From contig JANYLJ010000067.1 of assembly GCA_025357945.1 (NCBI GenBank), positions 1 to 64,000 on the forward strand: DNA of 64,000 nucleotides. Reading direction: 5' to 3'. Below the pieces are notes generated by a model that ran no database searches, was not told the origin of the DNA, and worked only from the letters and a program-made list of their open reading frames with translations. The translations under genes were made by a program, and so were the position numbers. This document shows, piece after piece, positions 1 to 64,000 of the stretch. This DNA is from Gemmatimonadota bacterium. Its GTDB lineage: Bacteria; Gemmatimonadota; Gemmatimonadetes; Gemmatimonadales; GWC2-71-9. Position 1 is the first letter of the stretch; every line of letters starts with the position of its first letter.

Positions 1-26
1 GACGTCGTCGACGTGAGTAGATTTAA

Positions 27-112
27 CGTCTCTCGTCTCTCGTCTCTCGTCTCTCGTCTCTCGTCTCTCGTCTCTCGTCTCTCGTCTCTCGTCTCTCGTC
101 TCTCGTCTCTCG
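27..112. repeat. Heptamer tandem tract, 12 perfect copies of CGTCTCT
   Basis: Twelve uninterrupted 7-bp units run from 27 to 110, followed by a partial unit. The tract lies just past the stop codon of the minus-strand prfC gene, so in that transcript it reads as purine-rich ACGAGAG repeats. No inverted partner is visible. It would lie to the left of the window if this is the right arm of a pair like those at 54353-54458 and 59177-59270. Confidence 0.97.
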
Positions 113-116
113 GTTC

Positions 117-1718
117 TTAGGGCGCCACCTCAAGAAACTCCAGTCCGTCGGCGGCTTTTTCGAGGCTGTGCCGCAGCGCCCACTCATCTTCGAAGAGCAG
201 GATCGAGCTGCCCTTCGCATCGAACAGGCGCAGCCGCGAGCGCCCTTCCACCAGCGCATCGATCGCCGCTTCGCTGCCGCGCACCCAGCGCGCCAGCTTG
301 AACGGCAGCGCCTCGAGCCTGGCCGGGACGCGATACTCGTTGTCGAGCCGGAACAGCAGCACATCGAACTGCAGCAGGCCAACGGCGCCGACAATCGGTA
401 CCGGTCCCGCACTCGATTCCTGGTAGAACACCTGCACGGCTCCCTCTTCGGCGAGCTGCCGGAGGCCGGTATCGAGGTGCTTGCGGCGGAGCGGATCCGA
501 GAGGATCACGCGGGCGAAGTATTGCGGCGCGAATCGCGGAATGCCGCTGAACACCACGTCACCGCGGAGCGAGAGTGAGTCGGACACGCGCAGCGTCCCG
601 CGGTCGTGAATGCCGATCACGTCGCCGGGCCACGCCTCGTCCACTTCGACCCGCTCGCGCGCCAGGAACTGCTGCGGCTGCGCCAGCCGCAGCGTTTTGC
701 CGGTACGCGCCAGTGTCACGGTCATCCCCGCCAGGAAGTGGCCGGAACAGACGCGCAGAAAGGCGATACGGTCGCGGTGCTTCGGGTCCATGTTCGCCTG
801 GATCTTGAACACAAAGCCGGTGAATTCGGGATCGTCCGGCTGCACGTCCCGCGGCACGGCCGAGCGCGGCAGCGGGCCCGGCGCGTACTCGAGGAAATCG
901 TGCAGGAACGGTTCGACGCCAAAGTTGGACAGCGCCGAGCCAAAGAACATCGGCGACAGGGTGCCGTCGAGCACGGCGGCCTCGTCCCACGCGTGCCCGG
1001 CGTGATCGAGCAGGTCGAGCTCGTCGCGCAGCGTGGCCACCGTGTCGGCGTCGAGCGCCGACAGGAGGGCTGGATCGTCGAGCGGGATGCGCTGGGTCGC
1101 CACGAGCGTGGCGCCGTGGTCGGCGCCCTTGCCGAACAGCAGCACGGTGCGGCGCCGGCGATCTGCCACCCCCACGAAGCCGGTGCTGGTATGAATCGGC
1201 CAGGTAACCGGGTAGATGCCGAGGCCGAGATCAGCCTCGACGTCGCTGATCAACTCCAGCGAGTGGCCACCGGGGCGATCGCACTTGTTCACGAAGGTAA
1301 AGATCGGCATCCGCCGCAGCTTGCAGACGTCGTACAACTGGCGGGTACGCGCTTCCACACCGCGCCGGTTGTCGAGCAGCATTACCGCGCTGTCCGCCGC
1401 GATCAGCGTGCGGTAGGTGTCCTCGGAAAAGTCCGCGTGACCGGGGGTGTCGAGCAGGTTGACCTGGTAACCGAGGTACTCGAACTGCAGTACGCTCGAG
1501 GTGACCGAAATGCCGCGCTGCTGCTCCAGCGCCATCCAGTCCGAGGTGGCGTGCCGCGCCGCCCGGCGCGCCTTGACCGAGCCTGCCAGGTGGATCGCTC
1601 CGCCATAGAGCAGCAGCTTCTCGGTCAGCGTGGTCTTGCCGGCATCCGGGTGCGAAATGATCGCGAAGGTACGGCGGCGCGCGGCCGGCTCGGCGGGACG
1701 ATCGGGAGATTCGGGCAT
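117..1718 (-). CDS. prfC: Peptide chain release factor 3
   Basis: Translational GTPase that removes RF1/RF2 from the ribosome after termination; cytoplasmic. The 533-residue length matches the family (about 530). The N-terminal G domain shows the G1 loop SHPDAGKTT at residues 22-30, then RGISVTSS (G2), DTPGHADF (G3) and NKCDRPG (G4). The G2 region and the GSALSNFGV stretch are characteristic of RF3 rather than EF-G. The ATG at 1716-1718 starts a full-length G domain, and nothing suggests truncation. The stop codon is followed within a few bases by the heptamer tract at 27-112. The next gene upstream (VKOR) is divergent. Confidence 0.96.
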   Translation of the reverse strand: MPESPDRPAEPAARRRTFAIISHPDAGKTTLTEKLLLYGGAIHLAGSVKARRAARHATSDWMALEQQRGISVTSSVLQFEYLGYQVNLLDTPGHADFSEDTYRTLIAADSAVMLLDNRRGVEARTRQLYDVCKLRRMPIFTFVNKCDRPGGHSLELISDVEADLGLGIYPVTWPIHTSTGFVGVADRRRRTVLLFGKGADHGATLVATQRIPLDDPALLSALDADTVATLRDELDLLDHAGHAWDEAAVLDGTLSPMFFGSALSNFGVEPFLHDFLEYAPGPLPRSAVPRDVQPDDPEFTGFVFKIQANMDPKHRDRIAFLRVCSGHFLAGMTVTLARTGKTLRLAQPQQFLARERVEVDEAWPGDVIGIHDRGTLRVSDSLSLRGDVVFSGIPRFAPQYFARVILSDPLRRKHLDTGLRQLAEEGAVQVFYQESSAGPVPIVGAVGLLQFDVLLFRLDNEYRVPARLEALPFKLARWVRGSEAAIDALVEGRSRLRLFDAKGSSILLFEDEWALRHSLEKAADGLEFLEVAP

Positions 1719-1736
1719 GCTGATGGGCGTTAAGGT

Positions 1737-1778
1737 AGCTGGGAGCCAGGAGCTGGGAGCTCGGAGGCAGTAGCCAGC
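1737..1778. repeat. Degenerate 7-bp periodic tract (AGCTGGG-like)
   Basis: Six consecutive 7-bp blocks, each beginning with AG: AGCTGGG, AGCCAGG, AGCTGGG, AGCTCGG, AGGCAGT, AGCCAGC. They lie in the short gap between the divergent prfC and VKOR genes. The unit sequence differs from the ACGAGAG family but the period is again seven. The period was read by eye and could partly be chance. Confidence 0.5.
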
Positions 1779-1806
1779 ATCCCGTGGCCCGCACTAGAAT
1801 CCTGCG

Positions 1807-2286
1807 GTGACCAACTCCGACTCTCCCGGCTTCACGCCGCGCCACTGGATCGCACTCACCGCCCTGATCGCCGGGCTGGTCGCCGCGTATCTCCACCTGT
1901 GGAAGCTGGGCTACATGGGCCCGCTCGTCTGCACCGCCAATCACGGCTGCGAGATCGCGATGACCTCGCAGTGGGGAACGTTCCTCGGCGTCGACGTCGC
2001 GCTGATCGGCACCGTCGGCTACACGCTGATCCTGATCACCGCGATGATCGGCAGCCAGCCCGCGCGAATCAACGACCGCCGCATCACCGCGATCCTGATG
2101 GCACTGATCATCCCGGCGTTCGTCTTCACGCTGCGGCTCAAGTATTACGAATTCTTTGTGCTGCGGACGTTCTGTCCCTGGTGTGCGATCAGCGCGGTCA
2201 CGATCACGACGCATTTGATTGCGGTGGGGCTGGATTGGCGGCGGGTCGAGGGTCGAGGGTCGAGGGTCGAGGCGCTGTCATCCTGA
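1807..2286 (+). CDS. Vitamin K epoxide reductase (VKOR) family membrane protein
   Basis: Integral membrane thiol oxidoreductase. Bacterial VKORs reoxidise DsbA-like proteins and pass electrons to quinone. The 159-residue protein has four or five hydrophobic segments, a periplasmic loop cysteine pair (CTANHGC, about residues 38-44) and the active-site CPWC near residue 122. It starts at GTG 1807; no in-frame ATG precedes the first membrane helix. There is no fused thioredoxin domain. A possible partner is the DsbA-like protein at 61200-61907, but that is only functional inference. The last 15 or so residues (RVEGRGSRVEGRG) come from four copies of a GGGTCGA heptamer, so the natural C-terminus has probably been replaced or extended by repeat DNA. 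Confidence 0.88.
   Translation: MTNSDSPGFTPRHWIALTALIAGLVAAYLHLWKLGYMGPLVCTANHGCEIAMTSQWGTFLGVDVALIGTVGYTLILITAMIGSQPARINDRRITAILMALIIPAFVFTLRLKYYEFFVLRTFCPWCAISAVTITTHLIAVGLDWRRVEGRGSRVEALSS
2243..2270. repeat. Four perfect copies of heptamer GGGTCGA inside the VKOR C-terminus
   Basis: Four exact 7-bp units lie at 2243-2249, 2250-2256, 2257-2263 and 2264-2270. They encode the arginine/glycine-rich tail of the VKOR protein. The tract runs straight into the large inverted repeat that begins at 2278. The unit is unrelated to ACGAGAG but has the same length. Confidence 0.93.
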
Positions 2287-2409
2287 GCGAAGCGCGCGCA
2301 GCGCTCGAAGTCGAAGGACCTCGGCGCCGAGCGCACTGGCTCGCACCGGTGCACGGAGCCGAGGTCCTTCGACTTCGCAACGGCTTCGCCGTTGCTTCGC
2401 TCAGGATGA
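2278..2409. repeat. Large imperfect inverted repeat (TCATCCTGAGCGAAGC ends)
   Basis: The left arm (2278 to about 2325) starts TCATCCTGAGCGAAGC and ends in GTCGAAGGACCTCGGC. The right arm (about 2357-2409) is its reverse complement with an expanded middle. The element overlaps the VKOR stop and ends 14 bases before the stop of the convergent MFS gene, so it fills the convergent junction and could fold into one long hairpin. A related but shorter element (TCATCCCGAAC ends) lies at 9501-9563. This suggests a dispersed REP/MITE-like family. Confidence 0.85.
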
Positions 2410-2422
2410 CAACCACCAGCCA

Positions 2423-3679
2423 TTAGCCCCCAGCCTGCAAGTCCTCCAGCCTCCCCACCGCGCCCAGCTTCGGCGCCCAGATCGCTGTCCCGGCCACCAC
2501 GCCAAGCGTCAGTCCGCCGCCGAGCAAGACCGCCGGTATGGTGCCGAACAGCCTGGCCGTGAGCCCGGACTCGAACGATCCGATCTCGTTGCTCGAGCCG
2601 ATGAAGATCGCGTTGACGCTGGCGACGCGCCCCATCAGGTGATTCGGCACCAACAGCTGTAGCAGCGTTGAGCGGATCACCACACTGATCATGTCGGCCG
2701 CGCCAGTGAGGGCGAGGCACGCGAACGAGAGCCAGATCGTTCGCGCCAGGCCGAACCCGATGGTGAACACCCCGAATGCTGCGACGCCCAGAAGCAACGC
2801 GCGACCGGCGCGTTGGAGCGGCGGGCGCCACGCCAGGTAGACCGACATCGAAAGCGCGCCGACGGCCGGCGCCGCGCGGAGCAGGCCGAGTCCCCAGGGG
2901 CCGGTGTGGAGGATGTCCACGACGAAGATCGGCAGCAGCGCCACCGCGCCGCCGAAGAGCACCGAGAAAAGGTCCAGCGTCATCGCGCCGATGAGCACCT
3001 GCTGGCCGCGGAGGTAGCGGATGCCCGTGGTGAGCGATTCCCAGATCGGCACATCGTCATCAGCCGCGGCTGGCGTGTCGCGAAACTTGATCGCCCTGAG
3101 GGCCAGGAGCGCGACCACGATCAACCCGCCGTCGGCGACGTAGGCGCCACGGGGCCCGACGGCCGCGTTGAGGACGCCGCCGAGGGCCGGGCCGATCACG
3201 GCACCAAGCTGCCACGTCGTGCTCCGCCAGGTGATCGCGTTGGTCTGGATTGCGCGCGGCACCATCGCCGCGGCGAGGGCGGTACGCGCCGGTTGCAGGA
3301 AGGCGCGGGCGATGCCGCTGATGGCCACCACACCGTACACGCTGACGACGCGATAGTGAGCGGCCTCGCCCCGCAAGCCGGCCAGGCCGGTGAGCGTCAC
3401 CGCACACCCGAGCAGCACCCAGGTCGCGATCATCGCCAGCTTGCGGCGGTCCATCCGGTCGGCGACGTGCCCGCCGAGCAGTGACATGGCGATGTTGGGA
3501 ACCGCCTCGGCGAGACCGACCAGGCCCAGCGACAGCGGATCGTGGGTATCGAGGTACATCTGCCACGCGACGATCAGGTCCTGAATCTGGACGCCGAGCG
3601 TGGTGGCGAAGTGGGTGGTGAGGAAGCGTCGGTAGTCGGCGTGCCGCAACGCGGCCCAAGGGTCGTGCATCGCGTCCAA
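2423..3679 (-). CDS. MFS transporter, enterobactin-exporter-like (MFS_3)
   Basis: Proton-coupled inner-membrane transporter of the major facilitator superfamily, 418 residues with about 12 hydrophobic segments. The loop between helices 2 and 3 carries motif A (GGHVADRMDRRK). The N-terminal pattern (DYRRFLTTHFATTLG) and overall length resemble the EntS/MFS_3 group, which exports siderophores and other small molecules; the substrate cannot be read here. The stop lies just outside the inverted repeat at 2278-2409, which separates it from the convergent VKOR gene. It is separated by 2 bases from, and probably co-transcribed with, the secreted protein at 3682-4281. Confidence 0.85.
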   Translation of the reverse strand: MDAMHDPWAALRHADYRRFLTTHFATTLGVQIQDLIVAWQMYLDTHDPLSLGLVGLAEAVPNIAMSLLGGHVADRMDRRKLAMIATWVLLGCAVTLTGLAGLRGEAAHYRVVSVYGVVAISGIARAFLQPARTALAAAMVPRAIQTNAITWRSTTWQLGAVIGPALGGVLNAAVGPRGAYVADGGLIVVALLALRAIKFRDTPAAADDDVPIWESLTTGIRYLRGQQVLIGAMTLDLFSVLFGGAVALLPIFVVDILHTGPWGLGLLRAAPAVGALSMSVYLAWRPPLQRAGRALLLGVAAFGVFTIGFGLARTIWLSFACLALTGAADMISVVIRSTLLQLLVPNHLMGRVASVNAIFIGSSNEIGSFESGLTARLFGTIPAVLLGGGLTLGVVAGTAIWAPKLGAVGRLEDLQAGG

Positions 3680-3681
3680 AG

Positions 3682-4281
3682 CTAAGGCTTTGGGAGCATC
3701 CTGAGCACGATGGCGTTCGTGATCAATGCCGCCCGGGCCTCCCGCGGCATGGCGGCGTGGAATTCCTTGCCGCCCGCCGCGAGCATCCTGGGGTATTGGG
3801 CGCGGTATTGTGCGAGGGCGCCGAGTACGAGCAGGTCGGGGATCGGAAAGCCGCGAACGAGGAGGCGTTCCAGGCGAAAGACCATGATGCCGCTGTCGGC
3901 CTGCGGCATCGACACCTCGGCGACAAATACGGTCGTGGAATCGAGGAAGCCGAAGATCGGACCGAGTTCAGCCCGCGACGACGCCGGGAAATCCATGATC
4001 CGCCCGGCGATACGGACCCGTTGCGTGTCGGCGGTCACCTTGAACGCTAGCGAGTCGGTGAACCGCGGGGCGCCGATCTGTGCCAGGAGGAAGGCGGCGA
4101 AATCGCCAATGTCCACCGTGTCGACCACGCGGGTACGGGCGATGAACACCGAATCGGTGGCGGCGGTGGCACGGACCACCCCGAGATTGGTGATCCGGGA
4201 ACCGGGCAGCGTGTCCTGTCCGTTTGCGGGATGGGCGACCGCCACGATCAGCAGCGCCAGCCAGATCCATCGACGTGCCAT
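3682..4281 (-). CDS. Secreted protein of unknown function
   Basis: 199 residues, not recognised. The reading frame stays open well upstream, but the ATG at 4279-4281 is preceded by GGAGGG at good spacing and opens a signal peptide (MARRWIWLALLIVAVAHPANG) followed by Gln-Asp-Thr. It has a mixed alpha/beta mature region with no cysteines in the mature part and no obvious catalytic motif. It ends 2 bases before the MFS gene start in the same direction and is divergent from the secreted nuclease at 4336. It is likely periplasmic or outer-membrane associated. The Gln right after the cleavage site is one of six such cases in the window. Confidence 0.75.
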   Translation of the reverse strand: MARRWIWLALLIVAVAHPANGQDTLPGSRITNLGVVRATAATDSVFIARTRVVDTVDIGDFAAFLLAQIGAPRFTDSLAFKVTADTQRVRIAGRIMDFPASSRAELGPIFGFLDSTTVFVAEVSMPQADSGIMVFRLERLLVRGFPIPDLLVLGALAQYRAQYPRMLAAGGKEFHAAMPREARAALITNAIVLRMLPKP

Positions 4282-4335
4282 CTTCCCTCCGTGATCGTTT
4301 GCGCCCATTCTTCCTTCATCCAAACCGGACCCCGC

Positions 4336-5157
4336 ATGCCACAGTTCCCGCGCGCCACCTGGCTGGTCGCCGCTACCGCCCTGATCTTCGCCCCGGCGGT
4401 GTGGGGGGCCAGGTCCCCCTTCCGGTGGGGACCCGACGGCCACCGGATCGTGGCGGAAATTGCCCTCGGGCGGCTGTCGCCGGCGGTGGCGACCGAGACG
4501 CGACGACTCCTCGGCGGGCAGAACATCAGCGACATCGCCAGCTGGGCCGACGAAATCCGGCGCCAGATCCCCGCTACCGGGCGGTGGCACTACGTCGACA
4601 TCGAGATCACCGATTCGAGCTACCTCCCGGCTCGCGACTGCAAGGAAGATGCATGCGTGATCGCCGCGGTCGCGGCCCAGATGGCGATCCTCTCGGACCG
4701 CAGTCGCCCCGATTCGGCGCGCGCTTCCGCGCTCAAGTTCGTGGTGCATTTCATTGGCGACTTGCACCAGCCGCTGCACGCCGGCGAGCGCGGCGACAAG
4801 GGTGGCAACGACGTCAAGGTCACCTTCCAGGGCAGGCTTACCAACCTGCATGCGCTGTGGGATAGTGGCATCTTGCTCTCGTTGGGCCAGACCGACGCGG
4901 AGATCGTGCGCCAATTGACCGATGAGATCGGCCGTCGCACCGACATCTCGGCGCTGAGTCGCGGCACCGTGGTCTCCTGGGTCATGGAGTCGCACGACAT
5001 CGCTCGCGACGTGGTGTATCGCAACCTGCCCAATTCGCTCGAGATCACGCCGCAGTATGTCGCTGCCGCGCGTCCGGTGATCTACGAACGATTGCTGCGC
5101 GGCGGCCTGCGCCTTGGTGCCGCGATCGAGCGCGCGCTTGGTGGTCCGACGCGGTGA
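4336..5157 (+). CDS. Secreted S1/P1-type zinc nuclease
   Basis: Extracytoplasmic nuclease of the S1/P1 family, which cleaves single-stranded nucleic acids and nucleotides with three zinc ions. It has 273 residues with a signal peptide. The mature start WGPDGHRIVAEIA holds the N-terminal Trp and first His ligand typical of the family. FIGDLHQPLHAG and GGNDV match the core metal-binding motifs, and a further His lies in MESHDIA. The ATG at 4336 is chosen because it opens the signal peptide, although the frame is open further upstream. Its TGA overlaps the GTG start of the TauE/SafE gene, so the two are translationally coupled. Confidence 0.9.
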   Translation: MPQFPRATWLVAATALIFAPAVWGARSPFRWGPDGHRIVAEIALGRLSPAVATETRRLLGGQNISDIASWADEIRRQIPATGRWHYVDIEITDSSYLPARDCKEDACVIAAVAAQMAILSDRSRPDSARASALKFVVHFIGDLHQPLHAGERGDKGGNDVKVTFQGRLTNLHALWDSGILLSLGQTDAEIVRQLTDEIGRRTDISALSRGTVVSWVMESHDIARDVVYRNLPNSLEITPQYVAAARPVIYERLLRGGLRLGAAIERALGGPTR

Positions 5158-5915
5158 GCCTGACGCTCGGGCTGCTCGGCTTTGTTGCGGTGGGGATCGC
5201 CCTCGGCCTCCTCGGCGGCGGCGGGTCGATCCTCGCCGTGCCGGCGCTGGTTGATCTTCTCGGCATCCCGGCCAGGACCGCGGTGCCGATGGCGCTTCCT
5301 GTGGTCGGCATCGCCGCCGCCGCGGGCGCGGTGACCCGCTGGCGCAGGGGCCAGCTTCGCCTCAGCACGGTCGCGTTGTTCGCCGCATGCGCCATGGGCG
5401 CGTCGTACCTTGCGGCGCGACTCGGTGTCGGCATGGCCGACCGGCCGCGCCTGCTCCTGTTCGGCGCCACGATGCTCCTTGCGGCGGCGGCGATGTGGCG
5501 CCGGGGCACACGAGTCGCGCCGGCCGATGCCGTCGCAATCACGCCGCGGCCCGCGATTCAGGTGATCCCCGCGGCCCTCGTCGTCGGAACGCTCACCGGC
5601 ATCCTTGGCGTTGGCGGTGGCTTCCTGATCGTTCCCGCGTTGGCTGGCGTGCTCGCGCTGCCGATGCCGGAGGCGACCGCCACGTCGCTCGCGGTGATCG
5701 CGTTGAACACCGCGTCGGCCGGCGCCGGCTTCCTCACCCGCGGGGTCGCGATCGACCTCCGGCTGACGGCCATGGTGACCGCCGCGGCGCTGTTGGGAAT
5801 GGCGATCGGACTGCGCATCGCCCCGCGGTATTCACCCTCGGCGCTCGCCCGCGCGTTCGCGGTGCTCCTCGTGTTGCTCGCGGTATTCACGATCGGAAAG
5901 GAACTCGTGACCTGA
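5154..5915 (+). CDS. TSUP family permease (TauE/SafE)
   Basis: Inner-membrane protein of the sulfite/organosulfonate exporter family, 253 residues. It has two homologous halves, each starting with a glycine-rich helix (GIALGLLGGGGSILAVPAL near residue 12 and GTLTGILGVGGGFLIVPAL near residue 145), the TauE/SafE hallmark. The GTG start lies inside the upstream nuclease stop (GTGA). Its own TGA directly abuts the ATG of the MBL-rhodanese gene. That neighbour points to sulfite or thiosulfate handling: the hydrolase would produce an oxidised sulfur species and this permease would export it. This is inference from the pairing. Confidence 0.88.
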   Translation: MSLTLGLLGFVAVGIALGLLGGGGSILAVPALVDLLGIPARTAVPMALPVVGIAAAAGAVTRWRRGQLRLSTVALFAACAMGASYLAARLGVGMADRPRLLLFGATMLLAAAAMWRRGTRVAPADAVAITPRPAIQVIPAALVVGTLTGILGVGGGFLIVPALAGVLALPMPEATATSLAVIALNTASAGAGFLTRGVAIDLRLTAMVTAAALLGMAIGLRIAPRYSPSALARAFAVLLVLLAVFTIGKELVT

Positions 5916-7343
5916 ATGCTGGTTCGCCGGTTTTACGACGATCGCCTGGCGCAGGCGAGCTACCTCATCGGCTGCCAGCAGACCGGTGAGGCCATCGTGA
6001 TCGATCCCGCGCGCGACGTCGCACCGTATCTCGACGCGGCGCAACACGAGGGCGTCCGGATCACCCAGGTGACTGAGACACACATCCACGCCGACTTCAT
6101 GTCCGGCACACGAGCACTCGCTGCCGCGACCGGCGCCCGTGTGCTCTTGTCCGGTGAGGGCGGCCCCGATTGGCAGTATGCCTTTGCGGCCGCCGACCAC
6201 GCCGTATTGCTGCACGACGGTGACGTGATCACGCTCGGCCAGGTCCGCTTGAACGTGATGCACACGCCCGGCCACACGCCGGAACACCTCGCGTTCATTG
6301 TCGTCGATGGTGCGCGAGGCCCCGAACCGGTCGCGATGGTGTCGGGCGACTTCATCTTCGTTGGCGACGTGGGCCGCCCCGACCTGCTGGAGACCGCGGC
6401 CGGAGTGATCGGGTCCAAAGAGGGAAGTGCCCGCGCGCTTTTTCAATCGTTGCAGCGCCTGCAGTCGCTGCCGGACTACCTGCAGCTCTGGCCCGGTCAT
6501 GGCGCCGGATCGGCGTGCGGCAAGGCGCTCGGCGCGGTTCCCACCAGCACGCTTGGCTATGAACGGCGCACCAACTGGGCATTCCAGATCGAGGACGAAG
6601 CGACGTTTGTAACGGCGGTCCTCGACGGGCAGCCGGCACCACCCCGGTACTTCGCGGTGATGAAGCGGGTCAACCGCGACGGCCCACCGGTGCTGGGCGG
6701 GCGAACGACGCCACCGGTCAGGGCGGGCAACGCACTGCCCGGCGCATTGCGCGATGGTACGGTGCTCGACATCCGCCCGCTCGACGCCTACGCGGCGGCA
6801 CACATTGCCGGCACGCTCAACATTCCGTTCATCAAAGCGTTCACCAAGTGGGCCGGCTGGCTGTTGCCGTATGATCGCGACCTCTACCTGATCGCACCCG
6901 ACGCCGGTACTACCGCGGCCGCACAGGTCGCGCTGGCGTCGATCGGCCTCGACCGCGTCGTGGGAACGTTCGGGCCGGAGCTGATCACCGCAGCGGCGGC
7001 GGCCGGTACCGCCCGCCAGACCAAACGGGTACTGATCGACCAGGCAGCGACGCTGCAAAACGGTGGTACGCTCGTGGTCGACGTGCGCGAACACGACGAA
7101 TGGTCCGCCGGCCATTTCGACGGCGCGGCGCACCATCCGCTCGGCACGCTCGCCTCAACGCTTGCGACGATCGACCGCGCGACGCCGCTGGCGCTGCACT
7201 GCCACGGCGGCACGCGCTCAGCGATTGGCACCTCGCTGCTGGAGACGATGGGATTTACGAACGTCACGGATCTGACGGGGGGGTGGCAGAAACGAGAGAC
7301 GAGGGACGAGAGACGAGAGACGAGAGATGCGAGACGAGAATAG
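5916..7343 (+). CDS. MBL-fold hydrolase with two rhodanese domains (persulfide dioxygenase-like)
   Basis: Likely sulfur-oxidising enzyme of the persulfide dioxygenase/CstB-like type, 475 residues. The metallo-beta-lactamase domain covers about residues 1-260, with THIHADF at 55-61, HTPGHTPEH, SGDFIFVGDVGRPD and WPGHG. The canonical HxHxDH motif has Phe61 where the second Asp-His usually has His; CstB-type members also vary here. Rhodanese domain 1 (about 275-365) lacks a catalytic Cys. Domain 2 (about 380-460) has an active-site loop LHCHGGTRS. Translation then runs into the heptamer tract, adding a charged tail (RETRDER type) before the stop. It is cotranscribed with the TauE/SafE permease. 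Confidence 0.88.
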   Translation: MLVRRFYDDRLAQASYLIGCQQTGEAIVIDPARDVAPYLDAAQHEGVRITQVTETHIHADFMSGTRALAAATGARVLLSGEGGPDWQYAFAAADHAVLLHDGDVITLGQVRLNVMHTPGHTPEHLAFIVVDGARGPEPVAMVSGDFIFVGDVGRPDLLETAAGVIGSKEGSARALFQSLQRLQSLPDYLQLWPGHGAGSACGKALGAVPTSTLGYERRTNWAFQIEDEATFVTAVLDGQPAPPRYFAVMKRVNRDGPPVLGGRTTPPVRAGNALPGALRDGTVLDIRPLDAYAAAHIAGTLNIPFIKAFTKWAGWLLPYDRDLYLIAPDAGTTAAAQVALASIGLDRVVGTFGPELITAAAAAGTARQTKRVLIDQAATLQNGGTLVVDVREHDEWSAGHFDGAAHHPLGTLASTLATIDRATPLALHCHGGTRSAIGTSLLETMGFTNVTDLTGGWQKRETRDERRETRDARRE

Positions 7344-7394
7344 GGTCACTGGGTTCCGCCACTATCCCTCGCTGTCGCCTCTCTCGTCTCTCGT
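7291..7394. repeat. Inverted pair of ACGAGAG heptamer tracts
   Basis: The purine-rich left arm (7291-7340, with some variant units) and the pyrimidine-rich right arm (7379-7394) flank a 38-nt loop. They sit between the convergent MBL-rhodanese and M1 peptidase genes. The left arm is translated as the C-terminal tail of the MBL-rhodanese protein. The right arm lies immediately past the M1 peptidase stop. The pair could form a bidirectional hairpin at the junction; there is no T-run typical of an intrinsic terminator. Confidence 0.93.
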
Positions 7395-7396
7395 TG

Positions 7397-9352
7397 TTAC
7401 GGTTTCGCCGTCCAGACATTGTTGTCCCGCTCGATATCCACGAGTCGGTGTTCCGGATCGAGTTCGACCTTCGCGAGCTTCCTGCCGACGAAGGCATAGT
7501 CGCGCGTGTAGCGTGAGGTGTTGGTGCTCCACACCTCCGCGGGATACGTGAAGTCCTGGATTGATCCATCGCCGAACGTGAAGCGAGCGCGGATCGGGAG
7601 CACGCCGCGGAGGCGATTGCCGTAGACCACCAGTACCTGGAGCGTGTCGCCGGCCTGGCGGGTATCAACGCTTTCGACCGCCTGGTCGAAGCGTTCATTC
7701 TCGACGAACCACTCGCGCCAGAACCAGTCGAGGCGGCGGCCGCTGGCATCTTCCATGGTGCGGAAGAAGTCGGCGGGAGTGGGGTGCTTGAACGCCCAGC
7801 GGCTCACATAGGTGCGGAATGCGTCGTCGAACGTGGCCGGACCGAGGATCTCCTGTCGCAGCAGCTGGAGCCCGACGCTCGGCTTCACGTAGGCCGAGAT
7901 GCCGAGCAGGTTGGGGGCGATCCGGTCGGGGCCGATGTTCACCGGTTGGTCGGCGCCGACCCGCATCACCAGTTCCACCTCGGCGCGTTCTTGTGCCGCG
8001 CGCGCCATCTGGTCGCCATGCTGCGGGTAACGACGCCCCTCGGAAAAGGTGTTGATGAACGTGTTGAACCCCTCGTCCTGCCACATGTAGACGCGCTCGT
8101 TCGAGCCGACGATCATCGGGAACCACATGTGACCGATTTCGTGGGTGACCACATTGTACAGGTCGAACTTGTCGCGGCTTACGCCCTCCATCGCGAGCAT
8201 CGGGTACTCCATGCCACTGATCGGCCCTTCGACCGCGGAGATCTGCGGCCATGGGTAGGGAAACCAGCGTTCGGAGTATTCCATGATCGACATCCGCGCC
8301 TGGTCGGCGGCGTCATCCCAGTTGAAGGCAGCGGCGGGGCGGTAGTAGGCGAACGCCATCACGCCTTGGTAGCTCGACGCGTCCCACTGAAAATCGGGCG
8401 ACCCGGCCCAGACCGCATCGCGCACGTTCTTGGCGGCGAAGCGCCAGGTCATGGTGCCGGTGCGGCGTGGACGGGCCGTACCGCTCGTCAGCTCGGCGGC
8501 GGTGACGATGCGCACGGGAGCAGCCGACTTCGCTGCCTGGGCCAGGCGGGTGACCTCCGTCGGCGTCAGTACGTCCGCGGCGTTCTGCAACGCGCCGGTG
8601 GCCGCAACGATGTAGCCCGCGGGGAGGGTGATCGCGACGTTGTAGTCGCCGTAGTCGAGATAGAACTCGCCCTGGCCGAGATACGGCTCGGTATTCCAGC
8701 CGCGGACATCGTCGTACACTGCCATGCGCGGGTACCATTGCGCCAGCTCGTAGAGCGCGCCGTCACGACCCATCCGATCGGCGCCGTGCTCGGGAATCAG
8801 GAAGTGCCAGGCAATGTCGAGCGTCGCCGTCTTTCCGGGCGCGAGCGGTTCGGCGAGATCGACGCGGGTCATCGTCTCGTTGTCGCGCACCGGCAGCTTC
8901 ACGCGGCGCGCCGGGGTCCTGGCGGGACCGGCGAGGAGCTGGTCGAGGTGTTCGATCACGTCGCCACCTTCGAAATTCTTCGCGCCGAATCGCGAATCGG
9001 CCGGGAAAATGAACGAGTTGAGCGAGTTGTTCTTGAACGCGTTCTGCTCGGTCTGCAGCCAGATATAGTGCAAGGTATCGGGCGAGTTGTTGGTGTAGCG
9101 GAGCGTCAACTGGCCGTGCAGCGTCTTGGTGCCGGTATCGAGCGACGCCGTGATGTCGTAGTCGGCGTGATTCTGCCAGTACCGCGCACCGGGCGCGCCG
9201 CTGCCGGCACGGATCAGGTTTGCCGTGGGCAGCACGAGCGGCGCGAAAATCGACGTGTCCGCGACCGGATTCGACGGGCGCAGTGGTGGTGCCGGTTGTT
9301 GCGCCACGAGCGGCGCGGCGAGCAGCGACAGGGCGATTGATGCGTATTTCAC
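7397..9352 (-). CDS. Secreted M1-family zinc metallopeptidase
   Basis: Gluzincin aminopeptidase-type protein, 651 residues. The HExxH zinc site is His404-Glu405-His408 with the third ligand Glu427 exactly 18 residues further on. GMEYPMLAMEG upstream is the GxMEN-like substrate-binding motif. The GTG at 9350-9352 is chosen over an upstream in-frame start because GGAGGC precedes it at good spacing and it opens a signal peptide (MKYASIALSLLAAPLVA), followed by Gln-Gln. It probably digests peptides in the periplasm or outside the cell. It is separated from pilC by the nested repeat at 9445-9619. Confidence 0.92.
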   Translation of the reverse strand: MKYASIALSLLAAPLVAQQPAPPLRPSNPVADTSIFAPLVLPTANLIRAGSGAPGARYWQNHADYDITASLDTGTKTLHGQLTLRYTNNSPDTLHYIWLQTEQNAFKNNSLNSFIFPADSRFGAKNFEGGDVIEHLDQLLAGPARTPARRVKLPVRDNETMTRVDLAEPLAPGKTATLDIAWHFLIPEHGADRMGRDGALYELAQWYPRMAVYDDVRGWNTEPYLGQGEFYLDYGDYNVAITLPAGYIVAATGALQNAADVLTPTEVTRLAQAAKSAAPVRIVTAAELTSGTARPRRTGTMTWRFAAKNVRDAVWAGSPDFQWDASSYQGVMAFAYYRPAAAFNWDDAADQARMSIMEYSERWFPYPWPQISAVEGPISGMEYPMLAMEGVSRDKFDLYNVVTHEIGHMWFPMIVGSNERVYMWQDEGFNTFINTFSEGRRYPQHGDQMARAAQERAEVELVMRVGADQPVNIGPDRIAPNLLGISAYVKPSVGLQLLRQEILGPATFDDAFRTYVSRWAFKHPTPADFFRTMEDASGRRLDWFWREWFVENERFDQAVESVDTRQAGDTLQVLVVYGNRLRGVLPIRARFTFGDGSIQDFTYPAEVWSTNTSRYTRDYAFVGRKLAKVELDPEHRLVDIERDNNVWTAKP

Positions 9353-9444
9353 TTCTTGTTGCCTCCAAATCGGTGGCCGACGATCATCTTGAAAAGCGCC
9401 CGGGTGGCAGAACAGCAGGCGGACATTCACCAAGATAAGAGCGG

Positions 9445-9619
9445 GAGAGACGAGAGACGAGAGACGAGAAACGAGAGACGGGAAACGAGGTGGCAGGCTA
9501 TCATCCCGAACGAAGTGAGGGATCGACCCGTCGCAGGCCGATCCCTCGCTACGCTCGGGATGACGAACCCAAGCCCTCGTCCCTCGTCTCTCGTCTCTCG
9601 TCTCTCGTTTCCCGTCTCG
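9445..9619. repeat. Nested repeat: heptamer inverted pair enclosing a second inverted repeat
   Basis: The outer arms are ACGAGAG-type tracts at 9445-9489 and complementary CTCTCGT tracts at about 9575-9619. Inside, two imperfect 25-bp arms at 9501-9525 and 9539-9563 (ends TCATCCCGA and TCGGGATGA) form their own hairpin. The inner element resembles the larger repeat at 2278-2409. The structure lies between the codirectional M1 peptidase and pilC genes, filling most of the 274-bp gap. The remaining bases hold only the M1 ribosome-binding site. Confidence 0.93.
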
Positions 9620-9626
9620 CCCGCTG

Positions 9627-10832
9627 TTATTGCACCGTCTGAAGCATCCCGAAGATCGGCAGGTACATCGCCACGATCATGCCACCGACGATGACGCCGA
9701 GGAACAGGATCATGATCGGTTCGAGGAGCGACAGCAGGCCGCTGACGGCGACATCGACTTCGTCATCGTAGAAGTCGGCGATCTTGCTGAGCATCTCGTC
9801 GAGGCCGCCAGTCTGTTCGCCGACAGCGATCATCGAGATCACCATGGGCGGGAAGACGCCGGATTTCTGGAGCGGCGCGGCGATCGTGTCGCCGCCGGCG
9901 ATCGATGACCGGGACGACATGATGGCGTCGTGAATGATGGTGTTGCCGGCCGTCTTCGCCGTGATTTCGAGGCCATCGAGAATCGAAACGCCCGACGACA
10001 CCAGGGTGCCCAGCGTGCGGGTGAAGCGCGACACGGCTGACTTGCGGAGCACGTCGCCCAGCACCGGCATCGCCAGGAGGGCCCGATCCACCTTGCGCCG
10101 GCCGGCGTGCGTGTTGCTGAACTTCCTGAACGCGAAGCTGCCGCCGCCCACGACGCCGGTGACGAGCCACCAGTACGAACGCAGGAAGTCCGACAGGCCG
10201 ATGACGATGCGCGTCGGCAATGGCAGTTCCATGTGCACCGACTCGAACATGCTGCGGAACACCGGGATCACGAAGATCAGCAGCACCGCGATGGCCGCAA
10301 ACGCCACCGTGAAGATCACGGCCGGGTAGATCATCGCGCTCTTCACCTTGCGAATCAACCGGTCGTTCTTTTCCAGGAAGGTCGCCAACCGGAGCAGGAT
10401 GGTATCGAGGATGCCGCCCGCTTCGCCGGCCGCGACCATGTTGATGTAGAGCGCCGGAAACGCCGACGGATGCTTGGCCAGCGCGTCGGCCAGCGTGTTA
10501 CCGGCCTCGACATCGTGGACCACGCCGCGGGTGACGTCCTTCAGCTTGGGGTTCTCGGTCTGCGCCGACAGGATGTTGAGCGACTGCACCAGCGGCAGGC
10601 CCGAGTTGATCATCGTGGCGAACTGCCGGGTGAAGATCACGACGTCCCGCGTACCGATCCCGCCACCCGGCAGCGAGAACTTGATCTCCTTGGAGGCTTC
10701 GCGCAGCGACACCAGCAAGAGGCGATTCTTGCGCAGGTGACCGACGACCTCGTCCCGGTTCTGGGCGTCCAGGTTCCCCTTGAGGATCTGGCCGGTCGTG
10801 GCGTTCTTCGCGGTGTATTCAAAGACTGGCAT
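9627..10832 (-). CDS. pilC: Type IV pilus inner-membrane platform protein PilC (GspF family)
   Basis: Polytopic platform protein of type IV pilus and type II secretion machines, connecting the pilB and pilT motors to the growing pilus. It has 401 residues, a family-typical length. The N-terminus MPVFEYTAKNATTGQILKG is characteristic. There are two T2SSF cytoplasmic repeat domains (about residues 65-190 and 270-395), each followed by hydrophobic helices, with the conserved GE(x)GG-type turns GEAGGILD and GEQTGGLDEML. It lies downstream of pilB and pilT in the same direction, the usual operon order. The ATG at 10830-10832 is preceded by GAGGTGGTACC. Confidence 0.95.
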   Translation of the reverse strand: MPVFEYTAKNATTGQILKGNLDAQNRDEVVGHLRKNRLLLVSLREASKEIKFSLPGGGIGTRDVVIFTRQFATMINSGLPLVQSLNILSAQTENPKLKDVTRGVVHDVEAGNTLADALAKHPSAFPALYINMVAAGEAGGILDTILLRLATFLEKNDRLIRKVKSAMIYPAVIFTVAFAAIAVLLIFVIPVFRSMFESVHMELPLPTRIVIGLSDFLRSYWWLVTGVVGGGSFAFRKFSNTHAGRRKVDRALLAMPVLGDVLRKSAVSRFTRTLGTLVSSGVSILDGLEITAKTAGNTIIHDAIMSSRSSIAGGDTIAAPLQKSGVFPPMVISMIAVGEQTGGLDEMLSKIADFYDDEVDVAVSGLLSLLEPIMILFLGVIVGGMIVAMYLPIFGMLQTVQ

Positions 10833-10866
10833 GGTACCACCTCATCAAGTTGTGTTGCGGCGACCG

Positions 10867-11976
10867 TTATCGGGCCAACCGCACGTCACCGATCGCCTGC
10901 TCTTCCACCGGTGTCTCGCCAATCGAGCGGAGGAACTCCGACGGATTGGGCGACACGCGGACGCAATCGTCCTTCGCGACGGTGCGGCTCATGTACGCCT
11001 GATAGAGCGCGTCGTTCATGGTCTGCATGCCGTGCTTCTTGCCCGCCTGCATGAGCGAGTAGATCTGGTGCACCTTGTCGTCGCGGATGACCGACCGGAT
11101 CGCCGGCGTGGCGATCATGATCTCGGCGACCATCACGCGCCCCCGCCCCTTGAGTTTCGGCAGCAGCGTCTGGGTGATGACCCCTTCGAGCACGAACGCC
11201 AGCTGCGCCCGCACCTGCGACTGCTGGTTGCTCGGAAACACGTCGATGATGCGGTTGATCGCTTCCGGCGCCGAGTTGGTATGCAGCGTCGCCAGCGCCA
11301 GGTGACCGGTCTCCGCGATCGTCAGCGCCGAGGAGATCGTCTCCAGGTCGCGCATTTCGCCAATCAGGATGACGTCCGGGTCCTCGCGCAGGGCGTACTT
11401 GAGTGCCGACGAGAACGACGGCGTATCGGTGCCGACTTCGCGCTGGTTGACGATGCAGTTCTGGTGGCGGTGGATGAATTCGATCGGGTCTTCCACCGTG
11501 ATGATATGACCCGTGCGTTCCTTGTTGATCTTGTCGATCATCGCGGCGAGGGTGGTCGACTTGCCCGAGCCGGTTGGCCCGGTGACGAGCACCAGGCCAC
11601 GCGGCCGTTCCGCCAGTTTCGCGGTGATCGGCGGCAGCTTGAGCTCCTCGAACGACTTCACCGCGAACGGGATCATCCGGATCGCCATCGCGACACAGCC
11701 GCGCTGCTTGAACACGTTGCCGCGGAAGCGTGCCAGGTGCTGGATCCCGAAGGAGAAGTCGAGCTCGTCTTCCTGCTCGAAGCGCTTCTTCTGCACCTCG
11801 GTCAGCACGGAGTAGGCAAGCGCGAGCGTGTCCTTGGCCTCGAGCACCACGTCGACTTCGGCATCGATGAGCTCGCCGTCCACGCGAAGCTTCGGCCGCA
11901 CACCGGTGGTGAGGTGCAGGTCCGAGGCGTCCTTGGCGATCATCTCCTCGAGGAGGTTGCGCAGATTGAGCGTCAT
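10867..11976 (-). CDS. pilT: Type IV pilus retraction ATPase PilT
   Basis: Hexameric cytoplasmic ATPase that depolymerises the pilus for twitching and DNA uptake. It has 369 residues. N-terminal PAS-like region, Walker A GPTGSGKSTT (about residue 130), the Asp/His boxes around TVEDPIEFIHRH and LREDPDVILIGEMRD (Walker B), and the PilT-specific AIRNLIRE-like motif, here AIRSVIRDDKVHQIYS. Its ATG overlaps the pilB stop (ATGA), so the two are coupled. The frame is open upstream of this ATG but that part is pilB in another frame. Confidence 0.95.
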   Translation of the reverse strand: MTLNLRNLLEEMIAKDASDLHLTTGVRPKLRVDGELIDAEVDVVLEAKDTLALAYSVLTEVQKKRFEQEDELDFSFGIQHLARFRGNVFKQRGCVAMAIRMIPFAVKSFEELKLPPITAKLAERPRGLVLVTGPTGSGKSTTLAAMIDKINKERTGHIITVEDPIEFIHRHQNCIVNQREVGTDTPSFSSALKYALREDPDVILIGEMRDLETISSALTIAETGHLALATLHTNSAPEAINRIIDVFPSNQQSQVRAQLAFVLEGVITQTLLPKLKGRGRVMVAEIMIATPAIRSVIRDDKVHQIYSLMQAGKKHGMQTMNDALYQAYMSRTVAKDDCVRVSPNPSEFLRSIGETPVEEQAIGDVRLAR

Positions 11977-13736
11977 TCGCTGGTCTCCTTGACGACTTCT
12001 TCGAGCGTGGTGATTCCGCGCTCGAGCTTCTTCATTCCGTCCATGCGCAACGTCAGCATGCCGTCGACGACGGCCTGATCGCGCAGTTCCACCGTCGAGC
12101 CGCCGGTGAGCACCATGCGCCGCAGCGCCGGGGTCATCGCCATCACCTCGTACAGGCCAGCGCGTCCCTTGTAGCCTGTGCCGCCGCATTGCTCGCACCC
12201 GGCGCCCTTGAAGAACGTGATTCGCCGCAGCGCGGTCACATCGTCCGACAAGGACTTCAATTCCACGTCGGTGTACGTCGCCGGCGCCTTGCAGCCGGCA
12301 CAGATCCGGCGGACGAGTCGCTGCGCCACCACCAGGTTCACCGCACTCGCCACGTTGAACGCCTCGATCCCCATGTCGATCAGGCGGACGATGGTGCTGG
12401 GCGCGTCGTTGGTGTGCAGCGTTGAGAGCACCAGGTGCCCGGTAAGCGCCGCCTTGATGGCGATGCCGCCGGTTTCCAGGTCGCGGATTTCGCCGATCAT
12501 GATGATGTTCGGGTCCTGACGCAGGAAGGCGCGCAGCGCCGCGGCGAAGGTGAGCCCGATCTCGGCCCGCATCGGCGCCTGGTTGATCCCCGGCAGGTTG
12601 TACTCGACCGGGTCTTCGGCGGTCATGATGTTGGTCTCGACGGTGTTGATCCGCTGCAGCGCCGAGTACAACGTCGTCGTCTTGCCGGAGCCGGTCGGCC
12701 CGGTCACCAGCACCATGCCGTACGGATTGAGGATCGCTTTCATCAAGTCCTGCTCGGCCTTGGGTTCGAAGCCGAACTTGGCGAGATCGAGGGTCAGGTT
12801 GCCCTTGTCGAGAATGCGGAGCACAATCTTCTCGCCGAAGAGCACCGGCAGCGTCGACACGCGGAAGTCGATCACCCGCGTGCCCATCTTCAGCTTGAGC
12901 CGCCCGTCCTGCGGTACCCGGCGTTCGGCAATGTTCAGCTGGGAAAGGATCTTGATGCGCGACGTCAGCGCGGCCTTCATCTTGAGCGGCGGCTTCATCA
13001 CTTCCAGGAGCACGCCGTCGACCCGATAGCGAATCCGGATCTCGTGCTCGAACGGCTCGACGTGAATATCGGATGCCCCGCGCTTGACTGCGTCGGTGAG
13101 GATGCCATTGATCAGCTTGACGACCGGCGCGTCATCTACCGCCGCCTGTTGCGCGGCCGCGTCGTCTTCTTCCTCGGCGACAACCTCGACGTCCTCGCCG
13201 ATCCCTTCCATCTCCTTGAGGATCGTTTGCAGCTGTTCGTCGCTGCTCTCGTAGTGCCGCTCGATCAGCGCGCGCAGCGACTGCTCGCCCGCGAGTACGG
13301 CGAAGAGGTCGTAGCGGGTAATGAACTTGAGGTCCTCCAGCAGCCCCTGGTCGGCCGGATCCGCCACGGCCACGGTCAGCGTCCGACCCTCACGCTTGAG
13401 GGCGAGCACCATCCGCTTGAGGGCCAGGTCAGCCGGGATCAGCTTGAGGACCCTCGGGTCCGCCTCGAAGCGCGACAGATCGACCGCCGGCATCCGGTAC
13501 TGGCGCGCCAGCATCTTGGTCAGCTCGAGCTCGTCAATGACCCCCTGGCGCACCAGGATGAGGCCCAGGCGCTGATGGGTGGTCAGGCGCTCGTCGAGCG
13601 CACGGGCGAGCTGTTCCGGGGTCACCAGCCCCTCGGCGAGCAGCAGCTCGCCCAACCGCGCGGCATGCTGCGCCGCGTCGGTCGGTCGGTTCTGGGTTAC
13701 GGCATTCGGTGCAGTCATCCCGGACCGTAGGTGCAA
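11973..13736 (-). CDS. pilB: Type IV pilus assembly ATPase PilB (GspE family)
   Basis: Hexameric extension motor of the type IV pilus, 587 residues if translation starts at TTG 13736. That start has GGGAGG about nine bases upstream; the alternative ATG at 13718 lacks a visible ribosome-binding site and would give 581 residues. An N-terminal T2SSE_N (MshEN) domain (about residues 25-170) is followed by a linker rich in Glu/Asp/Ala. The ATPase core then has Walker A GPTGSGKTTT and Walker B IIMIGEIRD. A tetracysteine zinc motif (CAGC and CEQC, about residues 505-550) distinguishes PilB from PilT. It is the first gene of the pilB-pilT-pilC operon. Confidence 0.94.
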   Translation of the reverse strand: MHLRSGMTAPNAVTQNRPTDAAQHAARLGELLLAEGLVTPEQLARALDERLTTHQRLGLILVRQGVIDELELTKMLARQYRMPAVDLSRFEADPRVLKLIPADLALKRMVLALKREGRTLTVAVADPADQGLLEDLKFITRYDLFAVLAGEQSLRALIERHYESSDEQLQTILKEMEGIGEDVEVVAEEEDDAAAQQAAVDDAPVVKLINGILTDAVKRGASDIHVEPFEHEIRIRYRVDGVLLEVMKPPLKMKAALTSRIKILSQLNIAERRVPQDGRLKLKMGTRVIDFRVSTLPVLFGEKIVLRILDKGNLTLDLAKFGFEPKAEQDLMKAILNPYGMVLVTGPTGSGKTTTLYSALQRINTVETNIMTAEDPVEYNLPGINQAPMRAEIGLTFAAALRAFLRQDPNIIMIGEIRDLETGGIAIKAALTGHLVLSTLHTNDAPSTIVRLIDMGIEAFNVASAVNLVVAQRLVRRICAGCKAPATYTDVELKSLSDDVTALRRITFFKGAGCEQCGGTGYKGRAGLYEVMAMTPALRRMVLTGGSTVELRDQAVVDGMLTLRMDGMKKLERGITTLEEVVKETSE

Positions 13737-13766
13737 GGGGGATGCCCTCCCGGCGTGGTCGCCCGG

Positions 13767-14402
13767 TCACGGAATTACCAAGCGGCCAGCCAGCTTCCCG
13801 GCCAGAGACGCCGGAACGCCGGGAACCAGCGCAAGGTCAGCCAATTGGCGAAATGGGCCGGCGCTATCGCGAAATGCCACGATGGCGCGGGCGCGAGCCG
13901 GGCCAATGCCCGGCAAACCGACCAGATCCGCCGCAGTCGCCCGGTTCAGGTCGACCGCGTCAGGTAAGCTCGTGCTCTGAGCTTCGGCCGGAACGCCCCC
14001 AAAAGTGAGGTGGCCCCGGAGCCGGTCGAGGAGGGATGGGCCCAACCCCCGCACCCGCCGAAGGCCCGCGATATTGCCGAACGCCCCATGGCTCTGGCGA
14101 TCCGCCACGATCCGGTTCGCCAAGGCGGGCCCGATCCCCGGGAGGCGGATCAACTCGGCAGCACCGGCGCGGTCCACGTCGATGCGTTCGCTGGCGCCGA
14201 GGGGCCGCCCCTGTTGCCGAATGGAATCGCGGTGGGCGAGCGGGTCACCGTCGGTCGCGGGGTCGAAGAGCGCGGCGGCAGCCGGTGGTGTGCCGGGTGC
14301 CGCAGCCACCGCGCGCAGCAGGTGGCCGCCGACGAAGAGCGCGAAGAGCAAGGCCAGGGCGCGACGCTCGCGCCGGGAGATGTTACCAAGGATGTTGGTC
14401 AT
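13767..14402 (-). CDS. ComEA-like helix-hairpin-helix DNA-binding protein
   Basis: Probable periplasmic DNA receptor or processing factor for natural transformation, 211 residues. An N-terminal membrane anchor (LALLFALFVGGHLLRAV) is followed by a disordered linker. Two ComEA-type double HhH modules follow, with signatures IDVDRAGAAELIRLPGIG (about 73-90) and VDLNRATAADLVGLPGIG (about 150-167). The duplicated module and anchor fit the ComEA/T2SK-like family. It lies just upstream of pilB in the same direction, consistent with a pilus-linked DNA uptake role, although PilB and HhH proteins also occur apart from competence. Confidence 0.82.
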   Translation of the reverse strand: MTNILGNISRRERRALALLFALFVGGHLLRAVAAAPGTPPAAAALFDPATDGDPLAHRDSIRQQGRPLGASERIDVDRAGAAELIRLPGIGPALANRIVADRQSHGAFGNIAGLRRVRGLGPSLLDRLRGHLTFGGVPAEAQSTSLPDAVDLNRATAADLVGLPGIGPARARAIVAFRDSAGPFRQLADLALVPGVPASLAGKLAGRLVIP

Positions 14403-14483
14403 GCGGGAGGATGACGCAAACGGACGTCAGCCTCGGACCACTTCTTCGCGTAGCGGGACCGAACGACGCCTCGGGGCTCGCGC

Positions 14484-14692
14484 GGCTAAAGCCGCGGCTC
14501 GGCTGATGTCGCTAAAGCGACGTCTGCTCCGTGCGTCACGTTTGCCGTCGGGAGCGCGGGAGCTTCCGGGTGACGTCGGGCCCGGTCGCCGCGCCCCCGT
14601 TGAGCCAACGTCGCTTTAGCGACATCAGCCGAGCCGTCACTGTAGTGACGAGCTCTCGCTCGCATCACCTCAACTCGCATCACCTCAACGCA
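14484..14692. repeat. Inverted repeat plus 15-bp tandem duplication between comEA-like and M28 genes
   Basis: An inverted repeat has its left arm at about 14486-14522 (CTAAAGCCGCGGCTCGGCTG then ATGTCGCTAAAGCGACGT) and right arm at about 14608-14638 (ACGTCGCTTTAGCGACATC then AGCCGAGCCG). Each arm contains its own small palindrome (GTCGCTAAAGCGAC). Right of it, CTCGCATCACCTCAA occurs twice in tandem at about 14660-14690 and overlaps the 3' end of the M28 gene. The whole fills the 277-bp gap between two minus-strand genes. It has no coding potential that I can support. Confidence 0.85.
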
Positions 14693-15597
14693 CGGCGGAT
14701 CACGGCAACGGCGGTGTTGCCCACCGCCGCCAGGCTCTGGGCCGATTCCTTGTCGGGCGTGTCCTGGGTGGTGTGCCAGTATGGGTAGCTGAGGTCAATG
14801 ACGTCGATCACCCGTATCCCGACGTCGATCAGCGGAATGTGATCATCGGTGACCGCACCGTACGACGTGCGGGTGAAGATGTGACCGTAGCCAAGCGCCG
14901 CGGCGGCACCCCACACCCGATCGACGATGTCGGGTGCGGCGATCTGCGAGTTTTGCTCCACCGGCAGCTTCAGGTTGGCGTGGCCCACCATGTCCCAGAG
15001 CACGGCGAAGAGCGGCCGGCCGGGCACGATCGGATGCGTCGCGTAATAGCTCGCGCCGATCAGCACGTCGACCCGTTTCGGCACGAACTCGCCGTAGTCC
15101 TCACCGTCGACAAAGAGCAGGTCCACGCCCACATCGGGCGGGAGCTTCTTCAGTGCGTCCGCGACGCCGAGCAACACGGCCACGCCGGAACCACCGTCGT
15201 CGGCGCCGGGAATCGGCGTGGCCTTCTGCTCCGGATCCGGATCATTCTCGGCGCGTGGGCGGGTGTCCCAGTGCGCCAGGTAGAGGACGCGCTGGGTCGC
15301 CTTGGTATTGAACTGTGCCAGCACGTTGATCATCGCGATGGAGTCGCCGGCGGCCGTGTGGTGCCACCACGTCTGCACGGTCACGCTGTCGGCGCGGGCA
15401 CGCGCCATCGAGTCGAGCCAGCGCGCCATCGCCGCGTGCCCGGGGCGGCCGGGCACCCGCGGGCCAAAGGCGACCTGCGTCACGACATAGGCGAGCGCCT
15501 GTTTGCCGTCGAATTCCTTGGCCGGCGGCGGGCCGTTGCCGGCGCCGCAGGCGGCGGCGAGGGCGGTCAGCGCGATGAGTCGAAGTCGCAGGCGCAT
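14680..15597 (-). CDS. M28-family lipoprotein, glutaminyl-peptide cyclotransferase-like
   Basis: 305-residue protein with a lipoprotein signal (LTALAAACG), so anchored at the cell surface or in the periplasm. The M28 alpha/beta zinc fold is shown by LAHWDTRP, PGADDGGSGVAVLL, FVDGEDYGE and the late His in YWHTTQDTPDK. The HWDTRP motif and length match the animal/bacterial glutaminyl cyclase branch, which converts N-terminal Gln to pyroglutamate, more than aminopeptidases. It lies next to sprA in the same direction. In T9SS bacteria of the Bacteroidetes, such cyclases modify Gln-starting exported proteins, and several proteins in this window have Gln after the signal peptide. Aminopeptidase activity cannot be excluded. 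Confidence 0.8.
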   Translation of the reverse strand: MRLRLRLIALTALAAACGAGNGPPPAKEFDGKQALAYVVTQVAFGPRVPGRPGHAAMARWLDSMARARADSVTVQTWWHHTAAGDSIAMINVLAQFNTKATQRVLYLAHWDTRPRAENDPDPEQKATPIPGADDGGSGVAVLLGVADALKKLPPDVGVDLLFVDGEDYGEFVPKRVDVLIGASYYATHPIVPGRPLFAVLWDMVGHANLKLPVEQNSQIAAPDIVDRVWGAAAALGYGHIFTRTSYGAVTDDHIPLIDVGIRVIDVIDLSYPYWHTTQDTPDKESAQSLAAVGNTAVAVIRRALR

Positions 15598-18500
15598 TTA
15601 CATCCCCAGGCTGGAGAGCGGTACCGAGAAGGTCGCGTAAATCGTAATCGTGGACGTAAGCTGGCCAAGGGAGCGCACGTCGTTGTGGACGTAGCCGAAA
15701 TTGAGCCCGGCGGTGATCCCCTTTTGGAGTATCGCCCGGGCGCTGGTGTTCACCTCGAAGCGTCGCAGGTCGTAGTACGGCACGCAGGTGGAATCGGCGG
15801 CTCGCTGGATGCACGACGAGCTGCTGCTCTCCGTCACCGTCACGTTGGTGACGAGATTGCGGCGCGTCGGCGAGAGGAACCGGGGCATCCTGACGCTCCA
15901 CGACGCGTTCTGGCTGAAGTTCGCCGACGCGGTCTGGCTGATGTTGCCGCCGAACGCCGCGTTGCTGCGGTCGATTTCACCAGTCGCGCGGAACGAAATC
16001 GCGTTGCGGAAAATCAGGAGCAAGTCCGGCGTGAACCGCTGCGTCTCGGACGCCGCACTGCTCGTCGTCCCATCGCCGAACGGACTCGACGACGTTGCCC
16101 GATCGCGTTGCAGCGCGGTGCTGGCGGTCACCTGCGTGATCGGCCCCTTGCGGAAGGATCGCACCCAGTTGAACCGCCCCGAGGGCCAGCTTTCGGTGGT
16201 TCCGGTCGTCTGCAGAAATCCGGTCGGGCCGTTCTTGTGCTGATAGCGGTCGGCGGTGGTCGAGCTGTAGTTGAGCTGCGCCGAGAAGCCGGCGCGGAGG
16301 TCGACCGACGCGGAGATACTGGTATTGGTGGCGTTCGCGGCCCCGATCGCCTCCTGGCCGTTGCGGGCAAGGAACGAATCGAAGCCCCCGAGCGCGAGCT
16401 GGTAGCCGAGGCTCGGGTTGAATCGCGCCAGGTCGAAGGTGGACTCGAGTGTGCGCGATCGGGAGAATTCGATCGGCCGGACGTTCGTCAGCGCGCGGCT
16501 GACGCTGCTGGAATCGCCCAGCAACCGTTGGCTCAGCTTGCGCGGATCGACGCTGACGCGGAAGGTGGTCACCCGCGAGTCGTTCAACGTCTGCGGCAGG
16601 ATGTAGGCGCCGGCGGTGTCGCCGTCGATGCGCACCGGGTTGCGACTGGTGAGCGAGCGCGACAACAGGAAGTTGGAAAACACCGACACTGATGGCGCCA
16701 GCCAGCTCGAGAGATGGGGCGCGAACTGGATCGAATTGGTGAGGAAGCGGTCGCGCTCGACGCCCACGTCGGCACCAAAGAGCGAACGATGCTCGGCATT
16801 CGCCACGCGACCAATGGCCGTGGAGTCGGGGTACTGGCGCAGGTCGCGGGTACTCGACCAGCTGCTGGTCGCCGTGAGCATGGTGAACGGGATCCAGGTG
16901 ATGTTGGCGCTGTTGCGCCAGAGAAACTGCTCCGACGTCACCGGCTTGAGGATGGTATCCGCCAGCACCCGGATTGGCACCTGGTATGCCTGCAGGTCGC
17001 CCATCGTGTGGGACAGCGTCGAGGAGAACTGCACCGCGGTCGGCCAGGGCGCAAACGCCGCGTTCGCCACGCCGCGCCCGCCATCGCTTTCCCGCAGCCA
17101 GCGCGGCAGGCCGCTGACCAGCCGCTTGAGGTGCATCGCGTAGCTGCGCCGCTGGGTGTTGAGGAAGTAGTTCAGCGTGGTTGACCAGGTGGATGAAGCG
17201 GCTTCGCTCAACGCGGTCGTCGTGCTCCCGGCCGACCCGGACGCGTTGAACGAGAGCGGGTTGAGCACGAGCCTGGTCAACGGGGCCGAGTTCGCCCGCG
17301 TCGGGTGGAGAATGCTGACCGTCCACGCCGTCGCGTCGTTGCGCGGCCGACGGAGCCCGACCAGGCTGCCGGCGACCACGTCGGTGCCGCTGAGGATCTG
17401 CGGGTTGACCCAGCCGTAGTTGCTCGTGACGCTGACGGGGACGAGCAGGCCGAGCCGCGCCGGGAGGAACTTCTCGATGTGCATGGTGGTGGCCGTGCCC
17501 AACGTCGCGGTGTTCTGGTAGCTCGGCAGCTGGCCCATCAGGTGATAGTTGCCGTTCTGATAGACGCCCGACAGGTCGATGGTGCCGACGTCGGACAGCA
17601 CCAGCCGGGCGTTGATTGCGCCGACGGCACCGGTGTTCGACACCGGCAAGCCGACCCGGATGTCGTCGACCCACAGTTCGGTCTGCGCGATCGGCGCGCT
17701 CGACGCCCCCTGCGGGTAGTAGATCCCGGCCGCGAGTTCCTGCACCGCCGCGAGGTTCGGTGGATTGATCAGCGGATCACGCACCTGCACCAGGTAGGCA
17801 AGGTCGGCCGTGCAGGCGACGTACGCGGTGGAATCGCCGCCGCATCGCCGCCAGTCGCTGGCGCTCGGCGGCACCAGGCTCAGCCGCTGCACTTCGACCT
17901 GTTGGCGCAGGTCCTGCCACACCTGCAGGTCGATCACCATTTCCGGATCCCACGACGACGTGCTGGCCGACGCGCGGTACAGGTAGAAGTTGTAGGCATC
18001 GCTGCCGACCTTCAGATAGGCTCGCAGCTGGCCGGTGTTCCAGCCTGGTGCGGCTGGCGCGTTGAGACGCGACCCGCCATGCACCCAGACACGCAGTTGC
18101 CGATACGCCAGCAGGTTCTGCGCGCCGGCCACCAGGCGGGAGTAGGCTTCGGCTCGCTCGCCCGGATGCAGGTCGAACGCCTGGATGCTCAACGACTTTT
18201 CGTTGATCTGCTGGGAGAACTGGCTCGACGACACGGCGATGGTGCTGGTGGCGCTGATGATCCCGGGCGGCGACTGATAGCCATGGCCGGCCGAATCGCC
18301 GTCCTGGGTCGAGACGGTGCCGACAACCACGGAACCGTGAAACGTGCCCGTCGGTCCCGAGATCGAGACGATCGGCTTGGGCGCGCGGGCCGCCCATGCG
18401 GCTCCGGTAAACTTCATCAACGTCAGGGCGAAGAAGACGACCTGCCCCGGGCCGCTCGGGTCCGCCGGGGCGACGACCGACATCCGCAGTTGCTTGATCA

Positions 18501-21500
18501 GGTGCATGTCGGGACTGCCGATGGTATCGCCGGCGGCGCGCAACGGTACCCGATAGATCGTCCACGTGGCGCTGCGGGCACTGTCGGCCGCGGTCCGACC
18601 CGCACCGGGAAATACCGTGTTGCTGCGGACGAAGTACTTGGCGGAGTCGGTGGCGAGGTTGATCACGTATCGAAACACGTCGTCGCTGGATCCCTGCGCA
18701 TCGAGGACGTTGTCGCCATCGAGGTCCTCGGTATCGGGCACGCCGTTGCGGTTGGAGCAACGCGCACCGAGATCGCCCCAGCGGTACAGCAGTGTCCTCG
18801 CCCCCAACACGTCGGCACAGAGCGCCGGGCGGTGGACGGCCACACCACCTGGACCGATCAGCGAGTCCGGGCGATCGGCGAGGATGCCGTTGTCATCCGT
18901 CGTGGCACTCCAGGTGCCGAAGAACGTCTTTTCGGTGTTGAGGACGCCCACCCCGACGTACTGGCGGCCACCGTAGATGGTGTCGCCGACCGCAAAACCG
19001 CTGGGGATGACATCCCCTGGTCGCAGAATCCGGAAACTGTCCGGCGCGATCGCCAGGGCGTCCTCGCTCACGTGGCCGAGGTCGATGACGATGCGGGACT
19101 GCGAATTCTGGACGGTCCGGGCCGCGGTCTGGTAGAGCGCGAACTCGAAGTAGTCGTTGCGCGTGAGATCGGTGCCGGTCGGCGAGAGCGCGGTGGTCAT
19201 CGAGCGCCACCGCGGCCGGTGGATCGCCGGGTGTTGCGTCCAGTGCGACCGATTGTTAAAGTCGACGAGACCCCCGGCGGAATCGGCGTGCAGCGTCAGC
19301 CAGAGCACCGGCTCGATCGTGGGCGTGCTCGACTGGGTGAGGGCGACCGTGGGATCGATATCGTGGGGCGACAACTGCGTGATCGAGTCGCGCCCGTTGG
19401 GCACCAGATTCTGCCAGATCATCTGGACCGCACCCGCGCTGTCAAAGCCCTGCGCGCCGAGGACGTTGGCGAGGCCCGCGGCCGACCTGGGCACCGAGCC
19501 GGGGACCCACTGCGTTTCGCCGGCCGAAATCCGGATGCCGTGATCGTCCTCGAACTCCTCGAGGTAGGCGTCGCCGGACCGGTTCGGATCGGGGCGCGAC
19601 ACCGCGAACTCTCCCGACAGCCGGAAGGTTGAGGGTGCCGTGGACGCCTTCGTCACCACGCGGTTGAGCCATCGGGTGATCGCCTGCGTGTTCCACACGA
19701 AGTCGCCGGTCACGCCGGCGAGGAGTGATGCCCGCGGTTCATATCCGATACGCGGCCGGGTGTAGCCGGTGGCCTCCGCCTGATAGAGTCCGGCGAAACT
19801 GATCGTCTTGTTGAGGCCGAGGTTCCAGGTCGCTGTCATCCCGGCGATCGTGGTTGGTGCCTGCGCAAAAAATCCGCGTTGCTCGAAGCTGACGGTGACC
19901 GTCGCGGCACCGCTGCCGAAAAGGTTGTTCGGGTCGAGGAACGATACCCGGCCCGTGGTGTAGTCGATGAGATAGTCCTTGGCCCTCGTCAGCCGCTGGC
20001 CGTTGACGTCGATGTGCTCGCTGCCCTCGGTGATCTGGAGCGCTTCGAGCGTGATGCTGCTGCGATCGGAGCCGCTCTGGGCATCAAACTGCAGGTGTAA
20101 CTGGAACTTCGACGGCGGACCCAGCGTGAAGAGCAGGTATTCCGGCGTGACGTAGAGCGAATCGTTCCGCTCCTGCGCCGTCAGCCGGGGGTCGCTGAAC
20201 GGCAGCGCGCTCGGAAAGACGATCAACGCGTCGTTGATGACCTGACTCGCGCCCGGGTCGCGCGTCCGGGGGAAGAGGCGATTGGCGACGTCGAAGGTTT
20301 CCTGCTCCGCCGGTGTCGACAGGCCCAGCAGCGACAGGAAGGTTCCGGCGGCAGAATCAGGACGTTGGGAGCCCGCCACCAGGATCTGGGCGCGGAGCGA
20401 CGAGCGGACGAGCGAGTTGCCGGCCACGCGATAGACCTGTCGCATCGCGTACGGAAACAACGGCGAGGTCGGCCCCTTGTTGGGCTCGTAGATCAGCCGC
20501 AGCGAATCCTTCGCCTCGGGGTTGTCGGTCGACGGCAGCGAGCCCACCAGGGTCCCGGCGACGGTGCGATAGCTGACGGCGAGGTAATCGCTCGGATTGA
20601 TCTTGGCCGTCAACACGAACCAGAGGCCCGACGGATCCATCCAGTAGTCGATGTTCCGCTTGAGCATCCGCCAGCGCAGCGCCCCGGTCCGCTCGAACCC
20701 GTTGGCGCCGAGCGCGGTGATGCCGTCGTAGTTGGCATTGGCGCCCGAGCTCTGGTTGGCCGAGACGTAGCGATAGATGCGGACGTCGCTGGGCTGGTCG
20801 CCGGGCGGAATGTTGATGCGGTTGGCGTTGAGGATGTCGACCGCGGGATATCCCGGCAACGTCCGCGGATCCACGACCCAGAAGAGGCGGCCGGACTCGT
20901 AGTCGAGATCGCGCGTGGTGTTGTCCTGGGGTGCCACCACACCGGTGCCGATCGTAAATGTCTTGCCGGTGACCACGCTCCCCTTCTGCGTCGCGAGGAT
21001 CGCCTGCACCCTGAGCGGCCCGAATTCCGCCACCGCGCTGATGCCGAAGTTGTTCGTCGGGATGCTCGCCGTGAAGAAGCGCGACGGCGGCGGAATGAAT
21101 TGCACGTTGCCGATGTTGACGCTCCGGAGCTTCTCATCCTCGAGCCCCTGGTACCACGCACTGATGATATTGTTGGCGTTGTAGTCGCGCTTGGAGTCGA
21201 AGTCGATATTGAGGTGAAAGCGTTGGGCGAAGATGCCCCGCGAGCTCAGCATCACCGTGTTGTCGATGTTCGGGGGCTTGAATCCGCCGCCACACCCCGA
21301 AGACGGGTTCTGCACCTGCGCCGGCGTGCAGGAAAGATTGCGTTGCCGGGTGGTGCCGACCTGAAATTGCAGCGAGCCATCGAAGGTGATATCCGCGGTG
21401 TTCGGCGAGAGGCCGAACAGGCCACGACGCGCTTCCGGTATCGAGTCGAGGGCGGTTACCCGGCCACCGAGTCGGCGCAGCACGCGCTGGCGCATCGCCT

Positions 21501-21771
21501 CGATATCGCGCTCGGCGCGCTGGCGCACGAGGCCTGAGTCGAAGCGGAACACGATGCTGGCGGTGCGACCGGCCCCGGGGAGCAGCTCCCACGGAGCAAC
21601 CCGGGGGCGGAACGGCGTGCTGGTGATCAGCTCCCGCTGGAATTGTGCCGCCTGCGACCGGCTGACGTACCCCACGCTGTCGGGCGGCAGGACGCGCACG
21701 GTGTCCTGTGCCGACACGGCGTGGGCGCAGAGACTGAGCGCCAGGGCGAGAACGACGGCGAGACGCGCCAC
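15598..21771 (-). CDS. sprA: SprA-type T9SS outer-membrane translocon
   Basis: Very large outer-membrane beta-barrel protein, about 2057 residues from the GTG at 21769-21771. SprA forms the 36-strand channel through which type IX secretion substrates cross the outer membrane. The chosen start opens a signal peptide (VARLAVVLALALSLCAHAVSA) followed by Gln-Asp. The frame remains open to 22026 but that would overlap lptF. The protein is rich in alternating polar/hydrophobic strands, has TonB-plug-like DxN/Gly regions and ends in a strand with a terminal Met (TFSVPLSSLGM). It matches SprA in size and architecture; identification is from overall pattern rather than a short motif. Stop abuts the M28 cyclase start. 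Confidence 0.85.
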   Translation of the reverse strand: MARLAVVLALALSLCAHAVSAQDTVRVLPPDSVGYVSRSQAAQFQRELITSTPFRPRVAPWELLPGAGRTASIVFRFDSGLVRQRAERDIEAMRQRVLRRLGGRVTALDSIPEARRGLFGLSPNTADITFDGSLQFQVGTTRQRNLSCTPAQVQNPSSGCGGGFKPPNIDNTVMLSSRGIFAQRFHLNIDFDSKRDYNANNIISAWYQGLEDEKLRSVNIGNVQFIPPPSRFFTASIPTNNFGISAVAEFGPLRVQAILATQKGSVVTGKTFTIGTGVVAPQDNTTRDLDYESGRLFWVVDPRTLPGYPAVDILNANRINIPPGDQPSDVRIYRYVSANQSSGANANYDGITALGANGFERTGALRWRMLKRNIDYWMDPSGLWFVLTAKINPSDYLAVSYRTVAGTLVGSLPSTDNPEAKDSLRLIYEPNKGPTSPLFPYAMRQVYRVAGNSLVRSSLRAQILVAGSQRPDSAAGTFLSLLGLSTPAEQETFDVANRLFPRTRDPGASQVINDALIVFPSALPFSDPRLTAQERNDSLYVTPEYLLFTLGPPSKFQLHLQFDAQSGSDRSSITLEALQITEGSEHIDVNGQRLTRAKDYLIDYTTGRVSFLDPNNLFGSGAATVTVSFEQRGFFAQAPTTIAGMTATWNLGLNKTISFAGLYQAEATGYTRPRIGYEPRASLLAGVTGDFVWNTQAITRWLNRVVTKASTAPSTFRLSGEFAVSRPDPNRSGDAYLEEFEDDHGIRISAGETQWVPGSVPRSAAGLANVLGAQGFDSAGAVQMIWQNLVPNGRDSITQLSPHDIDPTVALTQSSTPTIEPVLWLTLHADSAGGLVDFNNRSHWTQHPAIHRPRWRSMTTALSPTGTDLTRNDYFEFALYQTAARTVQNSQSRIVIDLGHVSEDALAIAPDSFRILRPGDVIPSGFAVGDTIYGGRQYVGVGVLNTEKTFFGTWSATTDDNGILADRPDSLIGPGGVAVHRPALCADVLGARTLLYRWGDLGARCSNRNGVPDTEDLDGDNVLDAQGSSDDVFRYVINLATDSAKYFVRSNTVFPGAGRTAADSARSATWTIYRVPLRAAGDTIGSPDMHLIKQLRMSVVAPADPSGPGQVVFFALTLMKFTGAAWAARAPKPIVSISGPTGTFHGSVVVGTVSTQDGDSAGHGYQSPPGIISATSTIAVSSSQFSQQINEKSLSIQAFDLHPGERAEAYSRLVAGAQNLLAYRQLRVWVHGGSRLNAPAAPGWNTGQLRAYLKVGSDAYNFYLYRASASTSSWDPEMVIDLQVWQDLRQQVEVQRLSLVPPSASDWRRCGGDSTAYVACTADLAYLVQVRDPLINPPNLAAVQELAAGIYYPQGASSAPIAQTELWVDDIRVGLPVSNTGAVGAINARLVLSDVGTIDLSGVYQNGNYHLMGQLPSYQNTATLGTATTMHIEKFLPARLGLLVPVSVTSNYGWVNPQILSGTDVVAGSLVGLRRPRNDATAWTVSILHPTRANSAPLTRLVLNPLSFNASGSAGSTTTALSEAASSTWSTTLNYFLNTQRRSYAMHLKRLVSGLPRWLRESDGGRGVANAAFAPWPTAVQFSSTLSHTMGDLQAYQVPIRVLADTILKPVTSEQFLWRNSANITWIPFTMLTATSSWSSTRDLRQYPDSTAIGRVANAEHRSLFGADVGVERDRFLTNSIQFAPHLSSWLAPSVSVFSNFLLSRSLTSRNPVRIDGDTAGAYILPQTLNDSRVTTFRVSVDPRKLSQRLLGDSSSVSRALTNVRPIEFSRSRTLESTFDLARFNPSLGYQLALGGFDSFLARNGQEAIGAANATNTSISASVDLRAGFSAQLNYSSTTADRYQHKNGPTGFLQTTGTTESWPSGRFNWVRSFRKGPITQVTASTALQRDRATSSSPFGDGTTSSAASETQRFTPDLLLIFRNAISFRATGEIDRSNAAFGGNISQTASANFSQNASWSVRMPRFLSPTRRNLVTNVTVTESSSSSCIQRAADSTCVPYYDLRRFEVNTSARAILQKGITAGLNFGYVHNDVRSLGQLTSTITIYATFSVPLSSLGM

Positions 21772-21835
21772 GGATCCAGGGATTGGCTGATTAGCTTGCA
21801 AGGTGGACCTGAAAGTTACCGCAACCTGAGCCAGA

Positions 21836-23398
21836 ATGCGCCTGATTTCACGCCACATCCTGCGAACCCTGGTTGCCCCGTTCATCTGGGGGGTCGCGGC
21901 GTTGACCGGGCTCCTGCTGCTCAATGCCCTGCCGCCGCTGATCGACCGGTTTGGCGGCAAGGGGATCGAGTTCCGGACCATGGTCGAATGCGTGCTGCTG
22001 ATCGCCCCGTCGCTGACCGCACTCACACTGCCGATGGCTGTGCTGGTGAGCGTCCTCTATGGCTACAGTCAACTCGCCGCGAACCTCGAAATGGTGGCGA
22101 TGTATGCCAATGGTATCTCCGTCTGGCGGATGGCCCGGCCCGCGCTGGTCGGCGCCGCGGTGGTGGCAGTGGTCAACTTTTTCGTGTTCGACCAGTTGAT
22201 GCCCAGGAGCAACGTGCGATTTCTCAACCTGAGCACCGCCGTGGCGCAGAAACTACCGACCCTGGCGCTCCGCCAGCAGGTGCTCAACGTGTTACCCGCC
22301 CGCACCGGCTACATCCTCCGCGCCGACGCGATCGATCAGGAAACTGGCGGCATGCGCCGCGTCACGATCTTCGACCTGACCGACAACGCGGAACAGGTGC
22401 GCCGGCTGATCCTGGCCGACAGTGGCACGATGGCCGAGTCGGTCAACGGCAAGGATCTGGTGCTCACGCTGCACAGCGGCGTCATCTACGAGTTCCAGCC
22501 CAACGAACCGGGTCGCCTGCAACAGATCAACTTCGTGCACAATCGGGTGGTGGTACGCGATGTCCAGAACGACCTCAGTCTCTCGACATCAGGCCGGTTT
22601 CGCAGCGAGCGGGAAATGACTGGCTGCGAACTTCTCGATCAGCTGGACGAGCAGCGGTGGACCGCGGGCCACACGCGGGCCGAGAGCGAGTACTACACCC
22701 GCAACGACCTGCATACGCTCGCCGGGCTGCCGCTGCCCATGCGCCCGGCGGAACAGCCACGTCCCAGGTTCCGCGAGCACTGCGCCGCGTACCGGCGGTT
22801 CGAGTCCTGGTTCAACGGACTCATGCTACCGCAGAAACTCGCGGCAGAGACGCCGGCGCAGAACCCCACGCAAACCAACCTGCCGCAGGTCGCCACGCCG
22901 GTCGTGCCGGGACCTCAGAATCCGGTCGTGCTACCGCCCGCGGCACAACAGTTTCTCGTGCCGCCGCCGGGGCAGGCCGCCACCGCGCTCACGCCGCTCT
23001 TCAACGTCCAGAACGACGAATTCCTCGCGAAACAGGCGCGGTCCGCCATTCTTCTCTACCAGGTGGAGTATCACCAGAAGTTCGCGGTGCCCTTGGCGTG
23101 CTTCTGCTTTGTGCTGATCGGCATGGCGCTGGCGCTCAAGTATCCCGGTGGCGGCATCGGGTTGGTGATCGCCGGATCGCTGGTGATCTTCCTCGGCTTC
23201 TACATCATGCTGCAAGGCGGCAAGGCCGTGGCCCAGGCCGGTTACGTCAATCCCGCGATCGTGATGTACGTGCCGCTCTTGTTGTTCACCGCGATCGGCA
23301 TCGGGGCGGTCAATTCCGCCAATCGTGAAATGGGCACGGCGCGTTCGGGCGGCATCCTCGACCAGCTGATCGACCTCTTCCGGGGCCAGCAGGACTGA
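21836..23398 (+). CDS. lptF: LptF-type lipopolysaccharide export permease (YjgP/YjgQ family)
   Basis: Inner-membrane subunit of the LptB2FG complex that extracts lipopolysaccharide from the inner membrane. It has 520 residues, longer than the usual 360-400. Six predicted helices in two groups of three flank a periplasmic beta-jellyroll domain. A Pro/Gln-rich insert (about residues 330-385) lies just before the second membrane group and accounts for part of the extra length. It starts at ATG 21836, divergent from sprA with about 64 bp between, so the two probably share a promoter region. It is followed 2 bp later by lptG. Confidence 0.88.
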   Translation: MRLISRHILRTLVAPFIWGVAALTGLLLLNALPPLIDRFGGKGIEFRTMVECVLLIAPSLTALTLPMAVLVSVLYGYSQLAANLEMVAMYANGISVWRMARPALVGAAVVAVVNFFVFDQLMPRSNVRFLNLSTAVAQKLPTLALRQQVLNVLPARTGYILRADAIDQETGGMRRVTIFDLTDNAEQVRRLILADSGTMAESVNGKDLVLTLHSGVIYEFQPNEPGRLQQINFVHNRVVVRDVQNDLSLSTSGRFRSEREMTGCELLDQLDEQRWTAGHTRAESEYYTRNDLHTLAGLPLPMRPAEQPRPRFREHCAAYRRFESWFNGLMLPQKLAAETPAQNPTQTNLPQVATPVVPGPQNPVVLPPAAQQFLVPPPGQAATALTPLFNVQNDEFLAKQARSAILLYQVEYHQKFAVPLACFCFVLIGMALALKYPGGGIGLVIAGSLVIFLGFYIMLQGGKAVAQAGYVNPAIVMYVPLLLFTAIGIGAVNSANREMGTARSGGILDQLIDLFRGQQD

Positions 23399-23400
23399 CC

Positions 23401-24510
23401 ATGCGCCTCCGCTTCCTCGGCGTCCTCGACCGGTATGTGCTGAAGCAGTGGTTGGCCACGTTTTTCCTGGCTGCCATCGGCGTGCCCACCGTGGCAGTCG
23501 TGATCGACCTGTCCGAGCGATTCTCCAAGCTCTCGGTGACTCGCCATGTCCCGCTCGGCGACATCTTCCTCGGGCAGCTGTTCCTGTTCCCGTCCAAGGT
23601 GGCGATCCTGATACCGGCCGCAGTGCTCTTCGCCACCGTGTTTACGCTCAACACGATGGGACGCCACAGCGAACTCACGGCGGTCCAGGGCGGCGGTGTG
23701 TCGTTCTACCGGCTGATCGCGCCGATGCTCCTGCTCGCCACACTCGCCGTGCCGGTGGACTACGGGTTGCAGGAGATCGCGGGCTACAGCACGTCACGGC
23801 ACAACGAACTTCACCACGACAAGAACTCGTCGGCCACCGCGTACCGCGTGGGTTTCGCCTTCGCATCACCAACCGGCTGGACATGGGCCTTCAAGGAAAT
23901 GAGCCAGAGGCAGGGAGAAGGCCACGGCACCGGCATCCTCGGCGAGGGTGCCCGCAGCCGTCGTGGCGTGCGGTGGACCGTGGCCGCTGACAGTGCAATC
24001 TGGGATGCCAAGGCGCGCACGTGGGCACTGCGCGATGGCACGTCGTATCTGGTCTCCGATCTGGTCTCCGACAGCACCGTGCTGGCCACGTTTCGCTTCA
24101 AGGCAATGCGGGTCCGGGAGTTCGCCGAAACACCCGGCGAGCTGATGACCGAGGACAAGAAGGCAGAAGAGATGACCACCGGCGAGCTGAGAAAATACCT
24201 CGAGCAATTGAAGTTGTCCGGCGGGACCCCCGGCGGCCTCGCGGTCGAACTGCCGCTCAAGTACGCCGTACCGGTGGCCTGCCTGGTCGTCGCGCTTTTT
24301 GGCGCGCCGTTGGCAATTACCAACGCCCGCGCCGGAGCCGCCATCGGCCTGGCCATCGCGCTCGGCACCACACTGACCTATCTCACTGGCACGCAGATCA
24401 TGAAGGCGATCGGCGGCAAGGAGATCCTCAGCCCCGAACTCGCGGCGTGGTCGATGAACATCTTTTTCGTCGTGTTCGCGGTGATCCTGCTCACAAGGGT
24501 GAAATCCTGA
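23401..24510 (+). CDS. lptG: LptG-type lipopolysaccharide export permease
   Basis: Second permease half of LptB2FG, 369 residues, a family-typical length. N-terminal helices (VLDRYVLKQWLATFFLA) are followed by a periplasmic domain (about residues 110-260) and three C-terminal helices. It is in a two-gene operon with lptF; LptB and the other Lpt components are not in the window. The TGA stop is followed immediately by ACGAGAG heptamers. Confidence 0.9.
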   Translation: MRLRFLGVLDRYVLKQWLATFFLAAIGVPTVAVVIDLSERFSKLSVTRHVPLGDIFLGQLFLFPSKVAILIPAAVLFATVFTLNTMGRHSELTAVQGGGVSFYRLIAPMLLLATLAVPVDYGLQEIAGYSTSRHNELHHDKNSSATAYRVGFAFASPTGWTWAFKEMSQRQGEGHGTGILGEGARSRRGVRWTVAADSAIWDAKARTWALRDGTSYLVSDLVSDSTVLATFRFKAMRVREFAETPGELMTEDKKAEEMTTGELRKYLEQLKLSGGTPGGLAVELPLKYAVPVACLVVALFGAPLAITNARAGAAIGLAIALGTTLTYLTGTQIMKAIGGKEILSPELAAWSMNIFFVVFAVILLTRVKS

Positions 24511-24545
24511 ACGAGAGACGAGAGACGAGAGACGAGAGACGAGAA
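24511..24545. repeat. Single-orientation ACGAGAG tract after lptG
   Basis: Four to five tandem units begin at the first base after the lptG stop. No complementary arm is seen before the convergent permease gene ends at 24665, so this is one of only two unpaired tracts. Bases 24546-24664 hold no recognised gene; a short minus-strand frame crosses them (see findings). Confidence 0.95.
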
Positions 24546-24664
24546 AATGTACAACGGGGAGAATCAGCACCAGCCGCACTTCGTGTTCCGCCAGCTCGAT
24601 GCGGTGAAATGCGACCGCCGGCCAGTCGATTGCGAGCGAGGCGATTCGTTTCACTTGCCACGGC

Positions 24665-26005
24665 TTACCTCCTGCCTCTTGCCTCCCACCACTTCCACGC
24701 GAAGTACGCCGGGATCCCCGTGAGGATGATTCCGAACGTCACGACATTGTCCCGGGGATTGGTCACGATGGCATTGACCACCATGCCGACTGACGCGAGC
24801 AGGAACAGCCCCGGGGTGACCGGGTAACCCCAGGTCCGGTATGGGCGCGGCATGTTGGGGCGGCGGATCCGCAAGGTGTAGACCGCCGCCACCGCCAGGG
24901 CGTAGAACGGCCACGTCCCGAGCACGAACCGCTCAGCCAGTTGCTGGAAGTTGTTCTGAAGGACGTACGCGACGCCAAGTCCGGCCGCGAGCCAGATCGC
25001 GGCCGACGGGGTCTTGAAACGCGGCGACACCCGGGCAATCAGCGGAAAAAAGAGTCGCTGCTCGCTCATCGCGAAGAAAATGCGCGGACCGGTCATCAGC
25101 GTGCCGTTCACCGATCCGAAGCCCGAGAGCATGACGATCCCGGCCATGATCGATGCCCCTGCCGCTCCGAAGAGCGGGATCCGGCTCACCGCCACGGCGG
25201 CCACGCGATCCACTCCGGCGATCTCCTCGGTCGAAAGGAGATAGAGATAGGCCGCGTTGACGAGGAGGTAGATCAGGACGATCGCCGACGTGCCAAGGAT
25301 CAGCGCCCGGGGTAGCGCGCGACCGGGATCCTTGACCTCGCCGCCCACGAAAGAGAGGTTCGACCAGCCGTCATAGGCCCACATGATCCGCACGAGCGCG
25401 GTGAGCATGACCGAGCCGGTGACCACACTTCCCGGGGCAACTAATGTGAAGTGGCCAACGTCCCCACTCCCTGCCCCGAACGCGAAAACCGTGAGGCCGA
25501 GCAGCGCGCCGTACTTGAGCACGGTGGTGAAGTTCATCAGTGCCGCGGCGTAGGAGATACCCACGTAGTTCAGCAGCGCAATGGCGACGATCAACGCTGC
25601 AGCGACAACGCGCTCGTCCTCCTTGGGAAACACGACCAGCTCGCGCAGGTATCGCGCGAACACGGTCGAAATGCCGCCCATCGCCGCGGCTCGAATGACG
25701 GTGAGCTCCGCCCAGCCATACACAAATGCCGGGAGGCGCCCGTACGCCTCGAGGATGTACGCGAAGATGCCGCCCGAGCGGGGGAAGGCAGCCGCCATTT
25801 CGGCGATGCTGAGGGCTCCGGTGAGGGTGATCACCCCGGCCACGGCCCAGAGCGCGAGCATCGGCAGCGGCGACCCGACCGCCTTGGCTACGATGCTTGG
25901 CGTGAGAAAAATACCGCTGCCGATGGTGGTGCCCACAAGCACCGCAGCGGCGCTCCAGAGGCCGAGGTTGCGCGGCAGGCGGTCTTCTGTTGTCAGTTCT
26001 GGCAT
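24665..26005 (-). CDS. APC-superfamily amino acid permease
   Basis: Inner-membrane amino acid/polyamine transporter, 446 residues, about 12 helices. The first helix has the unwound Gly motif (GTTIGSGIFLTPS, about residues 25-37) typical of LAT/APC permeases such as SteT. The ATG at 26003-26005 follows GGAG at 5-6 bases, so it is preferred over the open frame further upstream. The C-terminal residues WWEARGRR and the stop come from a degenerate 7-bp periodic stretch (GGAGGCA, AGAGGCA, GGAGGTA). It is convergent with lptG and divergent from ctaB. The substrate is unknown. Confidence 0.87.
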   Translation of the reverse strand: MPELTTEDRLPRNLGLWSAAAVLVGTTIGSGIFLTPSIVAKAVGSPLPMLALWAVAGVITLTGALSIAEMAAAFPRSGGIFAYILEAYGRLPAFVYGWAELTVIRAAAMGGISTVFARYLRELVVFPKEDERVVAAALIVAIALLNYVGISYAAALMNFTTVLKYGALLGLTVFAFGAGSGDVGHFTLVAPGSVVTGSVMLTALVRIMWAYDGWSNLSFVGGEVKDPGRALPRALILGTSAIVLIYLLVNAAYLYLLSTEEIAGVDRVAAVAVSRIPLFGAAGASIMAGIVMLSGFGSVNGTLMTGPRIFFAMSEQRLFFPLIARVSPRFKTPSAAIWLAAGLGVAYVLQNNFQQLAERFVLGTWPFYALAVAAVYTLRIRRPNMPRPYRTWGYPVTPGLFLLASVGMVVNAIVTNPRDNVVTFGIILTGIPAYFAWKWWEARGRR

Positions 26006-26239
26006 TGAGACTCCGGGAGTCCCCGAGGTCGCGGTCGTCGTGGAGCAGTGGGATCCGTTCGGCCGCCCGACGCAACAGCGGCGTCGGATGCAGCCAAACG
26101 GACCCACTGCCCCACGCCTCCGTATTGAGAGGATCCGCGTCGGGTGGTACTTTTCAGTGATCGACCAAGGTGATGCCACCGAATACTGCCACCGAAACGC
26201 CGCCCCACCTAGGGCCTGACTGGAAGGTCTATCATCAAG
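26006..26239. other. Divergent intergenic region between permease and ctaB
   Basis: This 234-bp gap must hold the promoters for both the permease and ctaB. I see no convincing sigma-70 boxes, riboswitch or repeat. The right end (TGACTGGAAGGTCTATC) places a possible GGAAGG ribosome-binding region before the ctaB ATG. Confidence 0.5.
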
Positions 26240-27237
<998 letters not shown>

Positions 27238-27238
<1 letters not shown>

Positions 27239-27348
27239 CGAGAGACGAGAGACGAGAGAGGAGAGACGGGAGGGTCGCCGCGGGCCGCGTTCGGCTCAGG
27301 ACGCGGGCTTTTCTCGTCTCTCGTCTCTCGTCTCTCGTCGCTCGTCGT
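27238..27348. repeat. Inverted pair of heptamer tracts between ctaB and the ABC exporter
   Basis: The left arm (27238 to about 27270) is purine-rich ACGAGAG, starting at the ctaB stop codon. The right arm (about 27311-27346) is pyrimidine-rich CTCTCGT. The loop is about 40 nt of unrelated GC-rich sequence. Just right of it, CGTCGTTCGCTGTTGC occurs twice (about 27338-27356 and 27372-27388), the second copy inside the first codons of the ABC exporter. The two flanking genes run in the same direction. Confidence 0.93.
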
Positions 27349-27359
27349 TCGCTGTTGCC

Positions 27360-29150
27360 GTGAGCGCCGTCTCTCGTCGTTCGCTGTTGCGTCTCTGGCC
27401 CCGGGTCCGGCCCTACCGCAACGGCCTGTACATCGCCCTCGTCGCACTCCTGCTCGCCTCCGTCATCACCCTCGCCTTTCCGCTTGCCGTCGGCTTCCTG
27501 CTCGACGCCGCATTCGTGCACAAGGACGGCGCGCTGCTCAATCGGATCGCCCTCGGACTGCTGACGCTCTTCGCGATCCAGGCGGTGCTCAACTACATCC
27601 AGACCTATTGGCTCTCCGCCACCGGTGAACGCGCCGTGGCGGGGCTGCGTCGCGAACTGTTCGCCAAGCTGCTCGAGATGCCGCCGGGGTTCTTTGCCGA
27701 CCGCCGCACCGGTGAGCTGACCTCCCGGCTCACGATCGACATCGGCCTGGTCCAGGGCGTGATGAGCCACCAGCTCGCCGAGGGGCTGCGACAGGCGCTG
27801 GCGCTCGCGGGCGGCGTGGTGATGCTCTTCCTGATGCAGTGGCGGCTGATGCTCACGGTCCTCGGCGTGGTGCCGATCGTGATCGCGTCCGGCTTCTTTT
27901 TCGGGCGCCGGCTCCGCCGGATGACCACCAGCGTACAGGACCAGGTGGCGGATGCCACCGCGGTGGCCGAAGAGGCCTTCAGCCAGATCCGCGTGGTACA
28001 AGGGTTTGCGCAGGAATCACACGAACGTGATCGCTACGGCACCCGGATCGCGAGCGTGATCCGGACGGCACTGCAGCGAGCCCGTTCGCGGGGGATGTTT
28101 TTCGGGGTGCTCACGTTCACGGCGTTCGGTGCCGTGACCGCTGTGATGTGGCAGGGAGGTCGGCTCGTCCTGGCTGATCGGCTCACACCGGGCGCCCTGG
28201 TGCAGTTCCTCCTCTATACGGTCACCATTGCCGCCGCGATCGGTGCGTTGACGTCGTTCTACGCGGCGTACCAGGAAGCGATCGGTGCCGCTGAACGGGT
28301 GTTCCAGTTGCTGGAGACCGCGTCGCCGATCGCCGACCCGCCGCACCCGGTACCGCTGCCGCAGCCGGTGCGTGGCGAAGTGGAGTTTCGCGACGTGCGC
28401 TTCCGCTATCACCTCACCGGCGACCATGGCCCGACCCTGGACCACCTGTCGTTGCACATCCGCCCCGGCGAGGTGGTCGCCCTGGTCGGGCCGTCGGGTG
28501 CCGGAAAGACCACGATCGCCTCGCTGCTGCCCCGCTTCTGGGATGTCGAAGGCGGTGGCATCTTCCTCGATGGCATCGATGTCCGCCAACTGGCGCTGAG
28601 CGAGCTGCGGCGCAATATCGGGACGGTGCCGCAGGAACCGACGCTGTTCAGCGGCACGGTGCGCGACAACATCGCCTACGCGCGTCCCGACGCGACGGAC
28701 GACGAGGTGGCGGCCGCCGCGCGGGTCGCGAACGCGCACGAATTCATCACCCGGCTGCCGGAGCGTTACGACACCATCGTGGGGGAACGGGGGGTCAAGC
28801 TATCCGGCGGCCAGCGCCAGCGGATCGCGATCGCCCGCGCCGTGCTCAAGAACCCCACGGTACTGGTGCTCGACGAAGCGACCAGTTCACTCGACAACGA
28901 GAGCGAGCGCCTGGTGGAGGCGGCGCTCGAACGGCTGCTGGTGGGTCGCACCACGCTGATCATCGCCCACCGCCTGAGCACGGTGCAACGGGCCGATCGC
29001 CTGGTGGTACTGGATCGTGGCCAGATCGTGGAAGAAGGGACGCACGCCGAGTTGCTGCGCCAGGGCGGGGTGTACGCGCGACTCTTCCAGATGCAGTGGC
29101 GGGATGGCGAAGATATTACCGCGGCGCTGGCGGCGATGGCCGGAAGCTGA
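27360..29150 (+). CDS. ABC exporter, fused permease and ATPase (MsbA/multidrug-like)
   Basis: Half-size ABC exporter that acts as a dimer, 596 residues. Six-helix transmembrane domain (about 1-310), then an ATPase domain with Walker A GPSGAGKTT, signature LSGGQRQRIAIARA, Walker B VLVLDEATSSLDNES and the switch His in IIAHRLSTV. The start used (GTG 27360) makes the first nine or so residues (MSAVSRRSLLR) from repeat-like DNA; the true start could be slightly downstream. The substrate is unknown; lipid or drug export are typical. Its 3' end was copied twice into the region downstream (30169 and about 30674). Confidence 0.92.
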   Translation: MSAVSRRSLLRLWPRVRPYRNGLYIALVALLLASVITLAFPLAVGFLLDAAFVHKDGALLNRIALGLLTLFAIQAVLNYIQTYWLSATGERAVAGLRRELFAKLLEMPPGFFADRRTGELTSRLTIDIGLVQGVMSHQLAEGLRQALALAGGVVMLFLMQWRLMLTVLGVVPIVIASGFFFGRRLRRMTTSVQDQVADATAVAEEAFSQIRVVQGFAQESHERDRYGTRIASVIRTALQRARSRGMFFGVLTFTAFGAVTAVMWQGGRLVLADRLTPGALVQFLLYTVTIAAAIGALTSFYAAYQEAIGAAERVFQLLETASPIADPPHPVPLPQPVRGEVEFRDVRFRYHLTGDHGPTLDHLSLHIRPGEVVALVGPSGAGKTTIASLLPRFWDVEGGGIFLDGIDVRQLALSELRRNIGTVPQEPTLFSGTVRDNIAYARPDATDDEVAAAARVANAHEFITRLPERYDTIVGERGVKLSGGQRQRIAIARAVLKNPTVLVLDEATSSLDNESERLVEAALERLLVGRTTLIIAHRLSTVQRADRLVVLDRGQIVEEGTHAELLRQGGVYARLFQMQWRDGEDITAALAAMAGS

Positions 29151-29380
29151 CGCGCACGGTGGCCTGAACGCCTACGGTTCACGAACGTCGAATACGACGC
29201 CTTCGCTGGTGAAGAGCGGAAGGGGGTCGCCGTTCGCGCGCATCGAATCAAGGTGCATGACGACGGCCTCCCGCATTAGCGATTCGGTTTCCTCCCTGCT
29301 CGCTGCCGCGGCGACGCACCCGGGAAGATCCGGTGCGTAAGCGCCGAAGCCGTTGCCGGTCGGCTCAACAACTACGAGTA
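29005..29380. repeat. Segmental duplication, copy 1 (ABC 3' end plus hicB)
   Basis: This 376-bp stretch matches 30169-30544 base for base without insertions or deletions and with few substitutions (roughly 95 percent by eye). It holds the last 48 or so codons of the ABC exporter and most of a minus-strand hicB-like gene. The match ends exactly where the terminal inverted repeat beginning TGTTCGCGCCGG starts at 29381. Confidence 0.93.
29172..29380 (-). pseudogene. 5'-truncated HicB-like antitoxin (copy 1)
   Basis: The minus-strand reading frame encodes LVVVEPTGNGFGAYAPDLPG and the rest of a HicB-type fold, nearly identical to the intact copy at 30336-30575. The first ten or so codons, including the start, are missing. 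Homology stops at 29380, where the inverted repeat of the neighbouring segment begins, and no replacement start codon is in frame. It is probably inactive. Confidence 0.8.
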
Positions 29381-29465
29381 TGTTCGCGCCGGTTTGAAAT
29401 GTCCCATTTCCCCTGCTCGTAAGTCGCAGCGAAGCGGGCTTGTCTCGACGGGATCCGGGTCCGCG

Positions 29466-29816
29466 CTAGGGCGCCCCCAGCGCCTGGCGCAGTTCTCGCT
29501 GGAGCTGCGGGATCTTCTGTTGAATGACGTCCCAAACAAGTTCGTAGTCGACACCGAAATAGTCGTGAATGAGCCGGTCCCGCATACCGGTGATCGCGCG
29601 CCATTCAATCGCGGCATACTGGTCCCGCGTTGACAGCGGGACCTTCTTGGCTGCCTCACCGATGATTTCCAGGCTGCGGGCAAACGCGCGTTGCAGCGTA
29701 GCGTCGCCGGCAAATTGTGTCGCGGTCACGCCAGCGCTGGTTTGCAGGAGATAGTCCGTTTCCACCAGCATGTGCCGTAGGTACTCACGCGGCGGGAAGG
29801 ACATCCGCCGCGTCAC
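29466..29816 (-). CDS. hepT: HepT-like HEPN toxin (DUF86)
   Basis: Ribonuclease-type HEPN domain protein, 116 residues (or 112 from the internal ATG at 29804). The catalytic Rx4-6H motif with following Tyr is RDRLIHDYFGVDYE (about residues 79-92). The family toxin cleaves RNA and is silenced by its MntA partner, which AMPylates the Tyr near the active site. It overlaps the upstream mntA-like gene by about 20-32 bases, the standard antitoxin-first arrangement. It sits inside the TIR-bounded segment 29381-30673. Confidence 0.88.
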   Translation of the reverse strand: MTRRMSFPPREYLRHMLVETDYLLQTSAGVTATQFAGDATLQRAFARSLEIIGEAAKKVPLSTRDQYAAIEWRAITGMRDRLIHDYFGVDYELVWDVIQQKIPQLQRELRQALGAP

Positions 29817-30102
29817 GAAGAATGTGGGACCGCATGGATGGCGACAACGACTCGGGCGTGACCAATTCGACAGAGTGGTTGAGCAACTGTTCGAGCAACT
29901 CGGCGAGGCCGAAAAAACGATCGTAGCTCTTTTGACCCGGTGCGAATTCCACGAGGAAATCGACGTCGCTATCCGGACGGGCGGTATCTCGCCGAACCGA
30001 CCCGAACAGCGCCAAGCGCCGAACGCCCAAGCGGACGATATCCGCCTGGGCGCCCGCCACTCGCGCCGTGACTTCCCTTGAAGTAAGAACGTCGGCTCTC
30101 AT
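29785..30102 (-). CDS. mntA: MntA-like nucleotidyltransferase antitoxin
   Basis: Minimal nucleotidyltransferase of the DNA polymerase beta superfamily, 105 residues. The GSx10DxD signature is GSVRRDTARPDSDVDFLVEF (about residues 34-53), with both metal-binding Asp residues present. In the HepT-MntA system this enzyme adds AMP to the HEPN toxin. The gene is immediately upstream of and overlapping hepT on the same strand. All catalytic features look intact. Confidence 0.9.
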   Translation of the reverse strand: MRADVLTSREVTARVAGAQADIVRLGVRRLALFGSVRRDTARPDSDVDFLVEFAPGQKSYDRFFGLAELLEQLLNHSVELVTPESLSPSMRSHILRDAADVLPAA

Positions 30103-30168
30103 GGCTCCAATCTACGCCATTGATGTGCCGCTTGTCACGGGAGCGCTTCCTGGCCGGGATGGGTGGCG

Positions 30169-30314
30169 TTGTGCTCGATCGCGGCCAGATCGTGGCAGAA
30201 GGGACGCACGCCGAGTTGCTGCGCCAGGGCGGCGTGTACGCGCGGCTCTTCCAGATGCAGTGGCGGGATGGCGAAGATATTACCGCGGCGCTGGCGGCGA
30301 TGGCCGGAAACTGA
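30169..30314 (+). pseudogene. Duplicated 3' end of the ABC exporter gene (copy 2 fragment)
   Basis: It encodes the last 48 residues of the exporter ATPase (VLDRGQIVAEGTHAELLRQG and on to the stop) with a few substitutions. The sequence before 30169 is unrelated to the exporter. A short frame from 30120 could be translated but cannot make a functional ATPase. It is part of the 376-bp duplication. Confidence 0.9.
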
Positions 30315-30335
30315 CGCGCACGGTGGCCTGAACGC

Positions 30336-30575
30336 CTACGGTTCACGAACGTCGAATACGACGTCTTCGCTGGTGAAAACCGGAAGGGGGTCGCCGTTCG
30401 CTCTTACCGAATCAAGGTGCATGACGACAGCCTCCCGCATTAATGATTCGGTTTTCTCCCGGCTCGCTGCCGCGGCGACGCACCCGGGAAGATCCGGTGC
30501 GTAAGCGCCGAAGCCGTTGCCGGTCGGCTCAACAACTACGAGTAGCCGACTCGTCAAGTGAGCAGGATAGCACAT
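30336..30575 (-). CDS. hicB: HicB-like antitoxin, orphan
   Basis: Seventy-nine residues with the partial RNase H fold of HicB antitoxins: LVVVEPTGNGFGAYAPDLPG (residues 12-31), then CVAAAASREKTESLMREAV and a helix HLDSVRANGDPLP. The ATG at 30573-30575 has no clear ribosome-binding site. No DNA-binding C-terminal extension is present, and no HicA-like toxin gene lies next to it. It is the intact copy; the other (29172-29380) lacks its start. It may act alone, be a remnant, or protect against a HicA elsewhere. Confidence 0.75.
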   Translation of the reverse strand: MCYPAHLTSRLLVVVEPTGNGFGAYAPDLPGCVAAAASREKTESLMREAVVMHLDSVRANGDPLPVFTSEDVVFDVREP

Positions 30576-30673
30576 TCCTCAAGCTGGACGGCCTGGTCAT
30601 CATCGACTAGCGCCGGAGTAAAATTACCCATGATCGTCGGGCGGAAGTGGGACATTTCAAACCGGCGCTAACA

Positions 30674-30720
30674 TGTGGCGAGACGGCGAGGATATCATGG
30701 CGGCGCTGGTGGCGCTCTCC
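30674..30720 (+). pseudogene. Third, degenerate fragment of an ABC exporter 3' end
   Basis: Directly outside the right terminal inverted repeat, TGGCGAGACGGCGAGGATAT and the following bases encode WRDGEDIMAALVA, aligning with WRDGEDITAALAA at the exporter C-terminus. The codons differ more than in copy 2, so it may come from a paralogue or an older event. The rest of the gap to 30833 holds nothing recognisable. Confidence 0.6.
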
Positions 30721-30833
30721 GTCGCGGAGCGTCGAAGGGCCTCAAAATCCTGCTGCGGAAAATTGAGGCCGATCGGCACTCAGTTGCGTTTACCGCGCGC
30801 CCGCTGTCGCAGAGCGGCCCGAGGAAACAGAAT

Positions 30834-31322
30834 TCATGGCGACACGACCGTGACTCGCTTTCCTCCCCACTTACCTGTAACGATGAACCCCGCAGCATTC
30901 AACTGGACGACGGCATTTCCCGTCATGGAGCCGGCGTGGTACCGTCCTGTGATCGGGATGACATCGGTGAGCGGAATGCTGAAGGAGGCCGGACTTGCGG
31001 ACGGTGACCGTACGGAAACGTTACTTCCGGATGCGACGTAAGCCGAGGCAATGTTGTTGCACGTCTCATTGGGCGATTTGTTGGTTACGTCGTAGACGAT
31101 ATCGAAGTCGGTGTTGATCGAAACCGTATCAACGCCCGTGGCTGCCACAACCGTGAGCGAATCGCAGTCGAGCAAATGCGCGGTGGGACCTTTCTTTATA
31201 GCGACCTGATCCGGTGCGGTGAGGTCTCCTGCCCCGGCGCAGCCGAGGCAGATCACAACTGCGATGCTACCGAACAGGATTGGTGCGATCCGCCGGCCGG
31301 TGCCTGCGACGCGCGTATACAT
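30834..31322 (-). CDS. Exported protein of unknown function (probable lipoprotein)
   Basis: 162 residues, not recognised. The N-terminus has a basic start, a hydrophobic core (IAPILFGSIAVVICLGC) and a Cys that could be lipidated, although the lipobox (CLGC) is not canonical. The mature part is Thr/Ser/Val-rich with two cysteines (LLDCDSL and NETCNNI) and a predicted immunoglobulin-like beta pattern. It lies between the TIR-bounded segment and the IS21 insertion, so its surroundings are rearranged. Its promoter region is about 100 bp from the IS left end. Confidence 0.65.
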   Translation of the reverse strand: MYTRVAGTGRRIAPILFGSIAVVICLGCAGAGDLTAPDQVAIKKGPTAHLLDCDSLTVVAATGVDTVSINTDFDIVYDVTNKSPNETCNNIASAYVASGSNVSVRSPSASPASFSIPLTDVIPITGRYHAGSMTGNAVVQLNAAGFIVTGKWGGKRVTVVSP

Positions 31323-31497
31323 GGACTACCTCGCTTGGGAAGAAATGAGTCGGGCATGCGGACAGGAAGTTGTGACATGCACCAACAGGCTGCTATGACG
31401 CGCCGAGCGATATGACGGCCTGAGTGTCATCGATCGTGTGAAACTCCCCAGGTAGCGATCGTCTCAAACTCCCCACCCCGACTTCGGGAGTTGGGTC

Positions 31498-32811
31498 ATG
31501 ACCATGCGGCTGATCTGGCAGGACCAGGGGGACGGCAGGGCACTTTCCGAGCAACCTTGGCTCGGAGTCGGTACGATGGTGGCCGAAACGGTCGTGGAGC
31601 AGGTGGTGCAGGCGCTGGCCCGAGGCGAGGCGGTCTCTGCCATCGCGCGGGCCTATGGGATCGACCGCAAGACCGTGCGGCACTGGCGGCAGCGGGGTCG
31701 GTATGGCCCACGGACCCGCCGGCCCGTGGTGTCGTGCCTCGATCCGTATCGCGACTGGCTGACCCGCCGGGCGCCCGAAGTGGGCTATAACGCGGCGGTC
31801 CTCCACCGCGAGTTGTGCGAGCAGGGCTTCGTCGGCTCGGGGATCCTCGTCCGCCGGGCAGTCGCCCCGCTGCGGGCGACCGCCGTCCCGTCGCTGGCGA
31901 CGGTGCGCTTTGAGACCGGCCCGGGCGAGCAAGCGCAGGTCGACTTCGGCCAAGTCCGCGTCTGGATCGCCGACGTCGCGGAGGCGGCGCAGGTCTTCGT
32001 AATGACGCTGGGCTATTCGCGCCGGAGTTTTCCGGTTGCCTTTCCCCGGCAGCGGATGCGCGACTGGCTCGCCGGCCATGAGCTGGCGTTTCAGCACTTC
32101 GGCGGGGTGCCCGACACCGTCGTCATCGACAATGCGAAGGCGATGGTGCTGCGGCACACCCGCGAGACGATCCAGTGGCATCCGACCTATGCGGATTTCT
32201 GCGGCTACTATGGGGTCCGGCCGTGGGCGTGTGCGCCCTACCGGCCCCAGACGAAAGGCAAGGTGGAATCCGGCGTGAAATACGTGGCGCGCAATGCCCT
32301 CGCCGGCAAGCGGTTTCACTCCTGGACGCATCTCAATGCCTGGCTGCTCGAGTGGGCGACGACCATCGCCGATCAGCGGGAGCACGGGACCACGCACGAG
32401 ATCCCCGCCGTGCGTTTCGCGCAGGAGGCCCTCACCCCGCTCGACGGCCGGCCGGCGTAGGCCCTCGCGCATATTCGCGAACGGAAAGTCGCGACGGACG
32501 CCCTGGTCAGCATCGATGGCGCGCGCTACAGCGTCCCGGCGCAACTGGTCGGCGCGATGGTCACGGTGCGCGAGCACGCCAGCGATTTCACGATCTGGCA
32601 CCGGGACCGCGTCGTCGCCACGCATGCGCGGCACGCGCGCCACCAGGTCGTGATGCAGCCCGCGCATTACGCGGGCCTGCTCCGGGTCGACCAGACGCCG
32701 CTGGCGCAGCAGCCCCCGCAGTACGATCCGCGCTACCGCAGCACCGGCGTCGTGGAGGTCCGGGATCTCGCCGTCTATGCGCACTTTGCGACCGCGGCGT
32801 GTGGCGGATGA
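31498..32811 (+). pseudogene. istA: IS21 transposase IstA with an in-frame amber codon
   Basis: DDE transposase of IS21. The helix-turn-helix (about residues 40-65) is followed by the catalytic triad Asp149 (QVDFGQ), Asp211 (VVIDNAK) and Glu257 (KGKVESGVKY). Translation stops at a TAG at 32458-32460 (codon 321). The same frame then continues uninterrupted for 116 more codons (ALAHIRERKV onward, with SIDGARYSVPAQL, a typical IstA C-terminal domain) and ends in a TGA overlapping the istB start. A single base change, for example TAC to TAG, explains it. The truncated 320-residue product keeps the catalytic core but lacks the C-terminal domain. Confidence 0.9.
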
Positions 32812-33611
32812 CGCACGACACGATGTCCCCGGCGGTCGAGATGGAGCAGCTCGCCCAGCACTGCCAGCATCTGCGGCTGACGCGGGTGGGCCAGACGCTC
32901 TCGACGCTGCTCGAACAGGCCGCGCAGCAGGAGCTGAGTTACAGCGCGTTTCTGGCCACGGTCTTGGCGACCGAAGTCGCGGCCAAGCAGGCGAAGCACC
33001 AGACGATGCGCGAGCAGATGGCGCGCTTCCCGTTTCACAAAACGCTGGACGGCTTTGACTGGAAAGCCCAGCCGTCGATTGATCCAAAGGTCATCAAGGA
33101 GCTCGCCACCATGCGCTTCGTCGCCGACGGCGCCCATGCGCTGCTCCTCGGCCCCCCCGGGGTCGGCAAGACGCATCTCAGTGTCGCGCTGGGCCTCGAG
33201 GCGTGTCGCCTCGGCCTCCGGGTCATGTTTACGACCGCGACGGGGCTGATCACGACGCTGGGGAAGGCGCTCGACGAGAATCGGCTGGAGGAGCGCCTCA
33301 AGGTGCTGACCCAACCCAAGCTCCTGATCATCGACGAGATTGGCTACATCCCGATCGACCGGCAAGGGGCCAATCTCTTCTTTCAACTCGTCAGTCGGCG
33401 CTACGAGCGCGGCGCGATCCTGCTCACCAGCAATCAGGGGCTCGGGGCCTGGGGCGAGGTCTTTGGGGACGCCGTGATCGCCAGCGCGATCCTCGACCGG
33501 CTGCTGCACCACGCCACCACAGTCAATATCAAGGGCGATTCCTACCGGCTTCGCGAGAAGCGGAAGGCGGGGCTCGTCCGCTCGACCCTCACCGCTCAGC
33601 CTGAGCCGTGA
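32808..33611 (+). CDS. istB: IS21 helper ATPase IstB
   Basis: AAA+ ATPase of the DnaC/IstB family that selects targets and activates IstA, 267 residues. N-terminal helical domain, then Walker A LLGPPGVGKTHL (about residues 109-120), Walker B LLIIDEIGYIP and the sensor region LLTSNQGLGAWGEVF. The ATG at 32808 overlaps the istA frame's stop (ATGA). The gene looks intact. The open frame extends far upstream but that part is istA DNA in another frame. Confidence 0.95.
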   Translation: MTHDTMSPAVEMEQLAQHCQHLRLTRVGQTLSTLLEQAAQQELSYSAFLATVLATEVAAKQAKHQTMREQMARFPFHKTLDGFDWKAQPSIDPKVIKELATMRFVADGAHALLLGPPGVGKTHLSVALGLEACRLGLRVMFTTATGLITTLGKALDENRLEERLKVLTQPKLLIIDEIGYIPIDRQGANLFFQLVSRRYERGAILLTSNQGLGAWGEVFGDAVIASAILDRLLHHATTVNIKGDSYRLREKRKAGLVRSTLTAQPEP

Positions 33612-33760
33612 GCCTCACCGGGTGGGGAGGGTGAGACGATCGGTGGGTGGGGAGAATCAGACGATCATTGACACCTGAGCGAACCCCTCTTAGTTTCCGC
33701 CGTCGCAACCGATATTCTCGGAGCGTATCGCGCTGTGCGCTCCTCTAGCAGGTCGGTCGC

Positions 33761-34165
33761 ATGCCACCAGTTCCCGCTAACACGATGCCACACGTCAAAT
33801 CCCGCCTGGCCGACCAGATCGCCCCGCTCGTCGTCCGTGCGATACTCTCGTCGCCATACGCATATGAGTCTGCCGACGGCCTCGCCAAGCGGGTCGGCCT
33901 TCGTAATCGCCATCAGCTGAATCGGATACTGAACCGCGCCGGCCTGCCGAGCTACCGGGTGCTGGCCTCGTTCACGCGAGTGCTGGCGCTTCGGGATGGT
34001 GCCGTGGCCCGTCACAGATCGCTCTGCGTGGAAGTGATCGCGGTGGGGTATCAACCAGCATGGGCCTATCGGACGTGGAGGCGCGTGACTGGGCATCTCT
34101 GGTCGGAGCTGCGGAAGCTGAGTCACGACGACCTGGTTCAATTGGTGCTCGGGCACCGTGCCTAG
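33761..34165 (+). CDS. Stand-alone AraC-type helix-turn-helix protein
   Basis: 134 residues (126 from the internal ATG at 33785). The C-terminal two thirds look like an AraC/XylS DNA-binding domain: a first helix-turn-helix around ADGLAKRVGLRNRHQLNRIL (about 43-62) and a second helix pair around VEVIAVGYQPAWAYRTWRRV. There is no sensor domain. It probably is a small transcription factor; its target is unknown. It starts 87 bp past the IS21 right target duplication and ends one base from the stop of the convergent fragment at 34167. Confidence 0.65.
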   Translation: MPPVPANTMPHVKSRLADQIAPLVVRAILSSPYAYESADGLAKRVGLRNRHQLNRILNRAGLPSYRVLASFTRVLALRDGAVARHRSLCVEVIAVGYQPAWAYRTWRRVTGHLWSELRKLSHDDLVQLVLGHRA

Positions 34166-34166
34166 G

Positions 34167-34538
34167 TTACGACCGCGCGTTTCCACCATCGGCAACGAAC
34201 CGGGTCGTGCAGGTGGGCATCCGTCGCCACAGCGTCAGCTGCATCAAATCGGCGGGAGACCCGCCATTCGCTGGGGTAATGGTCGCTTGTCCCACCGTCC
34301 ACCCGAGCACGCCGCCGGCCGATGATCCCGCTGCAACCGGCCCCCACTCCCGGAACGCCGCGCTCGTCGCGATTTCGGCGCCGATGCACGCGGGACCGAC
34401 GTTCAGGTCACCGGTGAACGCGAACGTTGTCGCGTCCGGCGCGGCACACTTCGCCAAGGATTTCGCGGCACCATTCGCTCCGGCATCGCCAGAAAACCTC
34501 AAGTCCGCGACTATGAAGGGATCGCCGGGCGCGGCCAA
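34167..34538 (-). CDS. Unrecognised protein, probably N-terminally truncated
   Basis: The frame from a TTG at 34538 gives 123 residues with Gly/Ala-rich beta-type sequence (DPFIVADLRFSGDAGANGA) and three cysteines. The frame stays open about 70 bases further upstream with plausible coding sequence (TICAGFVVPHELPIPRLA) but has no ATG or GTG before a TGA near 34611. It may be the remains of a secreted protein whose 5' end was lost. Located next to the rearranged IS zone. Confidence 0.4.
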   Translation of the reverse strand: MAAPGDPFIVADLRFSGDAGANGAAKSLAKCAAPDATTFAFTGDLNVGPACIGAEIATSAAFREWGPVAAGSSAGGVLGWTVGQATITPANGGSPADLMQLTLWRRMPTCTTRFVADGGNARS

Positions 34539-34693
34539 CCGCGGAATCGGAAGTTCGTGCGGAACGACGAAGCCGGCGCAGATCGTCTGACGAACGGCCG
34601 CACCGCTCGTGAATCATAGCGCTTCGGGTCCGATGAGGACTACGACTAAGGTCAGGACTCAGCCCGTGAGGAATCGAGATGCGGGCAGGCGCA

Positions 34694-34729
34694 AACCGCC
34701 CCCGTCCGGATTCCCGGACGGGGGCGGTT
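34694..34729. terminator. Strong 16-bp stem-loop, likely transcription terminator
   Basis: Perfect 16-bp stem (AACCGCCCCCGTCCGG and its complement) with a 4-nt ATTC loop, 22 bases past the stop of the surface operon's last gene at 34751. Read on the minus strand, the stem is followed by TGCGCCTGCC rather than a T-run, so it may depend on structure more than on a U-tract. It closes the operon 34751-46479. Confidence 0.8.
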
Positions 34730-34750
34730 CTGCTACGTGCCGCGAAGCTA

Positions 34751-36208
34751 CTAGTGCGTCGTGACGCGGAACTGGAACCAGGTCGGTGGAACAGTGTTCG
34801 CGCCCGCCGAATAGCCAGAACCGGTACCGAAGAACTCTACTCCGAAAAAGTAAGTGCCCGCGGCCAAACCGGTGACTGTGCAGACTTCCGGCTGGCCTGA
34901 CGCACCCTGACCGCCGTTGTCGCAATTGCCGGTGAACCCGCTGCCACCCGAAACGGCGCCGGATCCAGCCACCTTGAAGCGATAGAGTCCCATGTCGGAG
35001 GCGCCCTGCCATACCAGGTTGATATCGTAGGTGGTAGAACCGGTCAGCACCACCTTGTAAACGGCGCAACCGTCACCGGTGCCACCGCCGCACTCGGAGG
35101 CGTTCGTGGAAGGTACCGTGCCGCCGGTTACCATGACGCTACCCTGGGGCCGAAGGGTGATGGCGGGTGCGGTCGCGAATACGGCTGCGGCCGGGTCCGT
35201 TGTGCCGCCAAACGCCGCACCGACGGTGAACGTCTTGCCGTCACTTGGAAGAGGCAAAGGGACGGTGTTGAGGAAGCTCAAGACGAGATTTGTGTACGTG
35301 ACAGCACCATTGCTGGCTGCCATCGGCATCACCACCGCAGTCGAACTGTCGGCAGAGACCGACTGAATGCCCGCATCTATGCCGCCGATAAGCACATGGG
35401 TCGAACCGATGAACCGGAGGCCGCCGCCAAGGGTCACCGTGACCGGCACGCCGATCAGTCCTGTAGTGGCCGATAGGGTGGTCGGAGCCACCGTCGGGCT
35501 CGGCACTGCCGCAGTGAAGGCGTTCGTCGTCGCGAGCGTCACGGGCACGATCGACGGGACCGCTTTCACGCCGACCTTGGTGACCGTCAGCACACCGACG
35601 TCGCCCGGCGCCGCAAGGAAGGTGATTGTGGAGGAATCTGCCGCTCGGGCCACGATCGCGGGGGCGGCGCCGGCGGCGAACGAGATCGCCGATGTCTGCG
35701 AGAAGACGGTCCCTGCAATTGCCGTGACCACAACCGTGTCGCCCGCAGCCGCGGTCGTCCTCGACAGCGCAGCGCCGAGGTTGAGCGGCGTCACGACCAC
35801 CGGGACAGTGACAGAGATTCCGGTGTTGACCGCGGTGGGCGTCAGGGTAAAGGTGTACCGACCCACAGCGGTACCCACGACGAAGTACTGCTGCGCCGTC
35901 TTGTCGCCGGATTGCACCAGCGTATCGAGCTTCGAGTCGAAAACCGGCCGGTAGTTGGCGTTGTTGTGGACGAGAATGCCCGCCCCCCCGCCGCCGATGG
36001 TGTAGGAGGTGATCGCACCGTTGTTGTTGTCATTCACCAACCGGGCAATCACCTCGGTTGAGTCGCCGACCTTGACCTTGACGAAAGTCGGGGTCGCCTG
36101 CACCGTGTTGTAATTGCTGTTGTTGATCGCTTCGCCAGTGTAACTGTAGCAGCCGGCAAGGGCGAGAACACCGATGAATGCGATCGTTCCAGACGCCGTG
36201 TGCTTCAT
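34751..36208 (-). CDS. Surface lipoprotein with Ig/TIG-like domains
   Basis: 485 residues. The ATG at 36206-36208 has GAGGAG upstream and opens a lipoprotein signal with a canonical lipobox (VLALAGC). The mature part is Thr/Val-rich with successive beta-sandwich repeats; the middle (VGVPVTVTLGGGLRFIGSTH region) resembles an IPT/TIG fold. The C-terminal 100 residues include a Cys-containing region (SECGGGTGDGCAVYKVVLTG) like pre-peptidase C-terminal domains. It is the last gene of the five-gene surface operon; a binding or structural role outside the outer membrane is likely. Function unknown. Confidence 0.75.
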   Translation of the reverse strand: MKHTASGTIAFIGVLALAGCYSYTGEAINNSNYNTVQATPTFVKVKVGDSTEVIARLVNDNNNGAITSYTIGGGGAGILVHNNANYRPVFDSKLDTLVQSGDKTAQQYFVVGTAVGRYTFTLTPTAVNTGISVTVPVVVTPLNLGAALSRTTAAAGDTVVVTAIAGTVFSQTSAISFAAGAAPAIVARAADSSTITFLAAPGDVGVLTVTKVGVKAVPSIVPVTLATTNAFTAAVPSPTVAPTTLSATTGLIGVPVTVTLGGGLRFIGSTHVLIGGIDAGIQSVSADSSTAVVMPMAASNGAVTYTNLVLSFLNTVPLPLPSDGKTFTVGAAFGGTTDPAAAVFATAPAITLRPQGSVMVTGGTVPSTNASECGGGTGDGCAVYKVVLTGSTTYDINLVWQGASDMGLYRFKVAGSGAVSGGSGFTGNCDNGGQGASGQPEVCTVTGLAAGTYFFGVEFFGTGSGYSAGANTVPPTWFQFRVTTH

Positions 36209-36239
36209 ACTTCGACTCCTCAGCAAGGGTTCGTCGGTC

Positions 36240-37664
36240 CTAATTGTCGTTGTTGAAATAGATCGCCGGAAAGCCGAGCCAGACGGCGATGTCCTGCGCC
36301 GCCTGCGGCGTGACCAACTCGCGCCACCCCGGCGTGCTGGGCTCCGTGACCTCGTTCGACTTGAGCAAGACGTAACTACCATTGTTGGCGCGATCGCCAA
36401 AAATGAACCAGCGGGATTTTCCGCGGGTGATCCGCCAGACCTGATAACGGACGCCACGGCCGCCCATCGTGCTGTTGAGGCTGTCATCCGGTGCGCCATA
36501 CTTGCTGTAGATCCGGCCGCGCGCGGTCTTCCATCCGGGCACAAACCGGGCACCGTAGTGCGCGTTTGCGTAACCGACCTGCGCGTAGAACTCGATCCGC
36601 GCCTCGTTGATCGGCGTGGATTTAGTCTCATCGCGCTTGGCCCAGAATTCGATCAGGAACCGGCGCTTCGCCGCGAGCGAAAGCTCATCTCGCTTGTACG
36701 CTGCCCGCTCGCGTGCCGTGGCGTTTGGCAGCAGCACGAGCACTTCGGCGGCTGCGTCGAGCGAATCCTCCGGCAACGAATTGAAGTAGACCTCATCCAA
36801 TCCCTTGTTGGCGTTGGTCTCGGTCACGTTCCGCGCTAGCGCGACGTCGGCCCGGTTGACCGCGAACGGTGCTTCCCGCTCGACCGTCTGGCCCTTGATC
36901 GTCAGCGCCGCCTTCAGGATGTACTGGCCGGCCGGGAGGCCCTCGAGCGAGAACTGGTTGGCGATAATACCGCCGCCCGCCGGAAGACCCTTTTCGGTGG
37001 GCATCAGCGGGACCAGATCCCGGCCGTCCGCCGCGGCGACCTTGAGTGCCAAGGTGGCTGTCGTGGCATCCGGGGTATACGCCTCCATCAGGAAGCCCAT
37101 CTGCGGCCGCGTAAGGTCGATATGCAGCGTCGGCGCGGTGACGAATCGAAAATTGCCGCGGGCCAGTTCGCCCGCGTCAGTGGTCGTGTCGCCCGCGGGC
37201 GCCGCTCGCAGCTCGCTGGCGAGGAGCAGGTCGGAGGCACCGGGCGAAACGCCGTATCCATCGAAACGAATGCTGTCCTTCACCGTTCGCAGGGTGGTGG
37301 AGTCAACGACCTCGACCTCGAGCCAGTACTTGCCGGGCACGACGCCAAAGTTGAGTGTCTCCATACCGGACGCGTTTTCGGAGCGCATGGCGGCCGGAGC
37401 GTGGCGATACCACTGTTCCCCGTTGAGCACGCCACCCTTTTCGTCACGCACCCGGATGACGACCAGGTACGAAATGAAGGCGGCCGGTCCGACCCCAACC
37501 GGCGTCGCGATCGCATAGGGCACTTCGACCGTGGCGATGACGCTGGTTTTTTTCACTTCCGGGAGCCAGAAGCGCACCGCGCGCATCTGGATGCCGCCAG
37601 CTCCCGTCTGGGCGATCGCATGGCTGGCCAGAGTAGCCGCAGCAACGACGGCAGCGATCAGCAT
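36240..37664 (-). CDS. Secreted GWxTD-domain protein
   Basis: 474 residues. GGAGG lies 7 bases before the ATG at 37662-37664, and a signal peptide (MLIAAVVAAATLASHAIA) precedes Gln-Thr, so the in-frame upstream start is not used. The N-terminal two thirds are beta-rich. The last 130 residues match the GWxTD domain found in FCB-group bacteria: FLIEFWAKRDETKSTPINEA, then YANAHYG, then PGWKTARGRIYSKYGAPDD. The role of the domain is unknown. It lies between porV and the TIG lipoprotein in one operon. Confidence 0.85.
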   Translation of the reverse strand: MLIAAVVAAATLASHAIAQTGAGGIQMRAVRFWLPEVKKTSVIATVEVPYAIATPVGVGPAAFISYLVVIRVRDEKGGVLNGEQWYRHAPAAMRSENASGMETLNFGVVPGKYWLEVEVVDSTTLRTVKDSIRFDGYGVSPGASDLLLASELRAAPAGDTTTDAGELARGNFRFVTAPTLHIDLTRPQMGFLMEAYTPDATTATLALKVAAADGRDLVPLMPTEKGLPAGGGIIANQFSLEGLPAGQYILKAALTIKGQTVEREAPFAVNRADVALARNVTETNANKGLDEVYFNSLPEDSLDAAAEVLVLLPNATARERAAYKRDELSLAAKRRFLIEFWAKRDETKSTPINEARIEFYAQVGYANAHYGARFVPGWKTARGRIYSKYGAPDDSLNSTMGGRGVRYQVWRITRGKSRWFIFGDRANNGSYVLLKSNEVTEPSTPGWRELVTPQAAQDIAVWLGFPAIYFNNDN

Positions 37665-37729
37665 CGCGCTACCTCCGTGTTGCAGGCTACCTTGGCCGTC
37701 CAACGCGAACGTTGTTGCATGTTATTCCG

Positions 37730-38893
37730 TTACCAACCAAGTGTGACGGTGTAGAAATCGGTGTCGCCGAGGTTGCCCATGCGACGCCGGGCGTAATCGA
37801 AGCCAAGTGAGAAGCCGCTCCTGCTGCTGGCGAGCCAGATCCCGCCACCGTAGGCCAGGCCGGCTTGTGAATCCTTGCCCTTGCTGTAGCCGCAGCCGGG
37901 CGTGGTACAGTTGGCATCCACGAAGCCGGTGTTGCTGTAACTGAGCGACGGATTGTAGGTGTAGGACCCGCGCAGGGCGACGCCGAAGCCCGAACCGCCG
38001 ATGTGGTCAGCGGCGAACTCGCCGCCGCCGCCGAAAGCGGTGCGGTTGGAACTCATCTGGTTGAACTCACCCATGATGGTGAACTTGGCGTCCTTGGCCG
38101 AAACGACGTCGTACGCCAACGCGACGCGGAAGATCGTTGGCAGGTGGAAGTCCGACGTCAGGTACGCCACCGGCACGCCGAGCGAGGTGACTGTGGTCTG
38201 GCCCGCGAGGGTGTCCCTGGTCGCGGACCGGGCGATCGACTGACTGAGACCATCTTGTCCGTAACTCATGTTGGTGCCAAGGTTGAGCAGCGAGAACGCG
38301 AACCGGACTGCCTTGCCACCCAGAGACGAGTGGAAGTGGGTGCCGAAGTCGAGCGCAAACGCGCTGCCGCTGACGTCGCCCAGGTGGTCGGTGATTCCCT
38401 TGGCGGTCACGCCGACCGCGAACCGGTCCGAGAAGTTCTTCGCCAGCGTGGCGGCGATGAATGTTTCGGTGACCGAGTAGAAGGCGCCGGTACCTTCCGG
38501 CTGGGTCGCCGTGTACACCGGCTGGTCGGAGAACCCGAAGGTGCCGATCTGGAAGCCGATGACGCTCGAGCCGCCGCCGAACGGAATCGCGACCGCACCC
38601 CAGTTGAACTTGGTGCCGGCCACGTACTGCAACTGCGAGCCCTGGATGACCGGGCGCTTGAGCAGTGCCACAGCTCCGGGGTTGGCATTGAGGCCGCCGA
38701 TATCCGTGGCCACGGCGGAATACGATCCGCCGAGCGCCATGCCGCGGGCATTCGCGCCCAGCAGCAGGAATTCAGCCGCAGTGGTGCCGTACCCGGTGTT
38801 GTCGTTTCCGGTGGCGGATTGCGCCGGGGCGATCGCTGGAACCAGCAGCAGCGTACCGACCGTCGCGACCTTCAGAACAGAGAACCGAATCAT
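37730..38893 (-). CDS. PorV/PorQ-family outer-membrane beta-barrel protein
   Basis: 387 residues, FadL-like barrel of the UPF0164/PorV group. A signal peptide ends AIAPA followed by Gln-Ser. The family motif region AAEFLLLGANARGMALGGSY (residues 40-59) with the following ATDIGGLNANPGAV is characteristic. PorV shuttles T9SS cargo from the SprA translocon to the attachment complex by binding the cargo's C-terminal domain. The gene is directly downstream of a large protein with such a domain (38963-43009), which suggests a dedicated carrier. It ends with an aromatic-terminated strand (FYTVTLGW), typical of barrels. Confidence 0.85.
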   Translation of the reverse strand: MIRFSVLKVATVGTLLLVPAIAPAQSATGNDNTGYGTTAAEFLLLGANARGMALGGSYSAVATDIGGLNANPGAVALLKRPVIQGSQLQYVAGTKFNWGAVAIPFGGGSSVIGFQIGTFGFSDQPVYTATQPEGTGAFYSVTETFIAATLAKNFSDRFAVGVTAKGITDHLGDVSGSAFALDFGTHFHSSLGGKAVRFAFSLLNLGTNMSYGQDGLSQSIARSATRDTLAGQTTVTSLGVPVAYLTSDFHLPTIFRVALAYDVVSAKDAKFTIMGEFNQMSSNRTAFGGGGEFAADHIGGSGFGVALRGSYTYNPSLSYSNTGFVDANCTTPGCGYSKGKDSQAGLAYGGGIWLASSRSGFSLGFDYARRRMGNLGDTDFYTVTLGW

Positions 38894-38962
38894 CTGGTTT
38901 GTCTCCTTCGGTCCCGGCGGCCGCTCTCGCGGCGCGCCGGGCCTGGTGTAGATCGTGAGGCG

Positions 38963-41900
38963 TTACTGGACGGTGCTGGCATAGTTGACGATCGTCATGC
39001 GGCCGGTGCGGCTGATGCCGTCGGCTTCCACATTGTAGAAGTACACGCCGCTCGCGACGAACTGGTTCGTGCGGTTACGCACATTCCAGTGGACGATGCC
39101 GCCAAACGTTGTGGTAGTGTTCTGCAACACCCGGATCAGGACGCCGCTCGACGAGTAGATCCGGATGATCGCACCCGTCGGAACATGCACGAACTGGATG
39201 TCTTTCGCGTTCACAGCAATGTCGTACGCACTGGTGACGTAGTACGGATCCGGTACCGTGTGCACTCTGGCCAATGAGTCGGGCGTCGTGGCGATGAGCG
39301 CGTTCGCCACAGTGAACTTGAACTGCACCTGCGTACCCGACGTGGTCGCGGGCCGGAGCGCCGACACGAATTGGTAGGCGCCGAGATTGCCGCCCGGGCC
39401 GTTGCCGCCGTAAACGCTGCCAGTGTAGTCGCGCATGGTCCAGACCGTTCCCGCCGCGGGCAACGCGCCGCCTCGCAACTCGAACAGGAAGATCCGGCCG
39501 TGGAGGTAGATGCCGAAGCCGTTGTTCGGTTCCGCCGCGACGGTCTTGAGATTTCCAACAGCGCCGAACCCGATCGCGATCGGTCCAGGTACGGCCGTGT
39601 TGACCAGCGGTACCTGGGGACCTGGGCACGTCGGGCCGCCGGTCGCGAACTGCTTGATCCCGCCGACACAGGAGAAGTCGGCGACGGTGAATTCGGCCCG
39701 CCCGTCGAAGCCACCGGCCGGCGTGACTGAATTGGAGTTGAGAATCCCCCAGCTGCTGCCTATCGTGGTCTTGAACGGCACCAGTTGATCGTGGGTGACG
39801 TCGATAACGGAATCGACCTTGCCCGCAGTACCCCAGTAGAGTTTGTAGTCCGCCGCCGTAATGAACGGTGAGATCACAAATTCGACGTTCCGCCAGTTTG
39901 TGCCAGATCCGAACCATCCGTAGCCGTTGGGGCTGTTGGCGTAGACCACCCCGGGCAGTGAGCCGGCGTTGCCGTAGACCGTCGTCGTCCCGGTACCACT
40001 AAAGGCCAACGGGCTCGAAGTCGTCGGGTTCGCCGTGCTCTCGTTGGTTCCGGAGAACCAGCGGGCACCGTTGTAGTAGCAACTGCCCCCCGTAACGCCG
40101 TTGCCGTTGACGTCGCTGCCACCGGGTACGCCGTTCGCACAGCCGCGGCCCTGGACACCCTGTACCGATGCATCGTTGTGGGTGACGCTGTAGGCTGCCG
40201 CAATGGTATAACCGGAAGCGGCCGCAAGCCCACCGGCGAACCGCGCCGCCAAGGTCGAGTCGACCGCGAACGCCGTGAAATTGCCGTTACCGGTACTTGT
40301 CGCTGCAGAAACCTGGTTGATCGTGAACGGAATCGTGACGTGGGTGGTACCGGTAGAGTTGGTCAGGGAGTAATAGTCGGTCTGGGCCAACGAGTTGTTC
40401 GGGTCAAGCGAATTGACCACGATCGAGTCGAACGTCAGACCGACCGCCCCGCTCCCGTTGAGCAGCGCCGGGGCAAAACCGGCGAGTGCAAGGGTGGCAG
40501 CGTTGGTCGGCGGGAACGCCTTGCTGAATTCGCCGGTAGTGGCGTCGAGCGCCGGCACGACGACGTCAGTCAGCAAGCCCTTCCTGCCAAAGACACCACT
40601 GGAAGTTGAGTTGGCGTTGCTGAAGTTCACCGCCGTCGCCTGTGGCGTCACCTGCTTGGTGACGCGAGCCGACTCCAGCGACGTCGGCCCGTGGCCCGGT
40701 GCATTCACGTCGAACGCGGTGACAGAATAGTAGTAGTTGGCGCCGTTGTTCGGGCCGCAGCCGGTGCACCCCGTCGCGCCAGCCACGTCGATGAAGATGA
40801 AGGGTACGCCGTTGTCCTTGAGCGCCGGAAAGCCTGACCCGCCCCCCGAGACGACGGTGTCAACCACACTCGCGAACGACGTGGCGCCACCGAGGAGTGC
40901 CAACCGCGTTCCGCCCGTCTGGTCGACGAACTGGAGTGGTGAAACATCAGCCTGTGGACCGATGTTGTAGCTGGCGAACCGGGTCGCCGCGGTTTGCGGC
41001 GGCGTCGGGTTGCTCGGCGTCGGGAAGCCGCCCGCCGGCGTGGTTTCTGGGCAGTCGGTCAGCACGCCGACTTCCGGCGCACAATTGCCGTTGACCACAA
41101 AGCCGGTGAAGTCCTTGATCCTGGTGCCGGCGTAGTCGAACTGCACCAGCAGCTTGAGCGCGCTTGGGCTATCGCTACGGCCACGGTAGATCCGGTAGCC
41201 CTCGACGTCGAACTGGCGATAGTTCGGATCGTAGAGCGGATTGGCGATCGTCAACCCGGTAGACGAGACCGCGGTTGGACTCTTGACGATCTGGAAGTAC
41301 GGGTCGCCGATCGTTTCGGTGGCCGATGGCTTCCAGAGGATGGTGACCTGCTTGTCGCCCGGGATCAGGAAGAACTGCGGCGCGTCGGGCGCGAACTCCT
41401 GGAGAAACTTCACATCGAACACGGCCTGGGCCACGAGTGCCTTGCCGAGCAGGGATCCTTTCACCACCGAGAACTCCGACTGCACCGGCTGGTGCACCGA
41501 GCCATCATTGTTGAAGTGCGGGCCGTTGTACTTGACAAACCCGGAGATGGAGTCGATCAGGTTCAGGCCCGGCGAGCCGCTCGCGTTGTACTTGAACATC
41601 GAGTCGGTGGAGTTGCTCCATGTAACGTTGCCCGGGTCATGAGCCGCGGTGGTGGGCACGAAGCCGGGGACTGCCACCGGTGCGGCAAAGACGAAGGCGA
41701 CGACGATCGATTTCGCCTGGCCGGGTGCCAGCGTCAGCGGCGTCGACGACTCCGTCATGCGGGTGTCGGCGCCGGTCGCGCCCAGGAGCATGAAGCAGAC
41801 GTGGATGTCGGCCGCCGTCTTGCCCGGTGCGGTGACGTTGCACTGGCCATCGGTCGCCGCCGGCGTACCGGCGAGGAGGCGATAGTTGATGATCATGCTG

Positions 41901-43009
41901 CCCGGATCGCTGTGGCCGGCGCCGCAGACGGCGACCCCGTTGCAGAAGGTGGAGTACAGCTGGATCGCACCCGGGCCGTCGGGGCCCTTGAGGTACTTGT
42001 AGCCGACGAAACCGACGCCGGCGAAGAACGGCGGGCCGAAGATGGCCGGATCGAACTTCCAGCCCGGGTCGGTGTTGCCGAATTGCGCTTCGTACGTGTA
42101 GCCCATCGCGAACGGCAAGTTGACGCCGTTCATGTTCGAGCCGGCGTTACCGACGTCGTTGTCGCCGGCCACGGCCATGAAGGTGTTGATAACGGAATAG
42201 CCGCCGGCCGGCAGCGCGATACCGAACTTGGCGTTATTGAGCGACTGGAACTTCTGGCCTTGCTGGCACAGGATGGTCCTGATGCCGGGCCGGTGTGCTG
42301 CGTAGTCGCCACAATTGGCCGAGGTCACGTTGTAGACCGTGGCGACCAGGAAGACGATGTCCTGGGCGCCGGCCGGATAGTTCCACGCGAGCAGGCGGTA
42401 GTCGACCAGGATGCCGAGCGGGTGCAGGCGGCCGACGTTGAACGCCGGGTTGCCTTCCCACGAGATGAAATGCACGTCGCCCTGCGAGGCGGCGACCAGC
42501 CCCTGCAGCGGTTTGGCGTACAGGTTGGCGACGTCGTCGCCCTGCGGCACGAAGGCGTCCGCCGGCCAGTTGGCAGCGTCGGCGGCGTTGAATGACCGCC
42601 ACGCCTGAGTGACGCCTTCGGTCTCCACCCGGCCGCCGGATCCGTCGAAGAACCAGCCGCCCGCCGTGTCGCCGCCCCACGGATTGGCCGGCGACTTGAC
42701 GCCCGCGACAACACCGGCCACCTGCAGACCGGCGTTGAATATGTATTGGTCAGGGGTGCCACGCGGCCAGAAACCACCGCCATTGTTCGTGGCGCCGCCG
42801 GAGTCAACCCCGACTTCACCTTGCGAGTTGACGCCCATGAATACGCGGTTGACGTTGATGTAGCTGATGGCCCTGGCGAAGAGCTTGTAGGTGTTCCTCG
42901 TCACCGGGAACGCTGGCCGCGCCGTCGCCGGCCGCGGCATGAATCCGATCATGAAGGCAGCCAGGCCGAGCCCGGCCAGGACGTTCCGCATACTACGCAA
43001 TGCGTGCAT
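38963..43009 (-). CDS. Giant secreted protein with T9SS-like C-terminal sorting domain
   Basis: 1348 residues. The ATG at 43007-43009 is preceded by GAGGA; a second ATG six codons on is possible. A signal peptide ends near RPATA, here not followed by Gln. The body is beta-rich with many Asn/Gly/Thr, including a fibronectin/Ig-like central part. The last 80 residues (GAIIRIYSSSGVLIRVLQNT, HWNVRNRTNQFVASGVYFY, RTGRMTIV) have the pattern of the type A T9SS sorting domain. Likely exported by SprA and displayed on the surface. It sits between the TonB receptor and PorV. Function of the body unknown. Confidence 0.8.
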   Translation of the reverse strand: MHALRSMRNVLAGLGLAAFMIGFMPRPATARPAFPVTRNTYKLFARAISYINVNRVFMGVNSQGEVGVDSGGATNNGGGFWPRGTPDQYIFNAGLQVAGVVAGVKSPANPWGGDTAGGWFFDGSGGRVETEGVTQAWRSFNAADAANWPADAFVPQGDDVANLYAKPLQGLVAASQGDVHFISWEGNPAFNVGRLHPLGILVDYRLLAWNYPAGAQDIVFLVATVYNVTSANCGDYAAHRPGIRTILCQQGQKFQSLNNAKFGIALPAGGYSVINTFMAVAGDNDVGNAGSNMNGVNLPFAMGYTYEAQFGNTDPGWKFDPAIFGPPFFAGVGFVGYKYLKGPDGPGAIQLYSTFCNGVAVCGAGHSDPGSMIINYRLLAGTPAATDGQCNVTAPGKTAADIHVCFMLLGATGADTRMTESSTPLTLAPGQAKSIVVAFVFAAPVAVPGFVPTTAAHDPGNVTWSNSTDSMFKYNASGSPGLNLIDSISGFVKYNGPHFNNDGSVHQPVQSEFSVVKGSLLGKALVAQAVFDVKFLQEFAPDAPQFFLIPGDKQVTILWKPSATETIGDPYFQIVKSPTAVSSTGLTIANPLYDPNYRQFDVEGYRIYRGRSDSPSALKLLVQFDYAGTRIKDFTGFVVNGNCAPEVGVLTDCPETTPAGGFPTPSNPTPPQTAATRFASYNIGPQADVSPLQFVDQTGGTRLALLGGATSFASVVDTVVSGGGSGFPALKDNGVPFIFIDVAGATGCTGCGPNNGANYYYSVTAFDVNAPGHGPTSLESARVTKQVTPQATAVNFSNANSTSSGVFGRKGLLTDVVVPALDATTGEFSKAFPPTNAATLALAGFAPALLNGSGAVGLTFDSIVVNSLDPNNSLAQTDYYSLTNSTGTTHVTIPFTINQVSAATSTGNGNFTAFAVDSTLAARFAGGLAAASGYTIAAAYSVTHNDASVQGVQGRGCANGVPGGSDVNGNGVTGGSCYYNGARWFSGTNESTANPTTSSPLAFSGTGTTTVYGNAGSLPGVVYANSPNGYGWFGSGTNWRNVEFVISPFITAADYKLYWGTAGKVDSVIDVTHDQLVPFKTTIGSSWGILNSNSVTPAGGFDGRAEFTVADFSCVGGIKQFATGGPTCPGPQVPLVNTAVPGPIAIGFGAVGNLKTVAAEPNNGFGIYLHGRIFLFELRGGALPAAGTVWTMRDYTGSVYGGNGPGGNLGAYQFVSALRPATTSGTQVQFKFTVANALIATTPDSLARVHTVPDPYYVTSAYDIAVNAKDIQFVHVPTGAIIRIYSSSGVLIRVLQNTTTTFGGIVHWNVRNRTNQFVASGVYFYNVEADGISRTGRMTIVNYASTVQ

Positions 43010-43083
43010 TGAGAATTCCTCGGGTCGAAATAGTCGTCCGGAAGCTGGCGGCGGCCAATGCCACCGCCACTTCCGGGCCGGGG

Positions 43084-46000
43084 TCAGAAGTTCACTTCAA
43101 GGCCAAACCGGACCGTGCGAGCGCCGATGTTACGCGCCCAGATGCTGTTTGCGAACGAGTTCTTGGAATCCGAGGCGACCCGCTGCTCCTTGAGGGTGTA
43201 GACACCGTCCCCGTCGCCGAAGCGCTGTTCGGAACGAATCATGTAGTAACACGCCGCTGCGTACGAGTTGGTGCTGGCGATGACCTTGGCGCAGCCGGCG
43301 ATGGTCGTCGGCAGCGTGATCGCCCCGGTCGTCTTGTTGTATTCGTTCGTGGCTTTGCCATACTCTACGAACGTCGACGAGTCGGTCGAGTAACGCAGGT
43401 CCGACGCTAGACCGCTGGAAATGGAGCCGGTCTGCGCGTACACGGTGGCGATATTCTGCAGGTTCAGCACGTTGCGCGCGTCCACCGCGGCGGTGAACTG
43501 GTAACGGCCGATCCGGAAGTCCTTGGTCAGGCGCAGGTCGAACTGCTTCTGCATCGGCAGGCGCGCAGCATTGAAATTGGTCACCGCGCCGAGAAGACCG
43601 CAGCTGCCAGCTTGGCCTTGCCCCGCGATGACGCCGATCGAGCCCGGATCCGCCGGATCGCAGCGCGTGTAGGCCTGGCCCGAGGCAATACGCGCCGTCA
43701 CGTAGAAGCCGGTGCGCTTGAGGATCGTGCCCAGGATCGACCCCTTCTCCCAGTCGGCCGGGAGTTGGAAATTGAACAGCGCAGTCAGCGAGTGTGGCCG
43801 CGAGAGGGCGGTGGTCAACGCCGCCGTCGGCGGATCGCCGACGAAGCCCGCGATCGGCTCGAAGAAGCCGAGGTACGCGAACGGGTCGGTGCCGGTGTTC
43901 TTCGAGTCCTGGAAGGAGTAGGACAGCGACCCGTTGAAGTAGTTGCCGATGCGGCGGTCCAGCCGCACGTCCACGCCACGGGTGTTGCCGAAGTCCCGGT
44001 TGGTCACCAGGTACAGAATGTTCCGCTGGCCGGTGGCCGGATCGATCGGGTGTTCGAACCCGAACGACGGGTTGGCAACGATGTCGTTGTTGTACACCGC
44101 CACGTCGAGCACCATGTCGTCGCTGAACGCGTGCCGCGCCCCGAACTCGAAGGTGATCGTCTTGCCGAAGTCGAGGTCGTTGCCCCACCGTCCGCGCAGG
44201 TTCTGGCCGCTGACGTTGTAGTCGAACAGCGACGCAGCATAGCTCAGGCCGAAGTCCGGCGCCTGCACGTTCTGCGCGTAGGAGAGACGGAAGTTGGTCT
44301 TGTCGGTCACCGGGAACGAGACCTGCACGTGCGGTGACACGTAATTATGCGACGGATCCTGCAGCAGGGCGCACTTCGCCGTGGGACTCGGCGTGGTGCC
44401 GACCGGGCAGAAGAGCGAGTCCGGCGTAAAGCCCGGGCGGCTCGAGATCTCCGGGAAATTATTCCAGCGCCACGCCTTGGTCCAGTAGTAGTCGTAGCGC
44501 ATACCGGCCACGAGCACCACGTCGCCCAGGTCGAGACGGTCCTCGGCGTAGGCGTTGTAGGCAACCGGCTTGCCGCCCGCACTGAGGTGGCCGTTCTCGT
44601 AGGTGATCGGGAAGACCGGTGCGCCGGTGTTGCTGGAACCGTAGTTCAGGATATCGTACTTGGTAAACTGGCCACCAACCTTGAGCCGGTTGTAACGGTC
44701 GGCCTGGAAGTCGATGTTGGCGATGCCGACCCAGTGATTCTCGAAGTTGTACGCGAGGCGGTTGTCGTCACCGCCACCACCGCCCGCCGAGTACCCCACG
44801 CCGTCCGGCGCTTGGCCGCGGCTGGACTGGTCAGCAAAGCTGGCCACACCATTGTACTGCGCCGTGTTCCTCGGATCGGTGATGCCGATGCGGTTGTTCG
44901 CGGCAGCGGTCAGGATGTGGTAAATGAGCGCCGAGTCAACCGGATATGTGGTCTGGTCATACCGGAACTTGAGCTTCTGCAGGAGGAAGCCCCCCGGTGA
45001 CCCACGCGTCGCCTGCTCCGAGGCGGCGGTCAGCGGCGCGGTGATGCTGTTGTTCCACTGGCGCGAGATGTAAGCATCGAGCGTCAGCTGGTGGTTCGCC
45101 TGCTTGATCAGCGTCTGGTTCCAGTTGAGCGTCGCGACGTTGGCACCGGTGATGTTGCCGACGTTGCTGCCGTCGGCAAGTACGCCACGGTTCTGGTTGC
45201 CGCTGAACAGGTAGATGAGCGAGAGACGCGAGCCCTGACCGAAGGAGAAGTTCAGCTTGTCGGTCGTGAAATAGTTGGTGTTCGGCGCGGCGTAGGCCTG
45301 GTTGGCGTGACACTTGACGCCGTAGTTGGCGGCCATCGCCGTGTTGTTGGCACCGATGAAGCCGCCCTGACTGCTCGGCAGGTCACAGCCGCCTTGCGTG
45401 ACGGCGTAGTTGTACACGTTGACCGCGATGCTGTCCACCACCGCTGCCGTACCGGCCTTGGGCGAGTTCGCCACCGTGAACGTGGTATCGAGGCTCACTC
45501 GCGAATAGCTCGGGTACAGCCAGCCGTGGTTGCCGCCGTTGGTCGAGTTGAAGCCCTCGACGCCGGCGGAGGCGAAGAAGGTCAGGTGCTTCCCGATCGG
45601 GCCGCTGACGGAAGCGTGGAACGTGTTATACCCCTGCCCGTAGTAGGCCAGGCCGAACAAGCCGGTCTCGCCGCCGATGTTGCCGACGAACTTGTTGCCG
45701 CCGCTCTTGGTCGCGATGTTGATGATACCGCCCTGGGCATTACCGAAGGACGCCGACGAGGCGCCAGTGGTGATCGACGCCTCTTCGAAGCCGTTCGGCC
45801 CCACCGTCAGCTGGGGCGCGCCGGTCACCGAGCTGTTGCCGTTGACCGTTCCCTGGCCGGTGTGAATCCCGTTCTGGACCGGGACGCCGTCGATGTAGGT
45901 GGCGTTCTGGTCGACGCGCCCGCCACGCACCGAGATCAGCGGGTTGCACGGCAGATTGGTGCCGCAGATGCCGACCTGCACGATGCCCGGCTGCAACGCC

Positions 46001-46479
46001 AGCGCCTGGGCAATCCGGTCGATCGGCAGCTTGCCCACCATGTCGCCGGTGATCGACTGCTTGGTGGTGACCATGTCGTAGGGCACCAGCGGGTTCTTCG
46101 CGGCGGTCACCACGAGTTCGTTCAGGGTGATCGGCGACGATTCGAGCATGAAGTCCTCGAGCATCGTTTGTCCGCCCTGGACGCGCAGCCCGGCGAGCTC
46201 GTGCGGCTTGTAGCCGACGTACGTCGCTCGCACCGAGACCGTCCCGGCTGGGACGTTCTCGATGAAGTAGTAGCCGCGGGCATCCGAGGTGGCACTGTAC
46301 GACGTCCCCGGAATGATCACGGTCGCGTTCGCGATCGGCTGCTGCGTCGCGGCGTCGCGAATGTATCCCTGGATCTTGCCGGTCGACTGCGCGCTCAGCG
46401 CCGACACACCGGTAGTGGTGGCAACCGCGGCGAGGATCAATAGCACGCGGGCCAGAACTCTCAAACAACGCTGCGTCAT
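43084..46479 (-). CDS. TonB-dependent receptor with carboxypeptidase-regulatory-like domain
   Basis: Outer-membrane active transporter, 1131 residues. Signal peptide ends SALSA followed by Gln-Ser. A carboxypeptidase-regulatory-like domain (about 33-115, GKIQGYIRDAATQQPIANAT) precedes the plug (about 120-260; ISVRGGRVDQNATYIDGVPV) and a 22-strand barrel ending with Phe (VRFGLEVNF). It is of the SusC/RagA-like or Oar-like type. The ATG at 46479 follows GGAGGA. It is the first gene of the surface operon; no SusD-like gene follows, and its place is taken by the giant sorting-domain protein. Substrate unknown. Confidence 0.92.
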   Translation of the reverse strand: MTQRCLRVLARVLLILAAVATTTGVSALSAQSTGKIQGYIRDAATQQPIANATVIIPGTSYSATSDARGYYFIENVPAGTVSVRATYVGYKPHELAGLRVQGGQTMLEDFMLESSPITLNELVVTAAKNPLVPYDMVTTKQSITGDMVGKLPIDRIAQALALQPGIVQVGICGTNLPCNPLISVRGGRVDQNATYIDGVPVQNGIHTGQGTVNGNSSVTGAPQLTVGPNGFEEASITTGASSASFGNAQGGIINIATKSGGNKFVGNIGGETGLFGLAYYGQGYNTFHASVSGPIGKHLTFFASAGVEGFNSTNGGNHGWLYPSYSRVSLDTTFTVANSPKAGTAAVVDSIAVNVYNYAVTQGGCDLPSSQGGFIGANNTAMAANYGVKCHANQAYAAPNTNYFTTDKLNFSFGQGSRLSLIYLFSGNQNRGVLADGSNVGNITGANVATLNWNQTLIKQANHQLTLDAYISRQWNNSITAPLTAASEQATRGSPGGFLLQKLKFRYDQTTYPVDSALIYHILTAAANNRIGITDPRNTAQYNGVASFADQSSRGQAPDGVGYSAGGGGGDDNRLAYNFENHWVGIANIDFQADRYNRLKVGGQFTKYDILNYGSSNTGAPVFPITYENGHLSAGGKPVAYNAYAEDRLDLGDVVLVAGMRYDYYWTKAWRWNNFPEISSRPGFTPDSLFCPVGTTPSPTAKCALLQDPSHNYVSPHVQVSFPVTDKTNFRLSYAQNVQAPDFGLSYAASLFDYNVSGQNLRGRWGNDLDFGKTITFEFGARHAFSDDMVLDVAVYNNDIVANPSFGFEHPIDPATGQRNILYLVTNRDFGNTRGVDVRLDRRIGNYFNGSLSYSFQDSKNTGTDPFAYLGFFEPIAGFVGDPPTAALTTALSRPHSLTALFNFQLPADWEKGSILGTILKRTGFYVTARIASGQAYTRCDPADPGSIGVIAGQGQAGSCGLLGAVTNFNAARLPMQKQFDLRLTKDFRIGRYQFTAAVDARNVLNLQNIATVYAQTGSISSGLASDLRYSTDSSTFVEYGKATNEYNKTTGAITLPTTIAGCAKVIASTNSYAAACYYMIRSEQRFGDGDGVYTLKEQRVASDSKNSFANSIWARNIGARTVRFGLEVNF

Positions 46480-46706
46480 AAGAAATCGTCCTCCGAAGGC
46501 GTAAACACTGGGGTGCGGCGTTCCTTCGTTTCGGTCACCGCCGAAGCTGTGCGGGGACCGACTCCTGCAAAGTTCCGCGGCAGCGGAACGACAACGGCAT
46601 CACTGCGACGTACACTGACGGTCGCGCATCATGGAGCGTGCGAGGTGGCTCGGAAGATCGGTAGTTTTTCGGGTTGCCGAGAATATGTCGGTCTCCCGAA
46701 GAAGTG
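46480..46706. other. Leader region of the surface operon
   Basis: This 227-bp gap lies between the surface operon start and the stop of the upstream minus-strand M24 gene. It must hold the operon promoter. The GGAGGA ribosome-binding site is at about 46488-46494. I see no confident sigma boxes, riboswitch or repeat; a TTTTTCGGG stretch near 46665 could belong to a terminator of the M24 gene but has no clean stem. Confidence 0.4.
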
Positions 46707-47882
46707 TCAAGTTATGGTCACGAGCGAGATTTGGGGGGTTCGGGGGGTCACCACGATACCCTGGTTTCCCCAGTACAGATTGACCTCGCTGCGCACCCCG
46801 AACTCACCCGGCAGGTAAATCCCGGGCTCCACGGAGCAGCCGGTCCCCGGCTGGAGCGCCCGGTCGTCGTGGGTCTCGTAGTCGTCGAGATGCGGCCCCG
46901 ACCCGTGCAGGTCGCGGTCGATGCTGTGGCCGGTACGATGCACGAAAAACTCGCCAAATCCGGCCCGCTCGATCACCCCACGCGCCGCCTGATCGCCGAG
47001 GTAGCCGAGCACCGGCTCGCCCGCCGCCACCAGGCTCCGGAGCGCGTCAATGGCGGCGTCGCGCGCGTCGCGGACGGTCTGCCACACCGCGGCAACCCGC
47101 GCCGGGACTGAGCTTCCCGAGAATCCCATCCAGGTCTGGTCGGCAAAGACCGCCCCGGCATGCATCCCGGCAAAGAGGTCAAGGAGTACCACTTCATCGG
47201 GGCCGAGGGTCCGGTCGGCGCCAGGGTGCGGCTCGTAATGGGGAATGGCTGCGTTCGGCCCGAAACCGACGATCGGCCCATGGTCCAGGAACATCCCCGC
47301 CCGCTCGATCGCCGCTACCACCTCGGCCTTCATGGCCGACTCGGTGTAGCCGGTGTTGGCCAGCCGCACCGCCCGCTCCAGTGCCGCCAGCGCGATTTCC
47401 CGCAGCAGCTCGGCCGCCTGGACGTGCTCGGCCGTTTCGGCGGCGGTCCAGCTGGCGGCAAACCGGGTGACCAACCCAGCACTCGACACCACCGTGACGC
47501 CGAGCGACTGGAGCAGGTCGATCACCCCCCACGGGATCCGATCGAGGTAGGGCACCGCGTCACGCGCCGAGATCTCCATGGCGGCGGTCTTGCCGGCAAG
47601 GGTGGTCCGCAAAGCCTCGTGCAACTCGGCGTGACGCGAGTACGGGATGATGTTGCCCTGAAATCCGTCGAACGGCTGCATCTCGATCCGGTGGACGATC
47701 GCCGTCATGGCGCCCTGCCGGGGCACCCATACGAACAGGCGACGGGTCCCCATGCCACCCGGCAGGATTCGCTGAGCCACCGGATTGCAGCCGTGAAAGT
47801 CGAACAGCAACCAACCGTCGGCGCCGAGCTGCTCCAGCATTCGGGCCACTTGCTCACGATCGAGTTCCGCTAATGCCGTCAT
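46707..47882 (-). CDS. M24-family metallopeptidase (Xaa-Pro aminopeptidase-like)
   Basis: Cytoplasmic pita-bread-fold peptidase, 391 residues. An N-terminal creatinase-type domain is followed by the catalytic part with metal ligands in VVLLDLFAGMHAGAVFADQT (both Asp), the His in VHRTGHSID, and the Glu residues in SVEPGIY and VRSEVNLYW. The ATG at 47880-47882 is preceded by GGAGG and overlaps the stop of the upstream gene (ATGA), so the two are coupled. It likely releases the N-terminal residue before proline. Confidence 0.9.
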   Translation of the reverse strand: MTALAELDREQVARMLEQLGADGWLLFDFHGCNPVAQRILPGGMGTRRLFVWVPRQGAMTAIVHRIEMQPFDGFQGNIIPYSRHAELHEALRTTLAGKTAAMEISARDAVPYLDRIPWGVIDLLQSLGVTVVSSAGLVTRFAASWTAAETAEHVQAAELLREIALAALERAVRLANTGYTESAMKAEVVAAIERAGMFLDHGPIVGFGPNAAIPHYEPHPGADRTLGPDEVVLLDLFAGMHAGAVFADQTWMGFSGSSVPARVAAVWQTVRDARDAAIDALRSLVAAGEPVLGYLGDQAARGVIERAGFGEFFVHRTGHSIDRDLHGSGPHLDDYETHDDRALQPGTGCSVEPGIYLPGEFGVRSEVNLYWGNQGIVVTPRTPQISLVTIT

Positions 47883-48502
47883 TCCAGAGCCTCCGTTCGC
47901 ATCGCGCGCCACAGGCAGTGGCGATCGCCGCGGCCAATACAGGTTTCGTGGGTCACGCTCCACTCCAGGTCGCCGACTTGCCGGAGCAGCTCCGCGAACG
48001 CCGTCGCATAGAACTGACACCCGGCGCCGTCGTCCCGGGCGCGCAGGCCGAGCGAGTCGTCCATCGCGCAGCGGAGGCTACCCTCCGACACCGCCAGGTC
48101 GGCCAACAACCATCGCTCCGCCAGGCGTGACGTCGCCCGGAGCGCCAAGGCAACCGCGGCACGGCCGGGGGCCGCCGCGATCGCCGCGCGACGGACGACG
48201 CCCAGTCGTCTTGCCGCGTAGCGGGCGGCGCGGCGACCCGCGTCGGCATAGACCAGAACAGCGTCCGGTCGACGGCCGACCAGGCGGAAGACGGCAACCG
48301 CTTCCTCGTCGGCCACGGTCGACCCGCCGCTCGCCCGCTCGCGGTACCGAGCCACCTGGGCGGCGACGGTGGGCGACAGCCCCAGCCGCTTGGCGGCCAA
48401 CTCGTCGGCGAGAGCGCCGAGCCCGTCATCCGGCGGGGTATCGATGTTCTGGACGGCTTCAAGGAGCGCGAGCGGGATGAGCGCAGGGACGGCAGGGGAC
48501 AT
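47879..48502 (-). CDS. V4R-like domain protein of unknown function
   Basis: 207 residues. The C-terminal 60 residues (CQFYATAFAELLRQVGD then ETCIGRGDRHCLWR) look like the V4R small-molecule binding domain, whose end has a Cys-x5-6-Cys pair of the type CIxxGDxxC. The N-terminal half is Ala/Arg/Leu-rich and may be helical (VAAQVARYRERASGG). No catalytic residues are evident. Its stop overlaps the M24 peptidase start. It is divergent from the ECF sigma gene with a gap of about 50 bp, so the two probably share regulatory DNA. Confidence 0.5.
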   Translation of the reverse strand: MSPAVPALIPLALLEAVQNIDTPPDDGLGALADELAAKRLGLSPTVAAQVARYRERASGGSTVADEEAVAVFRLVGRRPDAVLVYADAGRRAARYAARRLGVVRRAAIAAAPGRAAVALALRATSRLAERWLLADLAVSEGSLRCAMDDSLGLRARDDGAGCQFYATAFAELLRQVGDLEWSVTHETCIGRGDRHCLWRAMRTEALE

Positions 48503-48553
48503 GAACCGGAGAAACTAACAGCAAGAGACAAGAGAGTGGTCTTACTTTGCTGC

Positions 48554-49108
48554 ATGGCCGAACCTGCCGTCGCAGCCTTTGAAGACGAGGCGTTGCCGCA
48601 TCTGGACACCCTCTACCGCGTCGCCCTCCGCCTGACGGGCGACGCGGCAGCGGCCGAGGATCTGGTGCAAGACACCATGCTTCGCGCGCTCCGCGCCTGG
48701 AACTCATTCCGGCCGGGGTCCAACGCCCGGGCGTGGCTGGTGACCATCCTGCGGAACCAGTTCATCAACGGTTGGCGTTCCAACAAGCGAGCCCCGACCG
48801 GCGTGGACATGGACGCCATTGCGGAGCCGGCCGATCCGAAGGACCCGGATCCGGAGGGGCGCTTCTTCAGCGAGCTCGTGGACGACGAAGTGCTCCGGGC
48901 CGTGGACGACCTCCCCGATGAGTTTCGCGAAGTGCTGGTGCTGAGCGATATGGAAGGACTGCCGTATGCGGATATTGCCACGTCGCTGGGGATTCCCGTG
49001 GGAACCGTCAAGTCCCGGTTGTTCCGGGCTCGCAGGATCCTGCAGGGGCGTCTACGACGTTATGCAGAGTCGACGGGGCTTATCCCGCCCAGAGAAAACC
49101 CGGAATAG
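48554..49108 (+). CDS. ECF-subfamily RNA polymerase sigma factor
   Basis: Extracytoplasmic-function sigma factor, 184 residues from ATG 48554 (a GTG at 48536 would add six residues with no better ribosome-binding site). Region 2 is AEDLVQDTMLRALRAWNSFR with FINGWR; region 4 is PDEFREVLVLSDMEGLPYAD followed by the HTH IATSLGIPVGTVKSRLFRAR. It is followed 2 bp later by a small zinc-type anti-sigma factor. The pattern resembles the SigR/RpoE redox or stress group. It probably controls its own operon, which runs into the biosynthetic genes to 53615. Confidence 0.92.
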   Translation: MAEPAVAAFEDEALPHLDTLYRVALRLTGDAAAAEDLVQDTMLRALRAWNSFRPGSNARAWLVTILRNQFINGWRSNKRAPTGVDMDAIAEPADPKDPDPEGRFFSELVDDEVLRAVDDLPDEFREVLVLSDMEGLPYADIATSLGIPVGTVKSRLFRARRILQGRLRRYAESTGLIPPRENPE

Positions 49109-49110
49109 CC

Positions 49111-49356
49111 ATGCTGCCACCTGAATGCGAGACCGCGCTCCAGCAACTCGACGCCTTCCGTCGCGGTGAGTTGCCCCCCGATGATATGCAATTGATGCGG
49201 GGGCATCTCGAGGCGTGCCGACGCTGCTTTTCATTCAAGCGCCACGAAGAGGCGTTCCTCGACCGCTTGGTCGCTACCGCCAAGCATTGCAGCTGTCCCG
49301 AAGAACTCCGCGCCACGATCTACCGGATGATCGCCAAGGAATCGCGTGACAACTGA
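49111..49356 (+). CDS. Small zinc-binding anti-sigma factor
   Basis: 81 residues, no membrane segment. The ZAS signature is Cys6-x25-His32-x3-Cys36-x2-Cys39, as in RsrA-type thiol-based anti-sigma factors, and a further Cys pair (CSC, about residues 60-62) lies near the end. Such proteins hold the sigma factor until oxidation releases zinc. The stop overlaps the GTG start of the FAD oxidoreductase gene, so the regulatory pair and the biosynthetic genes are coupled. Confidence 0.88.
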   Translation: MLPPECETALQQLDAFRRGELPPDDMQLMRGHLEACRRCFSFKRHEEAFLDRLVATAKHCSCPEELRATIYRMIAKESRDN

Positions 49357-50566
49357 GCCGGTCACCGACGTTCTGGTGATCGGTGCGGGACCCGCGGGCA
49401 GTGCCACCGCACTCCGGCTCGCCCGAAGCGGGCACCGGGTGACGGTGATCGATCGGGCGACGTTTCCCCGGGAAAAACCCTGCTCCGAATACATGAGCCC
49501 CGAAACGGTGCGGCATCTCGCCGCCCTTGGCGTGCTCGATACGCTCGATCGCGCCGGCGGCGCAGCGCTCGAAGGCACGCAGGTGTCGGGTCCGCTCGGC
49601 AGCCGACTTGTCGGTCGCTTCACGCATGCTGGCGGCACGCCATTTCGCGGCACCGGGCTCGGGCTCGCCCGCCGGATCCTAGACGCGACGCTGCTGCAAG
49701 CGGCCCGCGACGCGGGCGCGACGGTACTGGAAGGGATCGCCGCGCACGAGCTGTTGCGCGACGGCCGCGGTGCGGTGGCCGGCGTCCGCGGCCGCGATAC
49801 CGCCGGCGAATGGCGGGCGTTCCCCGCGCGTGTCGTGGTCGGTGCCGATGGACTCGGCAGCATCGTGGCGCGACGCGCCGGGTTGCACATGCAGGGACCG
49901 GTGCGACGCATCGCCTTCGTCGCCCATGTCGCCGGCGTCCGCGACCTCAGCATGACGACCGAACTGCATGTGTCACGCGACGGGTATGTCGGCATCAACG
50001 CGCTCGGCAGCGGCGTTGCGAATGTTGCCCTGGTGGTGCCCGCGCATCTCGCCCGCGCGGCGAAGGGTGACGTCGCGGCGTTCTTCCGCGAGCGCACCAT
50101 GCGGTTTCCCGGCGTCCGCGACCGCGTCGACCTGGGCCAGATCGTGCGGGAGGTCCTGGTGACCGGGCCGTTCGACGCGATGTCGCGAAGCAGCACGACC
50201 GACGGCGCCCTGCTGGTGGGTGACGCGGCCGATTTTTTTGACCCGTTCACCGGCGAAGGGATCTGCAGTGCACTGCGCGGCGCCGAGCTCGCCGCGGAAA
50301 CGCTGCACGACGCGTTGCGGCACGACGGACCGATCACCGCGCACCGGTTGCGCAGCTACCGCGCCGGGCGCCGCCGCGCGTTTCTCGGCAAGTGGATCGT
50401 GGAACGCCTCGTCGGTTACGGCATGCTGGCACCAGCGTTGTTCGACCGCGCGATCGCGCGCCTGGAGCGGCGCGGCATGGCGGATACGCTGATCGGCGTC
50501 ACCGGCCAGTTCGTGTCGCCATGGAAAGTGGTCAACCCGGTGTACCTGACGCGGATGGTGTTGTGA
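49346..50566 (+). CDS. FAD-dependent oxidoreductase, geranylgeranyl-reductase/PHBH-like
   Basis: 406 residues. The N-terminal Rossmann motif VLVIGAGPAGSATALRLARS (residues 9-28) binds FAD. The second FAD motif is GALLVGDAADFFDPFTGEGI (about 290-309). The fold and motifs fit aromatic hydroxylases and geranylgeranyl reductase-like halves. Starts at GTG 49346 overlapping the anti-sigma gene; the end overlaps the flavin reductase start (GTGA). Likely an oxidation or reduction step on a polyketide or lipid product of the adjacent ketosynthase; the reaction cannot be read. Confidence 0.85.
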   Translation: MTTEPVTDVLVIGAGPAGSATALRLARSGHRVTVIDRATFPREKPCSEYMSPETVRHLAALGVLDTLDRAGGAALEGTQVSGPLGSRLVGRFTHAGGTPFRGTGLGLARRILDATLLQAARDAGATVLEGIAAHELLRDGRGAVAGVRGRDTAGEWRAFPARVVVGADGLGSIVARRAGLHMQGPVRRIAFVAHVAGVRDLSMTTELHVSRDGYVGINALGSGVANVALVVPAHLARAAKGDVAAFFRERTMRFPGVRDRVDLGQIVREVLVTGPFDAMSRSSTTDGALLVGDAADFFDPFTGEGICSALRGAELAAETLHDALRHDGPITAHRLRSYRAGRRRAFLGKWIVERLVGYGMLAPALFDRAIARLERRGMADTLIGVTGQFVSPWKVVNPVYLTRMVL

Positions 50567-51066
50567 TCGACACGATGGCGACGGCGTCGATCGGGCCGGA
50601 TGACTTCCGCCGCCTCTGCGGCCATTTCGCCACTGGCGTCACCATCGTCACCGCGTTCGATGCCGCCGGCGCGCCATTCGGCATGACGGCGAACTCTTTC
50701 GCGTCGGTGTCGCTCGAGCCGCCGCTGATCTCGGTCGCGGTTGACCACGCCGCGACGATCCATCCGGCGATGCGGCACGCGCCGCGCTTCGCCGTAAACA
50801 TTCTCGACGCCAGGCAGGAAGCGCTGTCGCGCCGATTCGCCGACGGACTGGCTGATCGGTTCGACGGCGTCGCGTGGCAACGGAGCGCCGAGGATCACGT
50901 CATTCTCACCGCGACGCTGGCACACCTTTGCTGCGACAAGTGGGCGGAAGTTCCCGCCGGGGACCACACGATATTCATCGGCCGAGTGACGGGCGGAGCC
51001 ACGGCGGAACATGGCCGGCCCCTGCTGCATTACCGCGGCGGCTACATCGATCGGCAGGAAGTGTAG
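50563..51066 (+). CDS. Flavin reductase-like protein (HpaC/RutF type)
   Basis: 167 residues. FMN-binding split-barrel protein: GHFATGVTIVTAFD (about 19-32), then FGMTANSFASVSLEPPLISVAV (the MTANSF and PPL motifs bind flavin) and a C-terminal ILTATLAHLCCDKWAEVPAGDH. The GTG at 50563 overlaps the previous stop; an ATG at 50575 is also possible. Such proteins supply reduced flavin to a two-component monooxygenase or act as oxidoreductases. Downstream of the FAD enzyme in the same operon. Confidence 0.86.
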   Translation: MIDTMATASIGPDDFRRLCGHFATGVTIVTAFDAAGAPFGMTANSFASVSLEPPLISVAVDHAATIHPAMRHAPRFAVNILDARQEALSRRFADGLADRFDGVAWQRSAEDHVILTATLAHLCCDKWAEVPAGDHTIFIGRVTGGATAEHGRPLLHYRGGYIDRQEV

Positions 51067-51068
51067 CG

Positions 51069-51863
51069 ATGGCCGGGAGAGACGAGAGACGAGAGACGAG
51101 AGACGTCACGCGCACGGCAAGCGACGAGACGGCCGATGGCCCCTCGTCTCTCGTCTCTCGTCTCTCGTCTCTCCGCTTTTCGTCCATCGGCACCGAATCG
51201 CTCGACGACGCCGGCACCGATCCGGTGCTGGTGCGCCGCATGCTCGCCGACATCGTGGTCTGCAATCGCTGGCTCGGCGGGACGTTGGCAATGCGTTTCG
51301 GCCTCGCGAGGTTGTTGCAGGATTCCGATCGCGGACGCGAGCTGACGCTTTTCGATGTCGGCACCGGCGCCGCCGACTTGCCCCGCGACGCGCGCCGCTG
51401 GGCCGAGCGCCGGGGCGTGTCACTGGTGCCGCTCGCACTGGAGCGGATCCCCGCCGCGGCGCGGGTCGCCCGGGACGCCGGCGTGCCGATCGTCCTCGGC
51501 TGCGCTAGCGCGTTGCCGCTCGGGCCGAAGAGCGTGGATCTCGTGTTGCTGAGCCAGGTCGTGCACCATCTCGACGCCGACAGCGCGGTGCGATTGCTCG
51601 CGGCGTCCAGCACCATCGCACGCCGCGGTGTGATCGTTGCCGACCTGCATCGCACCTGGTTCGCTGCACCGGGATTCCGCCTCGCCGGTGCCATGCTCGG
51701 TTTGCATCGCATCACCATCGCCGACGGCGTCACATCGGTGCAGCGGGGCTACACGACGTCGGAACTGCGGGCGCTGTGTGTGCGAGCCGGCGCAACGAAC
51801 GTCACGGTGGCAACGAGTTTCGGGTCGCGGGTGGTGGCGTGGTGGCGAACGGATGGTGGCTGA
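51069..51863 (+). CDS. Class I SAM-dependent methyltransferase with repeat-derived N-terminus
   Basis: 264 residues from ATG 51069. Residues 3-35 are encoded by the heptamer inverted pair (RDERRETRD, then [10 protein letters not shown]). The recognisable family begins at about residue 39 (SIGTESLDDAGTDPVLVRRM), so either the repeat is translated or a non-ATG start near it is used. SAM motif I is LTLFDVGTGAADLP (about 95-108); motif II-like CASALPLGPKSVDLVLLSQV. The presumed substrate is a small molecule made by the operon. The stop overlaps the SRPBCC gene. Confidence 0.82.
   Translation: MAGRDERRETRDVTRTASDETADGPSSLVSRLSSLRFSSIGTESLDDAGTDPVLVRRMLADIVVCNRWLGGTLAMRFGLARLLQDSDRGRELTLFDVGTGAADLPRDARRWAERRGVSLVPLALERIPAAARVARDAGVPIVLGCASALPLGPKSVDLVLLSQVVHHLDADSAVRLLAASSTIARRGVIVADLHRTWFAAPGFRLAGAMLGLHRITIADGVTSVQRGYTTSELRALCVRAGATNVTVATSFGSRVVAWWRTDGG
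51076..51173. repeat. Inverted pair of heptamer tracts inside the methyltransferase 5' end
   Basis: The left arm (about 51076-51105) is purine-rich ACGAGAG; the right arm (about 51143-51173) is pyrimidine-rich CTCTCGT, with a 37-nt loop. It begins ten bases after the flavin reductase stop. The reading frame of the following methyltransferase stays open through both arms and the loop. Confidence 0.94.
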
Positions 51864-52350
51864 CGTGATGCGCACCGTCGACCGGCGCATCATCCACGCG
51901 CCGCCCGACGTGGTGTACCAGCTTGCCGCCGATGTTGAACGGTGGCCGACATTGCTGTCACACTATCGCTGGGTCACCCGTGAATCAGGCGAACCGCTCG
52001 GCGCTGGCACCGTGGAAATGGCGGCGTGGCGGCCGTTCGGCCCGCTGCGCTGGCCGACGTGGTGGCGCTCGGCGATGGCGACGGATCCGGTGCGCCACCG
52101 GATCACGTACCAACACATCGGCGGCATCACCACCGGCATGGCTGTCGTGTGGACAATCAATCCCACCCCTGATGGATGGAGCGACGTGACGATTGTACAT
52201 GAGTGGAACGGCCCGCAGTGGCCGGTAATCGGCCGGTTGGCCGCCCGGCAGATCATCGGGCCGGTATTCGTACATGGGATCGCTTCCCGCACGCTCGCAG
52301 GCCTGGCGACCGCCGCCGCGGCTCGCGTCGATGTCGGCCGGGCCGGATGA
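51853..52350 (+). CDS. SRPBCC (START-like) family protein, possible polyketide cyclase/aromatase
   Basis: 165 residues. The N-terminus VDRRIIHAPPDVVYQLAADV (about 8-27) is the classic start of the helix-grip fold. Long loops with many Trp (WRPFGPLRWPTWWRS) line a probable hydrophobic ligand pocket. The ATG at 51853 overlaps the methyltransferase stop; an ATG at 51868 is an alternative. In operons with a ketosynthase such proteins often act as cyclases or aromatases, but lipid binding is equally possible. Confidence 0.78.
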   Translation: MVADVMRTVDRRIIHAPPDVVYQLAADVERWPTLLSHYRWVTRESGEPLGAGTVEMAAWRPFGPLRWPTWWRSAMATDPVRHRITYQHIGGITTGMAVVWTINPTPDGWSDVTIVHEWNGPQWPVIGRLAARQIIGPVFVHGIASRTLAGLATAAAARVDVGRAG

Positions 52351-53615
52351 CGGCGACCGCCAGCGCCCGGGCAAGTGGCAGGCGTGCCGTCATCACCGGC
52401 TTGGGGCTGGTCACACCGATCGGCATCGGTGTCGACGCGGTGTGGCACCGGCTGCACGAACAGCGATCCGCGGTGCAGCGGATCGACCGGTTCGATTCGT
52501 CGCCGTTCAGATCGCATATCGCCGCGCAGATCAACGATTTCGACGCGGTCTCGATGTTGTCGGCGCGGCAGGCGCGCCGCACCGATCGCTGCTCGCAGCT
52601 GGCGCTCGCCGCCAGCCAGCTCGCGCTGACCGATGCCGCCCTCGACCTCACCGGCGAGGCACCGGGTCGCGTCGGTGTACTCGCCGGCACGGCACTCGGT
52701 GGCATCGGCTTCGCCGAAACGGAGTACGAAAAATACGGGCGAGGCGGCGTGCGCGAGGTCGATCCGCTGCTCGCGCTCACCGTGTTCGGCGGTGCGGTGT
52801 CGTGTAACGTGGCAATCGCGCACGGTGTGTCGGGCGTCAACTCCACCAACGCGATGAGCTGTGCCTCCGGCACACTTGCGATCGGCCAGGCGTTTCGCGC
52901 CATCGTCCTCGGCGAGGCCGACGTGGTTCTCGCCGGCGGCAGCGAGGCGCCGCTCTATCCGCTCTGCTACGGCTCGTTCTCGCTGATCCGCGCCATGAGC
53001 ACGCGCAACGATGATCCGGCGACGGCATCGCGACCCTTCGACACCGCGCGCGACGGCTTCGTGATGGCCGAGGGTGCCGCGATGGTTGTCGTGGAATCGC
53101 TGGACCATGCCCTCGCGCGCGGTGCCACGATTTACGCCGAAATCGCCGGATTCGGCCTGACCAACGATGCGTATCACATGACCCAGCCGCGCCCCGACGG
53201 CCGCGAAGCGGTGCGCGCCATGCGCCTGGCACTTGAGGAAGCGGCGTGCCCGAGCGATACAGTGGACTGGGTCAATGCGCACGGCTCGTCCACGCCACTC
53301 AACGACGGCACCGAGGCGAGGGCGATCCGGGAGGTCTTCGGCGCCCACACCGATCGATTGCCGGTCAGCGGCACCAAGGGGTGGCACGGTCATGCCCTGG
53401 GCGCGAGCGGTGCGATCGAGACCGCCATCGCCTGCCTGTCGATGACCCGGGACTGGATTCCGCCCACGCTCAACTGCACCGATCCCGATCCGGCCGGCAA
53501 CCTCTGCCACATCGCGGTCGGCGGGCTCCGCCGGCGGCCGCGGGCAGTGCTCAAGAACTCCTTCGGCTTTGGCGGGTGCAACGCAACGCTCCTGCTTCGC
53601 GATCCGGGCGTGTAG
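52347..53615 (+). CDS. Beta-ketoacyl-ACP synthase (FabF/KAS II-like)
   Basis: Decarboxylating Claisen condensing enzyme, 422 residues. Thiolase fold with the active-site Cys172 (NAMSCASGT), His312 (VNAHGSST), Lys344 (GTKGWHGHALG) and His349. The Lys344-to-His349 loop is TKGWHGH where the canonical form is TKSMTGH. The ATG overlaps the SRPBCC stop. No chain-length factor, ACP, ketoreductase or acyltransferase lies adjacent, so it would need partners elsewhere. The last gene of the ECF-led operon. Confidence 0.9.
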   Translation: MTATASARASGRRAVITGLGLVTPIGIGVDAVWHRLHEQRSAVQRIDRFDSSPFRSHIAAQINDFDAVSMLSARQARRTDRCSQLALAASQLALTDAALDLTGEAPGRVGVLAGTALGGIGFAETEYEKYGRGGVREVDPLLALTVFGGAVSCNVAIAHGVSGVNSTNAMSCASGTLAIGQAFRAIVLGEADVVLAGGSEAPLYPLCYGSFSLIRAMSTRNDDPATASRPFDTARDGFVMAEGAAMVVVESLDHALARGATIYAEIAGFGLTNDAYHMTQPRPDGREAVRAMRLALEEAACPSDTVDWVNAHGSSTPLNDGTEARAIREVFGAHTDRLPVSGTKGWHGHALGASGAIETAIACLSMTRDWIPPTLNCTDPDPAGNLCHIAVGGLRRRPRAVLKNSFGFGGCNATLLLRDPGV

Positions 53616-53675
53616 ATTCGCGGCTGTCCCCAAGTGACACCGCCCCCCCCTTGAATTCTCAGGAGAACCGGCCTG

Positions 53676-54353
53676 ATGTCCTCCCTTGCCCGACGCGCAA
53701 CGGCCGAGATGCTCGGCACCGCCTTCCTGGTCTTTTTCGCCTGCGGTGCGGTCATCATGGACAACTTCCCGGGCGCCCGGTTCGGCTTGCTCGGCATGAC
53801 GATCATTTACGCCTTCATCGTGTCGTTGGCGATCTCGATGACGATGGGCATCTCCGGCGGGCACGTCAATCCCGCGGTGACGCTCGGCATGCTGGTCATC
53901 AAGCGAATCGCACCGAGCGAGGCGTTCATCTACATCGCGTCGCAGCTGGTCGGCGCGCTGGTCGGCGCGATGATGGTCAAGACCTTCCTGCCGAGCAATG
54001 TCGGCCGTGTCATCGCCTTCGGTACACCGGTGCTGAATAGCTCGGTCACCTTTGGCAACGGCGTCGCCATCGAAGCGATCATCACCTTCCTGCTGATGTC
54101 GGGCATGATGGCAACGATCGTCGCGCAGAACGCGCCCAGGATCGGCGGCTTCGGCGTGGGGCTCACGCTGATCCCGTCGATGATGGTTACCGGCGTCCTC
54201 ACTGGGGCGGTCGCCAACCCGGCTCGCGCTTTCGGACCGGCGATCATCAGCGGCAACGTCACGGCGCAGGCGGTGTGGTGGATCGGGCCGATCCTGGGAG
54301 CCGTGCTCGCCGCACTGTTGTGGGAGCACGTGTTGCTGAAGAAGAGCGAATAG
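53676..54353 (+). CDS. MIP-family channel (aquaporin/glycerol facilitator)
   Basis: 225 residues, six helices. Both NPA motifs are present: HVNPAVTLG (about residues 66-74) and VANPARAFGP (about 178-187), with the selectivity-filter Arg after the second NPA. An AGGAG ribosome-binding site lies at 53661-53665. Length and sequence fit aquaporin Z-like or NIP channels. The TAG stop forms the first bases of a heptamer tract. Confidence 0.92.
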   Translation: MSSLARRATAEMLGTAFLVFFACGAVIMDNFPGARFGLLGMTIIYAFIVSLAISMTMGISGGHVNPAVTLGMLVIKRIAPSEAFIYIASQLVGALVGAMMVKTFLPSNVGRVIAFGTPVLNSSVTFGNGVAIEAIITFLLMSGMMATIVAQNAPRIGGFGVGLTLIPSMMVTGVLTGAVANPARAFGPAIISGNVTAQAVWWIGPILGAVLAALLWEHVLLKKSE

Positions 54354-54458
54354 AGACGAGAGACGAGAGACGAGAGACGAGAGACGAGTCGAGTGTGGCG
54401 CTGAAGAAGGCGAATGGCAACCGGGTGCCTTTTCTCGTCTCTCGTCTCTCGTCTCTCC
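54353..54458. repeat. Inverted pair of heptamer tracts between the MIP channel and ccmD
   Basis: The left arm (54353-54388) begins within the TAG stop of the channel gene. The right arm (about 54433-54458) begins, on the minus strand, right after the ccmD TAG stop. The loop is about 43 nt. Each convergent gene thus carries its own purine-rich ACGAGAG tail. Confidence 0.96.
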
Positions 54459-54557
54459 CTATTTCCTGCTTCCCCTCCAAAGCACCGCCGCATACCCCAC
54501 CAGAATCACCGCCGCAACGATGTATGCGGCGGTGAGATAGTTCCCGTTATTCGGCAT
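54459..54557 (-). CDS. ccmD: CcmD, small heme-exporter subunit
   Basis: Thirty-two residues: MPNNGNYLTAAYIVAAVILV, then GYAAVLWRGSRK. It has one membrane helix with a short basic C-terminus, the CcmD pattern. In E. coli CcmD releases holo-CcmE from the CcmABC complex. Its ATG lies 11 bases inside the 3' end of ccmC on the same strand. The stop is followed directly by the heptamer tract. Confidence 0.85.
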   Translation of the reverse strand: MPNNGNYLTAAYIVAAVILVGYAAVLWRGSRK

Positions 54558-55245
54558 CGCGTGCCTCCGTCGCCGCCCGCTTGAGCCCGATGCCATACCG
54601 CGTCGTGACGAACCCGATGTACAACAGCGTGTACGCGCCGAACGAGAGCAACAGCGGCTCGAGCAGCACCCACGGCAGCGGCGACTTCTGTGGCGCCATG
54701 ATCACCGGCTTGGGGTGCTGCGAGTTGAACAGGTAGACCGTGAGATGGATGAACGGCACCAGAATCGTACCCATGATACCGATCACGGCGCCGAAGCGGG
54801 CGCGCTCGACCGGGTCGCGGAGCGCCGAGCGAAGCGCGAAGTACCCCGCAAACAGCAAGTAGAGGAGCAGTGTGAATGTCAGGCGAGGGTCCCACACCCA
54901 CCACGCGCCCCAGATGGTCCGGCCCCAGATCGGCCCGGTGATCAGCAGCACGGCGCCGAACACCATGCCCACCGTGGCGGACGCTTCGGCGAAAATGTCG
55001 AGTCGGGCGTCCTGCAACCAGAAGTAGAGCACGCCGACCACGCCCACCAGCACGAACGCCATTTCCATTGCCCACGCCGCCGGCGCGTGCACATACAGGA
55101 TCTTGAAGGCGAGCCCCTGGCTCCGCTCCGCCGGCGTGAAGCCGAGCGCGAGAACGTAGATGCCGGCGAGCGCGAGCAGCCCGGCAACCGTGATCGCGCG
55201 GCCGCGGCGCATGATGCGATCGATCGCGTGGAGGTCCGCTGTCAT
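54547..55245 (-). CDS. ccmC: Heme exporter/heme handling protein CcmC
   Basis: Six-helix inner-membrane protein that loads heme onto CcmE for cytochrome c maturation, 232 residues. It has the heme-binding Trp-rich motif WGRTIWGAWWVWDPRLT (about 107-123) and flanking His residues (YVHAPAAW, PFIHLTVY). The ATG overlaps the ccmB stop (ATGA). Third gene of ccmABCD. No ccmE, F, G or H is in the window. Confidence 0.95.
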   Translation of the reverse strand: MTADLHAIDRIMRRGRAITVAGLLALAGIYVLALGFTPAERSQGLAFKILYVHAPAAWAMEMAFVLVGVVGVLYFWLQDARLDIFAEASATVGMVFGAVLLITGPIWGRTIWGAWWVWDPRLTFTLLLYLLFAGYFALRSALRDPVERARFGAVIGIMGTILVPFIHLTVYLFNSQHPKPVIMAPQKSPLPWVLLEPLLLSFGAYTLLYIGFVTTRYGIGLKRAATEARDAE

Positions 55246-55919
55246 TGATCCATCACCGCCGGAAAAAGCATCGTGGCCAGGGCCAGGAACACCGTGTCGT
55301 AGAGCGCCAGCAATCTAAGCCAGCCCGACAGCTCGCTCATCGGCGCATCGGCGAGGATCCGCACGGTGGCCTGCGACGCGAAGAAGAGCGGCGGAATGAG
55401 GAACGGCAGCAGCAGGACGGGGAGCAGCAGTTCGGCGAATCGCGTGCGCACCGCCATCGCCGAGAAGAGCGTCCCGGGTGCCGTGAATCCCACGGCCGCC
55501 AGCAGGGCGACGGCACCGACGCCGAACACCCGCGGGTGTGGCTCCAAGTTGAAAAAGATCATCCAGAGCGGGATCGTGACGACTTCGACGACCACCACCA
55601 GCACCAGGTTGGCGAGCCACTTGCCCCAGAATAGCGCGCTTGGCCCCACCGGCGCGAGCAGGATCCCCTCAAGCGCCGCGTTCTCGCGCTCGAGCAGGAA
55701 GGCGCGATTAAGCGTGACCACCGTGGCCAGCGCGAGCATCACCCAGAGGACCGTCGGCGCCAGCGCGGCTAGCGACACGCTGGCGCCGTCGCGCGAGAAG
55801 ACGAACACCAGCTGGACCAGCACCGCGAACAGCACCGCCGTCGCGAAGGCGGTGCGATGCCGCCACTCGATCCGCAGGTCCTTGGCCGCGATGGCGACGG
55901 CCGCGCGGCTGAAGCTCAC
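55242..55919 (-). CDS. ccmB: Heme ABC exporter permease CcmB
   Basis: 225 residues, six helices. It starts with LRIEWRHRTAF in the cytoplasm and includes a family-type loop (LERENAALEGILLAPVGPSA, about residues 76-95). It forms the ABC transporter with CcmA. Overlaps ccmA and ccmC by 4 bp on either side. Confidence 0.92.
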   Translation of the reverse strand: MSFSRAAVAIAAKDLRIEWRHRTAFATAVLFAVLVQLVFVFSRDGASVSLAALAPTVLWVMLALATVVTLNRAFLLERENAALEGILLAPVGPSALFWGKWLANLVLVVVVEVVTIPLWMIFFNLEPHPRVFGVGAVALLAAVGFTAPGTLFSAMAVRTRFAELLLPVLLLPFLIPPLFFASQATVRILADAPMSELSGWLRLLALYDTVFLALATMLFPAVMDQ

Positions 55920-56629
55920 GCGGCGAGTGCCTGGTTGTAGCTGGTGACAAAGCCTTCGAGCGTCGCCGGGCGGGCGATGTCCAGAACCACGGCACCGCGG
56001 CTGAGCATGACGACGCGTGTGGCAATCTGCCAGACATCACCCGGCTGATGGGTCACGCAGACGACCGCGCGACCAGCCGCCGCACCAGCCGCGATCCCGG
56101 AGCGGAGCTGCTCGACCGAAGCGCCGTCCAATCCGGAAAACGGTTCGTCGAGCAACAGCACCGCCGGACCGTGGAGGGTGGCGCGGGCGATTGCCAAGCG
56201 CTGCCGGGTGCCGTGCGACAGGACGCCGGCCCGGGCATCCGCGCGTTGCGTCAGTCCAGCAGCGTCGAGCGCATCCATCACCCGTTGCTCAACCGAGTCG
56301 AGGCCGTGCAACGCCGCCGCGAAACGCAGGTTCTCACGCGCAGTGAGGTCATCGTACAGGAAGGTCTGATGCGAAAGGAATCCTACCCCGGCGCGGGCGG
56401 CCGGGTCTCGCTGTAGTAGCGCACCACAGACGCGGACCGACCCGCGCGTCGGGCGAGCGAGCCCGGCGAGACAGCGGAGCAACGTCGACTTACCGGCGCC
56501 GTTCGGCCCCACCAGCAGCACCACTTCTCCAGCGGCCACGGTCAGGTCCACCGACCGCAACGCCCGAACGTGCCCGAAACGGCGTTCGAGGGAGAGGGCT
56601 TCAATGACGGGGGGGGATGAGGGATTCAT
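55916..56629 (-). CDS. ccmA: Heme ABC exporter ATP-binding protein CcmA
   Basis: 237 residues. Walker A LLVGPNGAGKSTLLRCLAG (about 36-54), signature LSHGTRQRLAIARA and Walker B VLLLDEPFSGLDG. The LSHGTRQR signature variant (usual LSxGQ) is typical of CcmA. First gene of the ccmABCD operon. It is followed upstream by a repeat-rich gap of about 100 bp. Confidence 0.93.
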   Translation of the reverse strand: MNPSSPPVIEALSLERRFGHVRALRSVDLTVAAGEVVLLVGPNGAGKSTLLRCLAGLARPTRGSVRVCGALLQRDPAARAGVGFLSHQTFLYDDLTARENLRFAAALHGLDSVEQRVMDALDAAGLTQRADARAGVLSHGTRQRLAIARATLHGPAVLLLDEPFSGLDGASVEQLRSGIAAGAAAGRAVVCVTHQPGDVWQIATRVVMLSRGAVVLDIARPATLEGFVTSYNQALAA

Positions 56630-56644
56630 GCTGCCGAATCATAA

Positions 56645-56725
56645 GCCATGAGCCATGAGCCCCAGCCGGTACGCGAGCGTGCGCATGGCACGCGCTAGCT
56701 CAACTCGCGGGCTCACGGCTCGTTG
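56645..56725. repeat. Short heptamer repeat GCCATGA and degenerate inverted sequence
   Basis: GCCATGA occurs twice in tandem (56645-56658), followed by variants. GGGCTCACGGCTCG near 56710 is an imperfect reverse complement of the GAGCCATGAGCC run. It lies between ccmA (start side) and the STAS gene. It is another 7-bp unit, unrelated to ACGAGAG. Confidence 0.5.
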
Positions 56726-56732
56726 CTGGTAG

Positions 56733-57035
56733 CTAGGATCCCGACGAAAAAAGAAACAAATCGTCCAACTTCGTCAGCACCAGCAAGAACTCGATCTCCG
56801 GCCCCACATTGCGGAGCATCACCTGCTGGCGGCGCTCGCTGGCATGGCGGTGTACCATGACCAGGGCGCTCAAGCCGGCGGAGTCGATCTCCTTGGTGGC
56901 GCTGAGGTCCACGACAAGCTGCCCGCGCCCCTCGCCCATTTCGTCCAGCAAGGCGTTCGCCTGCTGCCGGAATGGCTCGCGGGTCACGAGTCCGAGATTC
57001 TCGGGCGCCTGCAGCACCCGGCTATTGGGCTGCAC
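56733..57035 (-). CDS. STAS-domain protein (anti-sigma-factor antagonist-like)
   Basis: 100 residues from GTG 57033-57035. The STAS fold is shown by LVVDLSATKEIDSAGLSALV (about 45-64) with Ser57 as the putative phosphorylation site. GGGAGG lies about 17 bases before this GTG and only five before an in-frame CTG at 57048-57050, so a CTG start is possible. The frame is open further upstream but without coding character. No kinase or phosphatase neighbour is seen. Confidence 0.8.
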   Translation of the reverse strand: MQPNSRVLQAPENLGLVTREPFRQQANALLDEMGEGRGQLVVDLSATKEIDSAGLSALVMVHRHASERRQQVMLRNVGPEIEFLLVLTKLDDLFLFSSGS

Positions 57036-57226
57036 GGTGGAAACGGTCAGGGGGCCTCCCGCCCAGGGTACGCTGACAGGTAGCAAGGGCCTTGCCAGTG
57101 GAGCGCGCAGGGCGCCGGACCCCGGCGTTCCACTCCGGTGTGGCGGGAACGCATCGGTTTTGCACCCCTGTTCCGATCGTCCAGGCCGAGCCGTCACTTT
57201 ATTGCCGGACCGCTAATTTGTTCGCC

Positions 57227-59176
57227 ATGAGCCAACAACTCGACACCCTGCTGAACGAGGAGCGCCGCTTCCCGCCCGCCCCGGCGTTTGCGGCCCGGGC
57301 GCATGGAACGGCGGCCACCTACGCCGCCGCCAAGGCCGACCGCCTCCAATTCTGGGCCGAACGCGCCGCCGAGCTGGAGTGGTTCACGCCCTGGCGCACG
57401 GTGTTGGAGTGGGACCTCCCGCACGCCCGCTGGTTCACCGGCGGCACACTGAACGCGTCGGTCAATTGTCTCGATCGGCACGTCCGGGGCGCGAAACGCA
57501 ACCAGGCGGCACTGCTCTGGGAGGGCGAACCGGGCGACCGGCGTGTGCTCACCTACTGGGAGCTCTACCGCGAAACCTGCCGCGCGGCGAACGCCCTGCG
57601 CGCCCTCGGCGTCAAGCGCGGCGATCGCGTGGCGATCTACTTGCCGATGATCCCGGAAGCCGCGATCGCGATGCTTGCGTGCGCGCGCATCGGTGCGGTG
57701 CATTCGGTGGTGTTCGGCGGCTTCTCCGCCGAGTCACTGCGCGACCGGATCACCGACGCCAAGGCGGTCTGTTGCATCACCGCCGACGGCGGATATCGGC
57801 GCGGCCAGGCATTGCCGCTCAAGCGCTTCGTGGACGACGCCCTCGCCGAGTGCCCGTCGGTCACCAGTTGCCTGGTGGTTCATCGTGGTGGCGGGGCGCT
57901 CGATCCGACGCACTGCCCGATGACGGACGGCCGCGATCACTGGTGGCACCGCGCGCTCGACGCCGAGTCGGCGCATTGCGAGCCCGAACGGATGGCAGCA
58001 GAGGACCTCCTGTTCATTCTGTACACGTCGGGCACGACCGGGAAACCGAAGGGGGTCGTGCACACCACCGGTGGCTACCTCACCCAGGTGGCGACGACGA
58101 CGAAGTACGTCTTCGACCTGCGCGACGACGACGTCTTCTGGTGCACCGCCGATATCGGCTGGGTGACGGGCCATTCGTATGTCGTATACGGTCCGCTCGC
58201 CAACGGTGCCACGGTGATGATGTACGAAGGGGCGCCCGACTGGCCCGAGCGCGACCGCTTCTGGGACATCTGCGAACGCTACGGCGTGACGGTGCTGTAC
58301 ACCGCACCGACCGCAATTCGTGCCTTCATGAAATGGGGTAGCGAACATCCGGCGAAACACGACCTCTCCCGGCTCCGGTTGCTCGGCAGCGTGGGCGAGC
58401 CGATCAATCCGGAAGCATGGATCTGGTACCACGAGCAGATCGGCGGCGGGCGTTGCCCGATTGTCGACACCTGGTGGCAGACCGAAACCGGCGGGATCAT
58501 GATCACGCCGCTGCCGGGTGTGGTCACCACCAAGCCGGGCTCCGCGACGATTCCCTTCCCCGGCATCGATGTCGAGCTGGTGGATGTCCAAGGGACCCCG
58601 CTCACCCAGGGCGGTGGGTTCCTGACCATCACGTCGCCGTGGCCGGGCATGCTGCGCACCATCTACGGCGACGACGAGCGCTATCGCGACACCTACTGGA
58701 GCCGGTTCCCGGGTCGCTACTTCGCCGGCGACGGCGCCAAGCTGGACGACGACGGGTACTGGTGGATCCTGGGGCGCGTCGACGACGTGCTCAACGTCGC
58801 CGGTCACCGCATCGGCACCATGGAAGTCGAAAGCGCGCTCGTCGATCATCCCGCCGTCGCGGAGGCGGCGGTCGTCGGCCGGGCGCACGAGCTCAAGGGC
58901 CAGGCGATCGCGGCGTTCGTCACGCTGAAGGACGGCATCCACCCATCGAGCGCACTCCGCGACGAGCTGCGCGATCACGTCGCGATCAAGATCGGTGCCA
59001 TTGCGAAGCCCGACGACATTCTGTTTTCAGCCGACCTGCCCAAGACGCGGTCGGGCAAGATCATGCGGCGGTTGCTGCGCGACATCGCCGACGGGAGAGC
59101 GCTCGGCGACACCACGACGCTCGCGGATCCGAACGTCGTGGCGCGGCTAAAAACGCAGTACGAGGACAAAGAATAG
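57227..59176 (+). CDS. acs: Acetyl-coenzyme A synthetase
   Basis: AMP-forming acetate-CoA ligase, 649 residues (E. coli 652). N-terminal ACS-type domain ([18 protein letters not shown]), ATP loop [15 protein letters not shown] (about 268-282), WWQTETGG substrate/ATP site, hinge [16 protein letters not shown] and acetylation/catalytic Lys in [11 protein letters not shown]. Starts at ATG 57227. It ends with TAG followed immediately by a heptamer tract. Enables growth on acetate. Confidence 0.96.
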
Positions 59177-59270
59177 GAGAGACGAGAGACGAGAGACGAG
59201 AAAAACGCCGGGGTCGCGCCTTGTTTCCCGGGCGACGGCACCTTCTCGTCTCTCGTCTCTCGTCTCTCGT
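59177..59270. repeat. Inverted pair of heptamer tracts between acs and kup
   Basis: The left arm (59177-59200) starts directly after the acs stop. The right arm (about 59244-59270) starts, on the minus strand, one base past the kup stop. The loop is about 43 nt, beginning AAAAACGCCGGGG. Same layout as at 54353-54458. Confidence 0.96.
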
Positions 59271-59271
59271 G

Positions 59272-61203
59272 CTACACCTCGATCTGCGTCCCCAGCTCGA
59301 TCACCCGGTTTGGCGGCAGCCCGAAGAATGACGCCGCGCTGATGGCGTTCCGGCTCATCACGGCAAACAGCTCGGCGCGCCACGGCGGCATGGAACCCGG
59401 CGTGTGCTCGACACCCGCTCGGCGGGGCGGCACGATCAGCGTCTCGCGACCGAGATAGAACGTCACGTCGTGGAGCTTCAGCGAAGGAACCGGTTCGCCC
59501 GCTTCGTGCAGCGACTGCCCAATCGCTGCGAGGATCTCGGGCACGTTGGGAGATTCCATGAACCCGTACCGCGCGGTGACCTGGTAGAACCCGGCGCCCC
59601 GTGCTGCTACGGTCACGCGGTCGACGTCGGCGACCTGCGGGATTTCCTGCGACGACAGCGTCATCAGCACGACCTTGTCATGCAGCACCTTGTTGTGCTT
59701 GAGATGATGCAGCAGCACCGGCGGCGCCACATTCGGAATCGCGGTCAAGAACACCGCCACGCCGGACACGCGCAACGGCTTGCTCCGCTCGATGTCGGGA
59801 ATGAAGAGGTCGAGTGGCAACGATGTCTCGGTGAGGATACCGGTCACCTGCTGCCGTCCGCGACGCCACGTGCTCATCAACAGGTAGATCACCGCGCCAG
59901 CCGCGAGCGGGAACCAGCCGCCCTCGACGAACTTGATCATGTTGGCGCCGAAGAAGGCAAGGTCAACGACCACGAAGAGCGACGTCAACGACACGACCGC
60001 CCAGAGCGGCCAGTGCCAGATCTTCCGCTGCACCACGGCGAACAGGATCGACGTGATCAACATCGTTCCCGTGACGGCAACGCCATAGGTCGCCGCGAGG
60101 GCGTGGGACGACTTGAACGCCAGGACGAGTGCCACGGTGCCGAGCCAGAGCGCCCAATTGATGCCGGGCATGTAGATCTGACCGATCTCGGAGCGCGACG
60201 TGTGGATCAGTCGCATCCGCGGCACGAAGCCGAGTTGCATCGCCTGTTGGGTCAGCGAGAATGCCCCGGAGATCAGCGCCTGCGATGCGATGGTCGCCGC
60301 CATCGTGGCGATCGCCACCATCGGATAGAGCGCCCATCCCGGCACCAGGCTGAAGAACGGATTGGCGACGGCCGCGCGTCCTTCTGCCAGCAGCACCGCG
60401 CCCTGGCCGAGATAGTTGAGCATCAGCGCCGGCAGCACGAAACCCCACCAGGCCAGCCGGATCGGGCGGCGGCCGAAGTGTCCCATGTCGGCGTAGAGTG
60501 CCTCGGCGCCGGTGAGGACCAGGAAGATCGACCCGAGGACGAAGAAGCTGCCGAAGCCGTTGCGTTGCAGGTACGCCAGTCCATGGGACGGATCGAGCGC
60601 GGCGAGCACCCCCGGGTGCAGCATGATGCCCCGCACGCCGAGCACCGCGAGACAACCGAACCAGAGCACCATGAATCGGCCGAAGAGGCCGCCGACACGG
60701 GCGGTGCCGCGCTTCTGGATCCAGAACAATCCGGTCAGGATACCGACGGTGAGCGGCACCACCCAGCGTTGGAACGCCGGTGTGGCGACGTGGAGACCTT
60801 CCACGGCCGAGAGGACCGAAATCGCCGGCGTGATCACGCCGTCGCCATAGAGCAGTGCCGCACCGAAGAGGCCCAGCATCAGCAGCAGTTCGCGGCGATG
60901 TCCCGCCGGCCCGCGCGGCCGGACCAGCGCCAGTAGTGCCAGGATACCGCCCTCGCCGCGGTTGTCGGCCCGCAGCACCATCGCGATGTACTTGAACGAC
61001 ACGACGAAGTTGAGCGACCAGAACACCAGCGAGAGGACGCCGAGGACGTTCTCGGACGAAAGCGGCACCGCGTGGGCGCCGTTGAAGCATTCCTTGAGGG
61101 CGTAGAGCGGCGAGGTACCGATGTCGCCGTACACCACACCCAGCGCCGCGAGGGCAAGGCCGGCAAGGACCTTACCTGATGGCGGCTTGCGCTCGTCGGT
61201 CAC
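59272..61203 (-). CDS. kup: Kup-type potassium uptake transporter
   Basis: Proton/potassium symporter of the KUP/HAK/KT family, 643 residues (E. coli Kup 622). The first helix GVVYGDIGTSPLYALKECF (about 22-40) is the family signature, followed by about 12 helices and a C-terminal cytoplasmic domain of about 190 residues. The GTG at 61201-61203 overlaps the stop of the dsbA-like gene (GTGA); the frame is open upstream but within the neighbour. Confidence 0.95.
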   Translation of the reverse strand: MTDERKPPSGKVLAGLALAALGVVYGDIGTSPLYALKECFNGAHAVPLSSENVLGVLSLVFWSLNFVVSFKYIAMVLRADNRGEGGILALLALVRPRGPAGHRRELLLMLGLFGAALLYGDGVITPAISVLSAVEGLHVATPAFQRWVVPLTVGILTGLFWIQKRGTARVGGLFGRFMVLWFGCLAVLGVRGIMLHPGVLAALDPSHGLAYLQRNGFGSFFVLGSIFLVLTGAEALYADMGHFGRRPIRLAWWGFVLPALMLNYLGQGAVLLAEGRAAVANPFFSLVPGWALYPMVAIATMAATIASQALISGAFSLTQQAMQLGFVPRMRLIHTSRSEIGQIYMPGINWALWLGTVALVLAFKSSHALAATYGVAVTGTMLITSILFAVVQRKIWHWPLWAVVSLTSLFVVVDLAFFGANMIKFVEGGWFPLAAGAVIYLLMSTWRRGRQQVTGILTETSLPLDLFIPDIERSKPLRVSGVAVFLTAIPNVAPPVLLHHLKHNKVLHDKVVLMTLSSQEIPQVADVDRVTVAARGAGFYQVTARYGFMESPNVPEILAAIGQSLHEAGEPVPSLKLHDVTFYLGRETLIVPPRRAGVEHTPGSMPPWRAELFAVMSRNAISAASFFGLPPNRVIELGTQIEV

Positions 61204-61907
61204 CGGCCGCCGGTAGGCTTCATTGGGCTGGAGGGAGCCGGTGCCGCAGCGATGATCGAATCCACCAGCTTGACCATCTGGTCGCTCGCCATGTTCGAAT
61301 AGATCCGGCCGCCGATGAGGAACGAGGGCGTGGAGTTGACGCCGAGCGCGGCTCCCTCGTTGGCTGAGGCCTGGATCCGTCCGGCGAACTTCGCCGACTT
61401 CATGCACACGTTCCATGCGTCAACGTTCAACCCGGCGGCCTTGACGATGTCGGTGAACACCGACATCGGGTTCGCGGAGAACGCCCAATCATTCTGGCGG
61501 CGGAACATCGCTTCCTTCACGTCCCAGAAATGCCGCTGGTCATCGGCGCACGCCGCCGCGTGGGACGCGACCCGCGTATGGGAGTGCACCCCGTCGAGCG
61601 GGAAGTCGCGATAGCGGAGCCGCGCCTTGCCCGCGTCGATCAATCGGACCTTGATGTCCGGCAGCTGCACTTGGTCAAAATTGGCGCACTGCGGGCACTG
61701 GAAGTCGCCGTATTCGGTGACCTCGACCGGCGCGCTGGCCGCACCCATGAGGTAGCCGCGGAACCCGGAGGTGTCCGCCGCTGTTACGACCACATTGGCC
61801 GGGATCGAGACGTTGTGGCTGCCCAGCATGCGGCTGGCGATGAACCAGACGCCGCCAGCCACCACGATGCCGAGAGCGATATAGAACGGCTTTTGACCGG
61901 GGGCCAT
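61200..61907 (-). CDS. DsbA-family thiol-disulfide protein, membrane anchored
   Basis: 235 residues. An N-terminal anchor (PFYIALGIVVAGGVWFIA) precedes a thioredoxin-like domain with active site CPQC (about residues 72-75, EYGDFQCPQCANF) and the cis-Pro loop NSTPSFLIGG. Resembles BdbD/DsbA2-type oxidases or isomerases. An exported Cys pair partner such as the VKOR protein at 1807 could reoxidise it, but they are not linked. Coupled to kup by a GTGA overlap. Confidence 0.9.
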   Translation of the reverse strand: MAPGQKPFYIALGIVVAGGVWFIASRMLGSHNVSIPANVVVTAADTSGFRGYLMGAASAPVEVTEYGDFQCPQCANFDQVQLPDIKVRLIDAGKARLRYRDFPLDGVHSHTRVASHAAACADDQRHFWDVKEAMFRRQNDWAFSANPMSVFTDIVKAAGLNVDAWNVCMKSAKFAGRIQASANEGAALGVNSTPSFLIGGRIYSNMASDQMVKLVDSIIAAAPAPSSPMKPTGGR

Positions 61908-62128
61908 GCTGCCTCAGGCGCATCAGCCGGCGAGCGCGGGACCCCGTTTGGGGGTGTCACGGCGGCGGACGCGCAGGACAAGTGAATCCGCGCTCGCACC
62001 AGCCTGAACCGGCTGGCGACGCCGACAATCTAATGCTCGCCGGGTCGGAATTGCCCTCAAGTGCCCGGATTCTCTATATTGCACGGAGAGCAAGTCACCG
62101 GACGAGGCGCCCCTGCCTCGGCAAACTC

Positions 62129-62437
62129 ATGAAGGAAGGTCGATTGACGAAGAAGAAGGCGGCCCCCCGCACGCCGGCGATGCCGACGGCGCTGGACCAG
62201 GCGCGAGACGAGTTGTTCAGTCACATCCTGCGCTGCGGAGTCCTCGAAGCAGCCGCAGAGCACCAGAAGGAATGGTTGGACGACACGATGCAGTACCTCG
62301 GCGAGCGCTACTCGCTGACACCTGAGCAACTCACCCAGGTGCGCGCGCTCGGCGACCGATTCTGCCAGCCCGTCGTGAAGCGTGTCGCGGCGACGACGGA
62401 GCCGGAAGCGGAACCCGTTGCGGTAGGCCAGGAGTAA
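62129..62437 (+). CDS. Small conserved-looking protein of unknown function
   Basis: 102 residues from ATG 62129. A TTG at 62144 has AAGGAAGG upstream and is a plausible alternative (97 residues). The N-terminus is Lys-rich (KKKAAPRT); the middle is helical (LDQARDELFSHILRCGVLEA); the C-terminus is Glu-rich (TTEPEAEPVAVGQE). Nothing recognisable. It is divergent from the dsbA-like gene and its stop is followed by a heptamer tract. Confidence 0.6.
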   Translation: MKEGRLTKKKAAPRTPAMPTALDQARDELFSHILRCGVLEAAAEHQKEWLDDTMQYLGERYSLTPEQLTQVRALGDRFCQPVVKRVAATTEPEAEPVAVGQE

Positions 62438-62439
62438 GA

Positions 62440-62577
62440 GCGAGACGAGAGACGAGAGAGACGAGAGAAACACCCACGGCCTCCGAAAGTTCGCCGGAGG
62501 CCGTCGCGTTGTTCGCGGTCGAGGCCAACTTCGCGTATCCCCGTCTCTCGTCTCTCGTCTCTCGACTCTCGTCTCTC
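62440..62577. repeat. Inverted pair of heptamer tracts enclosing a hairpin
   Basis: The left arm (about 62441-62468) follows the upstream + strand gene's stop. The right arm (62542-62577) precedes, on the + strand, the stop of the minus-strand osmC-like gene. The intervening 70 or so bases hold a separate 10-bp stem at 62476-62504. It is the second case of an inner hairpin, after 9445-9619. Confidence 0.94.
62476..62504. terminator. Stem-loop inside the heptamer pair
   Basis: Ten-bp stem ACGGCCTCCG with its complement and a 9-nt loop. No T-run follows (CGCGTTGTTC), so it may be a structure-dependent terminator for the gene ending at 62437. Confidence 0.55.
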
Positions 62578-62580
62578 AAC

Positions 62581-62994
62581 CTATTCGATCACGACTTCCG
62601 TCGTAATCGGTATATCCGGATTCAAGGACAACAACACGCTGCAGTACTTCGCCACCGACAGGTCCACCGCTCGCCGCGCGGCCGCCTCGGTGAGTCCTGC
62701 GCCGGACAGCGTGAATCGCAGCCAGATCTCGGTGAACCGGCGCGGGTAGTCAGCGGCCCGGCGGCCGCCGACCTCCACTCGGCAATGGGTCAGCGTGATC
62801 CGTTTCTTCTCGAGCACGCTCACCACATCGGCACCGGAGCACGCACCGGCCGCGCACACCAGCATGGTGACCGGGCTCGGACCCGCCACACCATCGCCGT
62901 CGAGAAGCACTCGCGGGCCGTCCGGCTTGCTGGCGGAGAAGCGGAGCCCACCGGTCCAGTCGAGTACGGCCATCAGCTTTTTCGGTTCGGTCAT
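62581..62994 (-). CDS. OsmC/Ohr-family protein
   Basis: 137 residues, a family-typical length. OsmC fold with a Cys in CAAGACSGADVVSVL (about residues 47-61) and a second Cys later in VAKYCSVLLSL, the two cysteines used in thiol-dependent peroxide reduction. It resembles the YhfA group. The ATG at 62992-62994 overlaps the stop of the phosphatidyltransferase gene. Likely detoxifies organic hydroperoxides. Confidence 0.87.
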   Translation of the reverse strand: MTEPKKLMAVLDWTGGLRFSASKPDGPRVLLDGDGVAGPSPVTMLVCAAGACSGADVVSVLEKKRITLTHCRVEVGGRRAADYPRRFTEIWLRFTLSGAGLTEAAARRAVDLSVAKYCSVLLSLNPDIPITTEVVIE

Positions 62995-63503
62995 CGTGTC
63001 CTGAGCTTTCGGAAGAACGGTTGGTTGTAGTCGTAGATCGCGTACAGCGCGACGGCACCGGTCGCCCACGCGAGGGATTGCAGGTGCGGTAGCCCCAGGA
63101 CGAACACGATCAGCGTCAACATCTGCAGCAGGGTAACCGCCTTGCCGCCGGGGCGCGCCGGCACCGCCGTGGCGTTGCCGCTCGCGAGCGTGCTGACGAA
63201 GGCAATCGTCGCCACGATGTCGCGCGCCAACACCGCCATGACCTCGTACCAGGTCAGCGCGCCGGCGGCCCACACGACCGCGAATGCCACCGCCACGAAG
63301 AGTTTGTCGGCGATCGGGTCCAGCATCGCACCGAAGCGTGACCCGCCAAACCGGCGCGCCACCCAGCCGTCGCCGAGATCGGTGGCGGCGGCGAGCGCCA
63401 GGATAACGAGCCGCACCGGTGCGCTGCTGACGAGGGGAAAGAGGATCGCGAGCGGAATCCGCAGCAGCGTGATGCCGTCGGCCGGCGAGAAGAGTCCTGC
63501 CAT
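62991..63503 (-). CDS. CDP-alcohol phosphatidyltransferase (PgsA-like)
   Basis: Inner-membrane phospholipid synthesis enzyme, 170 residues with about five helices. The catalytic motif DxxDGxxARx7-8GxxxDxxxD is DLGDGWVARRFGG then GAMLDPIADK (about residues 42-67). Size and position suggest glycerol-phosphate phosphatidyltransferase, but substrate choice cannot be read. Overlaps the osmC-like gene by 4 bp and follows the M16 gene. Confidence 0.88.
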   Translation of the reverse strand: MAGLFSPADGITLLRIPLAILFPLVSSAPVRLVILALAAATDLGDGWVARRFGGSRFGAMLDPIADKLFVAVAFAVVWAAGALTWYEVMAVLARDIVATIAFVSTLASGNATAVPARPGGKAVTLLQMLTLIVFVLGLPHLQSLAWATGAVALYAIYDYNQPFFRKLRTR

Positions 63504-63513
63504 GATGCGAAAG

Positions 63514-64000
63514 TTACTCGGTCGTGAGAGCCGCTACGACGCCTTCTGCCCGGGATGTCGGGTCGAGCGATTCCGCCGCGACGGCGTGGACCGCCTCGGC
63601 CGTCACGGCGCGATACGGCGCGGTCGGGTCGTCGAGCTCGGCTAACCCGTCGCCCAGCAGCCAGGCATCGGCGATTTCGCCGGCGTACGCACCCGCGGTC
63701 TGGCGTGACATCTCGACCTGGCCGACCAGTGTCGCCGTGGCCCTCGCGAGTTCCTCGCGCGGCGGCGGCTCGCGGCGGAACACGGCCAGTTCCTCGAGCA
63801 TCGCGTCGCGCGCCTCGGCGAGTCGGGCCGGGTCGGTCGCGATATACGTGAGCAATCCACCGGCACGTTCCCGCTGCCACGAATTGGCGATCACGGTGTA
63901 CGCCAGCGAACGCTTGCTGCGCAGCGACTCGAATAGCCGGCCACCAAGTCCGGCGGCAATGGCGGCCCATGTTTCAGCAGCAAAACGCGCGGGATCGCGG
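63514..64000 (-). CDS. M16-family zinc peptidase, C-terminal part (partial)
   Basis: The C-terminal 161 codons of a minus-strand gene that continues beyond the window's right edge. The frame begins RDPARFAAETWAAIAAGLGG and RLFESLRSKRSLAYTV, the typical M16 inactive-half sequence. There is no HxxEH motif in this part, as expected for the C-terminal half. It stops at 63514, about ten bases before the pgsA-like gene. Confidence 0.85.
   Translation of the reverse strand, partial: RDPARFAAETWAAIAAGLGGRLFESLRSKRSLAYTVIANSWQRERAGGLLTYIATDPARLAEARDAMLEELAVFRREPPPREELARATATLVGQVEMSRQTAGAYAGEIADAWLLGDGLAELDDPTAPYRAVTAEAVHAVAAESLDPTSRAEGVVAALTTE

Follow-up and report, generated by a model that had tools for sequence, protein, structure and literature searches.

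A candidate receptor-cargo-carrier cassette of a sortase-free type IX secretion branch in Gemmatimonadota

A Gemmatimonadota genome (G000; 3.01 Mb, listed as 99.8% complete) carries on contig C45, within the 64,000-nucleotide stretch analysed here (the window), an operon that is best read as part of a dedicated, sortase-free branch of the type IX secretion system (T9SS), in which each cargo comes with a co-encoded PorV that exports it and probably holds it beside a TonB receptor. The operon would thus be a cassette for one T9SS cargo, here called BIG, and a TonB-dependent receptor (TBDR), with BIG sitting on PorV at the cell surface and assisting ligand capture by the receptor in a SusD-like role, a reading to which we assign a probability of about 0.5. 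Most descriptions of the T9SS concern Bacteroidota and feature a single general PorV, a sortase and tens of cargos; SusC/SusD are well-known nutrient importers.

The operon (34751-46479) consists of five consecutive ORFs, all on the minus strand, which encode the TBDR, BIG, a PorV/PorQ-family protein, a GWxTD-domain protein and a lipoprotein-like protein (Table 1). An earlier note on this DNA had described five same-direction genes with short gaps and a strong hairpin at the end, and each of these features was recovered. The intergenic gaps are 26-74 bp long (TBDR-BIG 74, BIG-PorV 69, PorV-GWxTD 26 and GWxTD-lipoprotein 31 bp; the third becomes 65 bp if the fourth gene starts at its likely ATG), and GGAGG-like ribosome-binding sites lie 5' of the operon genes, including one GGAGG before this ATG. 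The 71 nt around the hairpin have a folding energy of -51.2 kcal/mol (z = -7.0), though the hairpin fails the criteria of an intrinsic-terminator scan because just three T, and no long T run, follow it. A 227-bp gap between the TBDR and the upstream M24 peptidase gene contains a TTGACA-17-CATATT site, the one minus-strand promoter-like site upstream of the receptor, which is suggestive at most since such sites are as frequent in the region as they are on average in shuffled sequence, i.e., at chance level. The operon is likely transcribed as a single unit. The M24 peptidase gene (46707-48020) and a divergent gene for an ECF-type sigma factor (48536-49108) keep their places in many relatives of the family, and these neighbours possibly include a regulator of the operon. 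As well, an IS21-type element (IstA/IstB, 31498-33611), which separates the operon from the sprA block, had no match in the relatives' loci that were read around the operon.

Table 1. Genes, domains and signals of the operon and related features in the window
Feature	Position	Strand	Basis or remark
TonB-dependent receptor (TBDR), 1131 aa, first gene of the operon	43084..46479	-	CarbopepD_reg and Plug over cut-off
BIG, 1348-aa secreted cargo	38963..43009	-	Sequence alignment, AlphaFold2 model
BIG C-terminal sorting domain, residues 1240-1348	38966..39292	-	TIGR04183 and PDB profile matches
PorV/PorQ-family outer-membrane protein	37730..38893	-	NF033709 1e-27
GWxTD-domain protein, fourth gene	36240..37703 (likely ATG start 37664)	-	TIGR04514 1.1e-18
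Lipoprotein-like fifth gene, 485 aa	34751..36208	-	Outside the conserved core
32-nt hairpin 3' of the last gene, probable transcript end	34696..34727	-	Folding z -7.0
Promoter-like TTGACA-17-CATATT, upstream side of the receptor	46682..46710	-	Promoter scan, suggestive
SprA/Sov, T9SS outer-membrane translocon, about 2057 aa	15598..21771	-	TIGR04189 2.9e-128
M28-type glutamine cyclotransferase, possible accessory	14680..15597	-	Peptidase_M28 8.9e-30

The receptor possesses an N-terminal CarbopepD_reg domain (1.7e-17) and a Plug domain (1.2e-7), both over the Pfam cut-off, which is the domain pair sought in the receptor of a SusC-SusD system. BIG, which matched no Pfam family, comprises an N-terminal signal-like sequence, a beta-rich N-terminal region, a middle part that is FnIII-like by eye, and a C-terminal T9SS domain (CTD). 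Its C-terminus matched TIGR04183 (Por_Secre_tail) weakly in a whole-protein hmmscan (0.0073, 16.3 bits, below the cut-off) and reached 23.1 bits in the genome search, just above the curated cut-off of 23. An alignment profile of the CTD found PorU (6za2, 0.0025) and PorZ (5m11, 0.0045) as the best PDB matches, followed at far weaker scores by flagellar FlgD, and on the genome search and these profile matches BIG has the C-terminal sorting domain of a T9SS cargo. T9SS export of BIG is well supported by inference. The AlphaFold2 model of residues 28-800 is fair (pLDDT 80, pTM 0.84), and a PDB fold search with it returned partial, low-TM matches (target-normalised TM up to about 0.48, TMq about 0.2), among them the GH94/GH116 beta-supersandwich and the YidC periplasmic domain, which are too weak to be more than a hint and were not adopted as the fold. 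A profile search of PDB sequences with the N-terminal region gave nothing useful, and no sequence relation between BIG and SusD was seen.

The protein encoded by the third gene matched the PorV/PorQ family model NF033709 with 97.6 bits (cut-off 90) and stayed below the threshold of the PorV equivalog NF033710 (31 of 250 bits). Its alignment profile, searched against all PDB sequences, found solely the Flavobacterium PorV structure (F. johnsoniae, 6h3i, 1.7e-14), and no PorP/SprF-family carrier was found in the operon, the carrier being of the PorV/PorQ family. Taken with the PorU and PorZ matches of the CTD profile, the PDB result fits the earlier proposal that PorV escorts the giant protein. 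A profile search of the genome detected no other PorV-family protein. An [AVSG]xA|Q site was present in the signal peptide region of 15 of 20 PorV relatives, and was far rarer in the TBDR, BIG and GWxTD sets; the Bacteroidetes Q-rule has been reported not to hold generally across the FCB group (PMC5837995).

The fourth protein matched TIGR04514 and PF20094, each over the cut-off, while its own motif reads GWKTA instead of GWxTD. According to AlphaFold2 (pLDDT 90), it consists of two beta (Ig-like) domains and a helical-beta C-terminal GWxTD domain. Its PDB fold matches, from which no function can be read, were limited to tandem Ig/FnIII parts (e.g., RbmA, TMq about 0.2); a profile search of PDB sequences gave nothing useful, and the word GWxTD occurs in none of the open-licence papers searched. 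A second GWxTD-domain protein of this genome (L127, contig C5, about 47.3-48.7 kb, 453 aa, TIGR04514 1.2e-23) lies away from any trio. The fifth protein starts with MKHTASG...LALAGC, a plausible lipobox, and its earlier description as TIG-like was not borne out, since Pfam gave a sub-threshold PPC match alone and no TIG match.

The translocon gene sprA lies in the same window, about 13 kb beyond the operon end, and its product matched TIGR04189 with 429 bits (cut-off 200) as well as SprA_N (6.9e-13). The suggestion that the operon is self-contained is thus not supported, because this translocon would be needed. In several relatives (G012, G030, G044, G154 and G036), sprA is likewise found about 10-25 kb from the operon. 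SprA was found in 144 of the 200 genomes of the phylum, including all 51 BIG-positive genomes compared with 93 of the 149 others (Fisher 3e-9), and within the family in 22/22 BIG-positive genomes compared with 9/21 others (p = 2e-5). Four members of the same family (G002, G013, G015 and G022) are SprA-positive without BIG and have only divergent PorV-like proteins, located elsewhere in the genome. The glutamine cyclotransferase gene directly follows sprA, and its product matched cyclotransferase structures at about 1e-50. T9SS has been stated to possibly occur in Gemmatimonadetes (PMC11285876), so its presence there is not new as such.

One SprA, one PorV-family protein and, by two independent profiles (BIG-CTD and TIGR04183), one CTD protein (BIG) were detected in this genome, a count limited by profile sensitivity, as more divergent cargos could be missed, and the export machine appears to serve BIG as its sole cargo. 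The PorU sortase (peptidase C25, PF01364) had no match in this genome, and among the 200 genomes it gave strong matches in six, all of another class, and three weak ones in the class of this genome, such absence calls depending on profile sensitivity and on the completeness of the metagenome-assembled genomes (MAGs). At two loci of the other class (L107 and L128, in G001 and G003), PorU has a smaller PorV-like gene next to it and a GWxTD-type ORF no more than a few kb away, an arrangement separate from the trios. GldL/GldM (PorL/PorM) were matched in no genome tried, including those outside the phylum, and since no positive control was matched either, their absence was dropped as proof of a missing motor.

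Previous studies showed that the CTD leaves SprA together with PorV, bound to the PorV loops (PMC10994853). Type A cargos share one general PorV before their release or their attachment to LPS (PMC12635249); type B cargos use dedicated carriers and remain bound at the surface (PMC9143113; PMC12635249), and most type B substrates adjoin their own carrier gene (PMC12618676). The published mechanism and the gene set together lead us to infer that this PorV serves BIG alone and anchors it next to the receptor of the same operon. As predicted from sequence, Sec would take BIG to the periplasm, and the co-encoded PorV-family protein would take its CTD from the SprA channel and export it. BIG would most likely remain on PorV at the cell surface, permanently anchored, because no PorU peptidase was detected that would cut the CTD off. 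Its ectodomain, in contact with the co-encoded TBDR, could then aid ligand capture for uptake, as SusD does for SusC. The ligand may be a glycan or another polymer fragment, the glycan being a guess given the weak fold matches of BIG, and the GWxTD protein may be a Gemmatimonadota accessory to some step.

The search for BIG covered 200 genomes of the phylum and matched 51; a genome counts as BIG-positive if it has BIG or a BIG-like CTD, some of the 51 resting on the CTD alone. In the 20 of these 51 neighbourhoods that were read, the sequence and orientation of TBDR-BIG-PorV-GWxTD were conserved, as far as the contigs extend, throughout the same family, order and class; the order's second family also has the trio, but GWxTD is not directly 3' of it. 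Homologues of the fifth gene follow GWxTD only at L033, L034 and L036 (the genus) and partly at L040 (a nearby genus), and the five-gene unit was ruled out as a conserved object, its lipoprotein being lineage-specific.

A one-genome-per-species scan was seeded with BIG, and its best 80 loci were typed with profiles built here, so that the counts are not frequencies. TBDR-BIG-PorV occurred in this order in 45 of the best 80 loci, with GWxTD next in 18 and most others cut by contig ends. Where both flanks were complete, BIG was accompanied by both TBDR and PorV in 39 of 44 loci among these 80 (TBDR 40/44, PorV 40/44), two of the trio loci having the order TBDR-PorV-BIG. By group, again among the best 80 and with phylum names taken from the MAG records, both partners were found in Gemmatimonadota 15/15, Balneolaceae 5/5, Neomarinimicrobiota 5/6, WOR-3 4/6 (4/7 with Stahlbacteria), Ignavibacteriota 3/3, KSB1 2/2, Calditrichota 1, Krumholzibacteriota 1 and three loci with no phylum assigned, so that trio adjacency spans at least eight phylum-level groups. 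GWxTD as the fourth gene was seen in Gemmatimonadota and at one Krumholzibacteriota locus. At three WOR-3/Stahlbacteria loci (L181, L182 and L205), BIG-like proteins have no detectable same-strand PorV neighbour, L181 retaining the receptor, and the carrier there is possibly diverged or distant. The expectation that the five families would be neighbours elsewhere thus held broadly for the trio, in Gemmatimonadota and one Krumholzibacteriota locus for four genes, and not for the fifth. The conserved core, by gene content and order, is the TBDR-BIG-PorV trio, to which GWxTD is added mainly in Gemmatimonadota and the lipoprotein only in close relatives.

Multiple copies of the trio are present in G001, a genome of another class with 25 PorV-family matches and 17 strong BIG-type CTDs, nearly all of which lie in TBDR-BIG-PorV sets (about 17 trios). 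Pairwise divergence was correlated between the partners of 12 close trios (TBDR-PorV r 0.71, TBDR-BIG 0.53, BIG-PorV 0.39), to which this mirror-tree test was limited because three outlying trios dominated the fuller set. The correlation suggests that trios travel as units, although simple co-duplication would also produce it and could alone explain it. Median identity among these 12 trios falls from the CTD (0.74) through PorV (0.64) and the receptor (0.57) to the BIG ectodomain (0.43), and a conserved CTD with a diverging ectodomain would fit one export signal with varied surface parts.

No SusD family was found among the five operon proteins, and the single SusD match of this genome is on contig C62, away from the operon, indicating that the cassette is not a strict replacement for SusD. 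No SusD match was found in G001 or in another expanded genome, the two richest in PorV; G001, with about 17 trios, is consistent with a TBDR that pairs with BIG rather than with a SusD-like protein. Partnership with the receptor is suggested by the conserved adjacency, the co-divergence and the lack of a SusD match in these two genomes. Like SusC-SusD, the cassette pairs a CarbopepD_reg receptor with a large surface partner and can occur as many paralogous sets per genome, whereas its partner is a T9SS cargo with its own outer-membrane carrier instead of a SusD lipoprotein.

With the type A T9SS (SprA/Sov, PorV, PorU), it shares SprA above cut-off, a PorV-family protein and a cargo CTD related to those of PorU and PorZ, but its PorV gene shares the cargo operon with a receptor gene, a single cargo is detectable in this genome, PorU was not detected, and neither were GldL/GldM, for which a positive control was lacking. 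A carrier gene adjoining the cargo gene is also found in the type B T9SS (SprB-SprF, with PorP/SprF-like carriers), and cargo staying on its carrier may be shared by analogy; however, here the carrier belongs to the PorV/PorQ family and the CTD to the Por_Secre_tail kind, and the set almost always includes a TonB receptor. Attachment components are also missing from the Sphingobacteriia T9SS without PorU, PorQ and PorZ, for which it was suggested that cargo may stay on PorV where a lineage lacks PorU, while the part of that paper considered here does not describe a receptor-cargo-PorV cassette (PMC7323717).

BIG could instead be a T9SS-exported surface adhesin or coat protein, with the receptor co-regulated or co-inherited and outside any complex. 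A large, beta-rich protein with an FnIII-like middle would suit such a role, and type B substrates likewise mostly adjoin their own carrier gene (PMC12618676). However, loss or replacement of an unrelated neighbour would be expected over such a range of phyla, while the receptor is kept as tightly as PorV (each at 40/44 loci among the best 80) and co-diverges with both, which makes this explanation rather unlikely. The cassette reading has its own difficulties, namely the one SusD-like protein elsewhere in this genome and the SprA-positive relatives without BIG; moreover, another protease could release BIG. In that scenario, PorV would export BIG, some protease would remove the CTD, and a soluble haemophore-like scavenger would return ligand to the receptor. 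PorV-borne type A cargo of Bacteroidota is indeed released or LPS-attached (PMC12635249), and PorV may hold the CTD more loosely outside SprA (PMC10994853). No PorU-type peptidase was detected, however, and a separate carrier for each cargo points to lasting, not catalytic, use of PorV, so we regard the scavenger as more doubtful still.

It is highly improbable that the TonB-energised receptor powers or gates BIG export in place of the GldLM motor. TonB systems are known for import, and empty GldL/GldM searches in every genome tried do not establish an absence, although the receptor constantly accompanies cargo and carrier and the motor proteins went unmatched in this genome in searches that had no working positive control.

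The earlier note knew of no characterised system with this composition, and the open-licence literature that was searched agrees: in it, neither a receptor-cargo-PorV cassette nor a one-cargo, PorU-less T9SS was found described. Automatic annotation already labels the single proteins, and the cassette looks like an undescribed alternative to SusC/SusD. More tentatively, it may represent a third TonB-dependent import architecture across the FCB group, in which the partner is a T9SS cargo held by its own PorV, and whose Gemmatimonadota version would use a stripped-down, sortase-free and maybe single-cargo T9SS. Genomes that have a single translocon, a single carrier and a single detectable cargo, and that lack PorU, offer a minimal T9SS provided by nature. 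Its conserved association with a TonB receptor suggests a coupling of surface display to nutrient import in phyla that may have few or no SusCD systems, and the cassette offers testable partners for many proteins annotated merely as 'TonB-dependent receptor', 'sorting domain protein' or 'PorV/PorQ family'.
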